Assembly: GCA_027490215.1 (NCBI GenBank)
Contig: JAIXYO010000027.1
Coordinates: forward strand, 1-64,000
Reading direction: 5' to 3'
Length of the DNA stretch: 64,000 nt
DNA from: Rubrivivax sp.
Lineage (GTDB): Bacteria > Pseudomonadota > Gammaproteobacteria > Burkholderiales > Burkholderiaceae_C
This document shows positions 1 through 64,000 of this stretch, one piece after another (within the stretch, counting starts at the first letter, position 1; every line of letters begins with the position of its first letter). The notes beneath the pieces are model-generated. The model searched no databases. It was not told the origin of the DNA and saw nothing but the letters and a program-made list of their open reading frames with translations. Both the position numbers and the translations under genes were made by a program.

Positions 1-99
1 CGCAGCGGTCGCGCCCAGACCCGTCGCCAGTGCCACCGCGCCACCCAGACCGCCTTGCAGAACGCTGCGACGGTCAACTCCACTCTTTTCGATTTCCAT
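1..99 (-). CDS. N-terminus of a Tat-exported protein (cut by left edge)
   Basis: Only the first 33 codons are inside the window. The start ATG (97-99, minus strand) has a good ribosome site, AAAGGAG, just upstream. The peptide begins MEIEKSGVDRRSVLQ and runs into a small-residue hydrophobic stretch rich in Gly and Ala. The twin arginines followed by SVLQ fit a Tat signal peptide, so the mature protein should be a periplasmic enzyme or binding protein folded before export. Its function cannot be told from this piece. It is divergent from the GST gene to its right. Confidence 0.75.
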   Translation of the reverse strand, partial: MEIEKSGVDRRSVLQGGLGGAVALATGLGATAA

Positions 100-352
100 C
101 TTGGTTGCTCCTTTGATCAAAATTGCCTGGTTAAACGAAACATCAATCGCTCGGGGTTGAATGAAGACCCGTGATATTCGGTTCGCTCCCGGTGAACTAG
201 GGTCGTCCATTTCTGATTCAGTTCCCGAACCTAGTGATTTCACCTATGCGCATCGGTCTTGAAACTGCGCCCCCACAATTGCTCGCGGCCCCGGATTCTG
301 GATGCATAAGGTCCGGATCCTTTCTCATGGATATCCACAGGAGACACGAAGA
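100..352. promoter_or_regulatory. Divergent intergenic region
   Basis: This 253-bp gap separates the minus-strand Tat-substrate gene from the plus-strand GST gene and should hold both promoters. It is more AT-rich than its surroundings near 120-245. I could not pick out a convincing -35/-10 pair, operator or hairpin. Confidence 0.4.
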
Positions 353-982
353 ATGAAACTCTATGACTGGGCTGCGGCCCCGAATCCCAAACGTCTGCGG
401 ATGTTCCTCGTTGAAAAGGGATTGAAGGTCGAAACCGTCCAGGTCGCGGGCGACGGGTTTGTGCTCACGCCAGAGTACAAGGCCAAGTACCCCCAGGCCA
501 TGGTGCCGATGCTCGAACTCGACGACGGTCGCCAGATCGGTGAATCGATCGCGATCTGCCGTTACTTCGAGGAGCTTCATCCGAATCCGCCCATGCTGGG
601 TCGCGATCCGTACGAGCGCGCCATCGTTGACATGTGGGAGCGCCGCGCCTTCGATCAAGGCATGACGGCCGTCGCAGAGATGTTCCGCAACAGCAACCCT
701 TACTTCAAGGATCGCGGCTTGGCCGGCTTTGCCAACCCGGTACCGCAACTGCCCCAACTGGTCGACCGCGGTCGCGCGAGTCTGGAAAAATTCTTCCAGC
801 GTTTCGACGAGCAACTGGGCAAGAGCCGTTTCATCGCCTCCGATGTGTTCACGCTGGCCGACTGCACGTTGTACTGCAGCATCGAGTTCGCCGGCTGGGT
901 GTCGGTCAGCATTCCCGACGACTGCAAGAACATCCAACGCTGGTGGACTGAAGTGAGCGATCGCCCGAGCGCGAAGGCCTGA
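353..982 (+). CDS. Glutathione S-transferase family protein
   Basis: A 209-residue soluble protein with an N-terminal thioredoxin-like half (residues 1-80, starting MKLYDWAAAPNPKRLRMFL) and a C-terminal helical half. The cis-proline stretch VPMLELDDG and the following ES pair are the usual glutathione-binding elements of the fold. ATG 353 is chosen because GGAG lies 9-12 bases upstream and the protein then begins exactly at the first beta strand; an in-frame ATG at 302 would add a tail that does not look like GST. The substrate cannot be predicted. The next gene starts about 80 bp downstream on the same strand. Confidence 0.85.
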   Translation: MKLYDWAAAPNPKRLRMFLVEKGLKVETVQVAGDGFVLTPEYKAKYPQAMVPMLELDDGRQIGESIAICRYFEELHPNPPMLGRDPYERAIVDMWERRAFDQGMTAVAEMFRNSNPYFKDRGLAGFANPVPQLPQLVDRGRASLEKFFQRFDEQLGKSRFIASDVFTLADCTLYCSIEFAGWVSVSIPDDCKNIQRWWTEVSDRPSAKA

Positions 983-1060
983 GCATGCTGCACGGCGGGC
1001 ATCGGAGGCCCCGCCGCGTTTGCTGGTCGCCTGGCCCAGGCCTTGCCTGCAGGATCGGCC

Positions 1061-4000
1061 ATGGCGATTGCCGATGCCCCTCCTGAGAACATGACCGACA
1101 GAAGCCTTGCCCACCAGCCCCCACTGGGCCCGGCGATCGTCCCGACGCCTGACCGTGCGCGCGGCGAAGCGGTTCAGCGCGTCGTCAAGGTGCGCCGCGA
1201 CTACAACAGCTGGGTGGCGCGCGAGACGATGGAGGACTACGCACTGCGTTTCACGCCGCGCAGTTTCCGCAAGTGGTCGGAGCTGCGGGTGGCCAATACC
1301 GCGTTCGGCGCGTCGTCGTTTCTGGTGCTCGAAGCGGTGGGCGCCACGCTGCTGGTCGAGTACGGTTTCATCAACGCGTTCTGGGCGATCCTGGCGACCG
1401 GGCTGATCATCTTCATGGCCGGGCTGCCGATCAGCCACTACGCCGCGCGCTATGGCGTCGACATGGATCTGCTGACGCGCGGCGCTGGCTTCGGCTACAT
1501 CGGTTCCACGGTCACCTCGCTCATCTACGCGAGCTTCACCTTCATCTTCTTCGCGCTCGAAGCGGCCATCATGGCCTACGCATTGGAGCTGGCGTTCGAC
1601 ATTCCGCCAGCCTGGGGTTACCTGATCTGCGCGCTGGTGGTGATCCCGCTGGTCACGCACGGCGTCACCGTCATCAGCCAGTTGCAGATGTGGACCCAGC
1701 CGTTGTGGCTGGTGCTGCTGGTGCTGCCCTACATCTACGTCTTCGATGCCCACCCCACCCTGCTGGCGGATCTGCGCGCCTATGCCGGCGAGAACGGCCT
1801 GGGTGGCCAGTTCAACCCCTTGCTGTTCGGCGCGGCGCTGACGGTGGGCATCGCGCTCATCACGCAGATGGGCGAGCAGGTGGACTACCTGCGCTTCATG
1901 CCCGAGAAGACGCCCGCCAACCGCGGCCGCTGGTGGGCTGCGGTGCTGATGGGGGGGCCGGGCTGGGTGGTGCTGGGTGTGGCCAAGATGCTGGGCGGCG
2001 CGCTGCTGGCCCTGCTGGCGCTGAAGCTGGCCGTGCCCGCCGACCGCGCCGTCGATCCCAACCAGATGTACCTGGCGGCCTATGAGCTGGTGTTCCCGAA
2101 CTACGGCTGGGCGGTCGCGGCCACCTGCTTGTTCGTGGTCGTCAGCCAGCTCAAGATCAACGTCACCAACGCCTACGCCGGCAGTCTGGCCTGGAGCAAC
2201 TTCTTCGCGCGGTTGACGCACAGCCACCCCGGGCGGGTGGTGTGGATGGTGTTCAACACGCTGATCGCGCTGATGCTGATGGAGCTCAACGTGTTCCAGG
2301 CGCTGGGCCAGGTGCTGGGTCTGTACTCGAACATCGCGATCAGCTGGATCATGGCGGTGGTGGCCGATCTGGTCATCAACAAGCCGATGGGCTGGAGCCC
2401 GAAGGGCATCGAGTTCAAGCGCGCATACCTGTACGACATCAACCCGGTCGGCGTGGGCGCCATGGGACTGGCCTCGGTGCTGTCGATCAGCGCCAACCTC
2501 GGCCTGATGGGGCCGATGGCCGAGGCCTTCTCGGCGGTCATCGCACTGGTCACCGCCTTCGTCACCGCCCCGCTGATCGCGTGGTACACAAAGGGCAAGT
2601 ACTACATTGCTCGCACCTCTCGACCTTTTGATCAAGCCACGCCCGTGGATCCGGCCGCGCCGGGCCACCAGGCGGCGCCCCCCGGGGGCAGGAGCGCAGC
2701 GACTGGGGGGCTGTCAACCTGCACGGTCTGCGAACGCGAGTACGAGACCGAAGACATGGCGTACTGCCCGGCCTACCTCGGCTCGATCTGCTCGCTGTGC
2801 TGCTCGCTCGATGCGCGCTGCAATGACATGTGCAAGCCGCAGGCGAGTTGGTCGGCGCAGTGGCAGGCCGTCGGCCGCAAGCTGTTGCCCAGCGGCGTCT
2901 GGGCGCGGCTCGACACCGAGCTGGGTCGCTACTTGCTGCTGATGTCGGCCATCGCGCCGCTGCTCGCGCTGCTGTTCTGGATGATCTACCGCCAGCAGCT
3001 GACCACCTTCGACATGCCTGATGCCAAGGTGGCGAGCGCCCTGGGCATGGGTTTCGTCAAGGCCTATGCGGGCCTGATCGTCGTCACCGCAATCGTCGGC
3101 TGGTGGCTGGTGCTGACGCACAAGAGCCGCCAGGTCGCACAGGAGGAAAGCAACCGCCAGACGTATGCGCTGAACGAACAGACCGAGGTGTTGCGCGAGG
3201 AGATCGCCTCACACCGCCGCACCGACGAAGCACTGCAGGAGGCCAAGCGGCTGGCCGACACCGCCAACCAGGCGAAGAGCCGCTACATCACCACCATCAG
3301 CCACGAGTTGCGCACCCCGCTCAACAGCATCATTGGCTATGCGCAGCTGCTCGACGAAGACGACGCCATTCCCGCCCACCGCAAGCAGGCGGTCAGCGTG
3401 ATCCGGCGCGGTGGCGATCATCTGCTGTCGCTGATCGAGGGCACGCTGGACATTGCGCGCATCGAAAGCGGACGCTTCGCGCTCGAGGTCAAGCCGATGC
3501 GGCTGCGGGATTGCCTGCGCGAGATGACCAGTCTGTTCGCGCTGCAGGCCGCCGGCAAGGGCATCGAGTTCCGTCATGCGGTGGCCGACAACGTGCCCGA
3601 GCTGGTGCGCACCGACGAGAAGCGGCTGCGCCAGATCCTGATCAATGTGCTGGGCAATGCGGTGAAATTCACATCGCACGGACATGTGATCTTTCGTGTC
3701 AGCCACGCGCGCCAGATGGCGCTGTTCGAGATCGAAGACACGGGTCCGGGCATCGCGCCGGACGAGCTCGAGCAGATCTTCGAGCCCTTCGCGCGCGGCT
3801 CGGCGATTGGTGGTGGCGACTCGGGGGCCTCGGTCGGCAGCACCGGGCTGGGCCTGACCATCAGCAAGATGCTGACCGACGTGATGGGCGGCGAGATGAC
3901 GGTCGGTAGCGTGGCCGGGCCGGTGCCGCGCACGGGCACGGTCTTCCGCATCCGCTTGTTCCTGCCGGAAGTCCGTGCCGAGGCGGCCGATGGCATCGGC

Positions 4001-4675
4001 CTGCCGCGCACGCAGCGCGTTGGCTACATGGGCGCGCGTCGCCGGCTGCTGGTGGTCGACAACGAGGAGATCGACCGCGAGCTGCTGCGCAACGTGCTGG
4101 AACCCTTGGGATTCGAGTTGCGGCAGGCGGCCTCGGGCCTGGACTGCCTGGAACGTCTGCGCGATTTCAGTCCCGACGCGATCCTGATGGACCTGGCGAT
4201 GCCTGGCATCGACGGCTGGGAAACCATCCGCCGCATCCGCACCGAACAGCTGAGCGACGCGCCGATCGCGATCGTGTCGGCCAATGCCTTCGAGAAGGGC
4301 ACCGACAACATCGCCGGTATCCCGGCCGAGGATTTCATCCTGAAGCCGGTGCGCAAGTCGGAGCTTCTCGATTGGCTCGGTCGCGTGCTGGCGCTTGAGT
4401 GGCTGGAGGTGCCGCAGCGCGCCGCATCAGGCGCGGCCACGGCGCCAGCGGTTGGCTCGATCGAGCCGATGGTGCTGCCTTCTGCGGAGCGACTGCACAC
4501 CCTGCAGGAAATGATCGACCTCGGCTACTTCCGTGGCATCGTCAAGCAGCTCGACGAGATCGCGGCCAACGAACCGGGCACCGCAACGTTCGTTCAGCAC
4601 ATGCGGCAGCTCGCGCAGCAGTTCCAGCTCGACGCCATGACCGGTGTGATTCGCAAGGCCCAAGATGCTGCCTGA
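1061..4675 (+). CDS. NCS1-type permease fused to hybrid histidine kinase
   Basis: A 1204-residue membrane sensor. Residues about 20-525 form a many-helix transporter of the NCS1 nucleobase/cation symporter type. Residues 528-553 are a Pro/Gly/Ala linker, followed by an eight-cysteine segment (C554, C557, C569, C577, C580, C581, C587, C591) that could bind zinc or an Fe-S cluster. Two more membrane helices (about 625-675), a coiled coil, a HisKA domain with HELRTPLN (H748), an ATPase domain (DTGPGIA, GLGLTISK) and a receiver (phospho-acceptor D1044 in LMDLAMPG) follow. The architecture parallels CbrA/CrbS, in which an SLC5 transporter is fused to a kinase. ATG 1061 is preferred because AGGA sits 7-8 bases upstream; TTG 1043 and ATG 1091 are alternatives. 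A purine, pyrimidine or related nitrogen compound is a plausible signal, but that is inference. Confidence 0.88.
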   Translation: MAIADAPPENMTDRSLAHQPPLGPAIVPTPDRARGEAVQRVVKVRRDYNSWVARETMEDYALRFTPRSFRKWSELRVANTAFGASSFLVLEAVGATLLVEYGFINAFWAILATGLIIFMAGLPISHYAARYGVDMDLLTRGAGFGYIGSTVTSLIYASFTFIFFALEAAIMAYALELAFDIPPAWGYLICALVVIPLVTHGVTVISQLQMWTQPLWLVLLVLPYIYVFDAHPTLLADLRAYAGENGLGGQFNPLLFGAALTVGIALITQMGEQVDYLRFMPEKTPANRGRWWAAVLMGGPGWVVLGVAKMLGGALLALLALKLAVPADRAVDPNQMYLAAYELVFPNYGWAVAATCLFVVVSQLKINVTNAYAGSLAWSNFFARLTHSHPGRVVWMVFNTLIALMLMELNVFQALGQVLGLYSNIAISWIMAVVADLVINKPMGWSPKGIEFKRAYLYDINPVGVGAMGLASVLSISANLGLMGPMAEAFSAVIALVTAFVTAPLIAWYTKGKYYIARTSRPFDQATPVDPAAPGHQAAPPGGRSAATGGLSTCTVCEREYETEDMAYCPAYLGSICSLCCSLDARCNDMCKPQASWSAQWQAVGRKLLPSGVWARLDTELGRYLLLMSAIAPLLALLFWMIYRQQLTTFDMPDAKVASALGMGFVKAYAGLIVVTAIVGWWLVLTHKSRQVAQEESNRQTYALNEQTEVLREEIASHRRTDEALQEAKRLADTANQAKSRYITTISHELRTPLNSIIGYAQLLDEDDAIPAHRKQAVSVIRRGGDHLLSLIEGTLDIARIESGRFALEVKPMRLRDCLREMTSLFALQAAGKGIEFRHAVADNVPELVRTDEKRLRQILINVLGNAVKFTSHGHVIFRVSHARQMALFEIEDTGPGIAPDELEQIFEPFARGSAIGGGDSGASVGSTGLGLTISKMLTDVMGGEMTVGSVAGPVPRTGTVFRIRLFLPEVRAEAADGIGLPRTQRVGYMGARRRLLVVDNEEIDRELLRNVLEPLGFELRQAASGLDCLERLRDFSPDAILMDLAMPGIDGWETIRRIRTEQLSDAPIAIVSANAFEKGTDNIAGIPAEDFILKPVRKSELLDWLGRVLALEWLEVPQRAASGAATAPAVGSIEPMVLPSAERLHTLQEMIDLGYFRGIVKQLDEIAANEPGTATFVQHMRQLAQQFQLDAMTGVIRKAQDAA

Positions 4676-5615
4676 GGCTCTGAACCCGCTGAACCGCAGC
4701 ATCGCCGACGTGGTGCTGATCGTCGACGACGTGCCCGACAACCTGTCGGTGCTGCATGACGCGCTCGACGAATCGGGCTACACCGTGCTGGTGGCGACCA
4801 ACGGCGAGGCGGCGATTCAGCGCGCCGCGCAGGCACTGCCTGACATCGTGCTGCTCGACGCGGTGATGCCGGGAATCGATGGCTTTGAGGTCGCGCGGCG
4901 GCTGAAGGCGCGGCCCGACACCGCACACATCCCGATCGTCTTCATGACTGGCCTGACCGACACCGAGCATGTGGTGCAGGCCTTTCAGGCGGGCGGGGTC
5001 GATTACGTCACCAAGCCGATCCGTGCCAAGGAAGTGCTGGCGCGCATGGCGGTGCATGTGCAAGGTGCGCGGCAGGCCCGCCAGGCGCGCAATGCGCTCG
5101 ATGCCTTCGGCCACGCGACGCTGGTGGTGCGGGCGGCTGACGGGAAGATCGTCTGGAAGACGCCACTGGCGCGCGATCTGCTGATGCAGCATTTCGACGG
5201 TGGCGAACTCGACGCTGCGGTGCTGGCCTGGGTGCGCGATGAGCTGGCGCGCCGTGCGGTGGCTGGCGCCACACCCGGCGAGCCGCTGACGCTGGCGCGG
5301 CAGAAGCGCCGCCTGATCCTGGCGCTGCATGAGCAGACCGGTGACGACGAATGGCTGATCGTGATGCGTGAAAGCTCGGACCAGGCCGTGATCGATGCGC
5401 TGGGCGCGGCCTTCAAGCTGACCACCCGCGAGGCCGAGGTTCTGTACTGGCTGGCCAAGGGCAAGACCAACCGTGACATCGGCGACATCCTCGGCTCCAG
5501 TCCGGCCACCGTGAAGAAGCAGCTGGAGCGCGTCTACGTGAAGCTGGGCGTGGAAACGCGCACTGCCGCAGCCTCGGTGGCCATGAGTCGCCTGCGGCCC
5601 GCGGGCCAGGGTTGA
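4665..5615 (+). CDS. LuxR-type response regulator paired with the NCS1-kinase
   Basis: A 316-residue two-domain regulator. The N-terminal receiver (about 15-135) has the acidic pair in LIVDDVPDN, the phospho-acceptor D65 in LLDAVMPG and the conserved lysine K117 in YVTKPI. A linker of roughly 110 residues follows, then a LuxR/NarL helix-turn-helix at 251-312 (LTTREAEVLYWLAKGKTNRDI, with TVKKQLERVYVKLGV). The start overlaps the end of the kinase gene by 11 nt, so the two are translationally coupled and almost certainly cognate. The likely output is transcription of transport or catabolic genes; the target is unknown. Confidence 0.88.
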   Translation: MLPEALNPLNRSIADVVLIVDDVPDNLSVLHDALDESGYTVLVATNGEAAIQRAAQALPDIVLLDAVMPGIDGFEVARRLKARPDTAHIPIVFMTGLTDTEHVVQAFQAGGVDYVTKPIRAKEVLARMAVHVQGARQARQARNALDAFGHATLVVRAADGKIVWKTPLARDLLMQHFDGGELDAAVLAWVRDELARRAVAGATPGEPLTLARQKRRLILALHEQTGDDEWLIVMRESSDQAVIDALGAAFKLTTREAEVLYWLAKGKTNRDIGDILGSSPATVKKQLERVYVKLGVETRTAAASVAMSRLRPAGQG

Positions 5616-5625
5616 TCGCTGCGAC

Positions 5626-6603
5626 TCAGCGCAGGTTCGGCTTTCCGGCCAGCCAGGCTCGCGCATCCATCTCGTCCTGCGCGATGCCTGCGCGCAGGGC
5701 GTCCATCGATGCGTAGGGCCTTTCGTCGTGCAGTTTGTGCAGCAGCTCGACGCGGATGCAGCGGCCATAGCCGCCTTCAAGACCCAGTGACTCGGGCCAG
5801 TCGAAGCAGTGCGTTTCCAGCAGCACGCGGCCCGCATCCTCGACCGCTGGGCGCACCCCCAGGCTCGCGACGCCACCGATTGGCTTGGCATCGGGCGTGA
5901 GCCCATGGACCTGTACGACGAAGATGCCCATCGCGGCCGGCCGCACATGGGCAAAGCGCAGGTTCAGCGTGCGAAAGCCGAGTTCGCGACCGAGCTTGCG
6001 GCCGTGCACCACATGACCGCTGATGCTGTAGGGCCGCCCGAGCAGCGTTCTCGCGCGGGCCATGTCGCCAGCGGCCAGCGCGTCCCGCACCGCCGAGCTC
6101 GACACGCGCAATCCGCGAACCTCGTAGCTGAGCATGCGCGCGACGTCGAAGCCCTGGGCCTGACCGGCCGCGTCGAGCATCGCGTAGTCGCCGGCGCGCT
6201 TGGCCCCGAAGCAGAAGTCGTCGCCCACCAGCACGTAGCTCGCATGCAGGCCGTGCACCAGCACCTCGTCGATGAACGCTTGTGGCGACTGCGCCGCGAA
6301 GCGGTCGTTGAAGGGCACGACGATGGTCTGCTCGACGCCACAGCGCTCCAGTTCACTGAGCTTGTCGCGCAGTGTCGAGATGCGGGCTGGGGCGCGATCG
6401 GGGTGACCACTGCGCGCGGCGAAATGGTCGCGCGGGTGCGGCTCGAAGGTCAGCACGCAACTCGGCAGGCCGCGATGCTGGGCCTCATTGCGCAGCAGCG
6501 CCAGCATCGCCTGATGCCCTCGGTGCACGCCGTCGAAATTGCCGATCGTCAGCGCGCAGGCCGGTGCGACACCGGGATGGTGGAACCCGCGAAAAACAAG
6601 CAT
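5626..6603 (-). CDS. ribF: Bifunctional riboflavin kinase / FAD synthetase
   Basis: Converts riboflavin to FMN and FMN to FAD in the cytoplasm. The 325-residue protein starts at MLVFRGFHHPG. The nucleotidyl-transferase domain contains GNFDGVHRGHQAML, and the C-terminal flavokinase domain contains SGHVVHGRKLGRELGF followed by RTLNL at the site usually written PTxN; the Pro-to-Arg change is a local variant. ATG 6603 is used because upstream codons have no family character, and the length matches RibF (about 310-330). It is the last gene of a minus-strand run with yajQ, the protease and rsuA. Its 3' end faces the response-regulator gene with about 10 bp between them. Confidence 0.95.
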   Translation of the reverse strand: MLVFRGFHHPGVAPACALTIGNFDGVHRGHQAMLALLRNEAQHRGLPSCVLTFEPHPRDHFAARSGHPDRAPARISTLRDKLSELERCGVEQTIVVPFNDRFAAQSPQAFIDEVLVHGLHASYVLVGDDFCFGAKRAGDYAMLDAAGQAQGFDVARMLSYEVRGLRVSSSAVRDALAAGDMARARTLLGRPYSISGHVVHGRKLGRELGFRTLNLRFAHVRPAAMGIFVVQVHGLTPDAKPIGGVASLGVRPAVEDAGRVLLETHCFDWPESLGLEGGYGRCIRVELLHKLHDERPYASMDALRAGIAQDEMDARAWLAGKPNLR

Positions 6604-6610
6604 GGGTCGA

Positions 6611-7381
6611 TTATTGCGGTGGCGCTGCGACCGGCGGAGCGGGAGCCGCCAAGGGCACCACCGCCTGCGGCCCGTCCAGCCAGCGCCATTGGCCCGGTGC
6701 CAGGTCATCCGGCAAAGTCAGCGCGCCGTAGCGGCTGCGATGCAGCGCCTCGACGCGGTTGCCCACCGCCGCGACCATGCGCTTGACCTGGTGGTACTTG
6801 CCCTCGGTCAGGGTCATCCGCAGACCGTGCAGTTCGCCTGCGTCGTGCGGCTGGGGTCCGCTGAAGGTGCCGGTGGCCTCTGCGGCCGCGGCGCGCACCG
6901 GCACCGGATCGTCCAGCAACGTCACGCCGTTCAGCAGTTGCTGTACCTGCTCGGCGCTCACCGGGTGCTTGCAGCCGATTTCGTAGACCTTGGGCACATG
7001 GTGCTTGGGCGAGGTCCAGCGGTGGATCAGGCCGCCGTCGTCGGTCAGCAGCAGCAGGCCGGTGGTGTCTTCGTCGAGCCGACCGACCGCCTGTACATCG
7101 CGACGACGCAGGGGCGCAGGAAGCAGGCTGTATACGCTCGGGTGGTGCTTCGGTTTCTGGGAGCACTCGTGGCCCGCCGGCTTGTTCAGCACGATCAGCG
7201 CCTTGTCGCGAAACGGCCAGCTTTCACCGCGCACGTTGAACTGCAGGCCCTGAGGATCGAACTCCTCGAACGGGTCGTCGCGCACCACGCCGGCGATGCT
7301 GACGAAGCCGGAAACGATCAGGCCTTCGCACTCGCGCCGTGCGCCAAACCCCTGCGAGTACAGCACCTGGGAAAGCTTCAC
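6611..7381 (-). CDS. rsuA: 16S rRNA pseudouridine synthase RsuA-like
   Basis: A 256-residue cytoplasmic RNA-modification enzyme that should isomerise uridine 516 of 16S rRNA. An S4 RNA-binding segment starts the protein (LSQVLYSQGFGARRECEGL). The catalytic block is VGRLDEDTTGLLLLTDDG, where the Asp of RLD is the nucleophile. The late motif GKYHQVKRMVAAVGNRVEAL is typical of the RsuA/RluB/E/F family. A Pro/Ala-rich tail of about 20 residues ends the protein. Its start overlaps the stop of the upstream protease gene by 4 nt, and ribF follows 7 bp downstream, so all are co-transcribed. RluE/RluB activity cannot be fully excluded. Confidence 0.87.
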   Translation of the reverse strand: MKLSQVLYSQGFGARRECEGLIVSGFVSIAGVVRDDPFEEFDPQGLQFNVRGESWPFRDKALIVLNKPAGHECSQKPKHHPSVYSLLPAPLRRRDVQAVGRLDEDTTGLLLLTDDGGLIHRWTSPKHHVPKVYEIGCKHPVSAEQVQQLLNGVTLLDDPVPVRAAAAEATGTFSGPQPHDAGELHGLRMTLTEGKYHQVKRMVAAVGNRVEALHRSRYGALTLPDDLAPGQWRWLDGPQAVVPLAAPAPPVAAPPQ

Positions 7382-8049
7382 CGCTTGTCCAGCGTCAGGC
7401 GATCGTTCTCGCGCTTCATCTGGAAGCGGGTCAGGAAGCTGTTGCCCAGAAGAATGAAAGGCATCTGCTGCGGCAGCACGACGGCGTCGACGTTGTAGAC
7501 CTGCACATCACCGATCCGCACCACGTCCAGCGATGCCTTGTAGGCCGCCACGTTGCCGTTCGCCGTGCCAACGGTGTAGCGCGTGTTGTTCTTGTACTTC
7601 AGGCCGATGCGGTCGGCGTCGGCCTCGCCCATCGAGATCGTGGTCGCGCCCGTGTCGACGACGAACTCGACGGCTCGGCCGTTGATGCTGCCGCCCGTCA
7701 CGAAGTGGCCACCGAGGCCAGCGGTCAACACGATCTGTGTGCCGCCACCGGCACTGTTGGCACCACCCAGGCTGACGGGAGAGCCGCCGAGAGGCAGCGT
7801 CTGTCGCTGGCCTTTCACCTCGACCACCGCGGCGTTCGGATTGACGCTGACCAGCCGCACCGCGCCATGCGTGGCGCCTGCGGCCAGCGTTCGTGGTGTG
7901 CCGTCGATCACCAGCAGGGCCCGGTCGCCCATGCTGCCGCTGTAGGACACGCTCTGGGCGCAGGCCGCCGTGACGCCACCGACGCCGATGAGCACCACGC
8001 CCAGCCAAGGCGGGGCAGCCGAGCGGCTTGCCATCGTCGCGACCTTCAA
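7378..8049 (-). CDS. Retropepsin-like aspartic protease, exported
   Basis: A 223-residue protein with an N-terminal hydrophobic segment (about 15-31, ending near a cysteine), so it is exported or membrane-anchored. The C-terminal half is a single-lobe aspartic protease of clan AA: the active-site triad is [12 protein letters not shown] with D132, and the second hydrophobic-hydrophobic-Gly element is [10 protein letters not shown]. Such proteins act as dimers, like viral retropepsins. It lies between yajQ and rsuA with 4-nt ATGA overlaps on both sides. The substrate is unknown. The middle region (35-120) has no domain I recognise. Confidence 0.8.
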
Positions 8050-8534
8050 TCGCGGAAGTTGTTGAACGAGAGTGGCACCTCGGGCAGATCCTTGCGGATC
8101 AGCGCCATCGCCGCCTGCAGGTCGTCGCGCTTGGCGCCGGTGACGCGCACCGTGTCGCCCTGGATCGCCGCCTGCACCTTGAGCTTGCTCTGCTTGACGG
8201 CCGTCTGCAGTTTCTTCGCCGTTTCGCTGTCGATACCGTTCTTGATGACGATCAGCTGCTTGACCTTGTCGCCCCCGATTTTTTCAATCTTCGCGCTGCG
8301 GTCGAGGTAGCGCACATCGACACTGCGCTTGGCCAGCTTGGCCAGCACGATGTCCATCACCTGCCCGATCTGGAAGTCGCTGTCGGCCCACACCGTGAGC
8401 TCCTTGTCCTTCAGCTCGACCTTCGATGACGAGCCCTTGAAATCGAAGCGGGTGCCGATTTCCTTGCTGGCCTGGTCGACCGCGTTGCGCACTTCGACGA
8501 GGTTGGGTTCGAGCACGGTGTCAAAGCTGGGCAT
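8046..8534 (-). CDS. yajQ: YajQ-family nucleotide-binding protein
   Basis: A 162-residue cytoplasmic protein that matches the YajQ family over its full length: it opens [21 protein letters not shown], contains [20 protein letters not shown], and ends [13 protein letters not shown]. Family members bind nucleotides, and Xanthomonas and Pseudomonas homologues bind cyclic di-GMP and act as co-regulators. A GGDEF-family protein is encoded at the right edge of this window, but no link is shown. The start at 8534 is the one shared by the family. It is the first gene of the minus-strand operon and is divergent from murB across 63 bp. Confidence 0.93.
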
Positions 8535-8597
8535 GGTGGGCGGTCTTTCGTGGGGGAATCGCCGCAGTGGCGACGAACGATCGTTGAAAATTCTGCC

Positions 8598-9626
8598 ATG
8601 CACATCGAGTCGGGCGTCGGCCTTCGAACCTACAACACCTTCGGTTTGCCGGCCGTGGCCCACACCCTGGTGCGGATCGCGGACGATGCCGATGTGCGCG
8701 GCGTCGTCAATCATCCCACGCTGGGCGCCGCCCCGAAGTTCGTGCTGGGCGGGGGCAGCAACATCATCCTGACGCGCGACATGCCGCAGGTGGTGCTGAA
8801 GGTCGAGGTGAGGGGCCTGCGGCTCGTGGAAGAGCGTGCCGATGCCTGGATCGTCGAAGCCGGTGCCGGCGAGTCCTGGCACGAGGTGGTGGTGTGGACG
8901 CTGGCGCAGGGCTACCCTGGGCTGGAGAACCTCGCGCTGATCCCGGGCACGGTGGGTGCGTCGCCGGTGCAGAACATCGGCGCGTATGGCGTCGAGTTGC
9001 GGGACCGCTTCGAGTCGCTCGACGCGGTCGACCTGCGTACCGGAGAGACGATCACGCTCGGCCCCGAGCGCTGCGCCTTCGGCTACCGCGACAGCGTGTT
9101 CAAGCAGGCGCTGGCCGGGCAGGTGGTGATCACCCGCGTGCGGTTCCGGCTGCCGCGCCCGTGGCAGCCTGCGCTCGGCTACCTGGAACTGGAGCGCAAG
9201 CTGGCCGAGTGGCGATCTGCCCAGCCCCAGACGGAGCCGAGTGCGCAGCAGGTGGCCGACTGGGTGATCGCGATCCGCCGCGCCAAGTTGCCCGATCCTG
9301 CTCGCATCGGCAACGCCGGCAGCTTCTTCAAGAACCCGGTGGTCACACCGGAGCAGTGCCGAGACATCATCGGTCGCGACCCTGAAATCGTGCACTACCC
9401 GATGCCCGATGGCAGCGTGAAGCTGGCCGCTGGCTGGATGATCGACGCCTGCGGCTGGAAGGGCAAGACGGTGGGGCAAGCCGGCGTCTATGAAAAACAG
9501 GCGCTGGTGCTGGTCAACCGCGGCGAAGCGATCGGCTCCGAGGTGATGACGCTGGCCCGTGCGATACAGGAAAGCGTCTACGGCCGATTCGGCATCCGGC
9601 TGGAGACCGAGCCGGTGATCGTCTGA
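8598..9626 (+). CDS. murB: UDP-N-acetylenolpyruvoylglucosamine reductase
   Basis: Reduces UDP-GlcNAc-enolpyruvate to UDP-MurNAc with NADPH and FAD, the second committed step of peptidoglycan synthesis. The 342-residue length equals that of the E. coli enzyme. FAD-binding motifs are GGGSNIIL and [17 protein letters not shown]. The catalytic segment YRDSVFK, the NAGSFFKNP loop that carries the proton-donor serine, and the C-terminal Glu in [17 protein letters not shown] are all present; this is the type I form. ATG 8598 is chosen because the protein then starts at [12 protein letters not shown]; upstream in-frame codons from 8550 lie in the divergent promoter. Confidence 0.96.
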
Positions 9627-9631
9627 CGCGG

Positions 9632-9790
9632 TCAGCGCACGGTCAGTCCCAGCGAGCCCTGGGTCACCTCGCCAATCACCGTGGCCTGCGAGAAGCCTTG
9701 TTGATGGAACATGGCGAGCTTTGGCTGTCCCTCGTGTGCCGGTACCGGGTGTGAGAATCGCTGCGAAGCAGGCGGCACGACCAGTCGGTT
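9632..9790 (-). pseudogene. Relic of a selD/senC-like gene (C-terminal end only)
   Basis: Read on the minus strand, this gap between murB and senA ends with [20 protein letters not shown] followed by [10 protein letters not shown] and a stop at 9632-9634. That pattern (hydrophobic, GF, AxVIGxV, VR, stop) is how selenophosphate synthetase-type proteins (SelD, or the SelD homologue SenC of selenoneine synthesis) end. Only about 30-50 residues are left; upstream codons run into the antisense of senA and show no SelD character. I therefore read it as a truncated remnant. The identification rests on recognition of a short tail. Confidence 0.55.
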
Positions 9791-9802
9791 GAGGGGGGTG
9801 AC

Positions 9803-11104
9803 TTGAGCAAGAACGCACCACACCGGCTGGACGGCAACGCGCAGGATGCCAGTTCGCCGCTGCTGCGTCGTGCCGGCAAGGACCTGCTGTCGCTGGCGCT
9901 GATGGATGCGAGGAATCAGACCTTGCGCTGGCTGTCGGTGTACGAAGCGGCGCTGGCATCCGATGGCTGGCGTGTGCCGGTCCTGCCCGAGTTGAGCCCG
10001 CCGCTGTGGGAGGCCGGGCACATCGGCTGGTTCCAGGAGTACTGGATCGGCCGGCATGTCCAACGCCAGCGTGGGAGAGCCTGCGATCCGACCGGCATCC
10101 GCCTGGCCTCGATCGAGCCCCACGCCGATGCCTGGTACGACCCGGCGAGGGCGCCGCATGAGCGTCGCTGGACGCTCGATCTGCCAGCCTTGCAACGGAC
10201 CAAGGACTATCTGGCAGCCACCCTGGAAATCACGCTCGATCTGTTGGACGCCACCGATACGGATGTGGCCGAGCCGGATGCCGCCCTCTATTTCCATCGA
10301 CTCGCGCTGTTTCGTGAGGACATGCTTTGCGAGCGCTTCGCCTCGATGGCGCAGACGCTGGGTCTGTCGCTGGGTGCTGAAGTCGAGGGTCGCCCCAGTC
10401 CACGATATGTGCTGCGTGCGCTGCCGTTGCCAGGCAACTTGGCACAGCGACCGCCGCTGACGTTTGCGCCGCTGCGCTGGACGCTGGGCCTGGCACGCAG
10501 CGATGGCTTCGTGTTCGACAACGAAACCTCGGCGCACGAGATTGCGCTGCCGGAGTTCGAGATCGATTCGCAGGCCGTGACCTGGGCGCAGTACGCCGAC
10601 TTCGTCGAGGACGGCGGTTACGACGACGCCCGATGGTGGTCGGCCGACGGCTGGCGATGGGTGCAGCAAGAAGGGCGACGCGTGCCGCGTTACGTGGCGC
10701 AGATGCGGCAGGGCGTTCTGCAAAGTCGTTTCGGTGTGCTGGTGCACCTGCCCATGCAGCAGCCGGTGGTTCATGTCAGCTGCTACGAGGCCGAGGCCTG
10801 GTGCGCTTGGGCAGGGCGGCGCCTGCCCACCGAGGTCGAATGGGAGGCGGCTGCACACCTCGGTGCCAGCCGTGGCTTTCGTTGGGGGGAAGTCTGGGAG
10901 TGGACGGCGAGCACCTTCCGGCCTTATCCGGGGTTCAGCTCCGATCCCGACCGTGACTACTCGCAGCCCTGCTTCGGTACGCACAGGGTGTTGCGGGGCG
11001 CATCGTTTGCTACCTCGGGACGCATGCGGCACCTGAAGTTCCGCCATTTCTACCGACCAGAGCGTGACGATATGTTTTGCGGGTTCCGCAGTTGCGCGGC
11101 GTGA
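9803..11104 (+). CDS. senA: EgtB/SenA-like non-heme iron enzyme, probable selenoneine synthase
   Basis: A 433-residue cytoplasmic enzyme with a DinB-like helical first half (contains [15 protein letters not shown]) and an FGE-sulfatase second half. The C-terminal signature ([43 protein letters not shown]) is that of the EgtB-related group whose studied member, SenA, joins selenosugar to hercynine. SenA is normally encoded with SenB (glycosyltransferase) and SenC (SelD homologue). Here only a selD-like relic lies beside it. The start is a TTG at 9803 with GAGGGGGG just upstream; the first in-frame ATG (9901) would remove the first 32 residues. Ergothioneine-type chemistry is an alternative. 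Confidence 0.7.
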
Positions 11105-11137
11105 GCTGCAGTGGAGAGATTGCGCTACGGCAAGCCG

Positions 11138-12103
11138 TCACCCACCAGGCGAGACCAGCGCCGGACTGGGCGTGTCCAGCGACATTGCCTGTACCAAGGT
11201 CCGCACGTTGTGCTCGAACATCTTCAGGTAGGTATCAGCTTCTGTCCCGGGTGGTGACAGCGCGTCGGAGTACAGCTTGCCACCGACCTTCAATCCCGAT
11301 TCGCGAGCGATGCGTTCGATCAGCCGCGGGTCGCTGATGTTCTCGACCAGCAGTGCGCTGGCTTTGGCTTGCCGTGCTTGTCGAACGATGCGGGCCACTG
11401 CTTCAGCCGACGGCTCGCTGCCGGTGGTCCAGCCGCGCGGCGCGATGAAGGTGATGCCGTAGGCGGCAGCGAAATAGCCGAAGGCATCGTGCGAGGTGAT
11501 GACGCGGCGGCGCTCGGCAGGCAGGGCGGCGATCCGGGCGCGGGAGTCGCGGTCGAGCGCGGCGAGTTTTTGCTGGTAGGCCGAAGCGCGGACTTCGACC
11601 TCGGCCGCGTGCGCGGGTGACTTGGCCGCCAGCGCGGCCACCAGTGCCGCGCGGATGTTGTCGGCATAGCGCTGGCCGTTGGCGAGGTCTTGCCATGCAT
11701 GCGGGTCGGCGCCGCCAGACAACTGTCGCAATGCGACGCCGCGGCTTGCGATCACGACCGGGCCGCGGTAACCCGAGGCCTTGATCAGTCGGTCAATCCA
11801 GCCTTCGAAGCGCAAGCCGTTGGTGATGACCACGTCGGCCCCCGCAACGCGCCGCACGTCGGACGGCGTGGGTTCGAACACATGCGCATCGGCGTTCGGG
11901 CCGACGAGGGCACTCACCTCGACTGCCGGGCCGCCGACTTCGCGGGCGATGTCGGCCAGCAGCGAGAAGGTGGCGACGACCTTGAGCGCAGGTGCGTTCG
12001 CCGTGTCTGTGGCGTGTGCCAGCGGCCATGCCGCAGCGCTGCCCAGCCCGCACAGAAGTTGGCGCTGGAAAGCGCGTCTCGTCGTATCGAATTCCATCGT
12101 CAT
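11138..12103 (-). CDS. znuA: Zinc ABC transporter periplasmic binding protein
   Basis: A 321-residue binding protein of the ZnuA/TroA cluster. The signal peptide carries TTRRAFQRQLL before a hydrophobic run, which looks like a Tat signal. Putative metal ligands are the His in DAHVFEP, the His in DPHAWQD and the His in TSHDAFGYFAAAYGI; a His rather than Glu at the third position fits zinc better than manganese. The usual His-rich loop of ZnuA is absent, and a separate His-rich protein is encoded in the same operon. The start at 12103 overlaps the permease stop by ATGA. It is the last gene of the zinc operon. Confidence 0.85.
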   Translation of the reverse strand: MTMEFDTTRRAFQRQLLCGLGSAAAWPLAHATDTANAPALKVVATFSLLADIAREVGGPAVEVSALVGPNADAHVFEPTPSDVRRVAGADVVITNGLRFEGWIDRLIKASGYRGPVVIASRGVALRQLSGGADPHAWQDLANGQRYADNIRAALVAALAAKSPAHAAEVEVRASAYQQKLAALDRDSRARIAALPAERRRVITSHDAFGYFAAAYGITFIAPRGWTTGSEPSAEAVARIVRQARQAKASALLVENISDPRLIERIARESGLKVGGKLYSDALSPPGTEADTYLKMFEHNVRTLVQAMSLDTPSPALVSPGG

Positions 12104-12987
12104 GCCTTTCGATGTGCGCGTTGTGACAACTGCCGCGCGAGCAGGCTGTCGCGCCGGCCCATCAGCAGCGACAGCATGTAGAAGCTGCCAGCGAGCAGCA
12201 CGATGGCCGGTCCGGAAGGCAGGTTGGCGTGGTACGACAAGAGCAAACCGCCCCAGCCGCTCAGCACGGCGAAGAGCGCAGCCACCGCGGCCAGGCTCCA
12301 CACCTCGGCGGCCCAGAAGCGCGCGGCAGTTGCTGGAAGCATCATCAGTCCGACGGCCATCAGCGTGCCCAGCGCCTGGAAGCCGCCGACGAGGTTCAGC
12401 ACGAGCAGTGTCAGGAACAGGCCGTGCACCCAGGCACCGGCATGGCCGAGATGGCGCAGGAAACCCGGGTCGAAGCACTCGACCACCAGCGGCCGGTAGA
12501 CCAGCGCCAGTGCCAGCAGGCTGACGGTGGTGATGCCGGCGATCAGCAGCAGCGACGCGTCGTCGACCGCGAGCACGGTGCCGAAGAGCACTCGCATCAG
12601 GTCGACGCTGTTGCCGCGCATGGAGATGATCATCACGCCCGCTGCCAGCGCGATCAGATAGAAGGCGGCAAAGCTGGCGTCCTCGCGCTGCGGCGTCAAC
12701 CGCGCGACCAGACCGGCCAGGCCGGCCACCGCGACGGCCGCCACGAAGCCGCCGATGCTCATCGCCCACAGCGAGAAGCCGAACATCACGAAGGCGAGTG
12801 CAGCGCCGGGCAGCAGTGCATGCGCGATCGCGTCGCCGACCAGACTCATCCGCCGCAGCACCAACAGTGTGCCGATCGGCCCGCAGCTCAAGCCCAGTGC
12901 CAGGCAGGCGACCAGCGCGCGGCGCATGAAGCCGAATTCGACGAAGGGCTGGATCAGCAGCGCATTCAGCGTGGCAAGCAGCGTCAT
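12100..12987 (-). CDS. znuB: Zinc ABC transporter permease
   Basis: A 295-residue inner-membrane protein of the ABC-3 family with eight or more hydrophobic helices, starting MTLLATLNALLIQPFVEFGF. Segments such as RMSLVGDAIAHALLPGAALAF, near the region that couples to the ATPase, and the glycine-rich late helices are typical of ZnuB/MntB permeases. It would form the homodimeric channel for the metal captured by the binding protein. Start 12987 overlaps the stop of the ATPase gene by ATGA, and its own stop overlaps the binding-protein start in the same way. Confidence 0.88.
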   Translation of the reverse strand: MTLLATLNALLIQPFVEFGFMRRALVACLALGLSCGPIGTLLVLRRMSLVGDAIAHALLPGAALAFVMFGFSLWAMSIGGFVAAVAVAGLAGLVARLTPQREDASFAAFYLIALAAGVMIISMRGNSVDLMRVLFGTVLAVDDASLLLIAGITTVSLLALALVYRPLVVECFDPGFLRHLGHAGAWVHGLFLTLLVLNLVGGFQALGTLMAVGLMMLPATAARFWAAEVWSLAAVAALFAVLSGWGGLLLSYHANLPSGPAIVLLAGSFYMLSLLMGRRDSLLARQLSQRAHRKA

Positions 12988-13808
12988 GACTTCAGACCCG
13001 GGTTGACTGAACCGCCGGCAGGCGCCGCGCACCAGTCGGCATGCTCGTCCCACTGCTCGGCCATCTGCTGTGCACGCTTCAGGTGATGTGGCAACAGCAC
13101 TTCATCGGTCGGGCCGTGGGCCACGCATTCGCGCGCCAGCAGCAACGACAGCGGGAAATGCTCGCGCACCTGCGCCATGTCATGAAGCACGGCGATCACT
13201 GTGCGGCCCTCGGCGTGCCAGTGCTGCACCAGCCGCATCAGGTCGGCGGTGGTGCGGGTGTCGATGGCGTTGAAGGGCTCGTCGAGCAGGATCACCGGCG
13301 CGTCCTGCATCAGCACCCGCGCGAACAGCACGCGCTGGAACTGGCCGACTGACAACTCCGAGATCAGTCGATGTTCGAACCCGATCAGCCCGACCTGCGC
13401 GAGCGCACGCAGCGCTGACTGTCGTTGTTCGGTGGTCGCACCTCGGAACCAGCCGATGCGCGGCCAGGCCCCGAGCATCACCACATCGAGCACGCCCAGT
13501 GGAAAGCTGCGGTCAATGCCTGACTGCTGCGGAAGGTAGGCCAGTCCGCCGCGCTTCAGGCCGCCGGTGTGCACCCGGCCCGTGCTGGGCTGAACGCGGC
13601 CGGTCAGCGCGTCCAGCAGCGAGCTCTTGCCGGCACCGTTCGGGCCGATCACTGCTGTCAGTGAGCCTGGCTCGAAACGGCAGCTCACGTGGTGCACTGC
13701 CGGGTGCTGGCGGTAGCTGACCGTCAGGTCTTCGACTGCGATCGCAGGCGGTGTGACCGCCAGCAGCGCATCGGCGCGCGCAGGGACCGCTGGCATGGGC
13801 GCTTTCAT
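12984..13808 (-). CDS. znuC: Zinc ABC transporter ATP-binding protein
   Basis: A 274-residue ATPase. Walker A is GPNGAGKSSLL, the signature is LSVGQFQRVLFARVL (Val in place of the second Gly of LSGGQ), and Walker B is VILLDEPFNAID, followed by the switch histidine in VLHDM. Residues 1-30 are a low-complexity Ala/Pro extension before the first strand. It should energise zinc uptake through the adjacent permease. ATG 13808 overlaps the stop of the His-rich gene by ATGA. The C-terminal tail after the nucleotide domain contains HH and other His residues but no clear metal motif. Confidence 0.88.
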   Translation of the reverse strand: MKAPMPAVPARADALLAVTPPAIAVEDLTVSYRQHPAVHHVSCRFEPGSLTAVIGPNGAGKSSLLDALTGRVQPSTGRVHTGGLKRGGLAYLPQQSGIDRSFPLGVLDVVMLGAWPRIGWFRGATTEQRQSALRALAQVGLIGFEHRLISELSVGQFQRVLFARVLMQDAPVILLDEPFNAIDTRTTADLMRLVQHWHAEGRTVIAVLHDMAQVREHFPLSLLLARECVAHGPTDEVLLPHHLKRAQQMAEQWDEHADWCAAPAGGSVNPGLKS

Positions 13809-14125
13809 GGCGTGCCCGACAGCGCCCATGCGACAGCCGCCCACAACACGGCGCTCAGCGCCACCGCGCCGGCCAGCCGCACCGAGGCAGAGCGCATCAG
13901 GAGGCTGGACGGTGTTTCGCTGGCGGAGTCTGCCGGCGCCGGCTTCGGCGGGTGCGCATGCGCGTGCGTGCCATGGCCGCCGCTGGCCCCATGACGATGC
14001 CCGTGGTCGTGAGCGTGCGCGTGGGCGTGCCCATGTGAGTGTTCATGCGAGTGGGCAAGCTCGCGCGAGCCTCCCTCCGCGGGAGCCGTTGCGTCGGTAC
14101 CCGGCTGCAAAGGTTCGGGCTTCAT
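13805..14125 (-). CDS. His-rich single-span membrane microprotein of the zinc operon
   Basis: A 106-residue protein that I do not recognise as a named family. Residues 25-58 hold 15 histidines, mostly as alternating His-X dipeptides (for example HSHEHSHGHAHAHAHDHG). A Pro/Ser spacer follows, then a single hydrophobic helix at about 83-103 ending at the C-terminus. No signal peptide precedes the His block, so a tail-anchored form with the His block in the cytoplasm is likely. It lies between zur and the ABC ATPase with ATGA overlaps on both sides. A role as zinc buffer or as a feeder for the transporter is inference from position and composition. Confidence 0.75.
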   Translation of the reverse strand: MKPEPLQPGTDATAPAEGGSRELAHSHEHSHGHAHAHAHDHGHRHGASGGHGTHAHAHPPKPAPADSASETPSSLLMRSASVRLAGAVALSAVLWAAVAWALSGTP

Positions 14126-14592
14126 GCGGACGCTCCGTTCACGCAGCTCGCGCATCGCCCACGAAGTGTCAGGTCGTGGTGTTGCACCTCGAAGCCCGGC
14201 GGCGCCAGGTCATTCATCGGCCCGGGGCAGGCATGGATCGGGTAGACACGGTCGCAGGCGGTGCAATGGAAATGGTGGTGGTGATGCGGTGCGGCGTCGG
14301 CGTGCAGCTCGTGAGTGGCGTGCTGCCTCGAGTGCGAAGCGTGCTCAGGGACGACGTTCACCCGCGCTTTCTCGTTCGTCGCGATCTCGAAGCGTGGCGG
14401 TTGCCCCGGCAACTCAACGCGGACGATCTGTCCGGTGTCCTGGAGGCCCCTGATCTGCCGGTAGACCGTCGACAAATTCAGGCTGGGTACCGCCGTCTTG
14501 GCGCTCTCCAGCAGCTCCTGCGGGCTCAAGGCCTGCCCACTGCGTGCCAGGGCATCGACGACCGCTTGGCGTTGGCGGGTGTGGCGTTCCAT
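14122..14592 (-). CDS. zur: Fur-family zinc uptake regulator
   Basis: A 156-residue DNA-binding repressor. The N-terminal winged helix includes RQRQAVVDALARSG and LNLSTVYRQIRGLQ. The C-terminal half has the metal region HHHHHFHCTACDRVYPIHAC and a second CxxC (CASC), which together form the structural zinc site of Fur-family proteins. Position at the head of a zinc-type ABC operon supports Zur rather than Fur or PerR. It probably represses the whole operon, itself included, when zinc is plentiful. A perfect palindrome ends 8 bp upstream of the start. I see no clear Shine-Dalgarno sequence, so translation may be leaderless or the palindrome may overlap the leader. Confidence 0.87.
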   Translation of the reverse strand: MERHTRQRQAVVDALARSGQALSPQELLESAKTAVPSLNLSTVYRQIRGLQDTGQIVRVELPGQPPRFEIATNEKARVNVVPEHASHSRQHATHELHADAAPHHHHHFHCTACDRVYPIHACPGPMNDLAPPGFEVQHHDLTLRGRCASCVNGASA

Positions 14593-14600
14593 GTCGCGAT

Positions 14601-14620
14601 GCTAATGCAATTGCATTAGC
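14601..14620. promoter_or_regulatory. Perfect 20-bp palindrome, probable Zur operator
   Basis: GCTAATGCAATTGCATTAGC is identical on both strands and lies 8 bp upstream of the zur start codon. Its AT-rich core, dyad symmetry and position fit an operator for a Fur-family dimer that represses its own operon. That Zur binds here is inferred. Confidence 0.7.
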
Positions 14621-14676
14621 AATAGAGGCCGGACAGACCCTCGGGTCGCCATCGAGGCGCTCCCAGGCTGCGACGC

Positions 14677-16572
14677 TCAGACGTCGTCGAAAGGCGCCGA
14701 CCGAGACGGTGCTTCAGGCTGATTGCTCTGCGCGTCCCAGCCCCGCTGCTGACGCAGAACCCTGGCCTCCTCGCGCTCCTGCGCGAACAGTTGTTCCAAC
14801 TGCTGCCGGCCGGTCTTGGCGTTCGCGACACGCCAGGCCTCGTCGCGCCAATGAGGGGCTGCCGCGGCCAGCTGAGTGAGGTTGTGACGGCGGAAGCGCA
14901 GCGCCAGCGTGCGCGCCTGGTGGGGTTGCCACCCCATCGTCTCGAGCACTGTGCGTGCGCTCATCAACGCAGAGTCCAGCGTCTCCCGCTCGATCAGCTG
15001 CACACCCAGGTCGCGCAGTGCGTAGTAGTGCTGCACGTTGCGTGCGCGGGCGATCACGGTGAGCTGAGGGAAGTGCTCTCGAGCGATGTCGGCCACCTTC
15101 AGGCTCTGCGCCACATCGTCGATCGCAAGCACCAGCACTCGCGCGGTGCCTGCACCGGCGGTGCGCAGCAGGTCGAGCCGTGTCGCGTCGCCATAGAAGA
15201 CGCGCCAGCCGAACTTGCGCAAGGCCTCGACCGCTTCCGCATCGTGATCGAGCACCGTGGCTTTCAGGCCGTTGGCATACAGCAGGCGACCAACGATCTG
15301 CCCGTAGCGGCCGAAGCCCGCGATGATGATCGGCGCCTCCTGCGGCTCGTTGATCTCGGGCATCGCTGTCGCCGTGCTGCGCAAGCTGCGCTCCAGCCGC
15401 GGTGCAATCACCCGGTCAGCGATCACCAGCAGCAGCGGGCTGAGCAGCATCGACAGCGCCACTGTGGCGACCAGCAGTGACGATGCCCCGTTGCTGATCA
15501 CCCCCGCTTGCGCCGCCGCCTGAAACACGACGAAGCCGAACTCGCCGCCCTGCGCCAGCAGGATGATGAAGACCGGCCGCTCCAGCACCGGCAGCTTCAT
15601 CACCCGCGCCATGCCCCACAGCACCAGCGACTTCAGCGCGAGAAAGCCGACCAGCAACGCAGCGACCAGACCGGGTTGCTGCAGGACGACGGCGAAGTCG
15701 ATCGTCATGCCGACCGCCATGAAGAACAGGCCGAGCAGCAGTCCCTTGAACGGCTCCAGGTCGGTCTCGAGCTCGCGCCGGTATTCACTTTCTGCCAGCA
15801 GCACACCGGCCAGGAAGGCGCCGAGCGCCATCGACAGCCCGACCGACTGCATCAGCGCGGCAGTGGCCACCACCAGCAACAGTGCTGCAGCAGTGAAGAT
15901 CTCGGGCGTCGCGCTGCCGGCGATCCAGCGCAGCGCTGGGCGCAGCAGCAGGCGGCCACCGAAGACGATCGCGGCGATGACCGCGATGGCCTTGCCCGCA
16001 GCCAACCAGTTGGCCACGCTGTCGGTGGCCTGCTGATCGGTGCTCCCGATCGCCTGCACCGCCAGCAGCGGCAGCAGGGCCAGGATCGGGATGGCTGCCA
16101 CGTCCTGCAGCAGGGCGACGCTCAGCACGCTCTGGCCTGAGGTGGTTGGCGTCAGGTTGCGTTCTGCCAGCACGGACAGCCCGATCGCGGTCGACGACAG
16201 CGCCAGGCCGAGCGCCGCCACCAGCGCAAGACGGCCGTCGCTGCCGCAGGCCATGCCCACGCCGACCATCAATGCCGCCGAGCCGAACAACTGCACGCTG
16301 CCCCAGCCGAAGATCGGCTTGCGCAGCTTCCACAGCCGTTGCGGCTCGAGTTCCAGACCGACCAGGAACAGCATCAGCACCACGCCGAATTCGGCGAAGT
16401 GCAGGATGTCCTGCGGATCGGTGACCAGCTTCAGGCCCCAGGGGCCGATGACGATGCCCGCCCCCAGGTAGCCGATGATCGCGCCCAGCCCCAGCAGCCG
16501 TGCCAGCGGCACCGCCAGCACCGCAGCGGCCAGGTAGACGAGGGCGCTGCCGAGCCAGCTCGTGTGCTCCAT
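14677..16572 (-). CDS. Kef-type monovalent cation:proton antiporter (CPA2)
   Basis: A 631-residue inner-membrane antiporter. About 12-13 hydrophobic helices fill residues 1-390, including GYLGAGIVIGPWGL and FGVVLMLFLVGLELEP, standard for KefB/KefC. A TrkA-N/RCK nucleotide-binding domain follows from about 415 (IIIAGFGRYGQIVGRLLYANG). The family exports K+ in exchange for H+, often gated by glutathione adducts. The 1-nt TGATG overlap with the upstream quinone-reductase-like gene makes a two-gene operon like kefG-kefB or kefF-kefC. Sequence alone does not separate KefB from KefC. The C-terminal tail (about 60 residues) is polar and low in complexity. Confidence 0.88.
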   Translation of the reverse strand: MEHTSWLGSALVYLAAAVLAVPLARLLGLGAIIGYLGAGIVIGPWGLKLVTDPQDILHFAEFGVVLMLFLVGLELEPQRLWKLRKPIFGWGSVQLFGSAALMVGVGMACGSDGRLALVAALGLALSSTAIGLSVLAERNLTPTTSGQSVLSVALLQDVAAIPILALLPLLAVQAIGSTDQQATDSVANWLAAGKAIAVIAAIVFGGRLLLRPALRWIAGSATPEIFTAAALLLVVATAALMQSVGLSMALGAFLAGVLLAESEYRRELETDLEPFKGLLLGLFFMAVGMTIDFAVVLQQPGLVAALLVGFLALKSLVLWGMARVMKLPVLERPVFIILLAQGGEFGFVVFQAAAQAGVISNGASSLLVATVALSMLLSPLLLVIADRVIAPRLERSLRSTATAMPEINEPQEAPIIIAGFGRYGQIVGRLLYANGLKATVLDHDAEAVEALRKFGWRVFYGDATRLDLLRTAGAGTARVLVLAIDDVAQSLKVADIAREHFPQLTVIARARNVQHYYALRDLGVQLIERETLDSALMSARTVLETMGWQPHQARTLALRFRRHNLTQLAAAAPHWRDEAWRVANAKTGRQQLEQLFAQEREEARVLRQQRGWDAQSNQPEAPSRSAPFDDV

Positions 16573-17282
16573 CAGGCTGCCCCTCCGATGGGCGCCTTGG
16601 AACGTGCGGGCGCGATGTCGCTCGGGCGTGCCAGCGGTGGCACGACACAGGCGGGGCATTCGGCGAGGTCGGCCAATTCGGGCCAGTCGGGGTAGCTCGC
16701 CAACTGTTGCGCGTAAAGCGCCGCATGGGCGTCGAGCTCGGCATCGCTCAGGCGGTGCGCGCCATGCAGCAGCAGTGGTGGCAGGAAGCGAATGCCACAG
16801 AGCGTGGCCGTCTGCTCGTAGGGCGGCAGGAAGGCGTCGAAAAAGTAGCGGTTGTGGCCGCTCGGGTGGTACGCCTCCTCGGGGCTGCCGGTGGACGCGA
16901 CCAGCCAGAGGTGCTTGCCGGCCAGCGCGTGACCGCCTGGACCATAGGCCCACCCGAAGCCCAGTACCTCGTCGAGCCAGAGCTTCATCAGCGGCGGCAT
17001 GCCGTACCAGTGGATCGGGTGCTGCCACACCACCAGCTGCGCGGCACCGAGCAGCGACCGCTCGGTCTGCACGTCGATCAGGTAATCCGGGTAGAGCGCA
17101 TAGAGATCGCGCACCACGATGCGCGAGGCCGGTGCGGAACCTGCAGCGCCGATCGCCCGCAAGAGCCGCTGGTTGACGCGGGACTGTTCGAGCGCAGGGT
17201 GGGCGAGGAGCACCAGCACTCCGGGAGAGGCAGGCGCAACGGTATCGGCGGCTGGAGAGGTGTGATTCGCTGAGGACGCCAT
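16572..17282 (-). CDS. KefF/KefG-like NAD(P)H oxidoreductase
   Basis: A 236-residue flavodoxin-like protein. After a 22-residue Ala/Ser/Pro leader it reads VLVLLAHPALEQSRVN, the phosphate-binding start of the MdaB/KefF group. Later motifs are VVWQHPIHWYGMPPLMKLWLD and the Gly-rich stretch GWAYGPGGHALAGKHL, both standard for these FMN quinone reductases. Such proteins bind the RCK domain of Kef antiporters and are needed for full activity. The gene precedes the antiporter with stop and start sharing one base (TGATG). It is divergent from the ParA gene across about 110 bp. Confidence 0.87.
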   Translation of the reverse strand: MASSANHTSPAADTVAPASPGVLVLLAHPALEQSRVNQRLLRAIGAAGSAPASRIVVRDLYALYPDYLIDVQTERSLLGAAQLVVWQHPIHWYGMPPLMKLWLDEVLGFGWAYGPGGHALAGKHLWLVASTGSPEEAYHPSGHNRYFFDAFLPPYEQTATLCGIRFLPPLLLHGAHRLSDAELDAHAALYAQQLASYPDWPELADLAECPACVVPPLARPSDIAPARSKAPIGGAA

Positions 17283-17395
17283 GGCAGACCCTGGTGAAGC
17301 AAGCAGTGTGAAAGGGAGCCCTGGTGGCTCGCAATTCACGGACCAGCGCACCCCCACGGCTAACATAACGCGATTCAGGGAGGCAGGAGTCGAGC

Positions 17396-18013
17396 ATGCG
17401 GGTGATCGTGGTTGCCAATCCAAAGGGCGGCGTCGGAAAGAGCACGCTGTCCACCAATGTCGCGGGGTATCTGGCTGCGCAGGGCAGGTCGGTCATGCTG
17501 GGCGACATCGATCGCCAGCAATCGGCGCGAACCTGGCTCGGTCTGCGCCCGTCGGCTGCGCGCGTCATCAGCGCCTGGGACACGATGGAGGATCTGCGGG
17601 TGCGCACGCCAAAAGGCACCACCGATGTCGTGCTGGACACGCCAGCTGGCCTGCACGGCAAGCGCCTCGATGAGGTTCTGAAGATCGCCACCCATGTGCT
17701 GGTGCCGCTGCAGCCCAGCATCTTCGACATCCACGCGACGCACGACTTCCTGTTGCGCCTGGCAGAGCACAAGCGAATTCAGAAGTTTCAGGTCGGCATC
17801 GTCGGCATGCGCTCGCGCGAAGGCACGATATCTGCCGACCAGTTGAAGACCTTCCTTGGCAGCCAGGCATTCCCGGTGCTCACGCACCTGCGCGATACGC
17901 AGAACTATGTTCACCTCGCGGCCAAAGGCCTGACCTTGTGGGACGTGGCGTCCAGCCGCGTCGAACGCGATCTCGAGCAGTGGCGGCCGCTCACGGCCTG
18001 GATCGAAGGTTGA
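17396..18013 (+). CDS. Orphan ParA/MinD-family ATPase
   Basis: A 205-residue ATPase with the deviant Walker A motif NPKGGVGKSTLSTN, a Walker A-prime segment LGDIDRQQSARTW and a Walker B-like VLDTPAGL. It is shorter than chromosomal ParA and has no ParB gene beside it. Orphan ParAs of this size (ParC, MipZ-like and PpfA groups) position cytoplasmic cargo such as chemoreceptor clusters or other large complexes. A CheB-CheR protein lies 6 kb away but is not obviously linked. The upstream gap contains TAACATAACG, a possible -10 region. Confidence 0.82.
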   Translation: MRVIVVANPKGGVGKSTLSTNVAGYLAAQGRSVMLGDIDRQQSARTWLGLRPSAARVISAWDTMEDLRVRTPKGTTDVVLDTPAGLHGKRLDEVLKIATHVLVPLQPSIFDIHATHDFLLRLAEHKRIQKFQVGIVGMRSREGTISADQLKTFLGSQAFPVLTHLRDTQNYVHLAAKGLTLWDVASSRVERDLEQWRPLTAWIEG

Positions 18014-18027
18014 TCGACACGCGTAAG

Positions 18028-18041
18028 CCCCCGTTTGGGGG
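18028..18041 (+). terminator. GC hairpin after the ParA gene
   Basis: CCCCC-GTTT-GGGGG starts about 15 bp after the ParA stop, and a second C-run at 18046-18051 could form a competing pair. There is no T-run, so it may be a weak terminator or part of a short repeated element. Confidence 0.4.
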
Positions 18042-18123
18042 TGCTGCCCCCGGCGCTCCAACACTCCCGCGCGCCGGTGCGCTGACTTAGCATCTTTTCG
18101 GTGCTGAACACGGAGGAGCCAAC

Positions 18124-18855
18124 ATGAAGGTCTTGCTGATCGACGACCACCCGCTGATCCTGTCGGCGCTGCAGAACATCATCCAGGGCCTGAGCGACAA
18201 CGTGAGCGTGGTTGCGGCCGCCAGTGCGCGCATGGCTCGCGAGACGCTGGCACAGGACAGCGCCTTCGATCTGGTTTTGCTCGACCTGCGCCTGGGCGAT
18301 GCCGACGGCTTCGATGTGCTGACCGAGTTCCGCGCGGCCTACCCGGGGTTGCCGGTGGTGGTGGTGTCGGCCAGCGACCGCACCAGCGACGTGATCCGCG
18401 CCATCGATCTGGGTGCCATGGGCTTCGTGCCGAAGCGCGCCTCCAACGACACCCTGTTGGAGGCGCTGAGCCTGGTGATGTCCGGTGGCATCTATGTGCC
18501 GCCGATGAACATGGGCGACGAGCCATCGGCGGCCGGCCTGCATACAGACACCACGTCCGGCGCGCTTCGCTCGGTGCGCCAGCGCGCCACCGACGAGGGC
18601 TTCCAGACCCACGCCCCGCTCGACTCGCTGGGCCTGACGCCTCGGCAGACCGAGGTGCTGGGTCTGTTGCTGCAGGGCAAGCCGAACAAGCTGATCGCGC
18701 GCGACCTGAACCTGTCGGTCGAGACAGTCAAGGACCACGTCGCTGCCGTGCTGCGCGCCTTGAACGTCAGCTCGCGCACGCAGGCGGTTCTCGCGGTGAG
18801 CCAGATGTCGCACCAGCAAGGCGGCTTGCACGGTTGGAAAAAGAGCAGCCGATGA
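18124..18855 (+). CDS. NarL/LuxR-type response regulator
   Basis: A 243-residue regulator with a receiver at 1-125 (LLIDDHPLIL; phospho-acceptor D54 in LVLLDLRLGDADG; late lysine in FVPKRAS) and a LuxR helix-turn-helix at about 165-225 (LGLTPRQTEVLGLLLQGKPN and TVKDHVAAVLRALNV). A 40-residue linker separates them. GGAGGA lies just upstream of the ATG. The stop overlaps the start of the next gene, a hybrid kinase, by ATGA, so the two form a coupled pair. The regulon is unknown. Confidence 0.9.
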   Translation: MKVLLIDDHPLILSALQNIIQGLSDNVSVVAAASARMARETLAQDSAFDLVLLDLRLGDADGFDVLTEFRAAYPGLPVVVVSASDRTSDVIRAIDLGAMGFVPKRASNDTLLEALSLVMSGGIYVPPMNMGDEPSAAGLHTDTTSGALRSVRQRATDEGFQTHAPLDSLGLTPRQTEVLGLLLQGKPNKLIARDLNLSVETVKDHVAAVLRALNVSSRTQAVLAVSQMSHQQGGLHGWKKSSR

Positions 18856-20660
18856 AGGAAGAGCCGGCATCCTCGTCCAGCGAGTTGTCGGCGTCATCGC
18901 TGCCAGAGGAGGTGCGCAGCGCCTTCGATTACCTGCCGGCGCAGCTGGCCGGCAACCTGGCTGGCATCAGTGTCATCGTGATGATCTTCTGGACCAGCAC
19001 GCCGGCATCGTTGATGCTGCCCTGGCTGGCGGTGTTCGCGGTGATGTGGTTGGCGCGGCTCTGGCTGCTGCAGCGCTTCAAGCAGGCCACGCCTCTCACG
19101 CTGACCGATTGGCAGCGCTGGCGCTGGTTGTGGAACGTCGGCACACTGACATCGGGGGCGCTGTGGGGCGCCACGGCCTGGCTCTTCTATCTGCGGGGCG
19201 GTCACGTGCAGCAGATCGCACTGATCATCACCGTCTACACCTTCTGCATCGCTGTCGTGCCGGTGCTGGCCACCCAGCCCCGGATGTACCTGCTTTTCTC
19301 GGCACTGTGTTTTGTGCCGATGGCAGCGCGCGTGGCCACGGATGGCTCGGAAGACAGCTACCGGCTGGCTGGCATCCTGCTGCTGATTTTTTCGCTGAGC
19401 ACGCTGCTCGCGCGCACCTACCGCCAGGCGCTGCAGCGGGTTCTGGAACTCAAGCTGCGGGCCGATCACCTGCTGGCGCAGCTGCGCATCGAGAAGCTCG
19501 CCGCTGATGGGGCGCGGCAGGAAGCGGAGGTTGCCAACCGCGCGAAAACGCAGTTCTTCACCGCCGCCAGCCACGACCTGCGGCAACCGCTGCACGCGAT
19601 GGGGCTGTTCGCCGAGGCCCTGCGCCAGAAGAACCACGACGTCGAGGTGGCGCACCTGGTCAACAGCATCAACGAGTCGGTCGACGCCCTGGAAGGCCTG
19701 TTTTCCGAACTGCTCGACATCACCCGGATCGACAGCGGTGGCATCGAGGTGCATCCGCAACACTTCCCCTTGTCGGACCTTTATCGCAAGCTGGCACTGC
19801 ATTTCGAACCGGCGGCGTTCGAGAAAGGCTTGGCGCTGCGCTTTCGGGGTGCGGGGCATGTCGTGCATGCCGACCCGCTGCTGGTCGAGCGCATCCTGCG
19901 CAACCTTGTGTCGAATGCCATCCGCTACACCACCGACGGCACCGTGCTGGTCGGCTGCCGGCGTCGTGGCGACAGGCTCTGCTTGCAGGTGTGGGATACC
20001 GGCCCTGGCATCGCCGAGGACCAGCAGGCGCGTGTCTTCGAGGAGTTCTACCAGGTGCCGCACGGGCCGCGCACCGAAGCGCACCAGCGCAAGGGATTGG
20101 GCTTGGGTCTGGCCATCGTCAAGCGTCTGGCCGACCTGATGGGGGCGTCGGTCGGGTTGCGCTCGCAACCGGGCAGGGGAAGTGTCTTCAGCCTCGAAGT
20201 GCCGCTCGGCAAGTGGGCTCCGCAGGCAGAGCCAATGCTGACGGGCAAGGCGTTGCGGAACCTGACGCTGGAAGGCCGCACCATCGTCGTCGTGGAAGAC
20301 GAGCCAGCGGTGCTGAGCGGGCTCGAAGCGCTGCTGCACGGCTGGGGCGCGAGCATCATCGCCTTCGACAGCGTGGCCGCGTGCAAGGCCTGGGTGCAGA
20401 CCGCCCACGGCTCGATGCCGCGCCCTGATCTGCTGATCGTCGACTACCGGCTGGAACAAGGCATGACCGGCGCCGATGCGCTGGCCCTGCTGCGTGGCCG
20501 TTTTGGCGAGGCTCTGCCGGCCATCGTGATCACCGGCAGCACGATGTCCGAGCTCGACCTCGAAGCGCAGCAGAAGAACTTCCACCTCCTGATCAAGCCG
20601 GTGGTGCCGAACAAGCTGCGCGCGATGATCGCGTTCAAGCTCGGCGTGAAGACTGTCTGA
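18852..20660 (+). CDS. Membrane hybrid histidine kinase with C-terminal receiver
   Basis: A 602-residue sensor. Residues about 30-190 hold six or so hydrophobic helices with no recognised periplasmic domain. A short coiled coil leads to the kinase core with SHDLRQPLHAMGLF (H241), an N-box near RILRNLVSNAIRYT, DTGPGIA and GLGLGLAIVKRLADLMG. A receiver occupies about 488-600 (VVEDEPAVLSGLEALLHGWG; LLIVDYRLEQGMTG; late lysine in LLIKPV). HDLRQPL is the H-box of the NahK/ErcS-prime type of kinase. ATG 18852 overlaps the regulator stop by ATGA; TTG 18834 is a weaker alternative. The signal may come from the membrane domain itself. Confidence 0.88.
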   Translation: MKEEPASSSSELSASSLPEEVRSAFDYLPAQLAGNLAGISVIVMIFWTSTPASLMLPWLAVFAVMWLARLWLLQRFKQATPLTLTDWQRWRWLWNVGTLTSGALWGATAWLFYLRGGHVQQIALIITVYTFCIAVVPVLATQPRMYLLFSALCFVPMAARVATDGSEDSYRLAGILLLIFSLSTLLARTYRQALQRVLELKLRADHLLAQLRIEKLAADGARQEAEVANRAKTQFFTAASHDLRQPLHAMGLFAEALRQKNHDVEVAHLVNSINESVDALEGLFSELLDITRIDSGGIEVHPQHFPLSDLYRKLALHFEPAAFEKGLALRFRGAGHVVHADPLLVERILRNLVSNAIRYTTDGTVLVGCRRRGDRLCLQVWDTGPGIAEDQQARVFEEFYQVPHGPRTEAHQRKGLGLGLAIVKRLADLMGASVGLRSQPGRGSVFSLEVPLGKWAPQAEPMLTGKALRNLTLEGRTIVVVEDEPAVLSGLEALLHGWGASIIAFDSVAACKAWVQTAHGSMPRPDLLIVDYRLEQGMTGADALALLRGRFGEALPAIVITGSTMSELDLEAQQKNFHLLIKPVVPNKLRAMIAFKLGVKTV

Positions 20661-20674
20661 GGGCGCTGCATCCC

Positions 20675-21505
20675 ATGGGATGGCCGGGTCGGCTCGAACT
20701 GAACTACCGCCGCGATGGCAACCGCACGCTGGCACACGACCGCCACAGCGGCCCGCTGCGTGTATTGCAAAGCCTGTACCCCGAAGGTGAGGGCATCTGC
20801 CACCATGTCCTGGTGCACCCGCCGGGCGGCATCGTCGGCGGGGATGTGCTGCACATCGAGGCGAATCTGGCCGCCGGCGCGCATGCACTCATCACGACGC
20901 CGAGCGCCACCCGCTTCTATCGCAGCGCAGGCGAGCCCGCGCGGCAGTCGGTGGTGGCCCGGGTCGAGGTTGGTGCGCGACTCGAATGGCTGCCGATGGA
21001 AACCATCTGCCACAGCGCGGCACTGGCCGAGAACCAGTTGCGTTTCGAGATATCGCCAGGCGGCGAAATGATGGGTTGGGACCTGGTGGCGCTGGGTCTG
21101 CCGGCCAGCGGCGAACCTTTCGAGACGGGGCACTACGCGCAGCGCATCGAGATCCCTGGCGTGTGGCTGGAGCGATCGACGATCCGCGGCGATGACCATC
21201 GCCTGCTCAATTCTCCTTTGGGCTTTGCCAGCCACCGAGTGCTCGCGACGCTGTGGTTCGCCACGGGCAAGCCGATGGTATCGGATCGTCGCGACCACTT
21301 GCTCGACGCCGCGCGCGAGCAGGCGTCGAGCCATGCGCTGACGCGCACTGCCGGCTGCAGTTCACCGCATGCCGAAGTCGTTATCTTGCGTGTGCTCGCA
21401 CCGCGAGTCGAACCGGCGATGCAACTGCTGGGCGCGGTCTGGGCCCGCTGGCGTGAGGTGGGGTGGGGCCATTGCGCAGTGCCGCCGCGCGTGTGGCGGA
21501 CGTAG
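20675..21505 (+). CDS. ureD: Urease accessory protein UreD
   Basis: A 276-residue maturation factor that binds the urease apoprotein and helps UreF/UreG deliver nickel. Family features are the N-terminal GRLELNYRRDGNRTLAHDRHSGPLRV start region, HPPGGIVGGDVLHIE, and TTPSATRFYRSAG. The start lies 14 bp after the hybrid kinase stop. In most Burkholderiales ureD heads ureABCEFG, but here none of those genes follows. An urtE-like tail lies 100 bp downstream and the complete urtABCDE operon is 7 kb away on the other strand. Urease genes may be elsewhere on the chromosome, or this may be a stranded copy. Confidence 0.9.
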   Translation: MGWPGRLELNYRRDGNRTLAHDRHSGPLRVLQSLYPEGEGICHHVLVHPPGGIVGGDVLHIEANLAAGAHALITTPSATRFYRSAGEPARQSVVARVEVGARLEWLPMETICHSAALAENQLRFEISPGGEMMGWDLVALGLPASGEPFETGHYAQRIEIPGVWLERSTIRGDDHRLLNSPLGFASHRVLATLWFATGKPMVSDRRDHLLDAAREQASSHALTRTAGCSSPHAEVVILRVLAPRVEPAMQLLGAVWARWREVGWGHCAVPPRVWRT

Positions 21506-21608
21506 TGCACAGAGCGCCAAGACAGCGCAATCATCTGCTCGCTGTGAGGGTTCGGAGCGAACCGCGAATCAGGATTCACTCCGGGGAACGCCCACGACTG
21601 GATCGTCC

Positions 21609-21689
21609 GGGGAGCGCCGCGCGGTGATTGCCCGCGGCCGCGGTGCCGACATGGAAGCCGACAAGGTGCGCGACCGGGTGTCGATCTGA
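21609..21689 (+). pseudogene. Relic of an urtE C-terminus
   Basis: In frame with a stop at 21687-21689, the codons read GERRAVIARGRGADMEADKV then RDRVSI. The intact UrtE in this window ends ERGEIIQRGRGKDMEAEGVR then ARMSI. The match covers about 25 residues and ends at the same final Ile. The DNA just upstream (21506-21608) has no UrtE-like codons in any plus-strand frame and contains small inverted repeats (GAATC/GATTC, CGGAG/CTCCG). The fragment therefore looks like the end of a second urtE copy left by a rearrangement. Confidence 0.7.
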
Positions 21690-21696
21690 CAAGCCG

Positions 21697-21722
21697 CACC
21701 CCCCCCCTAGATAAGGGGGGTG
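21697..21722. repeat. C/G-rich inverted repeat upstream of the nucleotidase gene
   Basis: CACCCCCC and GGGGGGTG face each other around a TAGATAA centre, about 64 bp upstream of the next start codon. It could be a terminator of the ureD transcript or an operator. The arms resemble the paired heptamers bound by NarL/LuxR-type regulators, and two such regulators are encoded nearby. No T-run follows. Confidence 0.5.
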
Positions 21723-21785
21723 TCACTGAAGATTCATCGGCCGTCCCTAGCGTGCGGAATTCACGTCCACAGCGCAAAGGCCACC

Positions 21786-23729
21786 ATGCACACCCGCCCC
21801 TTCCGTACTGCCTTCCGCCTCAGCCTGCTTACCGCCAGCGTGCTGCTGGCCTTCGGCAGCGCCCAGGCAGAAAAACTCACCCTGCTGCACGTGGGCGACC
21901 AAGAGAGCTGGTTGCTGTCGGCCCAGGGCAATCTGCGTGACAACGCGTCCCAGCCCATTTCCTTCTACGGCGGCATCGACCGCATGGCCAGCGTGATGTT
22001 CTCGGCCCAGACCGCAGCCCAGGCCGGCGGCGCCACGGTACTCAAGCTCAACGCCGGTGATGCTTTCCTGCCCGGCCCGCGCTGGAATGCCAGCAAGGCC
22101 AACCTGGGCATCAGCTTCAGCGACGGCGGACAGGACTACTACGACGCCATCGCGATGCGCCACATCGGCTTCGACGCGGCGGTCTTCGGCAACCATGAGT
22201 TCGACGAAGGCGCTGCCACGGCGGCCCGGTTTGCCAAGGTGTCTGGCACCACCTACCTGTCAAGCAACCTGAACTTCAACGCCACGGCCGACTTCCAGAG
22301 CCTGGCGCTGGCCGGGACCGTGGCGCCCTACAAACTGGTCACCACCACAGGTGGCCACAAGGTGGCGCTGGTGGGCGCCACCACGCCGCTGCTGCCGACG
22401 ATCTCGTCGCCCGGCGCGGTCAACCTGCTGGGCTACACCGCCGGGGCCACCGAGCAGCAGAACCTGCTGTCGATGGCCTCCGTGGTGCAGGGCCAGGTCA
22501 ATGCCGCACGCGCTGCCGGCGCCACCACCGTGGTGCTGATGAGCCATCTGCAGAACTGGAACAACGAGCGCAACACCGTGATCCCGGCCCTGCGCGGCGT
22601 CGATGTGGTGTTGTCGGGCGGTGGTCATGAGCTGATGGCCGATACGGATGACCGCCTGCTTCCCAACGACTCACGAGCCATCACCGGCATGCCGCAGCTG
22701 GTAGCCGATGCCGACGGCAAGCAGGTGGCCGTGGTCACCTCGAACTTCGGCAACCGCTATGTGGGCGAGCTGAACCTGACGCTCGACGATGCCACCGGCC
22801 GGGTCAGCAGCATCGATTCCAGCCGCATGCTGCGCGTCAGCGGTCTGGCGGCCGACCCCGACGATGTGGTGGGCGACAGCTTCCTGAAGGCTTCGGTGGT
22901 CGATCCGGTGAAGGCCTACATCGATGTGCTCAACACCACCAGGATCGGCACGTCCGAGGTGTTCCTGGCCGGCTTACAGCGCGGCGCTGTGGGTGCGCCG
23001 GGCAGCTTCACTGCCGGCATTCGCAATGCCGAGACCAACATGGGCAATCTGGTGGCCGATGCCATGCGCTTTGCCGGTGGCAGCGTGGTGGCCATCCAGA
23101 ACGGTGGCGGCGTGCGCGCCGACATTGCCGCAGGCAACGTGACCGTGGGCGACACCTTCAACGTGCTGCCCTTCACCAATCTGGTGAAGACGGCCCCTGC
23201 GGTGAGCGCCACCCAGTTGAAGGGCGTGCTGGAGCATTCGGTGGCCACGGCGTCTACATCGGGCGCGGTCAACGGCCGGTTTGCGCAAGTCTCGGGCATG
23301 CGGGTGGTCTATGACACCAGCCGGGCTGCCGGCGGCCGGGTGTTGAGCATCACGCTGGACGACGGCACGGTGCTGGTGGCCAATGGCCAGGTGGTGGCTG
23401 GTGCGCGCACCGTGTCGCTGGCGACCATCGACTTCACCGCCAACGGCGGCGACGACTACCCGTTCGCCGCCCTGGGCGTGCAGTTCGACAACGCTGTCAA
23501 CACCATCACCTACCAGGAGGCGCTGGCGGACTACATCGAGACGTCGGAAGCCGAAGGCGGCCTGGGCGGCGTGATCCGCGCCAGCCGCTACGGCGCTGCC
23601 ACACCGTTCGATCTGGCCGGTCGTTTGGTGGACAACGCCATCACCCCAGTGCCCGAGCCCCAGACCTATGCCATGCTGATCAGCGGTCTGGCGATGCTGG
23701 GCTTCATGGTCCGCCGCCGCCGCTACTGA
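21786..23729 (+). CDS. Secreted 5'-nucleotidase-like metallophosphoesterase with PEP-CTERM tag
   Basis: A 647-residue exoprotein. An N-terminal signal peptide ends near GSAQAEK. The metallophosphoesterase domain (about 30-330) has HVGDQESW in place of the usual DxH block, GNHEFDEG, SSNLNF and GGGHE. The 5'-nucleotidase C-terminal domain (about 390-610) has NLVADAMRFAGGSVVAIQNG and DTFNVLPFTN. The end is a PEP-CTERM sorting signal: VPEPQTYAMLISGLAML plus an Arg cluster. Exosortase normally cleaves at this tag during export linked to exopolysaccharide. ATG 21786 is chosen for AAAGG upstream and a clean signal peptide. It may release phosphate from nucleotides outside the cell. Confidence 0.88.
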   Translation: MHTRPFRTAFRLSLLTASVLLAFGSAQAEKLTLLHVGDQESWLLSAQGNLRDNASQPISFYGGIDRMASVMFSAQTAAQAGGATVLKLNAGDAFLPGPRWNASKANLGISFSDGGQDYYDAIAMRHIGFDAAVFGNHEFDEGAATAARFAKVSGTTYLSSNLNFNATADFQSLALAGTVAPYKLVTTTGGHKVALVGATTPLLPTISSPGAVNLLGYTAGATEQQNLLSMASVVQGQVNAARAAGATTVVLMSHLQNWNNERNTVIPALRGVDVVLSGGGHELMADTDDRLLPNDSRAITGMPQLVADADGKQVAVVTSNFGNRYVGELNLTLDDATGRVSSIDSSRMLRVSGLAADPDDVVGDSFLKASVVDPVKAYIDVLNTTRIGTSEVFLAGLQRGAVGAPGSFTAGIRNAETNMGNLVADAMRFAGGSVVAIQNGGGVRADIAAGNVTVGDTFNVLPFTNLVKTAPAVSATQLKGVLEHSVATASTSGAVNGRFAQVSGMRVVYDTSRAAGGRVLSITLDDGTVLVANGQVVAGARTVSLATIDFTANGGDDYPFAALGVQFDNAVNTITYQEALADYIETSEAEGGLGGVIRASRYGAATPFDLAGRLVDNAITPVPEPQTYAMLISGLAMLGFMVRRRRY

Positions 23730-24117
23730 CGCAGACGGGCCGGGGCGGCATCTGCCGCTGCGGCCCGGTCGGTTGGCGCAGTCGGTCGGCAGACCGACTG
23801 CAGTTCCCGTGTGGGCCACCGCCAGCGCAGGCAGGCGCTGGCTCCAGCCAGCTGCACCCAAAAGCGGCGAGGCCTGCAACTGCTGCTGTACGAAGCAGCA
23901 CGATTCCGAGCACAAATCCGTCGAGTGCTGCGCAAGCAGAGGTTGCCCGAGGGCTCTCTGGAGCTGCGTTGGCGGAGTCCGGCCTTGCAAGCGGTTTGGA
24001 ACCAACGCGCAATCAGGCCCGGGCAATAATGGCTCACCAGCACCGATGATGCGAGACGCCTGAGGTTGTGGCGCGGTATTCCCGACTGGGTCTCCACCAC
24101 AAGGGTCGCCATTTCGC
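23730..24117. other. Intergenic stretch with terminator and hairpins
   Basis: This 388-bp gap lies between the nucleotidase and the CheB-CheR gene, both on the plus strand. It holds a strong hairpin at 23778-23801 and a smaller one at 23881-23900 (TGCTGCT/AGCAGCA). No open frame in it looks like a gene. The right part should carry the promoter of the CheB-CheR operon, but I cannot place it. Confidence 0.6.
23778..23801 (+). terminator. Hairpin terminator after the nucleotidase gene
   Basis: GCAGTCGGTC-GGCA-GACCGACTGC forms a perfect 10-bp stem about 50 bp after the stop codon. There is no long T-run. Position and strength support transcript termination. Confidence 0.6.
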
Positions 24118-26700
24118 ATGTCCGATCTGCCACAGGACTCTTCGCAGGCCGTCCGCCACATCAGCCTGGTTGAGAGCGGGCGCATCCCTGTCGTGGGGAT
24201 CGGTTGCTCTGCCGGTGGCCTGGAGGCATTGAACCAGTTCTTCTCGGCTGCGCCGTCCGATGCGGGCCTGGCCTTCGTGGTCGTTCAGCATCTGTCCCCA
24301 ACGCACCACAGCGCCCTGCCTGAACTTCTGCGTGCTTCTACCAGCATGCCGGTGGAAGAAGTCACCGACGGCACCGTTGTGCATCCTGATCACGTGTACG
24401 TGATTCCGCCCAACTGCGACTTGTCGTTGCTGCAGGGCGTGCTTCACCTGACGGTTCCCTCCGCTGCGCGTGGCCTGCGGCTGCCCATCGACCACTTTCT
24501 GATCAGTCTGGCCGATGACTGCCAGGACAAGCCTGTTGGTGTGCTGCTGTCGGGCATGGGCTCGGACGGCGTGCTCGGACTTGCTGCCATCAAGGCAAGG
24601 GCCGGGCTCACGCTCGTGCAGGAGCCGGCCAGCGCTGGCGCTGATGGCATGCCCAGCAGCGCCATCAAGGCCCGGGTGGCAGACATCATTGCCAAGCCCC
24701 AGGAACTGCCTGAACGCATCCTCGAGTTTCTGGGGCGCGCCGCAAGTCATCGTGTTGCCAACGAGGCCGCCGCACCCAACCCTGGCGACGACTCGGCAGC
24801 ACTTGCGAAGATCCTCCTTCTGCTTCACACCGCGAGCGGAAGTGATTTTTCGCTCTACAAGTCCAACACCTTGTTGCGCCGCATCGAACGGCGCATGGCG
24901 GTTCATCACAGGGCCAGCCTCGACGACTACGCCCGATTGCTGCAAGGCGAGCCCCAGGAGTTGGGCCTGCTTTTCAGGGAATGCCTGATCGGTGTGACCA
25001 GCTTCTTTCGTGACCCGGCGGTCTGGGATCAATTGCGCGATGTGGCACTTCCCCAGCTGCTTGCGCGGTTTCCGGCGGGCAAGATCTTGCGGGCCTGGGT
25101 GCCGGCCTGTTCGACCGGCGAGGAGGCCTACACCTTGGCCATGGTGTTCACCGAGGCTGCACGCGCTTTCGGATCGAGCATCCCGTTCACGCTGCAGATC
25201 TTCGCCACCGATCTGGACGACACCGCCGTGGAGTTTGCCCGCAAGGGGGTCTACCCCGCCAGCATCGCTGCCGATGTCTCGGCCGAGCGATTGGCCGAAT
25301 TCTTCTCAGCCGAAGAAGGCGGTGGCTTTCGGGTCAAGAAGCATTTGCGTGAGATGCTGGTGTTTGCCAAGCAGAACCTCGCGAGCGACCCGCCGTTCAC
25401 CAGGCTCGACATCCTGAGTTGCCGCAACCTGCTGATCTATTTCGACGTCGCGCTGCAGCGGCGGATCCTGCCTTTGTTTCACTACGCGCTGAATCCAGAC
25501 GGACTGCTGGTGCTGGGCAGTGCCGAAAGCGCTGGCAGCTTCGAACAGATGTTCGTGCCGATCCGCCCCAAGGAACGGATCTATCGCCGCAGCCAGCAGC
25601 CGCGAGGCTTGCCCTCACTCAACTTCAGCCAGCAAAGGCCCACCATCTTGACTCTCCCCGATGAACCACCCATCCCTGACCGGGGGGAGGCGATCGGTCG
25701 CCTCACTGACCAGCTTGTGCAGCAGACCTGGGCTCCCGCAGCCGTGCTGGTGAACGCCAATGGCGACATCCTCTACATCAGCGGACGCACGGGGAAGTAC
25801 CTCGAACCCGCCGTCGGCAGGACGAACATCAACATCCACGCGATGGCGAGGGAAGGACTGCGCGAAGCGCTTGCAGGCGTGATCCACAGGGCGATCGCCG
25901 AAGAGCGCCCGATCCTGCTGCGCGGGCTTCGCGTCGGCACCAACGGCGGCACACAAGTCGTCAACGTCACGGTGCAGGCGCTCGACAAGCCAGAGCTGCT
26001 CCGCGGGCGCGTCATCGTCGTCTTCAGCGACGTGGCCACTCCTGCAAAACGACGCAAGTCCGTTGGCGCCGGCACGTCGGACTCGCAAGGCGGACTGCAA
26101 GACGAGTTGCAGCAGGCGCGCGACGCGCTGCAAGCGACCCATGAGGCGATGCAGATCTCCGTCGAGGAGCTGCAGTCCAGCAACGAGGAACTGCAGTCCA
26201 CCAATGAAGAGTTGCAGTCCACCAACGAGGAACTCACCACATCGAAGGAAGAGCTGCAATCCGTCAATGAGGAACTGCAAACGGTCAATGCGGAGCTGCA
26301 ATCGAAAGTGGACGACCTGACCCGCGTGAAGAACGACATGGCCAACCTGCTCAACAGCACGGATATCGCCACCATCTTCCTGGACGCCAACATGAACGTA
26401 CGCCAATTCACCCCGTACGCCGTGAAGCTGTTCCGGCTGATTCCGGGCGACATCGGCCGACCTCTGGCACATGTGGTCAACGACCTGGACTACCCACAGC
26501 TGGTAGTGGACGCGGCTGAAGTTCTTCGCACACTGGTATTCAAGGAAACGACCGTTGCAACCGCCGATGGTCGCTGGTACCGTGTCAGGGCGATGCCTTA
26601 TCGAACGCAGGACAACGTGATCGAGGGTGTGGTGATCACTTTCACCGATGTCACAGCCATCAAGCAACTCGAAGCCGAGTTGCGGAGTCATGGCCCGTAG
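24118..26700 (+). CDS. CheB-CheR fusion with coiled coil and PAS domain
   Basis: An 860-residue cytoplasmic protein. CheB methylesterase fills about 20-205 (GIGCSAGGLEAL with the catalytic Ser, VVVQHLSPTHHS with His, SGMGSDGVLG with Asp). CheR methyltransferase fills about 230-480 (RIERRMAVHH, GVTSFFRD, ACSTGEEAYTLAM, ILSCRNLLIYF). A coiled coil at about 660-735 is made of near-identical EELQSTN heptads. A PAS domain (about 745-855) ends the protein. Such fusions are usually part of huge sensor proteins that continue into a kinase; here a TAG stop is followed three codons later, in the same frame, by the kinase gene. Its role could be chemosensory-like adaptation or stress sensing. Confidence 0.9.
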   Translation: MSDLPQDSSQAVRHISLVESGRIPVVGIGCSAGGLEALNQFFSAAPSDAGLAFVVVQHLSPTHHSALPELLRASTSMPVEEVTDGTVVHPDHVYVIPPNCDLSLLQGVLHLTVPSAARGLRLPIDHFLISLADDCQDKPVGVLLSGMGSDGVLGLAAIKARAGLTLVQEPASAGADGMPSSAIKARVADIIAKPQELPERILEFLGRAASHRVANEAAAPNPGDDSAALAKILLLLHTASGSDFSLYKSNTLLRRIERRMAVHHRASLDDYARLLQGEPQELGLLFRECLIGVTSFFRDPAVWDQLRDVALPQLLARFPAGKILRAWVPACSTGEEAYTLAMVFTEAARAFGSSIPFTLQIFATDLDDTAVEFARKGVYPASIAADVSAERLAEFFSAEEGGGFRVKKHLREMLVFAKQNLASDPPFTRLDILSCRNLLIYFDVALQRRILPLFHYALNPDGLLVLGSAESAGSFEQMFVPIRPKERIYRRSQQPRGLPSLNFSQQRPTILTLPDEPPIPDRGEAIGRLTDQLVQQTWAPAAVLVNANGDILYISGRTGKYLEPAVGRTNINIHAMAREGLREALAGVIHRAIAEERPILLRGLRVGTNGGTQVVNVTVQALDKPELLRGRVIVVFSDVATPAKRRKSVGAGTSDSQGGLQDELQQARDALQATHEAMQISVEELQSSNEELQSTNEELQSTNEELTTSKEELQSVNEELQTVNAELQSKVDDLTRVKNDMANLLNSTDIATIFLDANMNVRQFTPYAVKLFRLIPGDIGRPLAHVVNDLDYPQLVVDAAEVLRTLVFKETTVATADGRWYRVRAMPYRTQDNVIEGVVITFTDVTAIKQLEAELRSHGP
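26164..26292 (+). repeat. Heptad-coding repeat inside the CheB-CheR gene
   Basis: Consecutive 21-bp units encode variants of EELQSxN / EELTTSK / EELQSVN. Codons differ between units (GAG/GAA, CTG/TTG, TCC), so this is an old protein-level repeat that forms a coiled coil rather than a fresh DNA expansion. Confidence 0.8.
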
Positions 26701-26709
26701 GAGCGTGCG

Positions 26710-28179
26710 ATGGCCTCATTCTTGGTGCCAGAACCGGACCCCCAGGATGCATCAGCAGCCGAACTGCGCCGGCTCGCCGAGCAGCGTCTCGCGCGCGCGC
26801 CGGAAACACCCGAGCTGACCCTCGCCGAGGCCAAGTATCTGGTACACGAGCTGCAGGTCCATCAGGCCGAACTGCAGATCCAGAACGAAGCCTTGCAGCA
26901 GTTGGAGACGAAGGCCCGCCAAGCGCTGCAGCGCCTGGCCGAATTGCACGAGACTCTGGAGCAGAAGGTGGTCGACCGCACGGCCGAACTTGCGATGGCG
27001 CGCGAGGCAGCCGAGGCTGCCAACCGTGCCAAGAGCGCTTTCCTTTCACACATGAGCCACGAGCTGCGCACACCGCTCAACGGCATGATGGGGATGACCC
27101 AGCTGGCACTGAAGCGAGCGACGGACCCGGTGCAGATCGACTGGCTCAAGAAGGCTCTGCGCGCGTCGGAACGCCTGTTGTCCGTCATCAATGACGTGCT
27201 GGAAATCTCCAAGATCGAAGCCGACAAGATGGAATTGGCGCAGGAGGAGTTCCAACTGGGCGGCGTCTTGGAAGAGTTGACCAACCTGTTTTCGCTGCAA
27301 GCGGCACAAAAGTGGCTCGGCTTCGAAGTGGTGATTGCGCCAGATTTGGCGAGTCGTCTGCTGGTGGGCGACGCTCAGCGCCTTGGGCAGATATTGGTGA
27401 ATCTGGTCGGCAACGCTGTGAAGTTCACGGAAGCGGGCACGGTGCGTGTCGAAGCGCGTGTCGAGCAGGAACTTGAAGACGGCGCGCTGGTCCGCTTTGA
27501 AGTCGAAGACACGGGGGTGGGTATCGCGCAAGAAAACACAGCCCGACTTTTCCAGTCGTTCGAGCAACTCGACGCATCGTCCACGCGCAGGAATGGCGGT
27601 ACGGGCCTGGGCCTGGCCATTTGCAAGCGACTGGTGCAAATGATGCACGGGGAGATCGGCGTGCACAGCAGACTGGGTCGGGGCAGTACGTTCTGGTTCA
27701 ACGCTCGTCTGGGGGCCAGCCAAGCGACGCATCAGGAGGTGTTGGTGCCATCTCTGACCGATGCTCGGGAGCAGCTGCGCCACGAGTTCGCCGAATCCTC
27801 GGTCCTGCTGGTCGAGGACAACCCGATCAACCAGGAAGTGATGTGTGCCTTGTTGGAGGATGCGGGCTTGCAAGTTGCCGTGGCCGACAACGGCGCGTCG
27901 GCCCTGGCGATGTGTCGCTACGCTGACTACGCGCTTATCTTGATGGATGTGCAAATGCCTGTGCTTGATGGCATTCAGGCCACGCGCGGAATCCGCCAGA
28001 TTCCTGGACGTGAGCACACACCCATCATCGCGTTGACGGCCGGCGCATTTGTTCAGGACCGAACCCGTTGCCTCAATGCGGGCATGAGCGATCACCTCGC
28101 AAAGCCTGTCGATACCGCTGCGCTGTACGGTACCTTGCTGAAGTGGTTGCGTTCAAAGCCGACGATGCCGCGGGTTTGA
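26710..28179 (+). CDS. Cytoplasmic hybrid histidine kinase with receiver
   Basis: A 489-residue kinase without membrane helices. The N-terminus (15-65) contains AKYLVHELQVHQAELQIQNE, a helical module common next to PAS domains, then a coiled coil. HisKA has SHMSHELRTPLNGMMGM (H117), and the ATPase domain has NLVGNAVKFT, EDTGVGIA and GTGLGLAICKRLVQMM. The receiver starts near 365 (VLLVEDNPINQE; phospho-acceptor in LILMDVQMPVLDG; lysine in HLAKPV). GGAG lies 6-9 bases upstream of the ATG and overlaps the TAG stop of the CheB-CheR gene. The two proteins probably work as a pair, with the sensory PAS on the other polypeptide. Confidence 0.9.
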   Translation: MASFLVPEPDPQDASAAELRRLAEQRLARAPETPELTLAEAKYLVHELQVHQAELQIQNEALQQLETKARQALQRLAELHETLEQKVVDRTAELAMAREAAEAANRAKSAFLSHMSHELRTPLNGMMGMTQLALKRATDPVQIDWLKKALRASERLLSVINDVLEISKIEADKMELAQEEFQLGGVLEELTNLFSLQAAQKWLGFEVVIAPDLASRLLVGDAQRLGQILVNLVGNAVKFTEAGTVRVEARVEQELEDGALVRFEVEDTGVGIAQENTARLFQSFEQLDASSTRRNGGTGLGLAICKRLVQMMHGEIGVHSRLGRGSTFWFNARLGASQATHQEVLVPSLTDAREQLRHEFAESSVLLVEDNPINQEVMCALLEDAGLQVAVADNGASALAMCRYADYALILMDVQMPVLDGIQATRGIRQIPGREHTPIIALTAGAFVQDRTRCLNAGMSDHLAKPVDTAALYGTLLKWLRSKPTMPRV

Positions 28180-28268
28180 GTCTGGGCGTGGATTGAACGG
28201 CAGCTCTTCTTGTTCTGGAAGTGCCCGTGCGCATCGCTTGATCACGGCAGGAAAAGTGATGTTCGGCC

Positions 28269-28976
28269 CTAGATGGACATCCTTGCCCGAACGCCCTCGG
28301 CTTCCATGTCCTTGCCGCGTCCGCGCTGGATGATCTCGCCGCGCTCCATCACCAGATACTGATCCGCCAGCTCGGCGGCGAAGTCGTAGAACTGCTCGAC
28401 CAGCACGATGGCCATCTGCTGCCCCGGGGTCATGCCGCGATCGGCCAGCATGCGGATCACCCGGCCGATGTCGTTGATCACGCTGGGCTGGATGCCTTCA
28501 GTCGGCTCGTCGAGGATCAGCAGCTTCGGCCCTGCAGCCAAGGCACGTGCGATCGCCAACTGCTGCTGCTGGCCACCGGAGAGGTCGCCGCCACGGCGGT
28601 TGATCATCTGCTTGAGCACCGGGAACAGCTCGAAGATCTGCGATGGAATCGGCGTGCTGCCACTCTTGTAGGCCAGTCCCATGCGCAGGTTTTCTTCCAC
28701 CGTCAGCCGCCCGAAGATCTCGCGGCCCTGCGGCACATAGCCCACGCCTTTTCGCACTCGCTCGTACGGCGTGTCGCGGGTGATCTCAGCACCATCGAGC
28801 GTGATGCTTCCGGTCTTGACTGGCACCACGCCCATCAGGCTTTTCAGCAAAGTGGTCTTGCCCACGCCATTGCGGCCGAGGATCACCGTGACTTCCCCCA
28901 GCTTCGCTTCGAACCCGACGTTGCGCAGGATGTGTGAGCCACCGTAATACTGATTGACGCCTTCGACCTTCAGCAT
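28269..28976 (-). CDS. urtE: Urea ABC transporter ATP-binding protein UrtE
   Basis: A 235-residue ATPase of the branched-chain amino acid/urea importer type. It starts MLKVEGVNQYYGGSHILRNV, the standard UrtE opening; an in-frame ATG at 29003 would add nine unrelated residues. Walker A is GRNGVGKTTLLKSL, the signature is LSGGQQQQLAIARAL and Walker B is LLILDEPTEGIQP. It pairs with UrtD to power urea uptake. It is the distal gene of the operon, but about 400 bp of repeat-rich DNA separates it from urtD, which is unusual. Its C-terminal sequence also occurs as a relic at 21609-21689. Confidence 0.93.
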   Translation of the reverse strand: MLKVEGVNQYYGGSHILRNVGFEAKLGEVTVILGRNGVGKTTLLKSLMGVVPVKTGSITLDGAEITRDTPYERVRKGVGYVPQGREIFGRLTVEENLRMGLAYKSGSTPIPSQIFELFPVLKQMINRRGGDLSGGQQQQLAIARALAAGPKLLILDEPTEGIQPSVINDIGRVIRMLADRGMTPGQQMAIVLVEQFYDFAAELADQYLVMERGEIIQRGRGKDMEAEGVRARMSI

Positions 28977-29383
28977 CTCAGTGTTCCCACCGCTTGCATG
29001 CATGGACTGAGCGGGCCGAGGATGCCGAGTGACCGGCTCCGCTCATGTCCCCCAGGCCGGGCTTCGCCCGACCTTCCTCCTTTACTTCGCTGCGCCGGTC
29101 ACCCGGCACCCTCGGCCGGGAGGCGTATGGGCTGTGCGGAGACCCGAACGGCCACGCTGTTGCCCAGAGCGCTGCGGTGGGGTGGCGTGTGGAGTGAAGT
29201 AAAGGAGGAGGGCCGGCTGGGCTCGCGAAAAACGCGTGGGTCGACAACCGGCCCGGGGGAGCGAGCCTGGACGCAAACAGTCCTGAGGACTGTTTGTGCC
29301 TGGCGAGCGCCCGGGGCTCTGTCCCCGGGCATGAACGGAACACGGCGCCCCGCCGCAGCGCTCCCGCGCCAACGCCAAAACAG
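28977..29383. repeat. Inverted-repeat island between urtE and urtD
   Basis: No gene is visible in these 407 bp. Three nested or adjacent dyads are clear. (1) Arms at 29014-29037 and 29094-29117 are 24 nt each and match at 22 positions (GGCCGAGGATGCCGAGTGAC begins the left arm). (2) TCCTCCTTTACTTC at 29075-29088 is perfectly complementary to GAAGTAAAGGAGGA at 29197-29210. (3) CAAACAGTCC-TGA-GGACTGTTTG at 29274-29296. A fourth, GCCCGGGG/CCCCGGGC, spans 29309-29330. The cluster looks like a REP/BIME or MITE-type element inserted in the urt operon. Transcript stability or partial termination before urtE could be affected. Confidence 0.75.
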
Positions 29384-30274
29384 CTAGCGCCCAAGGTAAA
29401 CCTCCACGACCTTCTCGTTCGCCTGCACCTCGCTCAGCAGCCCCTCGGCCAACACGCTGCCTTCATGCAGCACGGTGACCTTCTTGCCGTTCCTGCCGTT
29501 TTGCGTCAGCTCGCCGATGAACTTCATGTCGTGCTCGACGACGACCAGGGAATGGTTGCCCTCCAGCGACAGGAACAGCTCGGCCGTGCGCTCGGTCTCC
29601 TCGTCGGTCATGCCGGCCACCGGTTCGTCGAGCAGCAGCAGCTTCGGGTCCTGCATCAGCAGCATGCCGATCTCCAGCCACTGTTTCTGGCCATGGCTCA
29701 GCAGCCCGGCATTGCGTTGTGCGCTGTCCTTCAGGTGGATCAACGTCAGCATCTCGGCAATGCGGTCGAGCTGCTCGCCGCTGAGGCGAAAGAACATCGA
29801 CGCCCGCACGCCGCGGTCGGCGCGCAGCGCCAGCTCGAGGTTCTCGAACACGCTGAGCTGCTCGAAAACGGTGGGCTTCTGGAATTTGCGGCCGATGCCG
29901 ATCGACGCGATCTCGTTCTCGCGCAGGCGCAGCAGATCGATCGTCGAGCCGAAGTAGGCGTGGCCCAGATCGGGTCGCGTCTTGCCGGTGATCACGTCCA
30001 TCATCGTCGTCTTGCCAGCGCCGTTCGGGCCGATGATGCAACGCAGCTCACCGGCGCTGATGCTCAGACTGAGCGCATTCAAGGCCTTGAAGCCGTCGAA
30101 GCTGACGGTGATGTCGTCGAGGTACAGGATGGCACCATGCGAGACGTCCAGCGTGCCCGGTTTGTGCAAGCGGCCGTAGCTCGCCTGGCGACCCCCGGAG
30201 CCGCTTTCGACCATCGACTTTTCGTCACGGGCCCGGCGGATCTCGGTGCCGGCCTTCATCAGATCGGGCGTCAT
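29384..30274 (-). CDS. urtD: Urea ABC transporter ATP-binding protein UrtD
   Basis: A 296-residue ATPase. A basic, poorly ordered leader of about 45 residues precedes the nucleotide domain. Walker A is GPNGAGKTTMMDVITG, the signature-like segment is LLSHGQKQWLEIGMLLMQDP and Walker B is LLLLDEPVAGMTDEE, followed by VVVEHDMKFI. The SHGQKQWLE form and the DEPVAGM Walker B are characteristic of UrtD/LivG. The start ATG overlaps the urtC stop by ATGA. Its stop borders the repeat island that separates it from urtE. Confidence 0.94.
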   Translation of the reverse strand: MTPDLMKAGTEIRRARDEKSMVESGSGGRQASYGRLHKPGTLDVSHGAILYLDDITVSFDGFKALNALSLSISAGELRCIIGPNGAGKTTMMDVITGKTRPDLGHAYFGSTIDLLRLRENEIASIGIGRKFQKPTVFEQLSVFENLELALRADRGVRASMFFRLSGEQLDRIAEMLTLIHLKDSAQRNAGLLSHGQKQWLEIGMLLMQDPKLLLLDEPVAGMTDEETERTAELFLSLEGNHSLVVVEHDMKFIGELTQNGRNGKKVTVLHEGSVLAEGLLSEVQANEKVVEVYLGR

Positions 30275-31392
30275 GACGGATCGTCCTTCTTGCGGCGAAA
30301 CAGGCCCACGATGCCGTTCGGCAGGAACAGCGTCACCGCGATGAAAAGGGCCCCGAGGAAGTACAGCCAGAACTCGGGGAACACCTGTGTGAACCAGCTC
30401 TTGGCGCCGTTGACGAAGAAGGCGCCGATGATCGGCCCGATCAGGGTGCCACGCCCGCCCACCGCGGCCCAGATCGCGATCTCGATGCCGGCTGCGGGAG
30501 ACATTTCACTCGGGTTGATGATGCCGACCTGGGGCACATACAGCGCACCGGCGATGCCGCACATCACCGCCGAGATCACCCAGATCGACAGCTTGTATTT
30601 CAGCGGGTCGTAGCCGGTGAACATCACGCGCGTCTCCGCGTCACGTATTGCCTGCAGCACGCGGCCGAACTTGCTGGTGACGAGCCAGCGGGCGAACAGG
30701 AAGAAGCCGATCAGCGTCAGTCCCGTCAACACGAACAGCGTCATGCGCATGCCGGGTGTGGCGAGCGGCATGTCGAGGATGCGCTTGAAATCGGTGAAGC
30801 CGTTGTTGCCGCCAAAGCCGGTTTCGTTGCGGAAGAACAGCAGCATCGCGGCGAACGTGACCGCCTGCGTGATGATCGAGAAGTACACACCCTTGATGCG
30901 CGAGCGGAACGCGAAGAAGCCGAACACGAAGGCGAGCAGCCCCGGCACCAGCACCACCAGCAGCATCTGCGCGACGAATGAATCGCTGAGCGCCCAGTGC
31001 CAGGGCAGCGTCTTCCAGTCGAGGAAGACCATGAAGTCCGGCAGGTCCGACTGGTAGTTGCCGTCGCGGCCGATCTGCCGCATCAGGTACATGCCCATCG
31101 CATAGCCGCCGAGCGCGAAGAACATGCCGTGGCCCAGCGACAGGATGCCGGTGTAGCCCCAGATCAGATCCATCGCCAGCGCGCAGATGGCGTAGCACAT
31201 GATCTTCGCGATCAGCGACACCGCGTAGTCGCTGAGGTGGAACGGGCTGGTCTCCGGGATCAGCAGGTTCATCACCGGTACCCCAACCGAGACGATCACC
31301 ACGAAGGCAAACAGCACGCTCCACATCTGGCCGGTGAGCAGGCCGCCACGCGGTGGTGCGATCGACAGCGAGGGGGGCATGACGGCGCTCAT
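30271..31392 (-). CDS. urtC: Urea ABC transporter permease UrtC
   Basis: A 373-residue inner-membrane permease of the LivM type with nine to ten hydrophobic helices. Motifs include GYTGILSLGHGMFFALGGYA, FRSRIKGVYFSIITQAVTFA and the loop GRVLQAIRDAETRVMFTGYD that contacts the ATPases. The length and the C-terminal LFLPNGIVGLFRR fit UrtC. It forms the urea channel together with UrtB. Its start overlaps the urtB stop by ATGA and its stop overlaps the urtD start in the same way. Confidence 0.94.
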   Translation of the reverse strand: MSAVMPPSLSIAPPRGGLLTGQMWSVLFAFVVIVSVGVPVMNLLIPETSPFHLSDYAVSLIAKIMCYAICALAMDLIWGYTGILSLGHGMFFALGGYAMGMYLMRQIGRDGNYQSDLPDFMVFLDWKTLPWHWALSDSFVAQMLLVVLVPGLLAFVFGFFAFRSRIKGVYFSIITQAVTFAAMLLFFRNETGFGGNNGFTDFKRILDMPLATPGMRMTLFVLTGLTLIGFFLFARWLVTSKFGRVLQAIRDAETRVMFTGYDPLKYKLSIWVISAVMCGIAGALYVPQVGIINPSEMSPAAGIEIAIWAAVGGRGTLIGPIIGAFFVNGAKSWFTQVFPEFWLYFLGALFIAVTLFLPNGIVGLFRRKKDDPS

Positions 31393-33044
31393 GCTTCAGC
31401 ACTCCGGCCCTTCATCGCGAAGATGCCCTGCGGCCGCTTCTGGATGAAGATGACGATGAACACCAGCACCATGATCTTGGCCAGCACCGCGCCCTGCCAG
31501 CCTTCGAGCAATTTGTTCAGGATGCCCAGGCCCATCGCGGCGTAGACGGTGCCTGCCAGCTGGCCCACACCGCCCAGCACCACCACCATGAAGGAGTCGA
31601 CGATGTAGCCCTGGCCGAGGTCAGGTCCGACATTGCCGATCTGCGACAGCGCACAGCCGGCCAGCCCCGCAATGCCCGAGCCGAGTGCAAACGCATAGGT
31701 GTCGACACGTGCCGTGTTGACGCCGACGCACGCCGCCATCTTGCGGTTCTGTGTCACGCCGCGCACGAACAGGCCGAGCCGCGTGCGGGCGATCAGCAGG
31801 GACACGCCAGCGAGCACCAGCACTGCGAAAACGATGATCGCCAGCCGGTTGTAAGGCAGCGTCAGGTTGCTCAGCACATCGACACCGCCCGACAGCCAGG
31901 CCGGGTTCTCGACCTGCACGTTCTGCGCGCCGAACAGGCTGCGCACGCCCTGCATCAGCACCAGGCTGATGCCCCAGGTCGCCAGCAGTGTTTCGAGCGG
32001 ACGACCATACAGCCAGCGAATCACGCTGCGCTCGAGTACCGCACCGACGAGTGCGGCCACCAGGAAGGAGGCCGGCACCGCAGCGACCATGTACCAGCCG
32101 AAAAAGTCGGGCAGATGGGCCTTGAACAGGTTCTGCACCAGGTAGGTCGCATAGGCGCCGATCATCATCAGCTCGCCATGGGCCATGTTGATCACGCCCA
32201 TCAGGCCGTAGGTGATCGCCAGGCCGAGCGCCACCAGCAGCAGGATCGACCCGAGACTGACGCCGGTGAAGATCACCCCCAGCCGCTCGCCCCAGGCCAG
32301 CTGCGATTCGACTCCGGCGAGTGCTGCGGTCAGCTGCGCGCGCACCGCGGGATCGGGTTCCACCCCGGGCTTCAGCCGTTCGATCAGCAGCGCCTTGGTG
32401 GCCGGGGTGCGACTCTCCGCCAGCAACTTCGCGGCCTCCAGGCGCCTCGCCGTGTCGCTGGAGGACACCAGCACCGCGGCGCGCAGCAGGCCGAGATCGG
32501 TTTTCAGCGATGCATCGGTTTCGGTCGCCAATGCCTTCTCGATCAGCGGCAGCTTCGATTCGTCAGCGCCGTCGCGCAGTTCGCGCACTGCTTGCCGGCG
32601 CTCGACCGGGTTGCTCGACAGCAGCTTCAGCGAGGCCATCGCCGACTCCAGCTCCCGACGAAGCCGGTTGCTGTTGATCACATCTTCGGCGTCTTCCGGC
32701 AGCGTGGCTTCAGTGCCTGTCGCGGCATCAGTCGCCTTGTCGTCGCGCACGATGAACACCTTGTCGCCCGACACCTTCACGGCGTCATCGAGCAAGGCCT
32801 GAAAGAACGACTGCGCAGCGGGGTCACCGCTGGCAGCTGCCTGCGAAATGGCTTGCGAGCGCGCGTCGCTGTCGCCGGCCGACATCGCCAGCACCTGCTC
32901 GGGCGTCAGCGCATGGGCCGCCGACGCGCCGAACAAGGTGGCCATCGCCACGATGAACCCCCACAGCAACCACTGCGTTCGCAGCAGCCCCCTCTCGGTC
33001 AGGTTCCTCGTGCGATGGCCTTTCATGTCAAGCATCAAGCTCAC
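31389..33044 (-). CDS. urtB: Urea ABC transporter permease UrtB
   Basis: A 551-residue protein. A signal-like helix (about 25-45, ending ASAAHA) and a long soluble alpha-helical region to about 240 come before the LivH-type permease domain (ITYGLMGVINMAHGELMMIGA; RTRLGLFVRGVTQNRKMAACVGVN). The soluble extension is normal for UrtB and separates it from LivH. The start is a GTG at 33042-33044 that overlaps the urtA stop as GTGA; an ATG nine bases further in is an alternative. Confidence 0.93.
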   Translation of the reverse strand: MSLMLDMKGHRTRNLTERGLLRTQWLLWGFIVAMATLFGASAAHALTPEQVLAMSAGDSDARSQAISQAAASGDPAAQSFFQALLDDAVKVSGDKVFIVRDDKATDAATGTEATLPEDAEDVINSNRLRRELESAMASLKLLSSNPVERRQAVRELRDGADESKLPLIEKALATETDASLKTDLGLLRAAVLVSSSDTARRLEAAKLLAESRTPATKALLIERLKPGVEPDPAVRAQLTAALAGVESQLAWGERLGVIFTGVSLGSILLLVALGLAITYGLMGVINMAHGELMMIGAYATYLVQNLFKAHLPDFFGWYMVAAVPASFLVAALVGAVLERSVIRWLYGRPLETLLATWGISLVLMQGVRSLFGAQNVQVENPAWLSGGVDVLSNLTLPYNRLAIIVFAVLVLAGVSLLIARTRLGLFVRGVTQNRKMAACVGVNTARVDTYAFALGSGIAGLAGCALSQIGNVGPDLGQGYIVDSFMVVVLGGVGQLAGTVYAAMGLGILNKLLEGWQGAVLAKIMVLVFIVIFIQKRPQGIFAMKGRSAEA

Positions 33045-34312
33045 TTCTTCTCAGGCTCGTCCTTCTTCTTGTCGTTGCCTTCGATGAACGGGCTCCATGG
33101 CTTGGCCTTGACCGGGCCCGGCGTCTTCCAGACCACATTGAACTGGCCGTCAGCCTTGATCTCGCCGATGAACACCGACTTGTGCAGGTGGTGGTTCTTC
33201 GGATCCATCATCGACGTGATGCCGCTCGGCGCCTTGAAGGTCTGGCCGGCCATCGCCGCGATCACCTTGTCGGTGTCGGTGCTCTTGGCCTTCTCGACGG
33301 CCTGCTTCCACATGTGGATGCCGATGTAGGTGGCTTCCATCGGGTCGTTGGTCAGCGGCTTGTCGGCGCCCGGGAGCTTCTTGGCCTTCGAGTAATCGGC
33401 CCACTGCTTCTTGAACGCTTCGTTGGTCGGGTTCTTGATCGACATGAAGTAGTTCCAGGCCGCCAGGTGGCCGACCAGTGGCTTGGTGTCGACGCCACGC
33501 AGCTCTTCTTCACCCACCGAGAAGGCCACCACTGGCACGTCGGTTGCCTTCAGGCCCTGGTTGCCCAGTTCCTTGTAGAACGGCACGTTGGAGTCGCCAT
33601 TGATGGTGGAGATCACCGCCGTCTTGCCACCCGCTGCGAATTTCTTGATGTCGGCCACGATGGTCTGGTAATCGCTGTGGCCAAACGGGGTGTACTTCTC
33701 GTCGATGTCCTCGTCCTTCACGCCCTTGCTCTTCAGGAAGGCGCGCAGGATCTTGTTGGTGGTGCGCGGGTACACATAGTCAGTGCCCAGCAGCACGAAG
33801 CGCTTGGCCGATCCGCCGTCCTTGCTCATCAGGTACTCGACGGCCGGAATGGCTTGCTGGTTCGGCGCGGCGCCGGTGTAGAACACGTTCTTGCTGAGCT
33901 CTTCACCTTCGTACTGCACTGGGTAGAACAGCAGGCTGTTGAGTTCCTCGAACACCGGCAGCACGGACTTGCGCGACACGCTGGTCCAGCAGCCGAAGGT
34001 CACGACCACCTTGTCCTGCGTGATCAGCTGCTTGGCCTTCTCGGCGAACAGCGGCCAGTTCGACGCTGGGTCGACCACCACGGCCTCGAGTTTCTTGCCC
34101 AGCACGCCGCCCTTGGCGTTGATCTCGTCGATGGTCATCAGCACGGTGTCCTTCAACACCGTCTCAGAGATGGCCATCGTGCCCGACAGCGAGTGCAGCA
34201 CACCGACCTTGATGGTGTCGGCGGCGTTGGCGAATGAGCTGAGGCCGAGGGCGGCCACGCCCATCGCGATGGCCGTGAGTGACTTGCCGATTTGGCGGCG
34301 GGATGTGTTCAT
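33041..34312 (-). CDS. urtA: Urea ABC transporter substrate-binding protein UrtA
   Basis: A 423-residue periplasmic binding protein. The signal peptide begins MNTSRRQIGKSLTAIAM and ends SFANAAD; the SRRQIGK element suggests Tat export. The mature protein starts TIKVGVLHSLSGTMAISE and includes FYPVQYEGEELSKNVFYTGA and LGTDYVYPRTTN, characteristic of UrtA/FmdD. AGGAG lies about 13 bp upstream of the ATG. It is the first gene of the operon and is divergent from dnaE2. NtrC-type control is known for urt operons, but I found no convincing sigma-54 site here. The C-terminal tail is Lys/Asp/Glu-rich. Confidence 0.95.
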   Translation of the reverse strand: MNTSRRQIGKSLTAIAMGVAALGLSSFANAADTIKVGVLHSLSGTMAISETVLKDTVLMTIDEINAKGGVLGKKLEAVVVDPASNWPLFAEKAKQLITQDKVVVTFGCWTSVSRKSVLPVFEELNSLLFYPVQYEGEELSKNVFYTGAAPNQQAIPAVEYLMSKDGGSAKRFVLLGTDYVYPRTTNKILRAFLKSKGVKDEDIDEKYTPFGHSDYQTIVADIKKFAAGGKTAVISTINGDSNVPFYKELGNQGLKATDVPVVAFSVGEEELRGVDTKPLVGHLAAWNYFMSIKNPTNEAFKKQWADYSKAKKLPGADKPLTNDPMEATYIGIHMWKQAVEKAKSTDTDKVIAAMAGQTFKAPSGITSMMDPKNHHLHKSVFIGEIKADGQFNVVWKTPGPVKAKPWSPFIEGNDKKKDEPEKK

Positions 34313-34492
34313 GGGTGATCTGCTCCTGTGGGTTGTTCGGTCGTCCGGCCAATGGCATGGGGTGCCGCTTGGCGTGCATCGCAGGTTACGCAGGGACCGA
34401 GGGCAGCGGAATACGCCCGATGGCGTATGCGGGGAGAAGCGGAGCAGGTGCTGAATTCACCACGCCTTTCGCGCTGGGGGTTTGCGCGACAA

Positions 34493-34512
34493 TACTGTTC
34501 ATAAAAACAGTA
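34493..34512. promoter_or_regulatory. LexA (SOS) box upstream of dnaE2
   Basis: TACTGTTCATAAAAACAGTA matches the LexA consensus CTGT-N8-ACAG with extended T/A ends. It sits 73 bp upstream of the dnaE2 start, so dnaE2 should be induced by DNA damage. The next gene on the other side is urtA, 180 bp away. Confidence 0.85.
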
Positions 34513-34584
34513 TCCTTCGGCCTGCCTGTGACTGCCATGTCGCTGCGGCGTCGGCGCTCATCGATGGTGGGGTGAGGTTTTCAA

Positions 34585-37500
34585 GTGGTCGCTTACGCCG
34601 AACTCCATTGCCGCAGCAATTTCAGTTTCCTGACCGGTGCCTCGCATCCGCAGGAACTGCTCGCGCGGGCGGGGCAGTTGGGGTACCGCGCCTTGGCGAT
34701 CACTGACGAGTGTTCACTGTCGGGGGTGGTGCAGGCTCACGAGGCGGCCGCGCGCTGTGGGCTGCAGCTGATCGTCGGGGCGCAGATGTGGGTGTCGCAG
34801 CCCGTGGGTGCTGGTGATGCCGATGCGGCGGGGTTGTCGATGTCGCCGATGCGCCTGGTGCTGCTGGCACAGACGCGGGCAGGCTATGGCCACCTGTCGC
34901 AATGGATCACGCTGGCGCGGCAGCGTGCGGGCAAGGGCCGGTATCGGGCGTACCGCGCAGATGTCGAGACCGCAGCAGATCATCCACACGGCGATCTGCT
35001 TGCCGGTCTGCCCGGTTGCCTGGCGCTGCTGGCGCCCGATGTCACGCAGCCGTTCGATCAGGTGCTGGCCCATGCGCAGTGGTTGAAGGCGGTGTGCGGT
35101 GACCGCGCGGCGATCGCGCTGTCGCTGCTGCTGCGCGCGCGCGACGATGAACTGATCGATCGGGTGCGGCGGGTGTCCGACATCACCGGCCTGGCCGTGG
35201 CCGCCGCGGGCGATGTGCTGATGCATGTGCGCTCGCGCAAGCCGCTGCAGGACACGCTCACCGCCACGCGGTTGGGTCTGCCGCTGGCGCAATGCGGCTG
35301 GCAGCTGGAGCCCAACGCCGAGCAGCATCTGCGGCCGATCGGCCGGCTGCAGGCGCTGTACGAGCCGGCGTGGCTGGCGCAGACGGTGGCGCTGGCCGAG
35401 CGCTGCTCCTTCTCGCTGGCCGAGCTGCGCTATGAATACCCGCAGGAGATCGTGCCACCGGGCGCCACGCCCACCAGCCACCTGCGCGCCCTGACCGAGT
35501 TGGGTGCGCTGAAGCGTTACCCGCCCGATCTGTTTCCACGCGGCTTGCCACCGAAGGTGCGCGAACAGATCGAACACGAACTGGCGCTGATCGCCAAGCT
35601 GGGGTACGAGCCGTATTTCCTGACGGTGGCTGACATCGTGGCCTGGGCGCGCTCGGAGAACATCCTGTGCCAGGGTCGCGGCAGCGCGGCCAACTCCACC
35701 GTCTGCTACTGCCTGCAGGTGACTGAGGTCGATCCGTCGCGCCAGCACACGCTGTTCGAGCGCTTCATCAGTGCCGAGCGCAACGAGCCGCCAGACATCG
35801 ACATCGACTTCGAGCACCAGCGCCGAGAAGAAGTCATCCAATACATCTACCGCAAGTACGGCCGCGACCGCGCAGCGCTGACGGCCGTGATCACCCGCTA
35901 CCGCCCGCGCAGCGCCTTGCGCGACGTGGGCCGCGCGCTCGGCCTCGATGCACAGCACATCGACCAGGTCGCAAAAAGCCAGCAGTGGTTCGATGGCCAG
36001 CACATCGATCCCGAACGCCTGCGCGAGAAAGGCTTCGACGTGGCAGCGCCCATCACGCGGTTGTGGATCGAATTGACCGAGCAGCTGATCGGCTTCCCGC
36101 GGCACCTGAGCCAGCACCCGGGCGGCTTCGTGATCTCGCGCGGGCCGCTGGCGCAACTGGTGCCGATCGAGAACGCGGCGATGGACGGTCGCAGCGTCAT
36201 CCAATGGGACAAGGACGACCTCGATGCGCTCGGGCTGTTGAAGGTCGACATCCTGGCGCTCGGCATGCTGACCGCGCTGCGCCGCTCGCTCGATGTGATC
36301 AGCGAGAAACTCGGCCGTCGGTTCGAGCTGCAGGACGTGCCCGCCGAAGACGCCGCCACCTACGACATGATCTGTCAGGCCGATACCGTCGGCGTGTTCC
36401 AGATCGAAAGCCGCGCGCAGATGAGCATGCTGCCGCGCCTGAAGCCGCGCGAGTTCTACGACCTGGTGATCGAGGTCGCGATCGTGCGGCCCGGCCCGAT
36501 CCAGGGCGGCATGGTGCACCCCTACCTGCGACGGCGCGATGGGCTGGAGCCGGTCACCTTCCCCAAGCCGGAAATCGAAGTGGCGCTGTCGCGCACGAAG
36601 GGCGTGCCGATCTTCCAGGAGCAGGTGATGCAGCTCGCGGTGCTGGCCGCCGACTTCACACCCGGTGAAGCCGACAGCCTGCGCCGCGGCATGGCCGCCT
36701 GGAAACGCAAGGGCGGGCTGGGGCCATTCCATGAGCGCCTGGTCGGCCGCATGGTCGAGAAGGGTTACGAGCGCGACTTTGCCGAGAGCATCTTCAAGCA
36801 GATCCAGGGCTTCGGTGAATACGGATTTCCGGAGAGCCATGCCGCCAGTTTCGCGTTGCTCGTCTACACCAGCAGCTGGATCAAACGCCATCACCCCGAT
36901 GCGTTCCTGGCGGCCTTGCTGAACAGCCAGCCGATGGGCTTTTATGCGCCCGCACAGCTCGTGCGCGATGCGCGCGCGCATGGCGTGGAAGTGCGTGCTG
37001 TCGATGTGCGGTACAGCTTGTGGGACAGCGGTCTGGAAGGGCAGGGCGATGCGATTCGTCCCGTGCGTCTCGGGCTGAATCGCATCAGTGGCCTGTCGGC
37101 CGAGGTGGCCAGGCGCATCGTGCAATCGCGTGAGCGCGACGGTGCGTTCAGCGACCTCGACGATCTGACTCGCCGCGCCATCCTCCTTGCGCACGACCTG
37201 AAACTGCTGGCCGATGCCGACGCGCTGCGCGGGCTGATGGTGGAGTCTCGGGTGCAAAGCGGCGCATCGGCACTGGCGGGCCACCGCCATCAGGCTGCCT
37301 GGGCGGTGGCCGCGATCGATCCCCGGCCGACCGCGCTGCTTCACGGCATGCGCCGTCGTGAAGCCGACATCGAAGCGTTTCCGACCGCGCTGGCCGCGCC
37401 CAGTGCCGCCGAAGACATGCGCGCCGATTACCGCAGCCTGGGCCTGACACTGAAGCGCCATCCGCTTTCGCTGCTGCGCCCGCAGCTCAATGCGTTCCGG

Positions 37501-37839
37501 GTCCAGACGGCCGAGGTGTTGCGCGGCTACCCGAGCGGGCGCATTGCGCGCGCCAGTGGCCTGGTCACGCACCGCCAGCGGCCGGGCACCGCCAAAGGCA
37601 CGGTCTTCGTCACCCTGGAAGACGACACCGGCAGCATCAACGTGATCGTCTGGCCGGCGGTGGCGCAGGCCCAGCGCCAGCCGCTGCTGGCCGCGACGCT
37701 GCTGACCGTCTACGGTCAATGGCAGCGCCACAGCGACAGTGGCGGCGAGCATGCGGTGATGCACCTGCTGGCGACGAAGCTGATCGACCACACCGCCTTG
37801 CTCGATGGCTTGACGACGCGCAGCCGCGACTTCCGCTGA
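34585..37839 (+). CDS. dnaE2: Error-prone DNA polymerase DnaE2 (ImuC)
   Basis: A 1084-residue translesion polymerase. The PHP domain starts at YAELHCRSNFSFLTGASHP, and the polymerase active site has PDIDIDFEHQRREEVIQYIY. A helix-hairpin-helix region near 840 and a C-terminal OB fold (GLVTHRQRPGTAKGTVFVTL) precede the family end LTTRSRDFR. The start is a GTG at 34585. DnaE2 normally works with ImuA and ImuB, usually encoded just upstream; here only a possible 12-codon frame (34537-34575, MSLRRRRSSMVG) lies between the LexA box and dnaE2. It is expected to cause SOS mutagenesis. Confidence 0.95.
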   Translation: MVAYAELHCRSNFSFLTGASHPQELLARAGQLGYRALAITDECSLSGVVQAHEAAARCGLQLIVGAQMWVSQPVGAGDADAAGLSMSPMRLVLLAQTRAGYGHLSQWITLARQRAGKGRYRAYRADVETAADHPHGDLLAGLPGCLALLAPDVTQPFDQVLAHAQWLKAVCGDRAAIALSLLLRARDDELIDRVRRVSDITGLAVAAAGDVLMHVRSRKPLQDTLTATRLGLPLAQCGWQLEPNAEQHLRPIGRLQALYEPAWLAQTVALAERCSFSLAELRYEYPQEIVPPGATPTSHLRALTELGALKRYPPDLFPRGLPPKVREQIEHELALIAKLGYEPYFLTVADIVAWARSENILCQGRGSAANSTVCYCLQVTEVDPSRQHTLFERFISAERNEPPDIDIDFEHQRREEVIQYIYRKYGRDRAALTAVITRYRPRSALRDVGRALGLDAQHIDQVAKSQQWFDGQHIDPERLREKGFDVAAPITRLWIELTEQLIGFPRHLSQHPGGFVISRGPLAQLVPIENAAMDGRSVIQWDKDDLDALGLLKVDILALGMLTALRRSLDVISEKLGRRFELQDVPAEDAATYDMICQADTVGVFQIESRAQMSMLPRLKPREFYDLVIEVAIVRPGPIQGGMVHPYLRRRDGLEPVTFPKPEIEVALSRTKGVPIFQEQVMQLAVLAADFTPGEADSLRRGMAAWKRKGGLGPFHERLVGRMVEKGYERDFAESIFKQIQGFGEYGFPESHAASFALLVYTSSWIKRHHPDAFLAALLNSQPMGFYAPAQLVRDARAHGVEVRAVDVRYSLWDSGLEGQGDAIRPVRLGLNRISGLSAEVARRIVQSRERDGAFSDLDDLTRRAILLAHDLKLLADADALRGLMVESRVQSGASALAGHRHQAAWAVAAIDPRPTALLHGMRRREADIEAFPTALAAPSAAEDMRADYRSLGLTLKRHPLSLLRPQLNAFRVQTAEVLRGYPSGRIARASGLVTHRQRPGTAKGTVFVTLEDDTGSINVIVWPAVAQAQRQPLLAATLLTVYGQWQRHSDSGGEHAVMHLLATKLIDHTALLDGLTTRSRDFR

Positions 37840-38005
37840 CTTTGTTGGCGTGCAAACAGGACCGCGGCCGGTCATCGTGTGAGCAAATGTTCGCGCTGTA
37901 GGCGGGCGCTCACAACAAAGCGTCACAGCTTCCGAATGACAGCCTGCGGATGCCTCCCTAAAGTGCCAATCAGTTCGCACTATTGCGGTTTCCAGCCACC
38001 GGCCA

Positions 38006-38020
38006 AGCACCGTTGGTGCT
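38006..38020 (+). promoter_or_regulatory. Stem-loop in the leader of the small lipoprotein gene
   Basis: AGCACC-GTT-GGTGCT is a perfect 6-bp stem that ends 9 bp before the GGGAGG ribosome site of the lipoprotein gene. It may stabilise the message or modulate translation. The rest of the 201-bp gap after dnaE2 shows no other clear signal. Confidence 0.4.
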
Positions 38021-38040
38021 CAACTTCGGGAGGTTTCATC

Positions 38041-38232
38041 ATGGTCAACCCCAAGAGCGGTCTGTATGTCTTCATTGCCATGGTCGCGTTGGCGGTCGTG
38101 GCTTGTCAGCCCAAGGAAGGGCCTGCAGAAGAAGCGGGCAAGGCCGTCGACAACGCGGCCCAGAAAGCAGGCGACCAGATCGAGAAGGCCGGCGACAAGA
38201 TCAAGGAAACGGTCGACGACGCCAAGAAGTAA
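38041..38232 (+). CDS. Small lipoprotein with amphipathic helix
   Basis: A 63-residue protein. The signal peptide ends with a lipobox, LAVVAC (Cys 22), so the mature part should be lipid-anchored. The remaining 41 residues are charged and repetitive (PAEEAGKAVDNAAQKAGDQI and similar), forming an 11-residue-type amphipathic helix like those of small stress lipoproteins and late-embryogenesis-type proteins. GGGAGG lies upstream of the ATG. I do not know its function; envelope stress is a reasonable guess. The gene is free-standing between dnaE2 and yaaA. Confidence 0.8.
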   Translation: MVNPKSGLYVFIAMVALAVVACQPKEGPAEEAGKAVDNAAQKAGDQIEKAGDKIKETVDDAKK

Positions 38233-38334
38233 GGCGCTTCAACGCGGCGCGATGAACCTGGTGCGTGCATCGCAATGTGCGGTGCATCTTTCGATAGAGT
38301 GCGGTGTGTCCCCCACCGCCGTCGCGCCAGAGCC

Positions 38335-39117
38335 ATGTTGTTCCTACTGTCCCCCGCCAAGACGCTCGATTACGAAAGTCCCACGCGCGCCATCGATGCC
38401 ACCACACCGCAGTTCGTCTCGCAGTCGGCCGAACTGATCAACTTGCTGAAGACGAAAAGCGTTGCCGACATCGCGGCGCTGATGGATCTGTCCGAGCCGC
38501 TGGCTGCCTTGAACGTCGGCCGCTACGGCGTATGGAAGCCACGATTCACTGCGAAGAACAGCAAGCCGGCGGTACTGGCCTTCAATGGTGATGTCTACGA
38601 AGGCCTCGAGGCGTCCACGCTGAGCGATGAGGATCTCGGGTGGGCGCAGAAGCACCTGTTGATCCTGTCGGGGCTGTATGGCCTGCTGCGTCCGCTCGAC
38701 AGGATGCAGCCCTATCGACTGGAAATGGGCACCGCGCTGGCAAACGCGCGGGGCAGCAGCCTGTACGCCTACTGGGGTGATGCGCTGGCGCAGCACATCA
38801 ATCAGGAAATGCATTCTGATCCGTCACCCGTGATCGTCAATCTGGCCTCGCAGGAGTATTTCAAGGCAGTGCAGCCGACGCCGAGTAACCGCTGGCTGAA
38901 AGCTCGCGTTGTCGAGTGCGTGTTCGAGGACTGGAAATCCGGGCAGTACAAGATCATCAGTTTCTTCGCCAAGCGCGCGCGTGGCCTGATGGCGCGTTAT
39001 GCGATCACGCACCGGGTGCAGACGCCGCAAGGGCTGCAGGCGTTCGACTGCGATGGTTATGCGTTCGACGCGGCCGCGTCCGAACCGCACCGACTGGTCT
39101 TCCGGCGCAAGCTCTGA
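38335..39117 (+). CDS. yaaA: Peroxide stress protein YaaA
   Basis: A 260-residue cytoplasmic protein of the YaaA (DUF328/UPF0246) family. It starts MLFLLSPAKTLDYESP and has LAFNGDVYEGLEA, ILSGLYGLLRPLDRMQPYRL and IISFFAKRARGLMARY, all conserved in the family. In E. coli YaaA lowers intracellular free iron during peroxide stress, and the fold binds DNA. ATG 38335 is used because the family starts there; a start 60 bp upstream would add non-family residues. The next gene begins 9 bp later. Confidence 0.93.
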   Translation: MLFLLSPAKTLDYESPTRAIDATTPQFVSQSAELINLLKTKSVADIAALMDLSEPLAALNVGRYGVWKPRFTAKNSKPAVLAFNGDVYEGLEASTLSDEDLGWAQKHLLILSGLYGLLRPLDRMQPYRLEMGTALANARGSSLYAYWGDALAQHINQEMHSDPSPVIVNLASQEYFKAVQPTPSNRWLKARVVECVFEDWKSGQYKIISFFAKRARGLMARYAITHRVQTPQGLQAFDCDGYAFDAAASEPHRLVFRRKL

Positions 39118-39126
39118 ACTCTCGGC

Positions 39127-40008
39127 ATGTCGGCAGCCCAGCAGATCACGCCTGAGCTGAGGCGCTGGATCGTCGAGCAGGCGAGCGCGGGCCAGGCGCC
39201 CGAGGTCGTGCTGCAGGCCATGCGCGACAGCGGCTGGTCGATCGAGGTGGCCGAGCAGGCGCTCGAGGACACCTTGCGCGGGTACCTGGTCGAGCGGGCT
39301 CAGGCGCAAGGCCTGCCGCCACCCGTGAAGGTGCCTGAGCCGATGTCTGCGGATGGCAGCCTGTTGTACCGCCTCGATTCGCCACAGACCTCGACAGTTG
39401 CCGCTGCCAGTGGTGTTCACGTGCTGGCCAGTTTGTTGAACCCGCGCGTCGTTGTTTTCGGGAGCCTGCTGTCCGATGCGGAATGCGACGCCTTGATTGA
39501 ACTGGCCACAGCGCGGTTGGCGCGATCTGAAACTGTCGAATCGCACACTGGCGGCAGCGAAGTCAACGACGCTCGCACAAGCGACGGCATGTTCTTTGGG
39601 CGGGCCGAAAACCCGCTGTGCGCACGCATCGAGCAACGCATTGCTGCGCTGTTGAACTGGCCGACGGAAAACGGCGAAGGCCTGCAGGTGCTGCGTTACC
39701 GAACGAACGCCGAATACAAGCCGCACTACGACTATTTCGACCCGCAGCAGCCCGGCACGCCGGCTGTGCTGGAACGTGGCGGCCAGCGTGTGGCCAGCGT
39801 GGTGATGTACCTCAACACACCTGCGCGTGGCGGTGCCACGGTGTTTCCGGATGCGCAGTTCAGCGTGCTGCCGATCAAGGGCAACGCGGTGTTTTTCAGC
39901 TATGACCGTCCGGACCCGATGACGCGCACGCTGCACGGTGGCGCACCGGTGCTGGAGGGTGAGAAGTGGGTGGCCACCAAATGGCTGCGGGAGCGGCGCT
40001 TCGATTGA
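39127..40008 (+). CDS. Prolyl-4-hydroxylase-like 2OG-Fe(II) dioxygenase
   Basis: A 293-residue enzyme. The first 60 residues form a small helical domain (TPELRRWIVEQASAGQAPEV) that may bind a protein partner. The catalytic domain has the iron ligands in HYDYFDP (His and Asp) and TLHGG (distal His), and the 2-oxoglutarate-binding Lys in EKWVATKW. This is the P4Hc family. Bacterial members hydroxylate protein prolines; the Pseudomonas enzyme acts on EF-Tu. It probably shares a transcript with yaaA (9 bp gap). The substrate here is not known. Confidence 0.87.
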   Translation: MSAAQQITPELRRWIVEQASAGQAPEVVLQAMRDSGWSIEVAEQALEDTLRGYLVERAQAQGLPPPVKVPEPMSADGSLLYRLDSPQTSTVAAASGVHVLASLLNPRVVVFGSLLSDAECDALIELATARLARSETVESHTGGSEVNDARTSDGMFFGRAENPLCARIEQRIAALLNWPTENGEGLQVLRYRTNAEYKPHYDYFDPQQPGTPAVLERGGQRVASVVMYLNTPARGGATVFPDAQFSVLPIKGNAVFFSYDRPDPMTRTLHGGAPVLEGEKWVATKWLRERRFD

Positions 40009-40030
40009 CCGAAGCGCCGTTGGCCGAGTT

Positions 40031-40052
40031 GGCCGGGCACGATGTGCCGGCC
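40031..40052. terminator. Hairpin between convergent genes
   Basis: GGCCGGGCAC-GAT-GTGCCGGCC forms a 9-10 bp stem with one bulge, in the 51-bp gap between the dioxygenase and rhlE stop codons. It can serve both strands. Confidence 0.55.
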
Positions 40053-40059
40053 TTGACGC

Positions 40060-41574
40060 TCAGCGCTTGGGTCCCGTCGACCGCGGGGTGAACAAACTCC
40101 CCCCTTCGCGTCGCGGCTCAGGCCGGGAACCGGCCGGGCGGTTCGCGGGTGCTGCTGCACGCGTGCCTTGTGGTGTCTGGCCGTCGCGGGCCGGAGCCCG
40201 CGGCGCCTGGCTGCCGCTGGAGCCCGATCGCGCTGGCGCACTGCCGCCGTAACCGCCGCCACCGCCTGAGCGCGATGGTGCCGAGCGGTTGTCATTGCGG
40301 CCTCGGCCACCACCACCACCGCCACCTCCGCCACCGGGACGACCGCCGCCGCTGTTGCGAAATCCACCGCGGCCGGCACCTTCACCGATCACCATGCGGC
40401 CGAGCACGATGGGCTCGGCTTTCTCCCCGGGTGGCGGCGCAAAGCCTTCGATGATCTCCTTCGGGATCTCGCGCTTGATCAGCCGCTCGATGTCGCGCAG
40501 GAAGCCGTTCTCGTCCGGGCAGACCAGCGATATTGCCTCGCCCTGTGCTCCTGCGCGGCCGGTGCGGCCGATGCGGTGCACATAGTCTTCCGACACGTTC
40601 GGCAACTCGTAGTTGACGACGTGCGGCAGCATGTCGATGTCGATGCCGCGCGCGGCGATGTCGGTCGCCACCAGCACCGTCAGGTCGCCTGTCTTGAACT
40701 CGGCCAGCGCCTTGGTGCGTGCGCCCTGGCTCTTGTTGCCGTGGATCGCCATCGCGCTGATGCCCTGCTTCTCGAGGAATTCGACCAGCTTGTTGGCGCC
40801 GCTCTTCATCCGTGTGAAGACCAGCACCTGCTCCCAGTCGTTCGACTTGATCAGGTGCGCCAGCAGGTCCTTCTTCATGTCGCGGCCCACCGGGTGGACC
40901 TTCTGCGCGATGGTGTCGGCGGTCTGGTTGCGGCGCGCCACTTCGATCAGCGCGGGCTTGTTCAGCAGCTTGTCGGCCAGTGCCTTGATCTCGTCGCTGA
41001 AGGTGGCGCTGAACAGCAGGCTCTGCTTCTGTGCCGGCACGATGGCCAGCACCTTCTTGATGTCGTGGATGAAGCCCATGTCGAGCATGCGGTCGGCTTC
41101 GTCGAGCACGAAGATCTCGATGTGGCTCAGATCGAGCGTGCGCTGCTGGTGGTGGTCGAGCAGGCGGCCCGGTGTGGCGACCAGGATGTCGACGCCACGG
41201 CGCAGCTTGTCGATCTGGGGCTGCATGCCGACACCGCCGAACATCACCATCGAGGTGAGCTTGCTGTACTTGCCGTAGGTGCGCACGCTTTCCTCGACCT
41301 GGGCGGCGAGTTCGCGGGTGGGCGTCAGGATCAGCGCGCGGATGGGCAGCTTGCCTTTCGCATCGCGCACGGCGGGTTGTGCCATCAGGCGGTGCAGCAT
41401 CGGCAGCGTGAAGCCGGCCGTCTTGCCGGTGCCGGTCTGTGCGCCACCGAGCAGGTCGCCGCCCGCCAGCACGACAGGGATGGCCTGCATCTGGATGGGC
41501 GTCGGGGTGGTGTAGCCGTATTCAGCGACAGCACGCAACAAGGGCTCGGCGAGGCCGAGGGATTCAAAAGACAT
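40060..41574 (-). CDS. rhlE: DEAD-box RNA helicase RhlE
   Basis: A 504-residue ATP-dependent RNA helicase involved in ribosome assembly and RNA turnover. Motifs are [10 protein letters not shown] (Q motif), AQTGTGKT (I), DEAD in [13 protein letters not shown] (II), SATFS (III) and [10 protein letters not shown] (VI). The two RecA-like domains end near residue 380. The tail (about 395-504) is a Gly/Arg/Ser/Ala-rich disordered region with RGG-like and poly-Gly runs, expected to bind RNA. ATG 41574 ([11 protein letters not shown]) is the family start. It is divergent from ettA across about 320 bp. Confidence 0.93.
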
Positions 41575-41892
41575 GTGGAGATTCCAAACAGCGGATCGGC
41601 CTGTCGCTCGCATCGCGAGCGCCAGTCGCAGGCAGAGGGGTGTGAGGGGCGCAATAAAAACGCGGGCCCGGTCAGGATGACATCAGCGAGGCGACTGGTT
41701 TCCGCGCTGGTTGCGTCGAGTCTAACGGGTTATCCCTGATCTCTGAGCTGATCAGAAGGGCAAATGAGGTGCAAACCTCGACCAACGACAATATGCGTTT
41801 CCAGTGCGATGGCAACCTCCGCGGTCCGTCCGTCGCCCGAAGCGCCTTCGGCGCCCAACAACGCTCGTCACTCACTGAATTCAAGGCAGCCC
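41575..41892. other. Intergenic region between rhlE and the ettA leader
   Basis: These 318 bp contain a hairpin at 41605-41621 (CGCTCG/CGAGCG) in the rhlE leader and a second at 41842-41854 (GCGCC-TTC-GGCGC) on the ettA side. Long rhlE leaders can be regulatory, but no known RNA motif is recognisable. Promoters for both genes must lie here; I cannot fix them. Confidence 0.5.
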
Positions 41893-41969
41893 ATGGCCCA
41901 GTACGTCTTAGCGAAACAACTGCCCGCCTGCGGCGGCCTCCACTCACTTCGTTCACGGAGGGCCCTGTA

Positions 41970-41970
<1 letters not shown>
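41893..41970 (+). CDS. Leader mini-ORF that copies the EttA N-terminus
   Basis: A 25-codon frame begins MAQYVLAKQ, ends SRRAL, and its TAA shares one base with the ettA ATG (TAATG). Its first five residues equal those of EttA (MAQYV), and the codons differ only at third positions (GCC/GCT, TAC/TAT, GTC/GTT). AAGG precedes its ATG. The ribosome site of ettA (GGAGGG) lies inside it. It could be a reinitiation leader, or a duplicated ettA start left by insertion of a short GC-rich element (arms GGCCTCC / GGAGGGCC). The two starts are 77 bp apart and thus out of frame with each other. Confidence 0.55.
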
Positions 41971-43630
<1,660 letters not shown>

Positions 43631-43634
<4 letters not shown>

Positions 43635-46435
43635 GTGCAGCGATACCGGCTGTGAGGTCTGTGCTGCTGCTCAAGCTCGCGGTCCCTGCCAGCGCCTTGC
43701 TGCTGGTGGCTTGCGCGGCCGTGCCGCCGTCACCCACAGCGGTGTCTGCTGCGGTATCGCCGTTCGGTGCCGCTGCGCCCGTCACCGCAGGCGCTGCTGC
43801 CACTGGTCCTGCTGGTGCAACGGCGCGTCCTGTGGCAGCGCCAGGTGCCGCGCTGCCAGCCGCCACGGCCCCGGGCGCGCCGCGTCCGTTTGCCGAAGTG
43901 ATCAAGGACGCCAAGGAGATGAGCGGCCTGTTCACGCTGTGGCAGAACGACGAGAAGGTCTGGCTTGAGTTGAAGCCGTCCGACTTCAATCAGCCTTTGT
44001 TCCTGTCGCCCAAGCTGAAGACGGGCATCGGCGAGCCCCGTTTCTTCGGCGGCTTGATGGGCGACGAACTGGTTATCGAGTTCCGCCGCATCTATAACGT
44101 GGTGCAGATGGTCGCGCGCAACACCGAATACGTCGCTGCGCCGAAGACGCCGACCGGCCGCGCGGTTGAGGCGGCTTTCTCGCCCAGCCTGCTGTCGGCC
44201 ACGCCGGTGGCGAGCCTGCCGCATCCCGATCGGAAGTCGGTGCTGGTGGAAGCCAACGCGCTGTTCGTCAACGACATGATGGGCATCGCGCAGGGTTTGC
44301 AGCGCCAGTATCGGCAGGGCTATGCGCTGGACGGTCGCAACTCCGTGATCACCGAAGTGCGCTCCACCGACGACCTGCTGGTGCTGGAGGTGCTGAGCCA
44401 TTACGCCACTGGCACGATCGCGCTGCCGAGCTCTGGCGCCACGCCACCCGGGGCGCCGCAACCGTCACAGCCGCAAACGGTGCCCGACCCGCGCAGCGTG
44501 TTCATGACGCTGCACTACTCGCTGGCGAAACTGCCCGAACAGGTGATGGCGCCGCGCCAGGCCGATGGTCGAGTCGGCTACTTCACCAGCAACCGCTCCG
44601 ACTTCAGCGACGACTTGCCTCGCTCGCCCCGCCAGCGATTCGTGAACCGTTGGCGGCTTGAAAAATCAGACCCTGCAGCCGAGCTGTCGCCACCGGTCAA
44701 GCCCATCACCTACTGGCTCGACCGCACCATCCCCGAAAAGTACCGCGCCTCGATCACCGCGGGCGTCCTCGAATGGAACAAGGCGTTCGAGAAGATCGGC
44801 TTCAAGGACGCGATCCGTGTCGAGGTGCAGCCTGAAGACGCGCCCTGGGACACGCTGGACTTCGGCCGCAACTCGGTGCGCTGGATGACCAATTCCAACC
44901 CGGCGTTCGGCGCCATCGGCCCGAGCCATGTCGATCCGCGTTCGGGCGAGATCCTTGATGCCGACATCGGCATCGAAAGCCTGTCATCACGCAGCCTGCG
45001 CGCGCTGCGATCCCAGGTGCTCGCGTCGTCACCCGCCGGCGCGTCGTCCGACCTGCCGCCTGAACTGGCCGCGCGTGGCATGCGGGCGCAAAGCTGGTGC
45101 GCCTACGCCGACCAGGCCGCCGAGCAACTGGGCTATGCGCTCGATGTGCTCGAAGCCCGCGGTGACATCGCGCCGGACAGCCCCGAAGCCGAGGCTTTCG
45201 TGCAGGGCTACATGAAGGACGTGACGATGCACGAGGTCGGCCACACGCTGGGCCTGCGTCACAACTTCCGCTCCTCGCGGGTGTACACCGAAGCGCAGCT
45301 GGCCGACCCGGCATTCACCGCCAAGCACGGCATCAGCGGCTCGGTGATGGAGTACGCCGCGCTGAATCTGGCGGCGCCCGGCGTACCTCTGCCCAAGCAG
45401 GGCACCGTGTTCAACGCGACCATCGGGCCCTACGACTACTGGGCGATCGAGTACGCCTACCGCCCGCTGCCGTCGGATCAGGAGACCAGCGAGCTGGCCA
45501 AGATCGCCGCGCGCAGCGCCGAGCCACTGCTGGCCTTCGGTACCGACGAAGACAACTTCCTCGGTGTCGACCCGGAGACGCTGCATTTCGACCTTGGCGC
45601 TGATGTGATCGCCTTCGCGCGCAAGCGCATCACGATCGCGCGCGACTTGCTGTCTCGCCAGGAGGCGCGCACCCTGCCAGCCGACCAGGACTACGCAGTG
45701 CTGCGCCGTTCGGTCACCTATGCGTTGCGCGACATGGGCCGTGCGGCCGGTGTGCTGACGCGGCAGATCGGCGGCGTGCGCACGCTGCGCGACCATGCGG
45801 GCAGCGGTCGCGACCCGTTGTCGCCGAAGCCGGCGGCCGACCAGCGTGCCGCGCTCGACCTGCTGGCGCGCGGCTTCCTGTCGGCCGACAGCTTCCGCAT
45901 TTCGCCGGCGCTGCAGCGCAAGCTGGCGGTTGATTTCCTCGAGCGCGGCGATGCTGCGTTGCGCGGCGACGGCACTCTGGCCACTGCGCTGGTCACCGAT
46001 TTCTCGCTGGCCTCGCTGGTGATCGAGCTGCAGCGCAATGTGCTGGGCAACCTGCTGAGCGACAGCGTATCGGTACGCCTGCTCGACAGCGAAGACAAGC
46101 TGCCGAAAGACGCGCTGCGGCTCTCCGAGCTGTATCGCAGGTTGAACGATGCGGTGTGGAGCGAGCTGGGGCAATCGGGCGACATCCCGTCGCTGCGCCG
46201 CGAACTGCAGCGCGACTATGTGACGCGCATTTCCAACCAGTTGCTGCGCCCTGGCGCACTGAGCCGTGCCGACGCACGCAGCCTGGTTCGCGCGCAGGCG
46301 CAGACGCTGCTGAGCCGGCTGAGCACCGCGGCCAAGCGCCCCGGCCTGAGTGCCGAAGCGCAGGCGCACCTGCAAGACAGTGCCGACACCTTGCAACAGG
46401 CACTGACCGCCAAGCTCACGCGCACGGGGGCGTGA
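43631..46435 (+). CDS. Zinc-dependent metalloprotease lipoprotein (DUF5117/DUF4953 type)
   Basis: A 934-residue exported protease. The signal peptide ends in a lipobox, LLLVAC, followed by a Pro/Ala/Thr-rich linker of about 65 residues. The zinc site is MHEVGHTLGLRHNF, an HExxHxxGxxH metzincin-type motif at about 540. Segments such as YWLDRTIPEKYRASITAGVL and TLDFGRNSVRWM are typical of the large bacterial family with DUF5117 and DUF4953 regions. It should sit in the outer membrane or periplasm and degrade misfolded or foreign protein. The start overlaps the ettA stop (ATGA), an odd partner for a translation factor. Confidence 0.87.
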
Positions 46436-46466
46436 GCGAATCAGAACCGTCCACCAAGGAGACATC

Positions 46467-46895
46467 ATGAAGCCGAAAACCAACGAGGAATACGTACAGA
46501 TCGACGCGCTGACCTGGCAGGCGTTTCCCGAGGCGTTCTCGACCGGCGGCATCCGCTGGAAGCTGCTGCACGTGTCGCCCGAACAGGGCGCCTGGACGGC
46601 GATCTTCGACTGCCCGGCTGGCTCCTCCTTCGCGCCACACGTCCATGCCGGGCCCGGCGAATACCTGCTGACCAAGGGCCGCATGGATGTGCGCGGCGGC
46701 AAGGCTGCTGGCGGCGACACCGCCGTGGCTCCGGGCTACGGCTTCGAAGCCTCGGGTGCCCGCCACGACAAGACCCAGTTCCCGGTGGACAGCGAGTTCT
46801 ACATGACCTTCCTCGGCCCGCTGACCTTCATCCACCCCGACGGCTCACCGATCGCGGTGGTCGGTTGGGCGGAGGCGCAGGGAGCCTGGGGCTGA
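46467..46895 (+). CDS. ChrR/Dke1-like cupin protein
   Basis: A 142-residue single-domain cupin. The metal region reads SSFAPHVHAGPGEYLLTKGRMDV, with two His and one Glu as ligands, and the second cupin half holds SGARHDKTQF. Related proteins include acetylacetone dioxygenase, dihydroxyacetophenone dioxygenase and anti-sigma cupins such as ChrR, so it is either a small dioxygenase or a metal-dependent sensor. AAGGAGACATC precedes the ATG. Its last 51 bases overlap the end of the convergent ATP-grasp gene, so the two 3' ends are antisense to each other. Confidence 0.8.
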   Translation: MKPKTNEEYVQIDALTWQAFPEAFSTGGIRWKLLHVSPEQGAWTAIFDCPAGSSFAPHVHAGPGEYLLTKGRMDVRGGKAAGGDTAVAPGYGFEASGARHDKTQFPVDSEFYMTFLGPLTFIHPDGSPIAVVGWAEAQGAWG

Positions 46896-47783
46896 TCGCC
46901 ACCGGCCCGGCACCCAGCCCAGTTCCTGCCAGGCCTCACGCCAGCAGTCGGCCATCCACTGGTTGAACACCGGACAGGCGGTCGGGGTCTCCCGGCCGCC
47001 GGCTTCAGGGTAAAGGGTCATCTCGCCCAGCACGATGCCGCCTGCGGTGTCGTAGAGGTCCACCCTGACGAAGTCGAGGCCCGCGGCCAGCCTTTCGGCG
47101 GTCCGCTTGAGGTCTTCCCAGGTTGACGGGACGGGACGCTCGACCAGGATCTGCTGGCCCCGGGTCAGGACCCAGGGACGTCCATCGGCGTACCAGGCGG
47201 CAGCCTGACCGCGCTGACGGAGGGTTGGGGAACCGAGGTTGGCGGCCCTGACTTTTCCGGCAAACACGTAGAAGCGGTAGTCCTGAAGCTCATCGGCAGT
47301 CCGGTCGACCAGAGACTCCTCCACGAAGACCCGCCGCGGGATGGGCTTGTAGGCCCACTCCCTCAGGGAGAAATGCCGCCGAAGCCAGCTCTCCACCAGG
47401 GACTGGGCGCTGGAACGGGTCAACACCCGCCGCTGCGCTTCGGGGACCTTGCCGTCCTGAAAAAAGGTGATCAGCCCGTCGTGGTACCTCAGGTTCCAGC
47501 CCGAACCGTGATTGGCCTTGAGATAGCACGAAGGCGGCAGGTCGTCCCATGGAATGGGCTGACCCTGCCGCCCCTCCCAGACCACCGGTGCCGTCGCGAC
47601 CCCGTGGGTCCGCGCCCAGTCTTTCACCCTTCGCTTGTCAGCCAACACAGGAAGCAGGGGATTGCGGTCCCGGTCCATCCGCAGTCGAACCAGATCGGCA
47701 AAGGGGGCCGTCAATGGGTCGATGGTCCGGTCGGCCCAACGAGCCCTGATCCAGGTGCGCCAGCGCCGCAGACTCGCCTTCAC
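46845..47783 (-). CDS. TupA-like ATP-grasp protein
   Basis: A protein of about 312 residues. Family features are NPLLPVLADKRRVKDWARTH, CYLKANHGSGWNLRYHDG, LQDYRFYVFAGKV and the late acidic metal site DFVRVDLYDTAGGIVLGEMT followed by LYPEAGG. Relatives join amino acids or other groups to polysaccharides and are usually found in surface-glycan clusters; there are no such neighbours here. The start is uncertain: GTG 47783 gives a family-like beginning (KASLRRWRTW), whereas longer forms overlap the upstream gene. The last 15-20 residues are read through antisense of the cupin gene. An acquired gene is likely. Confidence 0.78.
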   Translation of the reverse strand: MKASLRRWRTWIRARWADRTIDPLTAPFADLVRLRMDRDRNPLLPVLADKRRVKDWARTHGVATAPVVWEGRQGQPIPWDDLPPSCYLKANHGSGWNLRYHDGLITFFQDGKVPEAQRRVLTRSSAQSLVESWLRRHFSLREWAYKPIPRRVFVEESLVDRTADELQDYRFYVFAGKVRAANLGSPTLRQRGQAAAWYADGRPWVLTRGQQILVERPVPSTWEDLKRTAERLAAGLDFVRVDLYDTAGGIVLGEMTLYPEAGGRETPTACPVFNQWMADCWREAWQELGWVPGRWRSAPGSLRLRPTDHRDR

Positions 47784-47832
47784 TTCAGCGTGGATCGCAA
47801 ACGACCTTCGTGGCGAGTGGCGCCACTGAGCT

Positions 47833-48354
47833 TCAGAACGACGGCGACGGCGTGCCCGCGGTGCATACACCCTGGCGGGTTCGCACGTTGGTGATCATGG
47901 GTGGCTCGGTGGCCCCTTCCGGCACTGGGTCGGTGCTGAAGTACTTGCGCGTCGAGATCGAGAAGTACTTGCCGTTGCTGCGGTTGATCACCACGCCGGT
48001 GGCATTGGCGCCGGTGCCGTTGGTCTTCGGGCCGGGCGCGTCCTGGTTGTCCGGATTGAAGTCGGTCGCGGCACCGAAGTTGATTTCCTTGTCGTCGATG
48101 CTGATCGACGTCAGTTTGCCGGTGCGGGCATTGGCGATGCCCTTCTTCACGAGGTCGATCGTGTACTCGACCCGGAAGTCGCCCTTGCGCGGGGGGTCCA
48201 GTTCGGTGCCGTAGATGATCTCGACGGTTTCCACGCCGCTGCAGATCAGGTGCAGTGCTGGCAAGGGCGTGGCGGCCTGGACTGTGGCGCTCAGCGAAAG
48301 CGCCAGCAGCGCGCCACATGCGAGGCGCGGAATCGATGTCGCGAATGCCTTCAT
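47833..48354 (-). CDS. Unknown secreted protein
   Basis: A 173-residue protein with a clear signal peptide (hydrophobic residues 10-26, cleavage near ATVQA-AT). The mature part has two cysteines far apart (LHLICSGVE and QGVCTAG) that could form a disulphide, and beta-rich sequence such as GDFRVEYTIDLVKKGIANA. I do not recognise a family. It lies downstream of ppnP on the same strand with a gap of about 27 bp. Nothing in the neighbourhood points to a specific role. Confidence 0.75.
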   Translation of the reverse strand: MKAFATSIPRLACGALLALSLSATVQAATPLPALHLICSGVETVEIIYGTELDPPRKGDFRVEYTIDLVKKGIANARTGKLTSISIDDKEINFGAATDFNPDNQDAPGPKTNGTGANATGVVINRSNGKYFSISTRKYFSTDPVPEGATEPPMITNVRTRQGVCTAGTPSPSF

Positions 48355-48381
48355 GCCCTGGTCTCCTTGGTGCGGGGCGGG

Positions 48382-48693
48382 TCAGCCGAAATGGCAGATG
48401 TAGTGCAGCGCCTCGGTCACTTCGATCTCGAACGACGACTGGCCGGGCACGTCGAACGACTGGCCACCGGTGTAGCCGACCCACGCGTCGCTGCCTGCCA
48501 GTTTCACCCGACACTGGCCGGCGACCAGCTCCATCACCTCAGGCGCGCCGGTGTTGAAGGTCAGCTGCGACGGCAGTATCACGCCAACGCTCTTCTTCGT
48601 GCCATCGGGCAGCGTGATGCTGTGCGAGACGCACTTGCCATCGAAGTACACATTGGCGCGGGTGGCGATGGAGGCAGTGATCTGGTCGGTCAT
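48382..48693 (-). CDS. ppnP: Pyrimidine/purine nucleoside phosphorylase
   Basis: A 103-residue single cupin of the PpnP (YaiE, DUF1255) family. It reads [42 protein letters not shown] and ends with [15 protein letters not shown], matching the family end to end. It splits nucleosides into base and (deoxy)ribose-1-phosphate with broad specificity. It is downstream of argG with a 60-bp gap and upstream of the unknown secreted protein. Confidence 0.93.
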
Positions 48694-48753
48694 GGCGAGG
48701 GAGTCGAGAGGTGAGTGATGGATTTGAAGCGATGAAGGCGGGCCGAGCGCAAC

Positions 48754-50181
<1,428 letters not shown>

Positions 50182-50709
50182 TTACCCGGGCTCGGCAGAG
50201 CGCAGGTGGCGCAGCGTCATCTGCAGCAAGCGGGCATCCGAGCTGGCGCGGTGACGCCGCAGGTTCAGTTCGTGCGCAACCTGGTCCTTGACCTGATGCC
50301 AGCGGGCGGCGTCGCTGTCGGTCAGCAGGGCGCGCAGGTTCTCGATGTGGAACGCTGGTGACAGGTCGGCTACGTCGAACAGCGTGCCGATCCAGCTGTA
50401 GTCGTTGGCCCAGCCGTCGGTGTACACGGTCTGCCCGCGCAGGACCTGGTTCAGGTGCCGTGCGATCTCGAGTGCCGGCCGACCGTGCAACAGCACGGTG
50501 TCGCGCGAGATGCCATGCAACTGTTGAGCCTCCGCGTCCCAGTGCGTCCAGGCCGCTTCCGGGCGCACCAGCGTGCAGTAACCGCCGCCGTCGGGCAGCA
50601 CATAGCCGATCTCGATCGGGTAGCTGTCGCGGCCGAAGCCTGAGGCCTCGATGTCGAGCACTGTCGGCAGCGCGCCGTCGGTGGAAGATGCGGTGAGGGC
50701 ATTGAACAT
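50182..50709 (-). CDS. DEDD-type 3'-5' exonuclease-like protein
   Basis: A 175-residue protein. The Exo I motif is TVLDIEASGFGRDSYPIEIG (Asp and Glu ligands), an Exo II-like Asp lies in YTDGWANDYSWIG, and an Exo III-like HRASSDA lies near the C-terminus. This is the small exonuclease group found in many Burkholderiales; the substrate is not established. It lies between argG and the prolyl oligopeptidase, all on the minus strand with short gaps. Confidence 0.78.
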   Translation of the reverse strand: MFNALTASSTDGALPTVLDIEASGFGRDSYPIEIGYVLPDGGGYCTLVRPEAAWTHWDAEAQQLHGISRDTVLLHGRPALEIARHLNQVLRGQTVYTDGWANDYSWIGTLFDVADLSPAFHIENLRALLTDSDAARWHQVKDQVAHELNLRRHRASSDARLLQMTLRHLRSAEPG

Positions 50710-50743
50710 GAACGAAGGCTAAGCACGGATCGTGACAGGTGCG

Positions 50744-52837
50744 TCAGTCTGCCTTACCCAGTTGGCGCCACAGGTAGGCAAATTCCAGGGCCTGCAGGTG
50801 TGAGCGCTGGGAGTTGTCGGCCGCGCCGCCGTGACCGCCCTCGATGTTCTCGTAGTAGAGCAGCGCATGGCCCATCTCGCGCATGCGTGCGGCCATCTTG
50901 CGGGCATGCGCCGGGTGGACTCGGTCGTCGCGGGTCGAGGTGGTGAACAGCACCTCGGGATAGGTCTTGTCGGCGCTGAGGTTCTGATATGGGCTGTAGC
51001 GCGCGATGTGCGCCCAGTCTTCCGGCACATCGGGGTTGCCGAACTCGGCCATCCACGAGGCGCCTGCCAGCAGGGTGTGATAACGCCGCATGTCGAGCAG
51101 CGGCACCTGGCAGACCACGGCGTTGAACAGCTCGGGTCGCTGAGTGAAGGCGGCGCCCACCAGCAGACCGCCATTGCTGCCGCCCATGATGCCGAGGTGC
51201 TGGGGGCTGGTGACACCGCCGGCGATCAGATCTTCGGCCACCGCGATGAAGTCGTCATAGCTGCGCTGCTTGTGCTCGCGGATGGCGGCCTGGTGCCAGG
51301 CCGGTCCGAACTCTCCACCGCCACGGATGTTGGCCACCACCAGCACCCCACCGCGTTCGAACCAGGCGAGGCCGTGGCCCGCCGGGTACCACGGGTTCAG
51401 CGCGATTTCAAAGCCGCCGTAGCCATACAGCAGCGTCGGATTGCGCCCGTCGGCCTTGGCACCTCGTGGCCAGACAAGAAAGTAGGGCACGCGGGTGCCA
51501 TCGGCCGATGTGGCAAAACGCTGCTCCGTGCGCAGTCCGGTGGCGTCGAACAGGGCAGGGCGTGCTTTCAGCAGTTCGAGCGCGGGCGGGTCGACGGCCA
51601 TTCCCGAATCGGCTTCGGTCCGGCCGAGGAAGAGTGAGTCCGGCGTCAGGAAGTCGGTGTAGACGAGCAGGTAGCTCTCGGCAAAGGGGTCGTCCTGGCG
51701 CATCGGGTCGTGCAGGCTGCGCACGCTCAACGTGCCGGGGCAGGGCGCGTCGATTGACCGCGGCTCGAAACCGCCCGGCGTGCGTCGCCACAATTCAAGT
51801 CGGCTGGCGACGTTGTCGAGCAGGTTGACGATCAGGTGCTCACGCGTCGGTGAATATCCCGCCAGCGAACAGGTGGCCGTGGGTGTGAACAGCAGCGTGA
51901 AGCGCCGCTCCCCGGCCAGGTAAGCGAGCGCATCGGCGGCCAGCAGCGAGCCGCTGGCATGGGTCGAGCCTGCCACCGTCCAGTCGCTGCGCAGCTCGAT
52001 CAGCAGGGTGTCGGCCACACTGCCCGCGTGGTTCCAGAAACTGAACGACGCGTCGCTGGGCAGGTCGATGCTCACCAGCGCCTCGCCTTGCAGCAGGAAA
52101 TGCTGCTGGTGATAGAAATCGAGCGAGCGACTGAAGAACGTGCGCTCGTGGCCCGGTGTCAGATCGACCGACACGCTGACCGACACATCGGTGACTTCGC
52201 CCTCGAACACCGTCATGGCCGAGGCCAGCGGGGTGCCGCGCGACCAGCGCTGGACGAGGCGCGGGTAACCGGAAGCCGTCAGGCTGCCTGGGCCGACATC
52301 GGTGCCGACATAAAGCGTGTTCTCATCGATCCACGTGACCGAAGACTTGGCTTCGGGCAGCGCAAAGCCGTCTGCGATGAACTTCTTCGTGGTGGTGTCG
52401 AATTCGCGCACCACTGTCGCATCGGCGCCGCCGCGCGACAGTGAAACCAGGCAGCGATGCGGCGCGGTGTCGAGCGCATCGGTACCGGCCCAGACCCAGT
52501 TCTCGCCTTCGGCCGAGGCCAGTGCGTCGATGTCGAGCACGGTCTCCCAGCTCGGATTGGGCTGTCGGTATTCGTCGAGTGTGGTGCGACGCCACAAGCC
52601 GCGCGGGTGGGTGTCATCGCGCCACAGGTTGTAGAAGTGATCGCCACGCCGCGTGATCTGCGGGATGCGCTCCTTCGAGTTCAGCACTGCCAGCAACTGC
52701 TCGCGGATGGGTGCGTACTCGGGCCGCGCGGCCAGCAGCCCCTCGCTCTCGGCATTGCGTTCGCGCACCCAGGCGAGCGCCTGCTCGCCTTGAACGTCTT
52801 CCAGCCAGCGGTACGGATCCTCGTCGGTTGGGCTCAT
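50744..52837 (-). CDS. Prolyl oligopeptidase family serine peptidase (S9A)
   Basis: A 697-residue cytoplasmic peptidase. The seven-blade propeller fills about 70-410, preceded by DEDPYRWLEDVQGEQALAWV, typical of S9A. The alpha/beta-hydrolase part has the catalytic Ser in GIMGGSNGGLLVG, the Asp in STRDDRVHP and the His in IEGGHGG. It cleaves short peptides after proline or, as in oligopeptidase B relatives, after basic residues; PREP-type is favoured by the motifs. The start at 52837 overlaps the stop of the GNAT gene by ATGA. Confidence 0.92.
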   Translation of the reverse strand: MSPTDEDPYRWLEDVQGEQALAWVRERNAESEGLLAARPEYAPIREQLLAVLNSKERIPQITRRGDHFYNLWRDDTHPRGLWRRTTLDEYRQPNPSWETVLDIDALASAEGENWVWAGTDALDTAPHRCLVSLSRGGADATVVREFDTTTKKFIADGFALPEAKSSVTWIDENTLYVGTDVGPGSLTASGYPRLVQRWSRGTPLASAMTVFEGEVTDVSVSVSVDLTPGHERTFFSRSLDFYHQQHFLLQGEALVSIDLPSDASFSFWNHAGSVADTLLIELRSDWTVAGSTHASGSLLAADALAYLAGERRFTLLFTPTATCSLAGYSPTREHLIVNLLDNVASRLELWRRTPGGFEPRSIDAPCPGTLSVRSLHDPMRQDDPFAESYLLVYTDFLTPDSLFLGRTEADSGMAVDPPALELLKARPALFDATGLRTEQRFATSADGTRVPYFLVWPRGAKADGRNPTLLYGYGGFEIALNPWYPAGHGLAWFERGGVLVVANIRGGGEFGPAWHQAAIREHKQRSYDDFIAVAEDLIAGGVTSPQHLGIMGGSNGGLLVGAAFTQRPELFNAVVCQVPLLDMRRYHTLLAGASWMAEFGNPDVPEDWAHIARYSPYQNLSADKTYPEVLFTTSTRDDRVHPAHARKMAARMREMGHALLYYENIEGGHGGAADNSQRSHLQALEFAYLWRQLGKAD

Positions 52838-53148
52838 GCGCGCAGGTCCTGGGTGTCTGCATGCCGTTGCATGTAGACCCGCACATAGGAGCACAGCGGG
52901 TTGACCTTGAGGCCGTGTTCGCGAGCATGGGCCAGGGCGAAACGCACCAGCGCTGCCGCGATGCCGCGGCCTTCGAGTGCAGGCGGCACCTCGGTGTGGT
53001 CGATGTGCATCACCTTGCCGATCAAACGGTAGTCGATGACGCAGCGCAGTCCGTCCGCCTGGCACTCGAAGCAGAAGCCTACCGGGTCATGCCGGATGTC
53101 GAGGTCGGTGGCGCGGAGATGGGGGCGGGGTGCTGTCATCCAGCCCAT
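52834..53148 (-). CDS. Small GNAT-type acetyltransferase (YjdJ-like)
   Basis: A protein of about 104 residues with a minimal GNAT fold. DHTEVPPALEGRGIAAALVRF is the acetyl-CoA pyrophosphate loop (Arg-Gly-x-Gly/Ala) and NPLCSYVRVYMQRH is the terminal strand region. This short form is the YidJ/YjdJ group (N-acetyltransferase domain of the COG2388 type). Substrate unknown. ATG 53148 is given; ATG 53139 (MTAPRPHLR) is equally possible. It is coupled to the peptidase gene by an ATGA overlap. Confidence 0.82.
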   Translation of the reverse strand: MGWMTAPRPHLRATDLDIRHDPVGFCFECQADGLRCVIDYRLIGKVMHIDHTEVPPALEGRGIAAALVRFALAHAREHGLKVNPLCSYVRVYMQRHADTQDLRA

Positions 53149-53167
53149 TCTGGCCCCGATCGGTGGC

Positions 53168-53719
53168 TCAGGGATTCAACCGAATCGGCCGCACCTCGAC
53201 GGAGCGCTCGCCTTCACCGATCCACACCACGCCGTCCTGCACCGTCACTTGCAGCTGCATGCTGCGCTGAGCCAGTGCAGCAAGCGCCTGGCTCTGCTCG
53301 GCCTCGATTTGCCACACCGCCACATTGCGGGCGCGGGTGATGCGCGTCTCCAGCCCTTTCCACCACACCGGCGTGCTGTGGCTGAAGCTGATCACCGTGA
53401 CCCGTTCGGCGCGCGGAGCAGACTTCATGATGCGCCGCTCATCGGGCTGGCCGACATCGATCCAGTGCACGATCTGGCCGGTCAGGTCCTTGTGCCACAG
53501 GTCGGGCTCGTCGGTGTCCCACAGGCTCTTGGCCAATTCCAGCGTGCCATTGCGCGGGTCGGCGGGCACGTTCAGCGCATACGCCAGCACGCGGATCATC
53601 ATCCGCTCGTCGGTTTCTGATGGATGGCGTGCGATGGTGAGCGCATGCTCGCCATACACATTGCGGTCCATGTCACTCAACTGCAGGCTGGCTTTGTGGA
53701 TGGTGGCCTTCAGTGCCAT
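53168..53719 (-). CDS. yaeQ: YaeQ family protein
   Basis: A 183-residue cytoplasmic protein matching YaeQ throughout: MALKATIHKASLQLSDMDRN, ARHPSETDERMMIRVLAYAL and DEPDLWHKDLTGQIVHWIDV. The fold is related to PD-(D/E)XK nucleases, and E. coli YaeQ can suppress rfaH loss when overproduced, but its true role is unsettled. It precedes the GNAT gene with a 19-bp gap. Confidence 0.93.
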   Translation of the reverse strand: MALKATIHKASLQLSDMDRNVYGEHALTIARHPSETDERMMIRVLAYALNVPADPRNGTLELAKSLWDTDEPDLWHKDLTGQIVHWIDVGQPDERRIMKSAPRAERVTVISFSHSTPVWWKGLETRITRARNVAVWQIEAEQSQALAALAQRSMQLQVTVQDGVVWIGEGERSVEVRPIRLNP

Positions 53720-53827
53720 GGATGTGTGTCCTGTGGGGCGTGAGGAAACTCAGCGCAGCCAACGATTGTCGGCCACGCATGACAATCGCGGGCTGACGAA
53801 CCTTCGCAGCGCACAGAGCACGACACC

Positions 53828-54115
53828 ATGAGCATGAAGAAGACCGACCTGGTCAAGCACCTGGCCAAGAAGATCGATGGGCAGATGAAGGTGGCTGCGG
53901 TACCCGGCCGCTTCGGACAGGCCGCGGGCGCGGTCGTCGACAAGCGCGAGCAGCGCAGACTGGATGCACAGGCCGGCCTGCTGCCGTTTGCCTGCAAGCT
54001 GCCGGCTGAGCTGGTGAGACAACTCCACGATCGCGCGGTCAGCCATGAGGGGGGACTCAACGCGCTGATCGCCCAGTTGCTTGGGCAGTCCCTGCAGAAC
54101 GACGCGAAGAAGTAA
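53828..54115 (+). CDS. Small basic protein of unknown function
   Basis: A 95-residue protein, rich in Lys and Ala, with no signal or membrane segment. The N-terminal part (KKTDLVKHLAKKIDGQMKVA) looks amphipathic and basic. The C-terminal part, LPAELVRQLHDRAVSHEGGL followed by NALIAQLL, has the look of a ribbon-helix-helix-like dimer (a strand, then two helices), suggesting possible DNA binding, but this is weak. It is divergent from yaeQ and convergent with the cold-shock gene. Confidence 0.65.
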   Translation: MSMKKTDLVKHLAKKIDGQMKVAAVPGRFGQAAGAVVDKREQRRLDAQAGLLPFACKLPAELVRQLHDRAVSHEGGLNALIAQLLGQSLQNDAKK

Positions 54116-54133
54116 TTCGGCGCGGGCATAAAA

Positions 54134-54155
54134 AAACGCGGCCGAAGCCGCGTTT
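54134..54155 (-). terminator. Intrinsic terminator of the cold-shock gene
   Basis: AAACGCGGC-CGAA-GCCGCGTTT is a perfect stem. Read on the minus strand it ends in a run of T, so it mainly terminates the cold-shock transcript; it can also act on the small plus-strand gene. Confidence 0.85.
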
Positions 54156-54178
54156 CGAAAGCTGATTTCGCGGCGCTT

Positions 54179-54388
54179 TTACAGCACGCGAATGTTGGCA
54201 GCTTGCAGACCCTTCTGGCCTTGCTTGACTTCGAATTCGACCTTCTGGTTTTCGACCAGGGTCTTGAAGCCGCTGCCGGTGATGTCACGGAAGTGGGCGA
54301 AGAGGTCAGCACCACCCGCGTCTTGAGCGATGAAGCCGTAGCCCTTGCTCTCGTTGAACCACTTCACGGTACCTGTTTGCGTCGTCAT
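54179..54388 (-). CDS. Cold-shock domain protein (CspA family)
   Basis: A 69-residue single-domain RNA chaperone. RNP1 is KGYGFI, RNP2 is DLFAHF, and the start [12 protein letters not shown] is invariant in the family. RNP2 carries FAHF rather than FVHF, common in beta-proteobacteria. It melts RNA structure at low temperature and in growth transitions. The leader (54389 on) is AT-rich with a small hairpin, CATGC-AATC-GCATG (54428-54441), and could be a temperature-sensitive 5' UTR, which is typical but unproven here. Confidence 0.95.
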
Positions 54389-54669
54389 GGACGGTTTCCT
54401 ATCAAATAACAAAATGATGCGACTGCACATGCAATCGCATGCAGAGACACTCAAGATCAACTGGGGATTTCTTGCGATCCCGCTTCAGAACAGAGGCGGG
54501 TAGATGATCACTAGCAACCACGGTCTTGCGTATACCTGTCGACCTAATGTACCCCATCGCGGGGTCGGCGCATGCGTGTTTTTTGCGGGTTGGCGCCAAT
54601 GACACAGAATCGCGCTCCCTTGATCACCATCATCCGAGCGGCCGAAGGGCGGCTCGAAACTGTCGAACG

Positions 54670-54921
54670 ATGCACCTGATTGATTTCGAATTGCGCGGTG
54701 AGCACATCACGCTCGATGCCTTGCTCAAGGCCACAGGTGTGTCGCCGAGTGGCGGTGCAGCGAAGGCCCTGGTGGCTGCGGGTGGCGTTCAGGTGGACGG
54801 GCGCGACGAGCTTCGCAAGACCTGCAAGATCAGGGCAGGGCAGGTGGTCGCCGTGGCGGGCAGCCGCATCAAGGTGATCGCAGCCCCCACCGCAGCGGCT
54901 TCCCCGCTGACGCCATCGTGA
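54670..54921 (+). CDS. S4-domain RNA-binding protein (YbcJ-like)
   Basis: An 83-residue protein that is essentially a single S4 domain: FELRGEHITLDALLKATGVS, GGAAKALVAAGGVQVDGRDE and a short Ala/Ser/Pro tail. YbcJ-type proteins are thought to bind RNA in ribosome assembly. The stop shares one base with the start of the next gene (TGATG), so the two are coupled. Confidence 0.88.
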   Translation: MHLIDFELRGEHITLDALLKATGVSPSGGAAKALVAAGGVQVDGRDELRKTCKIRAGQVVAVAGSRIKVIAAPTAAASPLTPS

Positions 54922-55667
54922 TGACGCCTGCACCGCCGTCGATCGCTGCGGCGGCCTTGCCGCAGGCCTTGATCGACCATGGCCACGCGGTGCTGGCACC
55001 GGAGGCCTTGCGCACGCTGATCGACATCGACGCCGCCCCGCTGATGGCGCTGGTACCGAGCTGGTCCGACCTGCCACCTGACGCCTTCCTTCGTGACGGC
55101 GGCCGCTACCGGCGGCGCCGGCACTCGTGCTTCATCGTCGACGGCACCCGTGTGCAGCAGGTGCCTCACCGGCCGCATTGGCAGCCGCTCGAATACAACG
55201 CGCTGCACGGCGGGCTCGAACGCATGTTCGACCCGATGAAGACGGACATCACCGCCCAGCCGGCGTGGGCGGCACTGCTGCGCGGCTTGTCCGGGGTGTG
55301 CTCGCAGATCAAGGGCGCGCAGCCCTGGTTCGTCGAAGCGCACCAGTTCCGCATCGACACCACCGACGGCATCGGCCGGCCCACACCGGAGGGCGCGCAC
55401 CGCGATGGGGTTGATTTCGTCGTCGTCGTGCTGGTCGATCGCCGAGGCGTGAAAGGCGGCGAGACGCGCGTGTTCGACGCCGACGGGCCGACCGGCATCC
55501 GCTTCACGATGAGCGAGCCGTGGACGTTGCTGATGCTCGACGACGCGCGGGTGATCCACGAGACCACGCCGATCCAGCCTCTGGAACCTGGCCGGCTGGA
55601 CGGCCACCGCGACACGCTGGTGCTGACTTTCCGACAGGGCGGATTTCAGGGGCCGGGCAGCGCTTGA
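54921..55667 (+). CDS. 2OG-Fe dioxygenase of the amino-acid hydroxylase type
   Basis: A 248-residue enzyme of the PF10014-like family that includes L-isoleucine hydroxylase. It reads RYRRRRHSCFIVDG, PTPEGAHRDGVDFVVVVLVD (HxD iron ligands), KGGETRVFDADGP, a distal His in VIHETTP and the 2-oxoglutarate Arg in HRDTLVLTFR. Free amino acids are the usual substrates, but the particular one cannot be told. ATG 54921 overlaps the S4 stop by one base; a GTG directly before it would add one residue. The gene ends 16 bp before the convergent SDR gene. Confidence 0.82.
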   Translation: MTPAPPSIAAAALPQALIDHGHAVLAPEALRTLIDIDAAPLMALVPSWSDLPPDAFLRDGGRYRRRRHSCFIVDGTRVQQVPHRPHWQPLEYNALHGGLERMFDPMKTDITAQPAWAALLRGLSGVCSQIKGAQPWFVEAHQFRIDTTDGIGRPTPEGAHRDGVDFVVVVLVDRRGVKGGETRVFDADGPTGIRFTMSEPWTLLMLDDARVIHETTPIQPLEPGRLDGHRDTLVLTFRQGGFQGPGSA

Positions 55668-55683
55668 TGCCGCTGCTGCGGGA

Positions 55684-56463
55684 TCAGACCAGCCGGATGT
55701 CAGCCACCGCGTTGCTGCCGAAATCGTCGCGCGCCAGGTAGGCGAGGACGCGGCGGGCCGTCTCTTCGGCACTCACCAGCTGGCCTTGTGCATGCAGTTG
55801 CTCGAAGTGCGCCTTGTCGGGGAAGCCCGCGCTGGCAACGGCGCGCAGTTGCGCCTGCATGTCGGTATCGATGACGCCCGGCGCCAGCGACACGATGCGC
55901 GCTGCGCGGCTTTTGTCGCCTGCGGTCTTGGCGCGGTGCGCTTCGTCGAGCGCCACCACCCGCGAGTAGTGGTCCATGCCGGCCTTGGCTGTTCCGTAGA
56001 TCGCGCTGCCCGCCATCGCCCGGCGGCCCAGGCCTGACGAGATGTTCAGCACACGACGATCGGCACGCCAGCCACCGGTTGCGCGAAGGAACGCGGCTGT
56101 CAGCAGGATGGTCGATTCCAAGCCCACGCGCAGCGCACTGGCCAGCTCGACGGAGGTGCTGTCGTCTGACGGGCCGACGGTCGCGATCGCGCCGGCGTTG
56201 TTGATCAGTGCCGCTTGGTCGAAGCGGTGCGCATCGAATTGGCGCAGCCATGCCTCGACCTCGTCGGCCACGGTGATGCTGTCGGCCAGATCGCGCGGCC
56301 ATTCCTCGAGCTGTGCCTGCGAGGCTGCGGCCCGTGTGGCCAGCGTCGGATGACGTCCGCGCGACAGGCAAAGCATCACCGTGCCGGCATTCAGTAACTG
56401 CTCAGCCATCGCGGCGCCCAGGCCGCGCGAGGCGCCGGTGAGGATGACGAGGCTTTGGGACAT
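55684..56463 (-). CDS. Short-chain dehydrogenase/reductase
   Basis: A 259-residue NAD(P)-dependent oxidoreductase. The cofactor motif is TGASRGLGAAMAEQL, NNAGAI is present, the catalytic serine lies in NISSGLGRRA and the YxxxK pair is YGTAK. The order and spacing fit the benzil reductase/sepiapterin reductase-like group of SDRs. The substrate is unknown. It is convergent with the dioxygenase gene, and 50 bp separate it from the pseudouridine synthase on the same strand. Confidence 0.88.
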   Translation of the reverse strand: MSQSLVILTGASRGLGAAMAEQLLNAGTVMLCLSRGRHPTLATRAAASQAQLEEWPRDLADSITVADEVEAWLRQFDAHRFDQAALINNAGAIATVGPSDDSTSVELASALRVGLESTILLTAAFLRATGGWRADRRVLNISSGLGRRAMAGSAIYGTAKAGMDHYSRVVALDEAHRAKTAGDKSRAARIVSLAPGVIDTDMQAQLRAVASAGFPDKAHFEQLHAQGQLVSAEETARRVLAYLARDDFGSNAVADIRLV

Positions 56464-56514
56464 GGACTGGCTCCGATACGGCTACAGCCGCTCATTCTGG
56501 CGCGGCCGACAACT

Positions 56515-57186
56515 TCAGAACGCAGGCCTGCTCGTCAACGCCAGGGCCTGCGATGTCAGTGGATGCAGCAACTCCAGCCGCGTGGCGTGCAGCATCAGCC
56601 GTGTGACGGTGGGCATCTCGGCCGGTGCATACAAGGCATCGCCAACGATCGGGTGCCCGATCGCCAGCAGGTGCACCCGCAACTGGTGCGTGCGCCCGGT
56701 CAGCGGCTGCAGTGCGAGCCGTGTGGCGCGTGCGGCGGTGTCGCGGTGCAGCACGCGGTAGCGCGTCAGCGATGGCTTGCCCTGCAGCCGATCGACCTTC
56801 TGCCGTGGGCGTTGTGGCCAGTCGGCGAGCAGCGGCAGGTCGATCTCACCAAGGTCTTGCTCGACGAGGCCGTGTACCACCGCCTCGTAGTGCTTGTGCA
56901 CCTCTCGGCTCTCGAACATGACGCTGATCGCACGCTGCATCGTGGCGCCGCGGGCGAACAGCAGCAGGCCCGAAGTCGCCATGTCGAGCCGGTGAACGGT
57001 CTGCGCCTCGGGAAACTGCGCCTGTATCCGCGACACGGCGCAATCGGCCTTGTCAGCGCCACGACCCGGCACCGACAGCAGGCCCGCGGGCTTGTCGACG
57101 GCGACCAGCGCATCGTCAGCATGGACGATCACCAGTGGCGGCAATGGAGGGAGACTCGGGCGGGCAGACACCCGGTCATCATGCAT
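56515..57186 (-). CDS. RluA-family pseudouridine synthase
   Basis: A 223-residue RNA-modifying enzyme. The catalytic block is TVHRLDMATSGLLLFAR (Asp in HRLD). Other family blocks are VAVDKPAGLLSVPGRG and GRTHQLRVHLLAIGHPIVGD. There is no S4 domain, so it resembles RluA itself (23S U746 and tRNA U32) rather than RluC/RluD; the exact target is uncertain. The start lies only 17 bp from the start of the divergent ABC transporter gene, so the two promoters must overlap the coding starts or each other. Confidence 0.87.
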   Translation of the reverse strand: MHDDRVSARPSLPPLPPLVIVHADDALVAVDKPAGLLSVPGRGADKADCAVSRIQAQFPEAQTVHRLDMATSGLLLFARGATMQRAISVMFESREVHKHYEAVVHGLVEQDLGEIDLPLLADWPQRPRQKVDRLQGKPSLTRYRVLHRDTAARATRLALQPLTGRTHQLRVHLLAIGHPIVGDALYAPAEMPTVTRLMLHATRLELLHPLTSQALALTSRPAF

Positions 57187-57203
57187 CGGCTACGCTTGCC
57201 GGG

Positions 57204-59087
<1,884 letters not shown>

Positions 59088-59477
59088 TCAGTCGTATTGG
59101 ACGTACCTGTACTGAGCCTCGTCCGGCGTGCCCTCCAGCGCCGAACCGGCCTGCTTGGCCGGTTGCCACATCACCAGATCCTCGATCTTCAGCGCCAGTT
59201 CGAAGTCCTTGTTGGTGATGCCCTTGGCGCTGTGGTTCATCAGCTTGACGATGACCGACGGGTACGAGACCTCGAGGTCGGGGTGGTGCCAGGCGGCTTC
59301 GGCCAGGTGACCGATCGCGTTGACGACCATCAGCGTGCCTTTCCAGCCGCTGGTCTTGTACTGGCGGCGCAGGTGGCCGTCTTGATGCGTCCAGGTCGGC
59401 AGATCCTGCTGCAGCCGGGCCGCAATCTCGCTGTCGGTGTACACCTCGTTGGGGGTTTTCTGGGTCCAGGCGCTCAT
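59088..59477 (-). CDS. Pterin-4a-carbinolamine dehydratase-like protein
   Basis: A 129-residue protein. The fold signature is NAIGHLAEAAWHHPDLEVSY, matching the PhhB/DCoH core (HxxE, HHP) that dehydrates 4a-hydroxytetrahydrobiopterin, followed by VKLMNHSAKGITNKDFELAL, which contains the third conserved region (H-S-A-K-G-x-T). It is longer than PhhB (about 115) by an N-terminal extension. Many bacterial relatives act in molybdopterin or pterin recycling without phenylalanine hydroxylase. Its TGA lies directly after the convergent exporter stop. Confidence 0.85.
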   Translation of the reverse strand: MSAWTQKTPNEVYTDSEIAARLQQDLPTWTHQDGHLRRQYKTSGWKGTLMVVNAIGHLAEAAWHHPDLEVSYPSVIVKLMNHSAKGITNKDFELALKIEDLVMWQPAKQAGSALEGTPDEAQYRYVQYD

Positions 59478-59608
59478 CGCGGGCTCCTTGGTGGTTGTGC
59501 TCGCGGCATGTTCGCACGACACCACATGCCTGCGCCAATGGCAGCCCTTTCCAGGGGGCGCTCCCGGCTACGATCACCGCCAACCCCGCTGCCTCGAAAG
59601 AGTCTCTG

Positions 59609-60556
59609 ATGGCTTCCAGCCTGCTCGCCCTGATCGACGACATTGCAACAGTACTCGACGATGTCGCGCTGCTGACCAAGGTCGCGGCGAAGAAGACCGC
59701 CGGCGTGCTGGGCGACGACCTGGCGCTCAACGCGCAGCAGGTGTCGGGGGTCAAGGCCGATCGCGAACTGCCGGTGGTCTGGGCGGTGGCCAAGGGCTCG
59801 GCGATGAACAAGGCGATCCTGGTGCCGGCGGCACTCGCGATCGGCGCCTTCGCGCCCTGGGCCGTGACGCCGCTGCTGATGATCGGTGGCCTTTTCCTCT
59901 GCTACGAAGGCTTCGAGAAGCTGGCGCACAAGTTCCTGCACGACGCGTCGGAAGACGCCGCCCACCACGAGCAGATGCTGCAGGCGCTGGCCGATCCGGC
60001 GGTGGACCTGGTCGCGTTCGAGAAAGACAAGATCAAGGGCGCGGTGCGCACCGACTTCATCCTGTCGGCGGAAATCATCGCCATCACGCTGGGCACCGTG
60101 CAGGATTCTCCTTTTGTCACCCAAGTGAGCGTGCTGGTCGGCATCGCAGTCGCGATGACGATCGGCGTCTACGGCCTGGTGGCTGGCATCGTCAAGCTCG
60201 ATGACCTGGGGCTGTGGCTCACGAAACGCCCGGGCCACGGCGCGGGCGTGGCGCTGCAACACCGCATCGGCACGGCCATCCTGAAAGCCGCGCCGTACCT
60301 GATGCGCACGCTCACCGTGGTTGGCACCGCGGCGATGTTCCTGGTCGGTGGTGGCATCCTGACGCACGGCCTCGCCGCGGTGCACCACGCGATCGAGGCT
60401 GTCGCAGCGTTGGCCACCGACACGCTGGGAAGCTGGGTCGGTGCCGTGGTGCCGACGCTGCTCGACGGGCTGGTCGGCGTGGCCGCTGGCGCGCTGGTGC
60501 TCGTCGGCGTCACCGTGGCTCGCAAGCTTTTGGCCAAGCCCGCGCTGGCCGGATGA
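59609..60556 (+). CDS. DUF808-family inner-membrane protein (YedI-like)
   Basis: A 315-residue protein with several hydrophobic helices from about residue 65 on. It opens ASSLLALIDDIATVLDDVAL, contains KVAAKKTAGVLGDDLALNAQ, FEKLAHKFLHD and DFILSAEIIAITLGTV, all conserved in the DUF808/YedI family. The family has no established function. ATG 59609 fits the family start. It is divergent from the pterin dehydratase-like gene and convergent with the FKBP gene. Confidence 0.9.
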   Translation: MASSLLALIDDIATVLDDVALLTKVAAKKTAGVLGDDLALNAQQVSGVKADRELPVVWAVAKGSAMNKAILVPAALAIGAFAPWAVTPLLMIGGLFLCYEGFEKLAHKFLHDASEDAAHHEQMLQALADPAVDLVAFEKDKIKGAVRTDFILSAEIIAITLGTVQDSPFVTQVSVLVGIAVAMTIGVYGLVAGIVKLDDLGLWLTKRPGHGAGVALQHRIGTAILKAAPYLMRTLTVVGTAAMFLVGGGILTHGLAAVHHAIEAVAALATDTLGSWVGAVVPTLLDGLVGVAAGALVLVGVTVARKLLAKPALAG

Positions 60557-60600
60557 GACACCGGTTCAGCACGGCGCGCTGTCGCCTGACGATTCGCCGG

Positions 60601-61038
60601 TCAGTACAGCGAGATCGAGATCAGCTCCACCTCAAAGGTCAGCGTCGCGTTCGGTGGGATCACGTTGTCGACGCCGCGTGCGCCGTAAGCGATCTGCGAC
60701 GGGCAGGTCAGACGCGCCTTGCCGCCCACCTTCATCCGCTGCAGGCCTTCTGTCCAGCAGCGGATCACGCGGTTGAGCGGGAAAGTCGCCGGCTGGCCGC
60801 GGCTGTACGAGCTGTCGAACTCCTTGCCATCGGCCAGCGTGCCGCGGTAATGCACCGTCACGCCGTCGATGGCGCGCGGGCTGGCGCCGGCACCTTCGAC
60901 CACCACGTGGTAGACGAGGCCACTGGCGGTGGTGACATCGCCCGATTCCTTCGGCGCCGCTGGCGCCACACCGGATTGCGCCCAGGCGGCGCTCAGGCAG
61001 GAAAGCGCCAGCAGGCCGGCAAAAATTCTGATTTTCAA
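60601..61038 (-). CDS. Periplasmic FKBP-type peptidyl-prolyl isomerase
   Basis: A 145-residue folding helper with a signal peptide (KIRIFAGLLALSCLSAAWA-QS). The FKBP domain has VTVHYRGTLADGKEFDSSY, WTEGLQRMKVGGKARLTCP and PPNATLTFEVELISI. The start is taken as TTG 61038, because AGGAGACC lies 6-13 bp upstream and the signal peptide then starts cleanly; no ATG is close by in this frame. It is divergent from dusC. Confidence 0.87.
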   Translation of the reverse strand: MKIRIFAGLLALSCLSAAWAQSGVAPAAPKESGDVTTASGLVYHVVVEGAGASPRAIDGVTVHYRGTLADGKEFDSSYSRGQPATFPLNRVIRCWTEGLQRMKVGGKARLTCPSQIAYGARGVDNVIPPNATLTFEVELISISLY

Positions 61039-61127
61039 GACAGGTCTCCTGTGGTGAGGGGCGACGTCGATCGCGTCGCGGCCGCCATCATCGCCGCAAT
61101 CGCAGTGGCTCGGAGTCCGCAACACCC

Positions 61128-62111
61128 ATGACGCTGCTGCTCGCGCCCATGGAGGGCCTGCTCGACCACACGCTGCGCGACATCCTGACGCGCGTCGGCG
61201 GTGTCGACCGCTGCGTGTCGGAGTTCATCCGTGTTTCCGGCACCCTGCTGCCCGAGCGCACCTTCTTGCGCGTGGTGCCCGAACTGCGCCAGGGCGGCCG
61301 CACCCGCGCCGGCGTGCCGGTGCGCGCGCAGCTGCTGGGCTCCGACCCGAACTGCCTGGCCGAGAACGCCGCGCGGCTGGCGTCTCTCGGGCCGGATGGC
61401 ATCGACCTGAACTTCGGCTGCCCGGCAAAGATCGTGAACCGGCACGGGGGTGGGGCCGCACTGCTGGACGACCCGGAACTGATCTCCCGCATCGTCAGCG
61501 CCGTGCGCCGTGCGGTTCCAGCGGCGATGCCGGTCACGGCAAAGATGCGCCTTGGCCACCTCGACGACCGCCGCGCAGTTGAATGTGCACAGGCGATCGC
61601 CAGCGCCGGCGCCGACGAGCTGGTGGTGCACGCGCGCACCAAGGCCGATGGCTACCGGCCGCCCGCCTACTGGGAGCGCATTGCCGACATCCGCGCGTCG
61701 GTTCATCTGCCCATGGTGGCCAATGGCGAAATCTGGACGGTGGCCGACGCGCTGCGCTGCCGCGAAGTCTCGGGCTGCCACGCGTTGATGCTGGGCCGCG
61801 GCATGGTTGCCAACCCGGGGCTGGCACTGGCCATCGTGGCGGCCACGCGGTGCCCTTCCTCACTGCCGCGTGGTGAGCAGCCAGCCTTCACCTGGGTCGA
61901 TTTGCGCCCACTCGTTGCCGATTTCTGGACACTGGTTCTGGCGCGGGCCGACATAGCCGATCGCCACCGTGCCGGGCGGCTCAAGCAGTGGCTGCATCAG
62001 CTGCGCCGCCACCATCCGGAGGCCGAAGCCGTCTACCAGGCGGTACGCACTGTCAACGATCCGGCACAGATCACGCGGCACCTGATGGTGGCCATGCCGC
62101 TCGCTGCCTGA
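61128..62111 (+). CDS. dusC: tRNA-dihydrouridine synthase DusC
   Basis: A 327-residue FMN enzyme that reduces uridine 16 in tRNA with NADPH. The FMN domain starts LLLAPMEGLLDHTLRDIL, and the catalytic Cys lies in DGIDLNFGCPAKIVNRHGGG. The opening PMEGLLD and the late ALMLGRGMVANPGLAL place it with DusC rather than DusA or DusB. It is divergent from the FKBP gene with about 90 bp between starts. Confidence 0.92.
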   Translation: MTLLLAPMEGLLDHTLRDILTRVGGVDRCVSEFIRVSGTLLPERTFLRVVPELRQGGRTRAGVPVRAQLLGSDPNCLAENAARLASLGPDGIDLNFGCPAKIVNRHGGGAALLDDPELISRIVSAVRRAVPAAMPVTAKMRLGHLDDRRAVECAQAIASAGADELVVHARTKADGYRPPAYWERIADIRASVHLPMVANGEIWTVADALRCREVSGCHALMLGRGMVANPGLALAIVAATRCPSSLPRGEQPAFTWVDLRPLVADFWTLVLARADIADRHRAGRLKQWLHQLRRHHPEAEAVYQAVRTVNDPAQITRHLMVAMPLAA

Positions 62112-62280
62112 GGCTCCCCCGAGCCATCGCCAACACAAGCACCGCCAGAGGAACGGGCGAAAGTGCCCAAAACCGCACGGTCGGCTGGCGCAGAAGAAAC
62201 GTCCTGATACGACTGTCTTACACCAGCCCAGGCACCAGCGCAACAATTGTCAGTTGTTACTTGTTGCTGTCATCCACCCG

Positions 62281-62976
62281 ATGTCCATTCCCCGCCCGCC
62301 GGTCAAGACGCAGCTCGGAGTCGACGAGTTGCGCACCCGCACGCACGGCCTGAATCAGCGCCATCGGACCATGCTGTTCCTGGTGGATGGCTTGCGCCCG
62401 CTCAGCGAGGTGCTGGCGCTCGGGCTGCAAGCCGGTGCCCGAACGACGCACTTTGCCGATCTGGTGCACCTGGGCATGGTCGACGTGGCGCTTGACCCCG
62501 CTGCCTCTGCCCCCGCGCCACCTTCGGTGGAAGCCGGCGACAGCGGCGGCAACACGCTGTCGGGCGTGCTTGCGGTGGACCTGGAAGCCCCCGTCAGGGT
62601 GCCGAAGTTCACCACCGAAGACTCCTCGCGCAAGCCGCTGAAGCCCGCCGAGGGCAGCGAGGCCGTGGCCTACGCGCAGCGCCGCGCGCTGGTCAAGTCC
62701 GAGCAGGAAGATCTGCAGCAGGAGGTGCGCGAGCTGTTGATCGACACCTTGCGCATCGACGCGCCGCTGTTCGCCGCCGTCACGCTGGTGCGGGTGCGCC
62801 GCGCACACACGACTCGCGAGCTGATCAACCTGGTGTGGGAGATCGAGCGCCACCTCGTCGCATCAAGGAAAAGCCAGAGCGAGATGCAGGCGCTGCATCG
62901 CGCCCGCGAACTGCTGGGCATGGGCAACACACAGGTCAGCACCGACTCGCCGACCGGCTTCGACGACAGCCGGTGA
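62281..62976 (+). CDS. Unknown cytoplasmic protein
   Basis: A 231-residue protein with no signal or membrane helix. Residues 12-65 (GVDELRTRTHGLNQRHRTML, then FLVDGLRPLSEVLALGL) look like a small winged-helix type fold. A disordered acidic middle (70-125) leads to a helical C-terminal part (QRRALVKSEQEDLQQEVREL onward, and LINLVWEIERHLVASRKSQS) that may form a coiled coil. I do not recognise the family. ATG 62281 is used; the upstream 170 bp after dusC contain no clear gene. Confidence 0.68.
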   Translation: MSIPRPPVKTQLGVDELRTRTHGLNQRHRTMLFLVDGLRPLSEVLALGLQAGARTTHFADLVHLGMVDVALDPAASAPAPPSVEAGDSGGNTLSGVLAVDLEAPVRVPKFTTEDSSRKPLKPAEGSEAVAYAQRRALVKSEQEDLQQEVRELLIDTLRIDAPLFAAVTLVRVRRAHTTRELINLVWEIERHLVASRKSQSEMQALHRARELLGMGNTQVSTDSPTGFDDSR

Positions 62977-63072
62977 AGGCCAACGGTTGGCCCGCCGCAT
63001 CTGGCTCCGGATGGAGCCTGTTCGCTTCGAGGCTGACGCGAAGGAGGGTCTGCCTGTCCTGGTGAGGTTGGC

Positions 63073-64000
63073 TTACCAGCGTGTCAAGTCGGAGTCGGCC
63101 GATTCGATCGCCACACCAACGCGCTGCGCCTTCGCCTTGTGCTTTGCCCTGGCGGCGGCCGAGGCCACCTCTTCAGCCCGGCTGAACACCCCGGGACGAA
63201 CAGGCACGGCACCAATCGACAGCGTGGTGAAGTCGAAGAATCGCCTCACGCCATGCCGGTCTTCGGCATCGATGCCGCCTCTTCGGAGCGCCTCCTCGTC
63301 AAACAAGGAAAGTGCCTTTTCATTGAACATCGACACGATGGCCTCACAGCGGTCCATCCAGTCATCGCTCTGGAACAGCACGACGAAATCGTCGCCGCCG
63401 ACGTGCCCGATGAAGTCTCGACGTGGGTCGCAATGTGACGTCAGCGTTCGGGCCACCAGCCGGATCATCTCGTCGCCGCGCCAATAGCCGTAATGGTCGT
63501 TGTAGGGCTTGAAGTCGTTCAAGTCGCAGTAGCAGGCGACGAACTCGCCACCGGACGCCAGCAACCGAGCAATGTGTTCGCTGATCGGAATGTTGCCCGG
63601 CAGGAAGGTGAGCGGGTTGGCGTGGCGTGCGGCTTCGATGCGCACCTCGGTCACGACCCGAACCAGTTGTTCCCCCGTGCCCAGGCCGAAGTAGCGACCG
63701 CCCTCTGTGACGATGAAGCCCTCGCTGAGATAGCGCTGGTCCGAAGACGTCAACACAGCGGTCAACGCGTCCAGGCCGGTGAACTTGTCCAGCACGAGTG
63801 GGGTGGTGTTGGCAAACATCAGGCACGGCTTGCGGCCGTACACCTCCTTGAAATAGGGCTTCGCGTAGCGGTCGATGAAGGACTGGCGGTTCAGCAGGCC
63901 GATGGGCTTGCCGCCATCGACCAGCGCGATGGAACGCAAGGTGGGGTCATTGTTGAAGGCCCGCGCGATGTCCTCGTTGGTGGCGTCCGACCCGAATGGC
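63073..64000 (-). CDS. EAL/CBS/GGDEF-type signalling protein, C-terminal part (cut by right edge)
   Basis: At least 308 codons are present; the frame runs open through the right edge, so the N-terminus is missing. The visible N-terminal portion resembles a CBS-pair module (VDGGKPIGLLNRQSFIDRYA; RYLSEGFIVTEGGRYFGLGT). A GGDEF domain follows (NPLTFLPGNIPISEHI; CDLNDFKPYNDHYGY). The signature is GGDDF, not GGDEF. Proteins with an N-terminal EAL domain, CBS pair and this GGDDF-type domain are common in beta-proteobacteria and mainly act as c-di-GMP phosphodiesterases, so the cyclase domain may be a sensor. Confidence 0.82.
   Translation of the reverse strand, partial: PFGSDATNEDIARAFNNDPTLRSIALVDGGKPIGLLNRQSFIDRYAKPYFKEVYGRKPCLMFANTTPLVLDKFTGLDALTAVLTSSDQRYLSEGFIVTEGGRYFGLGTGEQLVRVVTEVRIEAARHANPLTFLPGNIPISEHIARLLASGGEFVACYCDLNDFKPYNDHYGYWRGDEMIRLVARTLTSHCDPRRDFIGHVGGDDFVVLFQSDDWMDRCEAIVSMFNEKALSLFDEEALRRGGIDAEDRHGVRRFFDFTTLSIGAVPVRPGVFSRAEEVASAAARAKHKAKAQRVGVAIESADSDLTRW

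Follow-up and report, generated by a model that had tools for sequence, protein, structure and literature searches.

A widespread family of transporter–histidine kinase fusions with an eight-cysteine segment and a probable urea-responsive role in controlling urtABCDE

A Rubrivivax sp. gene encodes an NCS1-type transporter domain and a hybrid histidine kinase in a single chain, and its product is probably a urea-responsive transceptor (a transporter-fold receptor coupled to a kinase) that controls the urea ABC transporter genes urtABCDE. The fusion is real and widespread, and the family to which it belongs is apparently undescribed. The gene lies in the window, the 64,000-nucleotide stretch of contig JAIXYO010000027.1 (assembly GCA_027490215.1) that we analyzed, whose first base is the start of the contig, 1060 bases before the fusion gene. 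A glutathione S-transferase gene lies upstream of it.

The fusion gene (1061–4675, forward strand, as are all of its parts) runs uninterrupted from ATG to stop and encodes 1204 amino acids. Its product begins with an NCS1-type (LeuT-fold) membrane domain at residues ~56–520 (1226–2620), assigned from a predicted-fold match of model residues 18–482 to CodB and Mhp1. The eight-cysteine segment (residues 554–591; 2720–2833) is followed in the AlphaFold model, as assigned by DSSP, by two short helices and then two long helices of hydrophobic sequence (residues ~620–649 and ~655–734; 2918–3262), the second of which extends toward the kinase. Pfam identified no model above cut-off before residue 738. 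Beyond that point it found HisKA (PF00512, E 6e-17) at residues 738–804 (3272–3472), HATPase_c (PF02518, E 1e-23) at residues 851–968 (3611–3964), and a receiver (PF00072, E 2.1e-21) at residues 997–1104 (4049–4372), all above Pfam cut-offs and within one chain, as in a hybrid histidine kinase. The downstream gene (4665–5615, forward strand) encodes a response regulator of 316 amino acids, with a receiver at residues 17–127 (PF00072, E 4.3e-28) and a GerE/LuxR-type helix-turn-helix at residues 252–306 (PF00196, E 2.3e-14). The single-frame build and the overlapping LuxR-type regulator, both read from the sequence in a preliminary description, were thus borne out by the reading frame and the Pfam domains; the two genes overlap by 11 nt (4665–4675).

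The source assembly of the window consists of 72 contigs, and the preliminary description had named an assembly artefact joining two genes as a way in which its reading could fail. We collected 156 family members, which reduced to 140 non-redundant sequences, 138 of them with frames of more than 800 amino acids. Frames of the same build recur in many other records, among them plasmids whose entries are described as complete, and blastp placed the kinase core inside 136 of the 138 long frames and the receiver in 134. Pfam added a kinase in one more (L022, in which HisKA scored below cut-off), bringing the in-frame kinases to 137 of 138 non-redundant long-frame homologues; the 815-residue frame of L008 contains none. 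The probability that two separate genes were fused by misassembly is therefore vanishingly small. Three sequences (L154, L155, and L022) form a single clade that has the kinase without the receiver, which indicates that the module of transporter, cysteine segment, and helices has been combined with kinases of more than one type. Among 397 Pseudomonadota genomes, 70 contained a match of any strength. Matches above 600 bits occurred at 72 places in 65 genomes, invariably in frames of 894–1365 amino acids, and the other five genomes gave weak matches only. Weaker standalone permease hits from the genome search lacked both the cysteine tail and the kinase and were set aside.

The preliminary description called the membrane domain an NCS1-like permease, and this description holds for fold and intermediate sequences but not for the family models. 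CodB and Mhp1 were the top-ranked matches to the predicted fold of the domain. Neither PF02133 nor TIGR00800, the NCS1 models, matched when the whole fusion protein was scanned with Pfam and the membrane module with NCBIfam; no NCBIfam model matched the membrane module with its cysteine segment, and no NCS1 chain was among the solved structures retrieved by sequence or profile searches. An SLC5 (SSS) domain is absent from the N terminus of the fusion protein. The sequence connection runs through permeases that profile A1 matched with E values of 3e-62 to 2e-27, although one of the profile's own rows, L115, closely resembles several of these permeases. When L115 was removed, hhalign aligned the profile with a set made up of CodB and three PF02133 hits at 87% probability (E 4.7e-7); with the broader set, E was 1.5e-48. 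Five of the permeases were scanned against PF02133: one (L156) scored above cut-off, two scored below it, and two gave no match; four of the five matched TIGR00800 below its cut-off. We use the label NCS1-type because of the fold match and these intermediate sequences, in the absence of a family-model match. CodB and Mhp1 thus have their fold in common with the domain at the level of remote homology, and the fusion differs from NCS1 transporters in falling outside PF02133 and TIGR00800 as scored and in being joined to a kinase.

Residues E167, E272, Q273, D275, K365, N367, and N370 are invariant in the 138 long-frame members and in the kinase-less row L114, and some may contribute to a polar urea-binding pocket. 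In CodB, Trp108 and Phe204 are the aromatic residues that sandwich the base (PMC9379551). One profile alignment, at ~15% identity, pairs them with Phe163 (137/138) and Val262 (136/138). The threonines of the CodB Na2 site align with Lys365/Ile366, also in one alignment at ~15% identity, in a region (TM8) where the methods disagree.

The cysteines are residues 554, 557, 569, 577, 580, 581, 587, and 591, and the spacing given in the preliminary description, C-x2-C-x11-C-x7-C-x2-CC-x5-C-x3-C, was exact. That description also held that its reading would be refuted if homologues did not conserve the segment. All eight cysteines are present with identical spacing in 138 of the 138 long-frame members, and the pattern is therefore not due to chance. 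In a first alignment of 116 rows, 115 kept all eight and the kinase-less row L114 lacked four. Searched against 299 genomes, a profile of the segment identified 43 places with E < 1e-20, spread over 38 genomes and always in frames of 894–1247 amino acids; no further match in the 299 genomes was significant, the next being a frame of 28 amino acids at E 0.009. No Pfam family matched the segment above cut-off in the domain search that had been proposed for it; the profile alone gave only short partial zinc-finger matches, and the zinc modules of Sir2 and CRIPT showed weak similarity at E ~1. In the AlphaFold model, spacing and short strands fit zinc-ribbon CxxC knuckles, and the half of the segment that contains the CxxC pairs looks like a zinc ribbon; that the segment binds zinc is a guess.

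Two kinase-less proteins bear on the history of the segment. Plasmid pALWED1.2 of Acinetobacter lwoffii encodes a kinase-less transporter of 536 amino acids, 45% identical, whose gene precedes ureEFG-J-D-ABC and whose C terminus has the form CxxC...CxxC, with four of the eight cysteines. A protein encoded on a Streptomyces plasmid also carries a CxxC...CxxC tail, with an SCP2 domain after it. Cys 569, 581, 587, and 591 are missing from both. The simplest reading of these two examples is that a zinc-ribbon tail may be ancestral and that the kinase fusions carry four additional cysteines. At least half of the cysteine segment is independent of the kinase, as the two CxxC pairs of the kinase-less transporter show.

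Gene neighborhoods in relatives point to urea and short amides as the compounds with which the family is concerned. We examined the 127 long-frame members for which 1000 bases or more of upstream sequence were available, a biased sample in that 72 of the 127 came from among the matches listed in a search for close relatives. The kinase gene is divergent from ureA in 60 members (within 700 bases in 57), from an amide-type urtA in 32, from fmdA in one, and from a urea-type urtA in one; in a further member it lies downstream of ureJ. The upstream stretch held no query gene in the remaining 32, among them the window and its genus, and in three relatives from the genus (L032, L034, and L035) 7–10 kb of upstream sequence held none either. 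In the available sequence as a whole, ure, urt, or fmd genes were found for eight of the 32, including the window, and for none of the other 24. Of the seven amide-group loci whose flanks are long, all continue into urtABCDE-like genes and six into fmdA together with fmdB. In a FastTree phylogeny of 140 rows, the ureA and fmd labels require a single change when only rows with these labels are counted, and the window kinase falls within the urease clade, which has 96 rows and a local support of 100. Its own genome has a paralogue on contig C59 that belongs to the amide group; it diverges from urt-like genes accompanied by fmdA and fmdB, and ureA follows it. By our own criterion, 21 positions distinguish the ureA from the fmd group, one of them lying inside the cysteine segment; these are candidate determinants of specificity.

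In the window, the urea transporter genes lie on the reverse strand: urtE (28,269–29,003; TIGR03410), urtD (29,384–30,274; TIGR03411), urtC (30,271–31,392; TIGR03408), and urtB (31,389–33,044; TIGR03409), all above cut-off, and urtA (33,041–34,312), which encodes the transporter's binding protein (TIGR03407, 596 bits against a cut-off of 493) and is the predicted target of the system. A predicted operator, TACGCC-N4-GGCGTA (34,412–34,427), lies about 100 bases before the start codon of urtA and is the sole exact match to this palindrome in the 3.5-Mb genome. With up to one mismatch the genome has 12 matches, the divergent region on C59 among them, and the pattern read backwards has 70. It is not enriched genome-wide, and its position, not its number, is therefore informative. 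The flank of the urease accessory gene ureD (20,675–21,505, forward strand; PF01774, E 1.5e-50) contains no match at up to two mismatches, and the window kinase's own promoter contains no palindrome.

The same arrangement recurs in relatives. All 20 of the amide-group divergent regions kept after thinning contain TACG-N8-CGTA, against 0.3 estimated from shuffles, the lowest value that the method can return. The merged pattern TACGYC-N4-GRCGTA, at up to one mismatch, occurs upstream of urtA at 23 of 25 loci (unthinned, the window included) and in none of the shuffles; upstream of ureG, ureE, urtC, and ureC it occurs in 0 of 155 regions at that stringency, and 7 of 52 ureC upstream regions have it at two mismatches. 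We then compared 32 genomes bearing the kinase with 40 that have no family member (30 from one set of 36 and 10 others), counting a urtA if it was at least 60% identical and had at least 200 bases upstream; one urtA from the kinase-bearing set, with 19 bases upstream, was left out. Of the genomes with the kinase, 22 of 24 had the site before urtA at up to one mismatch; of those lacking the kinase, 1 of 21 did. This contrast is between related genomes and does not amount to independent trials. The sole kinase-free genome with the site (G022) is an assembly that is 65% complete. The two misses among kinase-bearing genomes were G042, which has an amide-group kinase only, and G025, which has a urease-clade kinase and a two-mismatch site; in G038, where the kinase does not belong to the urease clade, the site is an exact TACGTC form. 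Many relatives have the kinase and regulator gene pair divergent from the urease operon as well, and in divergent ureA regions the site was found at one mismatch in 10 of 36 and at up to two mismatches in 14 of 36 (shuffled 0.3). Control of ureA is accordingly less supported than control of urtA. The word AGTTCCAT, also noticed in ureA regions, matches the region of the ureA start codon and was dropped as coding sequence. The preliminary description's suggestion of a nitrogen-compound signal, made from nearby urt genes and ureD, is strengthened by the urease and urt/formamidase neighbors in relatives and by the operator-like site at urtA that tracks the kinase.

The most likely role of the family is the sensing of urea in the clade of the window and of short amides in the other group, with control of the uptake genes. 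We propose that the NCS1-type domain would bind urea, or formamide or another short amide in sister clades, and that occupancy would change the state of the domain, move the cysteine segment and helices, and so set kinase activity. The kinase would phosphorylate the LuxR-type regulator encoded by the overlapping gene, which would bind TACGCC-N4-GGCGTA upstream of urtA and thereby control the urea ABC transporter. Urea as the direct ligand, the phosphorelay from kinase to regulator, the identity of this regulator as the binder of the palindrome, and activation as the direction of control are all inferred. The relay from membrane domain to kinase is modeled on CbrA, in which the SLC5 domain packs on the STAC domain and may pass on transporter motion (PMC13022988).

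Several other readings share parts of this evidence. CodB and Mhp1, the best fold matches, would fit a domain that senses a classical NCS1 ligand such as a purine, cytosine, hydantoin, or allantoin, but the neighboring genes encode urease, urt-type, and formamidase functions, the base-sandwiching positions of CodB align in one profile alignment with Phe163 and Val262, and an NCS1 substrate need not be a ring, since MetT carries metformin (PMC13390362). We regard this alternative as very improbable and do not favor purines or allantoin as the signal. It is also decidedly improbable that another regulator binds the urtA palindrome and that the kinase pair has different targets. The ~29 kb between the pair and urtA in the window, and the absence of the site from the pair's own promoter, would suit such an arrangement; against it, the presence of the site follows that of the kinase from genome to genome, a variant of the palindrome lies in amide-group divergent promoters, and its half-sites by eye resemble some of those listed for CrbR (PMC5715377).

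The remaining readings assign a signal to the cysteines. The main signal could be intracellular, with metal or thiol state read at the cysteine segment and the transporter domain acting mostly as an anchor or a working transporter. The invariance of the eight cysteines across the 138 members, and the lack of four of them in the two kinase-less proteins, agree with this, but the kinase-less transporter retains two CxxC pairs, and the urease and amide groups share one cysteine pattern, yet their neighboring operons differ by substrate, as would be expected if the membrane domain reads the ligand. We consider a signal of this kind rather unlikely. The retained CxxC pairs likewise weaken the earlier proposal that the segment provides a redox or metal second input. 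A version of that proposal makes these proteins a separate transceptor class, in which urea or short amides are read by the NCS1-type domain and the cysteines make up two four-cysteine sites: a structural zinc ribbon and, acquired along with the kinase, a labile site for a metal or an Fe-S cluster. This version is tentative, and we judge it unlikely; if it were true, switching on urea uptake would require a permissive metal or redox state in addition to urea. Our preferred reading remains a receptor for urea, or for short amides in the other group, acting through the membrane domain.

The nearest described kind of protein is the SLC5/STAC kinases (CbrA, CrbS/MxtR, and RpuS), which likewise have an N-terminal LeuT-fold transporter, a soluble linker domain, and a kinase. 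In CrbS and RpuS, a receiver and a LuxR-type regulator are tied to nutrient uptake or use (PMC7918813, PMC9100948, PMC5715377, PMC13022988). The fusion described here differs in having an NCS1-type transporter, in the eight-cysteine segment and helices that occupy the place of STAC, in the lack of any PAS domain detected by Pfam, and in neighbors that suggest urea or short amides. The LuxR-type regulator CrbR requires an imperfect inverted repeat, some copies of which start with TACGAC, and its motif is missing where its system is missing (PMC5715377), as the palindrome here mostly is. Ammonia is sensed by GrtK in Burkholderia glumae.

The ammonium sensor kinase of Kuenenia is Ks-Amt5. In this Amt-type protein a nitrogen-nutrient transporter fold is fused to a histidine kinase (PMC5764959); both the fold and the ligand differ from those of the fusion here. 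The fmd operon of Methylophilus methylotrophus combines amide/urea uptake genes with formamidase genes and is induced by formamide and urea, and the available part of that report names no sensor beyond a putative positive regulator (PMC10781810). Kinases beside urt genes have been listed before: in Dechloromonas aromatica, a kinase of 1131 amino acids and a receiver protein of 308 amino acids stand two rows before UrtA in a table (PMC2907700), and in Ectopseudomonas guguanensis a kinase and regulator lie beside urt genes (PMC13296017). The available parts of the two sources make no comment on a transporter domain, and from size and place both kinases are probably family members. A literature search, which covered few subscription journals, returned no paper on an NCS1-kinase fusion.

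The characterized transporter-kinase fusions that we met in the literature available to us are SLC5 or Amt proteins. If our reading is true, the family would be a second widespread class of LeuT-fold sensor that uses a different transporter family and a different linker and has urease-clade and amide-group systems side by side within one genome. It offers a candidate urea sensor for soil and water Burkholderiales and a candidate short-amide sensor in other Pseudomonadota, including on plasmids of Klebsiella.

Two promoter-like words recur where the gene for the fusion kinase (an NCS1-type transporter joined through an eight-cysteine segment to a hybrid histidine kinase) lies divergent from ureA. 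GCAA-N6-TGCC (reverse complement GGCA-N6-TTGC) was found in 28 of the 36 divergent ureA-kinase regions, and GGCA-N7-TGCA was found in 27 of the 36; these words resemble a sigma54 promoter. At four loci from Azonexaceae (L087, L090, L107, and L109), whose kinases belong to the urease clade, the ure, urt, and formamidase (fmd) genes that we sought were absent from the 23-24 kb examined per locus.

The transporter and Cys part of the fusion was matched by 342 Klebsiella plasmid records. In the one record of these that we examined (CP137452), the kinase gene is divergent from urt-formamidase genes; a regulator can also be recognized there, at a place where the gene table has none. On an Acinetobacter baumannii plasmid, a short stretch (L119, 5001-5249) that precedes ureE resembles the transporter's end, at 32% across some 95 residues, and the annotation has no gene there. 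A Streptomyces plasmid encodes an NCS1-like protein (L115, 5743-7725) with a tail of four cysteines and an SCP2 domain, and its gene is neighbored by a 2-nitroimidazole nitrohydrolase gene and molybdopterin enzyme genes.

Within the window, a second pair comprising a LuxR-type regulator and a hybrid kinase (18124-20660) immediately precedes ureD (20675); by Pfam, this kinase contains HisKA, HATPase_c, and receiver domains. Between ureD and the urt operon, positions 24118-28179 encode a CheB-CheR-PAS fusion protein and then a further hybrid kinase.

At locus L153 on contig C59 of the same genome, ureA (13371-13667) comes after the kinase/regulator pair of the amide group, at the contig end. The urease gamma gene of this genome thus adjoins the amide-group system and not the urease-clade kinase.

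Follow-up and report, generated by a model that had tools for sequence, protein, structure and literature searches.

Genomic islands specific for dusA insert at the 5′ end of their target gene with imperfect direct repeats, supply the gene with a new 5′ end and leave the old one on the far side; they also carry an integrase gene (PMC4482086). The unit described here, which lies at the start of ettA, resembles these islands in its position, its repeats, its replacement gene start and the far-side location of the old start, but it measures only 77–84 bp and encodes no mobility protein. Coupled leader ORFs, including the iraD leader, consist of a short upstream ORF or gene whose stop overlaps the start of the next gene (PMC6728339, PMC5574718). 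The same arrangement is found at ettA, where the Shine-Dalgarno (SD) sequence and start are predicted to lie in a structure openable by leader translation; the ettA leader differs in sharing the first five residues of its gene, because the leader start is apparently the former start of that gene, and in occurring in scattered strains. In IS30-type insertion, the target resembles the element's own end and units may stand in tandem (PMC9333248), and both features recur at ettA, although the ettA unit lacks a transposase, has no other copies that we have seen and occupies one gene only. Finally, the E. coli leader mgtL is controlled by EttA (PMC11282234) and likewise brings together a leader peptide and EttA, but the leaders created by the ettA insert have no acidic residues. 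Among the papers listed for EttA with leader peptides or upstream ORFs, no title or abstract opening describes such an insert.

Miniature inverted-repeat elements (MITEs) and the small palindromic repeats of bacteria share with the ettA unit a tiny size, a foldback with inverted ends and the absence of coding capacity for mobility, but the ettA unit has one site per genome scanned, a fixed codon and a recoded gene start. To our knowledge, no gene-targeting island as small as the ettA insert has been described, the insert being far smaller. If our reading is correct, a mobile unit can repeatedly capture the start of a conserved gene and leave that gene intact, and the genomes in which the unit is present, absent, decayed or in tandem would form a natural set for testing the effect of coupling on the dose of a translation factor; the same set would inform on the movement of very short DNA tracts between genera.

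Results

The window (the whole 64,000-nt stretch of Rubrivivax sp. DNA that was analysed) contains an ettA gene whose protein has a Rhizobacter MAG as its nearest named record. A preliminary description had drawn attention to two starts 77 bp apart that both encode MAQYV with third-position differences only, to an upstream frame closing as TAATG on ettA and to a GC-rich dyad between the copies, and each of these is found as described. The starts are ATGGCCCAGTACGTCTTA at 41893 and ATGGCTCAGTATGTTTTC at 41970, differing over codons 1–5 at nucleotides 6, 12 and 15 only; the upstream frame ends with TAA at 41968–41970, overlapping the ettA ATG; and the dyad, GGCCTCC/GGAGGGCC, includes an SD-like GGAGGG (41957–41962). 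When the 367 in-frame ATG candidates of the window were compared (ATGs from the first third of each frame of at least 100 aa), only the ettA start had its first five residues repeated within 200 bp upstream, so chance is not a fair explanation of the repeated MAQYV. Before copy 1, the frame of the leader continues open as far as an ATG at 41764. The features of the locus, as we read them, are as follows.

41893..41909, + strand: copy 1, ATGGCCCAGTACGTCTT, the putative original ettA start and present leader start (identical to relatives G006 and G004)
41893..41970, + strand: leader ORF, MAQYVLAKQLPACGGLHSLRSRRAL followed by a TAA stop that overlaps the ettA ATG (from the frame)
41910-41911: 2-nt linker before the inserted unit
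41912..41987, + strand: inserted unit as inferred, a foldback CGAAAC...GTTTTC (absent from the closest relatives)
41912..41924, + strand: left arm, CGAAACAACTGCC, predicted to pair with copy 2 (duplex energies)
41924..41936, + strand: hairpin 1, CCGCC-TGC-GGCGG (compensatory C-G to G-C change)
41937..41961, + strand: hairpin 2, CCTCC...GGAGG, containing the SD-like GGAGGG of ettA at 41957-41962 (covarying stem)
41970..41987, + strand: copy 2, ATGGCTCAGTATGTTTTC, recoded ettA codons 1–6, apparently insert-borne (comparison with G006)
41970..43634, + strand: ettA (NCBIfam NF008775 (EttA), E = 3.4e-296)

No Rfam family matched the window at gathering score, and the region 41600–42300 gave two unrelated sub-threshold snoRNA matches (E up to 10), neither of them on the leader. 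A 969-residue frame at 43526–46435 (+) overlaps the end of ettA; it has no NCBIfam match, and from its HEVGHTLGLRHN motif, noticed by eye, we take it to resemble a secreted metalloprotease.

In two insert-free relatives, G006 (the closest one, 97–99% identical around the site) and G004, the same upstream flank runs directly into ATGGCCCAGTACGTCTTCACC. The window has this common flank and the same first 17 nt, followed by ∼60 nt of unrelated sequence and then the second start, an order that identifies the window leader as the product of an insert rather than an inherited leader. Copies 1 and 2 were compared with the ettA starts of insert-free relatives for 10 of the 11 carriers of intact units (all but G097). 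Against G006, the window differs at 0 of 17 positions in copy 1, at 3 of 18 in copy 2 and, over the 282 nt of ettA that follow, at 8; copy 1 is also identical to the start in G004 (0/17), where the upstream flank is the same. The corresponding figures are 0/17, 4/18 and 8/282 for G005 against G002, and 1/17, 3/18 and 14/282 for G011 against its nearest relative. G174 differs from its sisters at 1/17 and 4/18, with a native Ser codon right after nt 18, and copy 2 of G323 has just a small excess (2/18 versus 21–25/282). Five of the six closest comparisons (the window, G005, G011, G174 and G323) thus have 0–1/17 differences in copy 1 and 2–4/18 in copy 2, the sixth, G823, having 2/17 and 3/18; in the more distant comparisons (G823, G144, G831, G824 and REEB217), copy 1 also differs from the relatives (2–6/17). 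The closest pairs point to the upstream copy as the native ettA start and to the downstream copy as an arrival with the insert, which would carry its own recoded codons 1–6 and nothing beyond, the recoding ending at about nt 18 of ettA.

The differences between the copies would be silent because both encoded the EttA N-terminus, one at this locus and the other in the insert's past, and the resemblance of the leader to EttA would follow from copy 1 having been the ettA start before the insertion. The insert-free genomes nearest to G005 and to G174 have TTT as codon 6, a state that neither copy has; this favours gain over loss, although a later substitution is possible. Where the preliminary description had spoken of a 60-bp insert, the ∼60 bp of unique sequence stands, but the recoded 17–18 nt also belongs to the insert, with which the second copy would have come. 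Its argument that target duplication could not account for the silent changes holds: a simple target-site duplication was rejected, since the recoding of copy 2 consists of changes shared by different genera.

Altogether, 12 intact units in 11 genomes, one unit cut by a contig end (G007) and one decayed unit (G001) were found over 13 Burkholderiales genomes, every one of them at the same place in ettA. Twelve of the 13 carriers share the window's family; the other carrier is a Burkholderiales MAG, L026 (REEB217), whose family is unstated. Matches at E≤0.001 were obtained in 4 of 15 genomes of the window's own genus, the decayed copy in G001 making a fifth. A draw of 399 genomes from the family gave eight matches, five at ettA (G000, G097, G144, G174 and G323) and three short chance matches. 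G174 is the only carrier among the 24 of 26 genomes of genus g31 in which the ettA start was read, and genus g28 has four carriers (G323, G823, G824 and G831) in 15 genomes, these being the 15 of 21 in which the ettA start was read. The best 80 ettA records of genome contigs included two carriers (L003 and L026), one further record (L044) having just 28 nt upstream. A 399-genome draw from the order, under strict filters and with 13 candidates scored per genome, returned the window's own copy only. In a 369-genome draw from the class there were 31 matches besides the window's, with query ranges covering the ettA start only, except in G983 (39–86); the upstream sequence of 19 of the 31, including G983, contained no insert.

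Two of the carriers stand apart. In G097 (L116), two differing units lie in tandem upstream of ettA, giving three successive starts (MAQHV, MAQYV and MAQYV). In G001 (L093), decay of the insert has cost copy 1 its ATG and disrupted several base pairs of the fold, and the letters just before the ettA start are now AAGG.

Ten genomes (G000, G001, G005, G006, G007, G011, G097, G144, G174 and G323) were scanned for further copies with a covariance model, the 150 best candidates being scored in each; all nine matches at E<1e-3 were at ettA, and no convincing copy was found away from it. A dispersed genomic repeat is ruled out by the single match in the window's own genome. The preliminary description had linked a neutral duplication to relatives without the upstream copy and to an insert that is a common repeat; the first is seen in close relatives, but the insert, occurring once in its own genome, is no common repeat. 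A left-end pattern searched in the 399 family genomes gave four matches, all short units at ettA, and no longer form of the insert, the pattern missing the known carrier G144, whose left junction has extra letters.

The phages and plasmids searched contained no match to the insert. Eight viral contigs match the left-end pattern, which is short, but in none of them does the sequence that follows resemble the insert, and the covariance model scored at most 17.6 bits on them versus 70–88 for the intact units scanned, some of which had been used to build the model. The right-end pattern had no match in viral contigs. As far as we searched, there was no phage, plasmid or viral source.

The distribution was examined on a quick IQ-TREE tree of ettA, 42 of whose 144 inner branches are weak. 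Its input was 149 loci with the ettA start found and at least 480 nt, of which 147 rows were left after duplicate removal; L003, which has the same sequence as L084, was omitted; repeat loci and loci numbered 121–158 and 204 or higher are not in the tree, and its rows lean towards genera picked for having carriers. The 13 carriers, counting the contig-cut G007 and the decayed G001, which are outside the 12-row alignment, require 13 changes (mean for random labels, 12.6), and the starred branches alone force at least 12. In this sample, therefore, the insert was not inherited as a clade, with loss by deletion between the repeats possible in places.

When aligned, the 12 intact units fold as a three-way junction with compensatory changes. 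In this fold, 95.0% of 300 cells are paired and 17 cells are changed on both sides, compared with 4.2 in shuffles (17 was reached by 0 of 500) and 2–5 with the partners slid; by another covariation measure, further pair types, the value was reached by 43 of 500 shuffles. Hairpin 1 has a compensatory C-G to G-C flip in 2 of the 12 units. Hairpin 2, which contains the SD-like GGAGGG, has both-side changes at four of its five stem pairs and 90.0% of its cells paired. The outer stem, one side of which is also coding, is imperfect, with 10 pairs and 94.2% of cells paired; in G831, a CAG to CAA change in copy 2 is matched by an ACTG to ATTG change in the left arm. Taken singly, the window's own sequence has a fold whose stability does not exceed that of its dinucleotide-shuffled versions (z = −0.50, −0.10 and +0.24).

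The predicted duplex of the window's left arm with copy 2 has an energy of −8.2 kcal/mol, versus −4.1 with copy 1, and only 4 of 141 native-start rows (49 distinct) pair with that arm as well as copy 2 does. For 11 of the 12 units, the duplex of arm and copy 2 lies between −7.3 and −11.4 kcal/mol; native starts average about −4 against these 11 arms, as does copy 1, except in the unit G097b, where copy 1 is the right end of the preceding unit and pairs at −9.1. In these 11 units, copy 2 pairs with the left arm better than at least 137 of the 141 native-start rows (49 distinct); in the remaining unit, G824, left-arm pairing is lost (−5.0) and 103 of 141 native rows do as well. The combination of CAG and GTT is found in 10 of 12 copy-2 sequences versus 13 of 103 native starts, the exceptions being G824 (GTG) and G831 (CAA). 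The silent differences in copy 2 are thus attributable to the pairing of the left arm with the recoded start. The linker measures 2 nt in 10 of the 12 units.

In all 12 intact units, the leader stop lies at −1, 0 or +2 nt from the ettA ATG, while the stop codon and spacing vary (TAATG, TGAATG and TAACCATG), and the leader has 25–27 codons (25 in the window). An open frame is weak as evidence, frame +2 being open in 12 of 12 units and frame +1 in 8 of 12. The predicted cost of opening the ettA initiation region averages 17.3 kcal/mol in 11 units (10.4–24.5), compared with 8.6 (maximum 18.1) in 119 insert-free genes (p = 1.9e-7), and that of the leader start is similar to native (mean 10.0; p = 0.27); the outliers are the ettA start of G097b, which opens at only 10.4 kcal/mol, and the leader start of G005, which costs 17.0. 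Cutting the leader away leaves a cost of 7.9–15.5 kcal/mol for the ettA start region, so that opening is only partly relieved.

The residues of the leader after codon 6 are weakly conserved. Over codons 7–25 of the 10 leaders of equal length, variability at the three codon positions is 0.227, 0.219 and 0.303, and because these values are almost even, the leader peptide itself seems unimportant; the case for conservation as a peptide is weak, and two of the 12 leaders have drifted from MAQYV to MAQHV and MAHHV. Both copies look translatable, as the preliminary description had supposed, the dyad to which it pointed does matter, and coupling of the leader to ettA is likely: with its start buried in the predicted fold, ettA would probably depend for its translation on coupling to the leader of 25–27 codons.

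Discussion

The best joint explanation of these observations, and one that we consider reasonably probable, is that an insert of ∼77 bp has been gained separately in many lineages at ettA codon 6, making a coupled leader. The insert would bring a foldback, its own SD sequence and recoded ettA codons 1–6 that restore the N-terminus of the protein, and the old ettA start would come to open a 25-codon leader that stops at the new one. Within the transcript, pairing of the left arm with the recoded start region and sequestration of the SD sequence by hairpin 2 would close ettA to free ribosomes; a ribosome that starts at the old site and translates the leader would melt the fold, and termination-reinitiation at TAATG would allow ettA to be translated. 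The sequences themselves show the insertion and the one site known for it, as well as its scattered distribution, the conservation of the fold and the frame; coupled translation and any benefit to the host are what we infer. The device is dispensable, since the insert in G001 has decayed with loss of the copy-1 ATG. As a tentative description, the unit may be a gene-specific 77-bp micro-element that homes across genera to one codon of ettA, a housekeeping gene, with a recoded start by which the protein stays intact and a folded leader that would subject the translation factor EttA to coupled translation.

Two routes of spread, which we regard as about equally likely, lie within this explanation. 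By the first, which is plausible enough to be entertained but short of probable, the insert spreads as an allele of ettA: DNA from a foreign lineage, taken up for example by natural transformation, would recombine at two 17-bp stretches that match any ettA start, so that no dedicated enzyme would be necessary and the insert may be neutral. Allele exchange predicts a single site, as was seen in the 10 genomes scanned; the failure of the left-end pattern to reveal a longer form also favours it, restriction to one gene and the lack of an enzyme in the unit fit short-tract exchange, and transfers of under 100 bp by natural transformation are reported (PMC13344027). However, the closest pairs have no donor tract in ettA past nt 18, though donors should match well there: the window next departs from G006 at nt 54, with a letter found in no other of the 17 sequences compared. 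The native Ser codon right after nt 18 in G174 likewise makes the right end look fixed, and the upstream flanks differ between genera, leaving ∼17 nt of homology on that side.

By the second route, which taken by itself we would call somewhat unlikely, the unit is a MITE-like foldback moved in trans by a putative transposase or recombinase to which the ettA start would look like the right end of the element, in the manner of IS30. The ends of the unit, the left arm and copy 2, form imperfect inverted repeats, one side of which is also coding, and the target resembles the right end, with the 2-nt linker in 10 of 12 units. The tandem pair in G097 and the right end, which looks fixed, also recall IS30-type targeting, and IS30 can insert beside its inverted repeats (PMC9333248), but that tandem could be a local duplication. 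Against this route, no convincing copy was present elsewhere in the 10 genomes scanned, the left-end pattern in 399 family genomes gave short ettA units only (missing G144), and a phage or plasmid match was absent.

Vertical inheritance of an ancestral ettA leader, lost repeatedly by deletion between the two direct repeats, is in our view very unlikely. Deletion between the 17-bp repeats would restore a clean gene, and G001 provides a decayed copy; against this, the 13 carriers require 13 changes with no clustering, neither copy contains the TTT that stands at codon 6 in the insert-free genomes closest to G005 and G174, and the leader was seen at ettA in only 5 of the 399 genomes of the family draw. 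An integron attC cassette was also considered. In attC sites, which are defined in part by an R-box consensus, crossover occurs at the G|TT of the R′ box. This misfits the ettA unit, in which insert-derived letters run on to nt 15–18, and an attC cassette was rejected.

Least probable of all is the proposal of the preliminary description that EttA controls itself by sensing the energy state at a leader that mimics the EttA N-terminus: although leader and EttA have MAQYV in common and E. coli EttA acts via a leader peptide at mgtA (PMC11282234), the mimicry is already accounted for by the insertion, the leader residues are weakly conserved, most relatives have no leader, and none of the 12 leaders contains an acidic residue (D/E), whereas EttA-dependent sequences in E. 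coli require early acidic residues (same source).

Apart from the insert gained at codon 6, the explanation that we favour for the window, other structures were noted upstream of ettA. A Roseateles MAG (L020, 1447–1477) and another Burkholderiales genome (L037, 1453–1473) have, immediately before the ettA start, a GC hairpin with a run of T residues after it; it resembles a terminator and could be an attenuator, and similar GC-rich repeats were seen by eye upstream of ettA in L022, L027 and L032. Also by eye, a CTCGC...GCGAG palindrome was found a few bases before ettA in two Aquabacterium MAGs and another Burkholderiales genome (L008, L016 and L019), and Ramlibacter monticola (L079) was seen to have a long inverted repeat, of the type GCAGAGGACGCAGAAGAAC, in the 180 bases that precede ettA.
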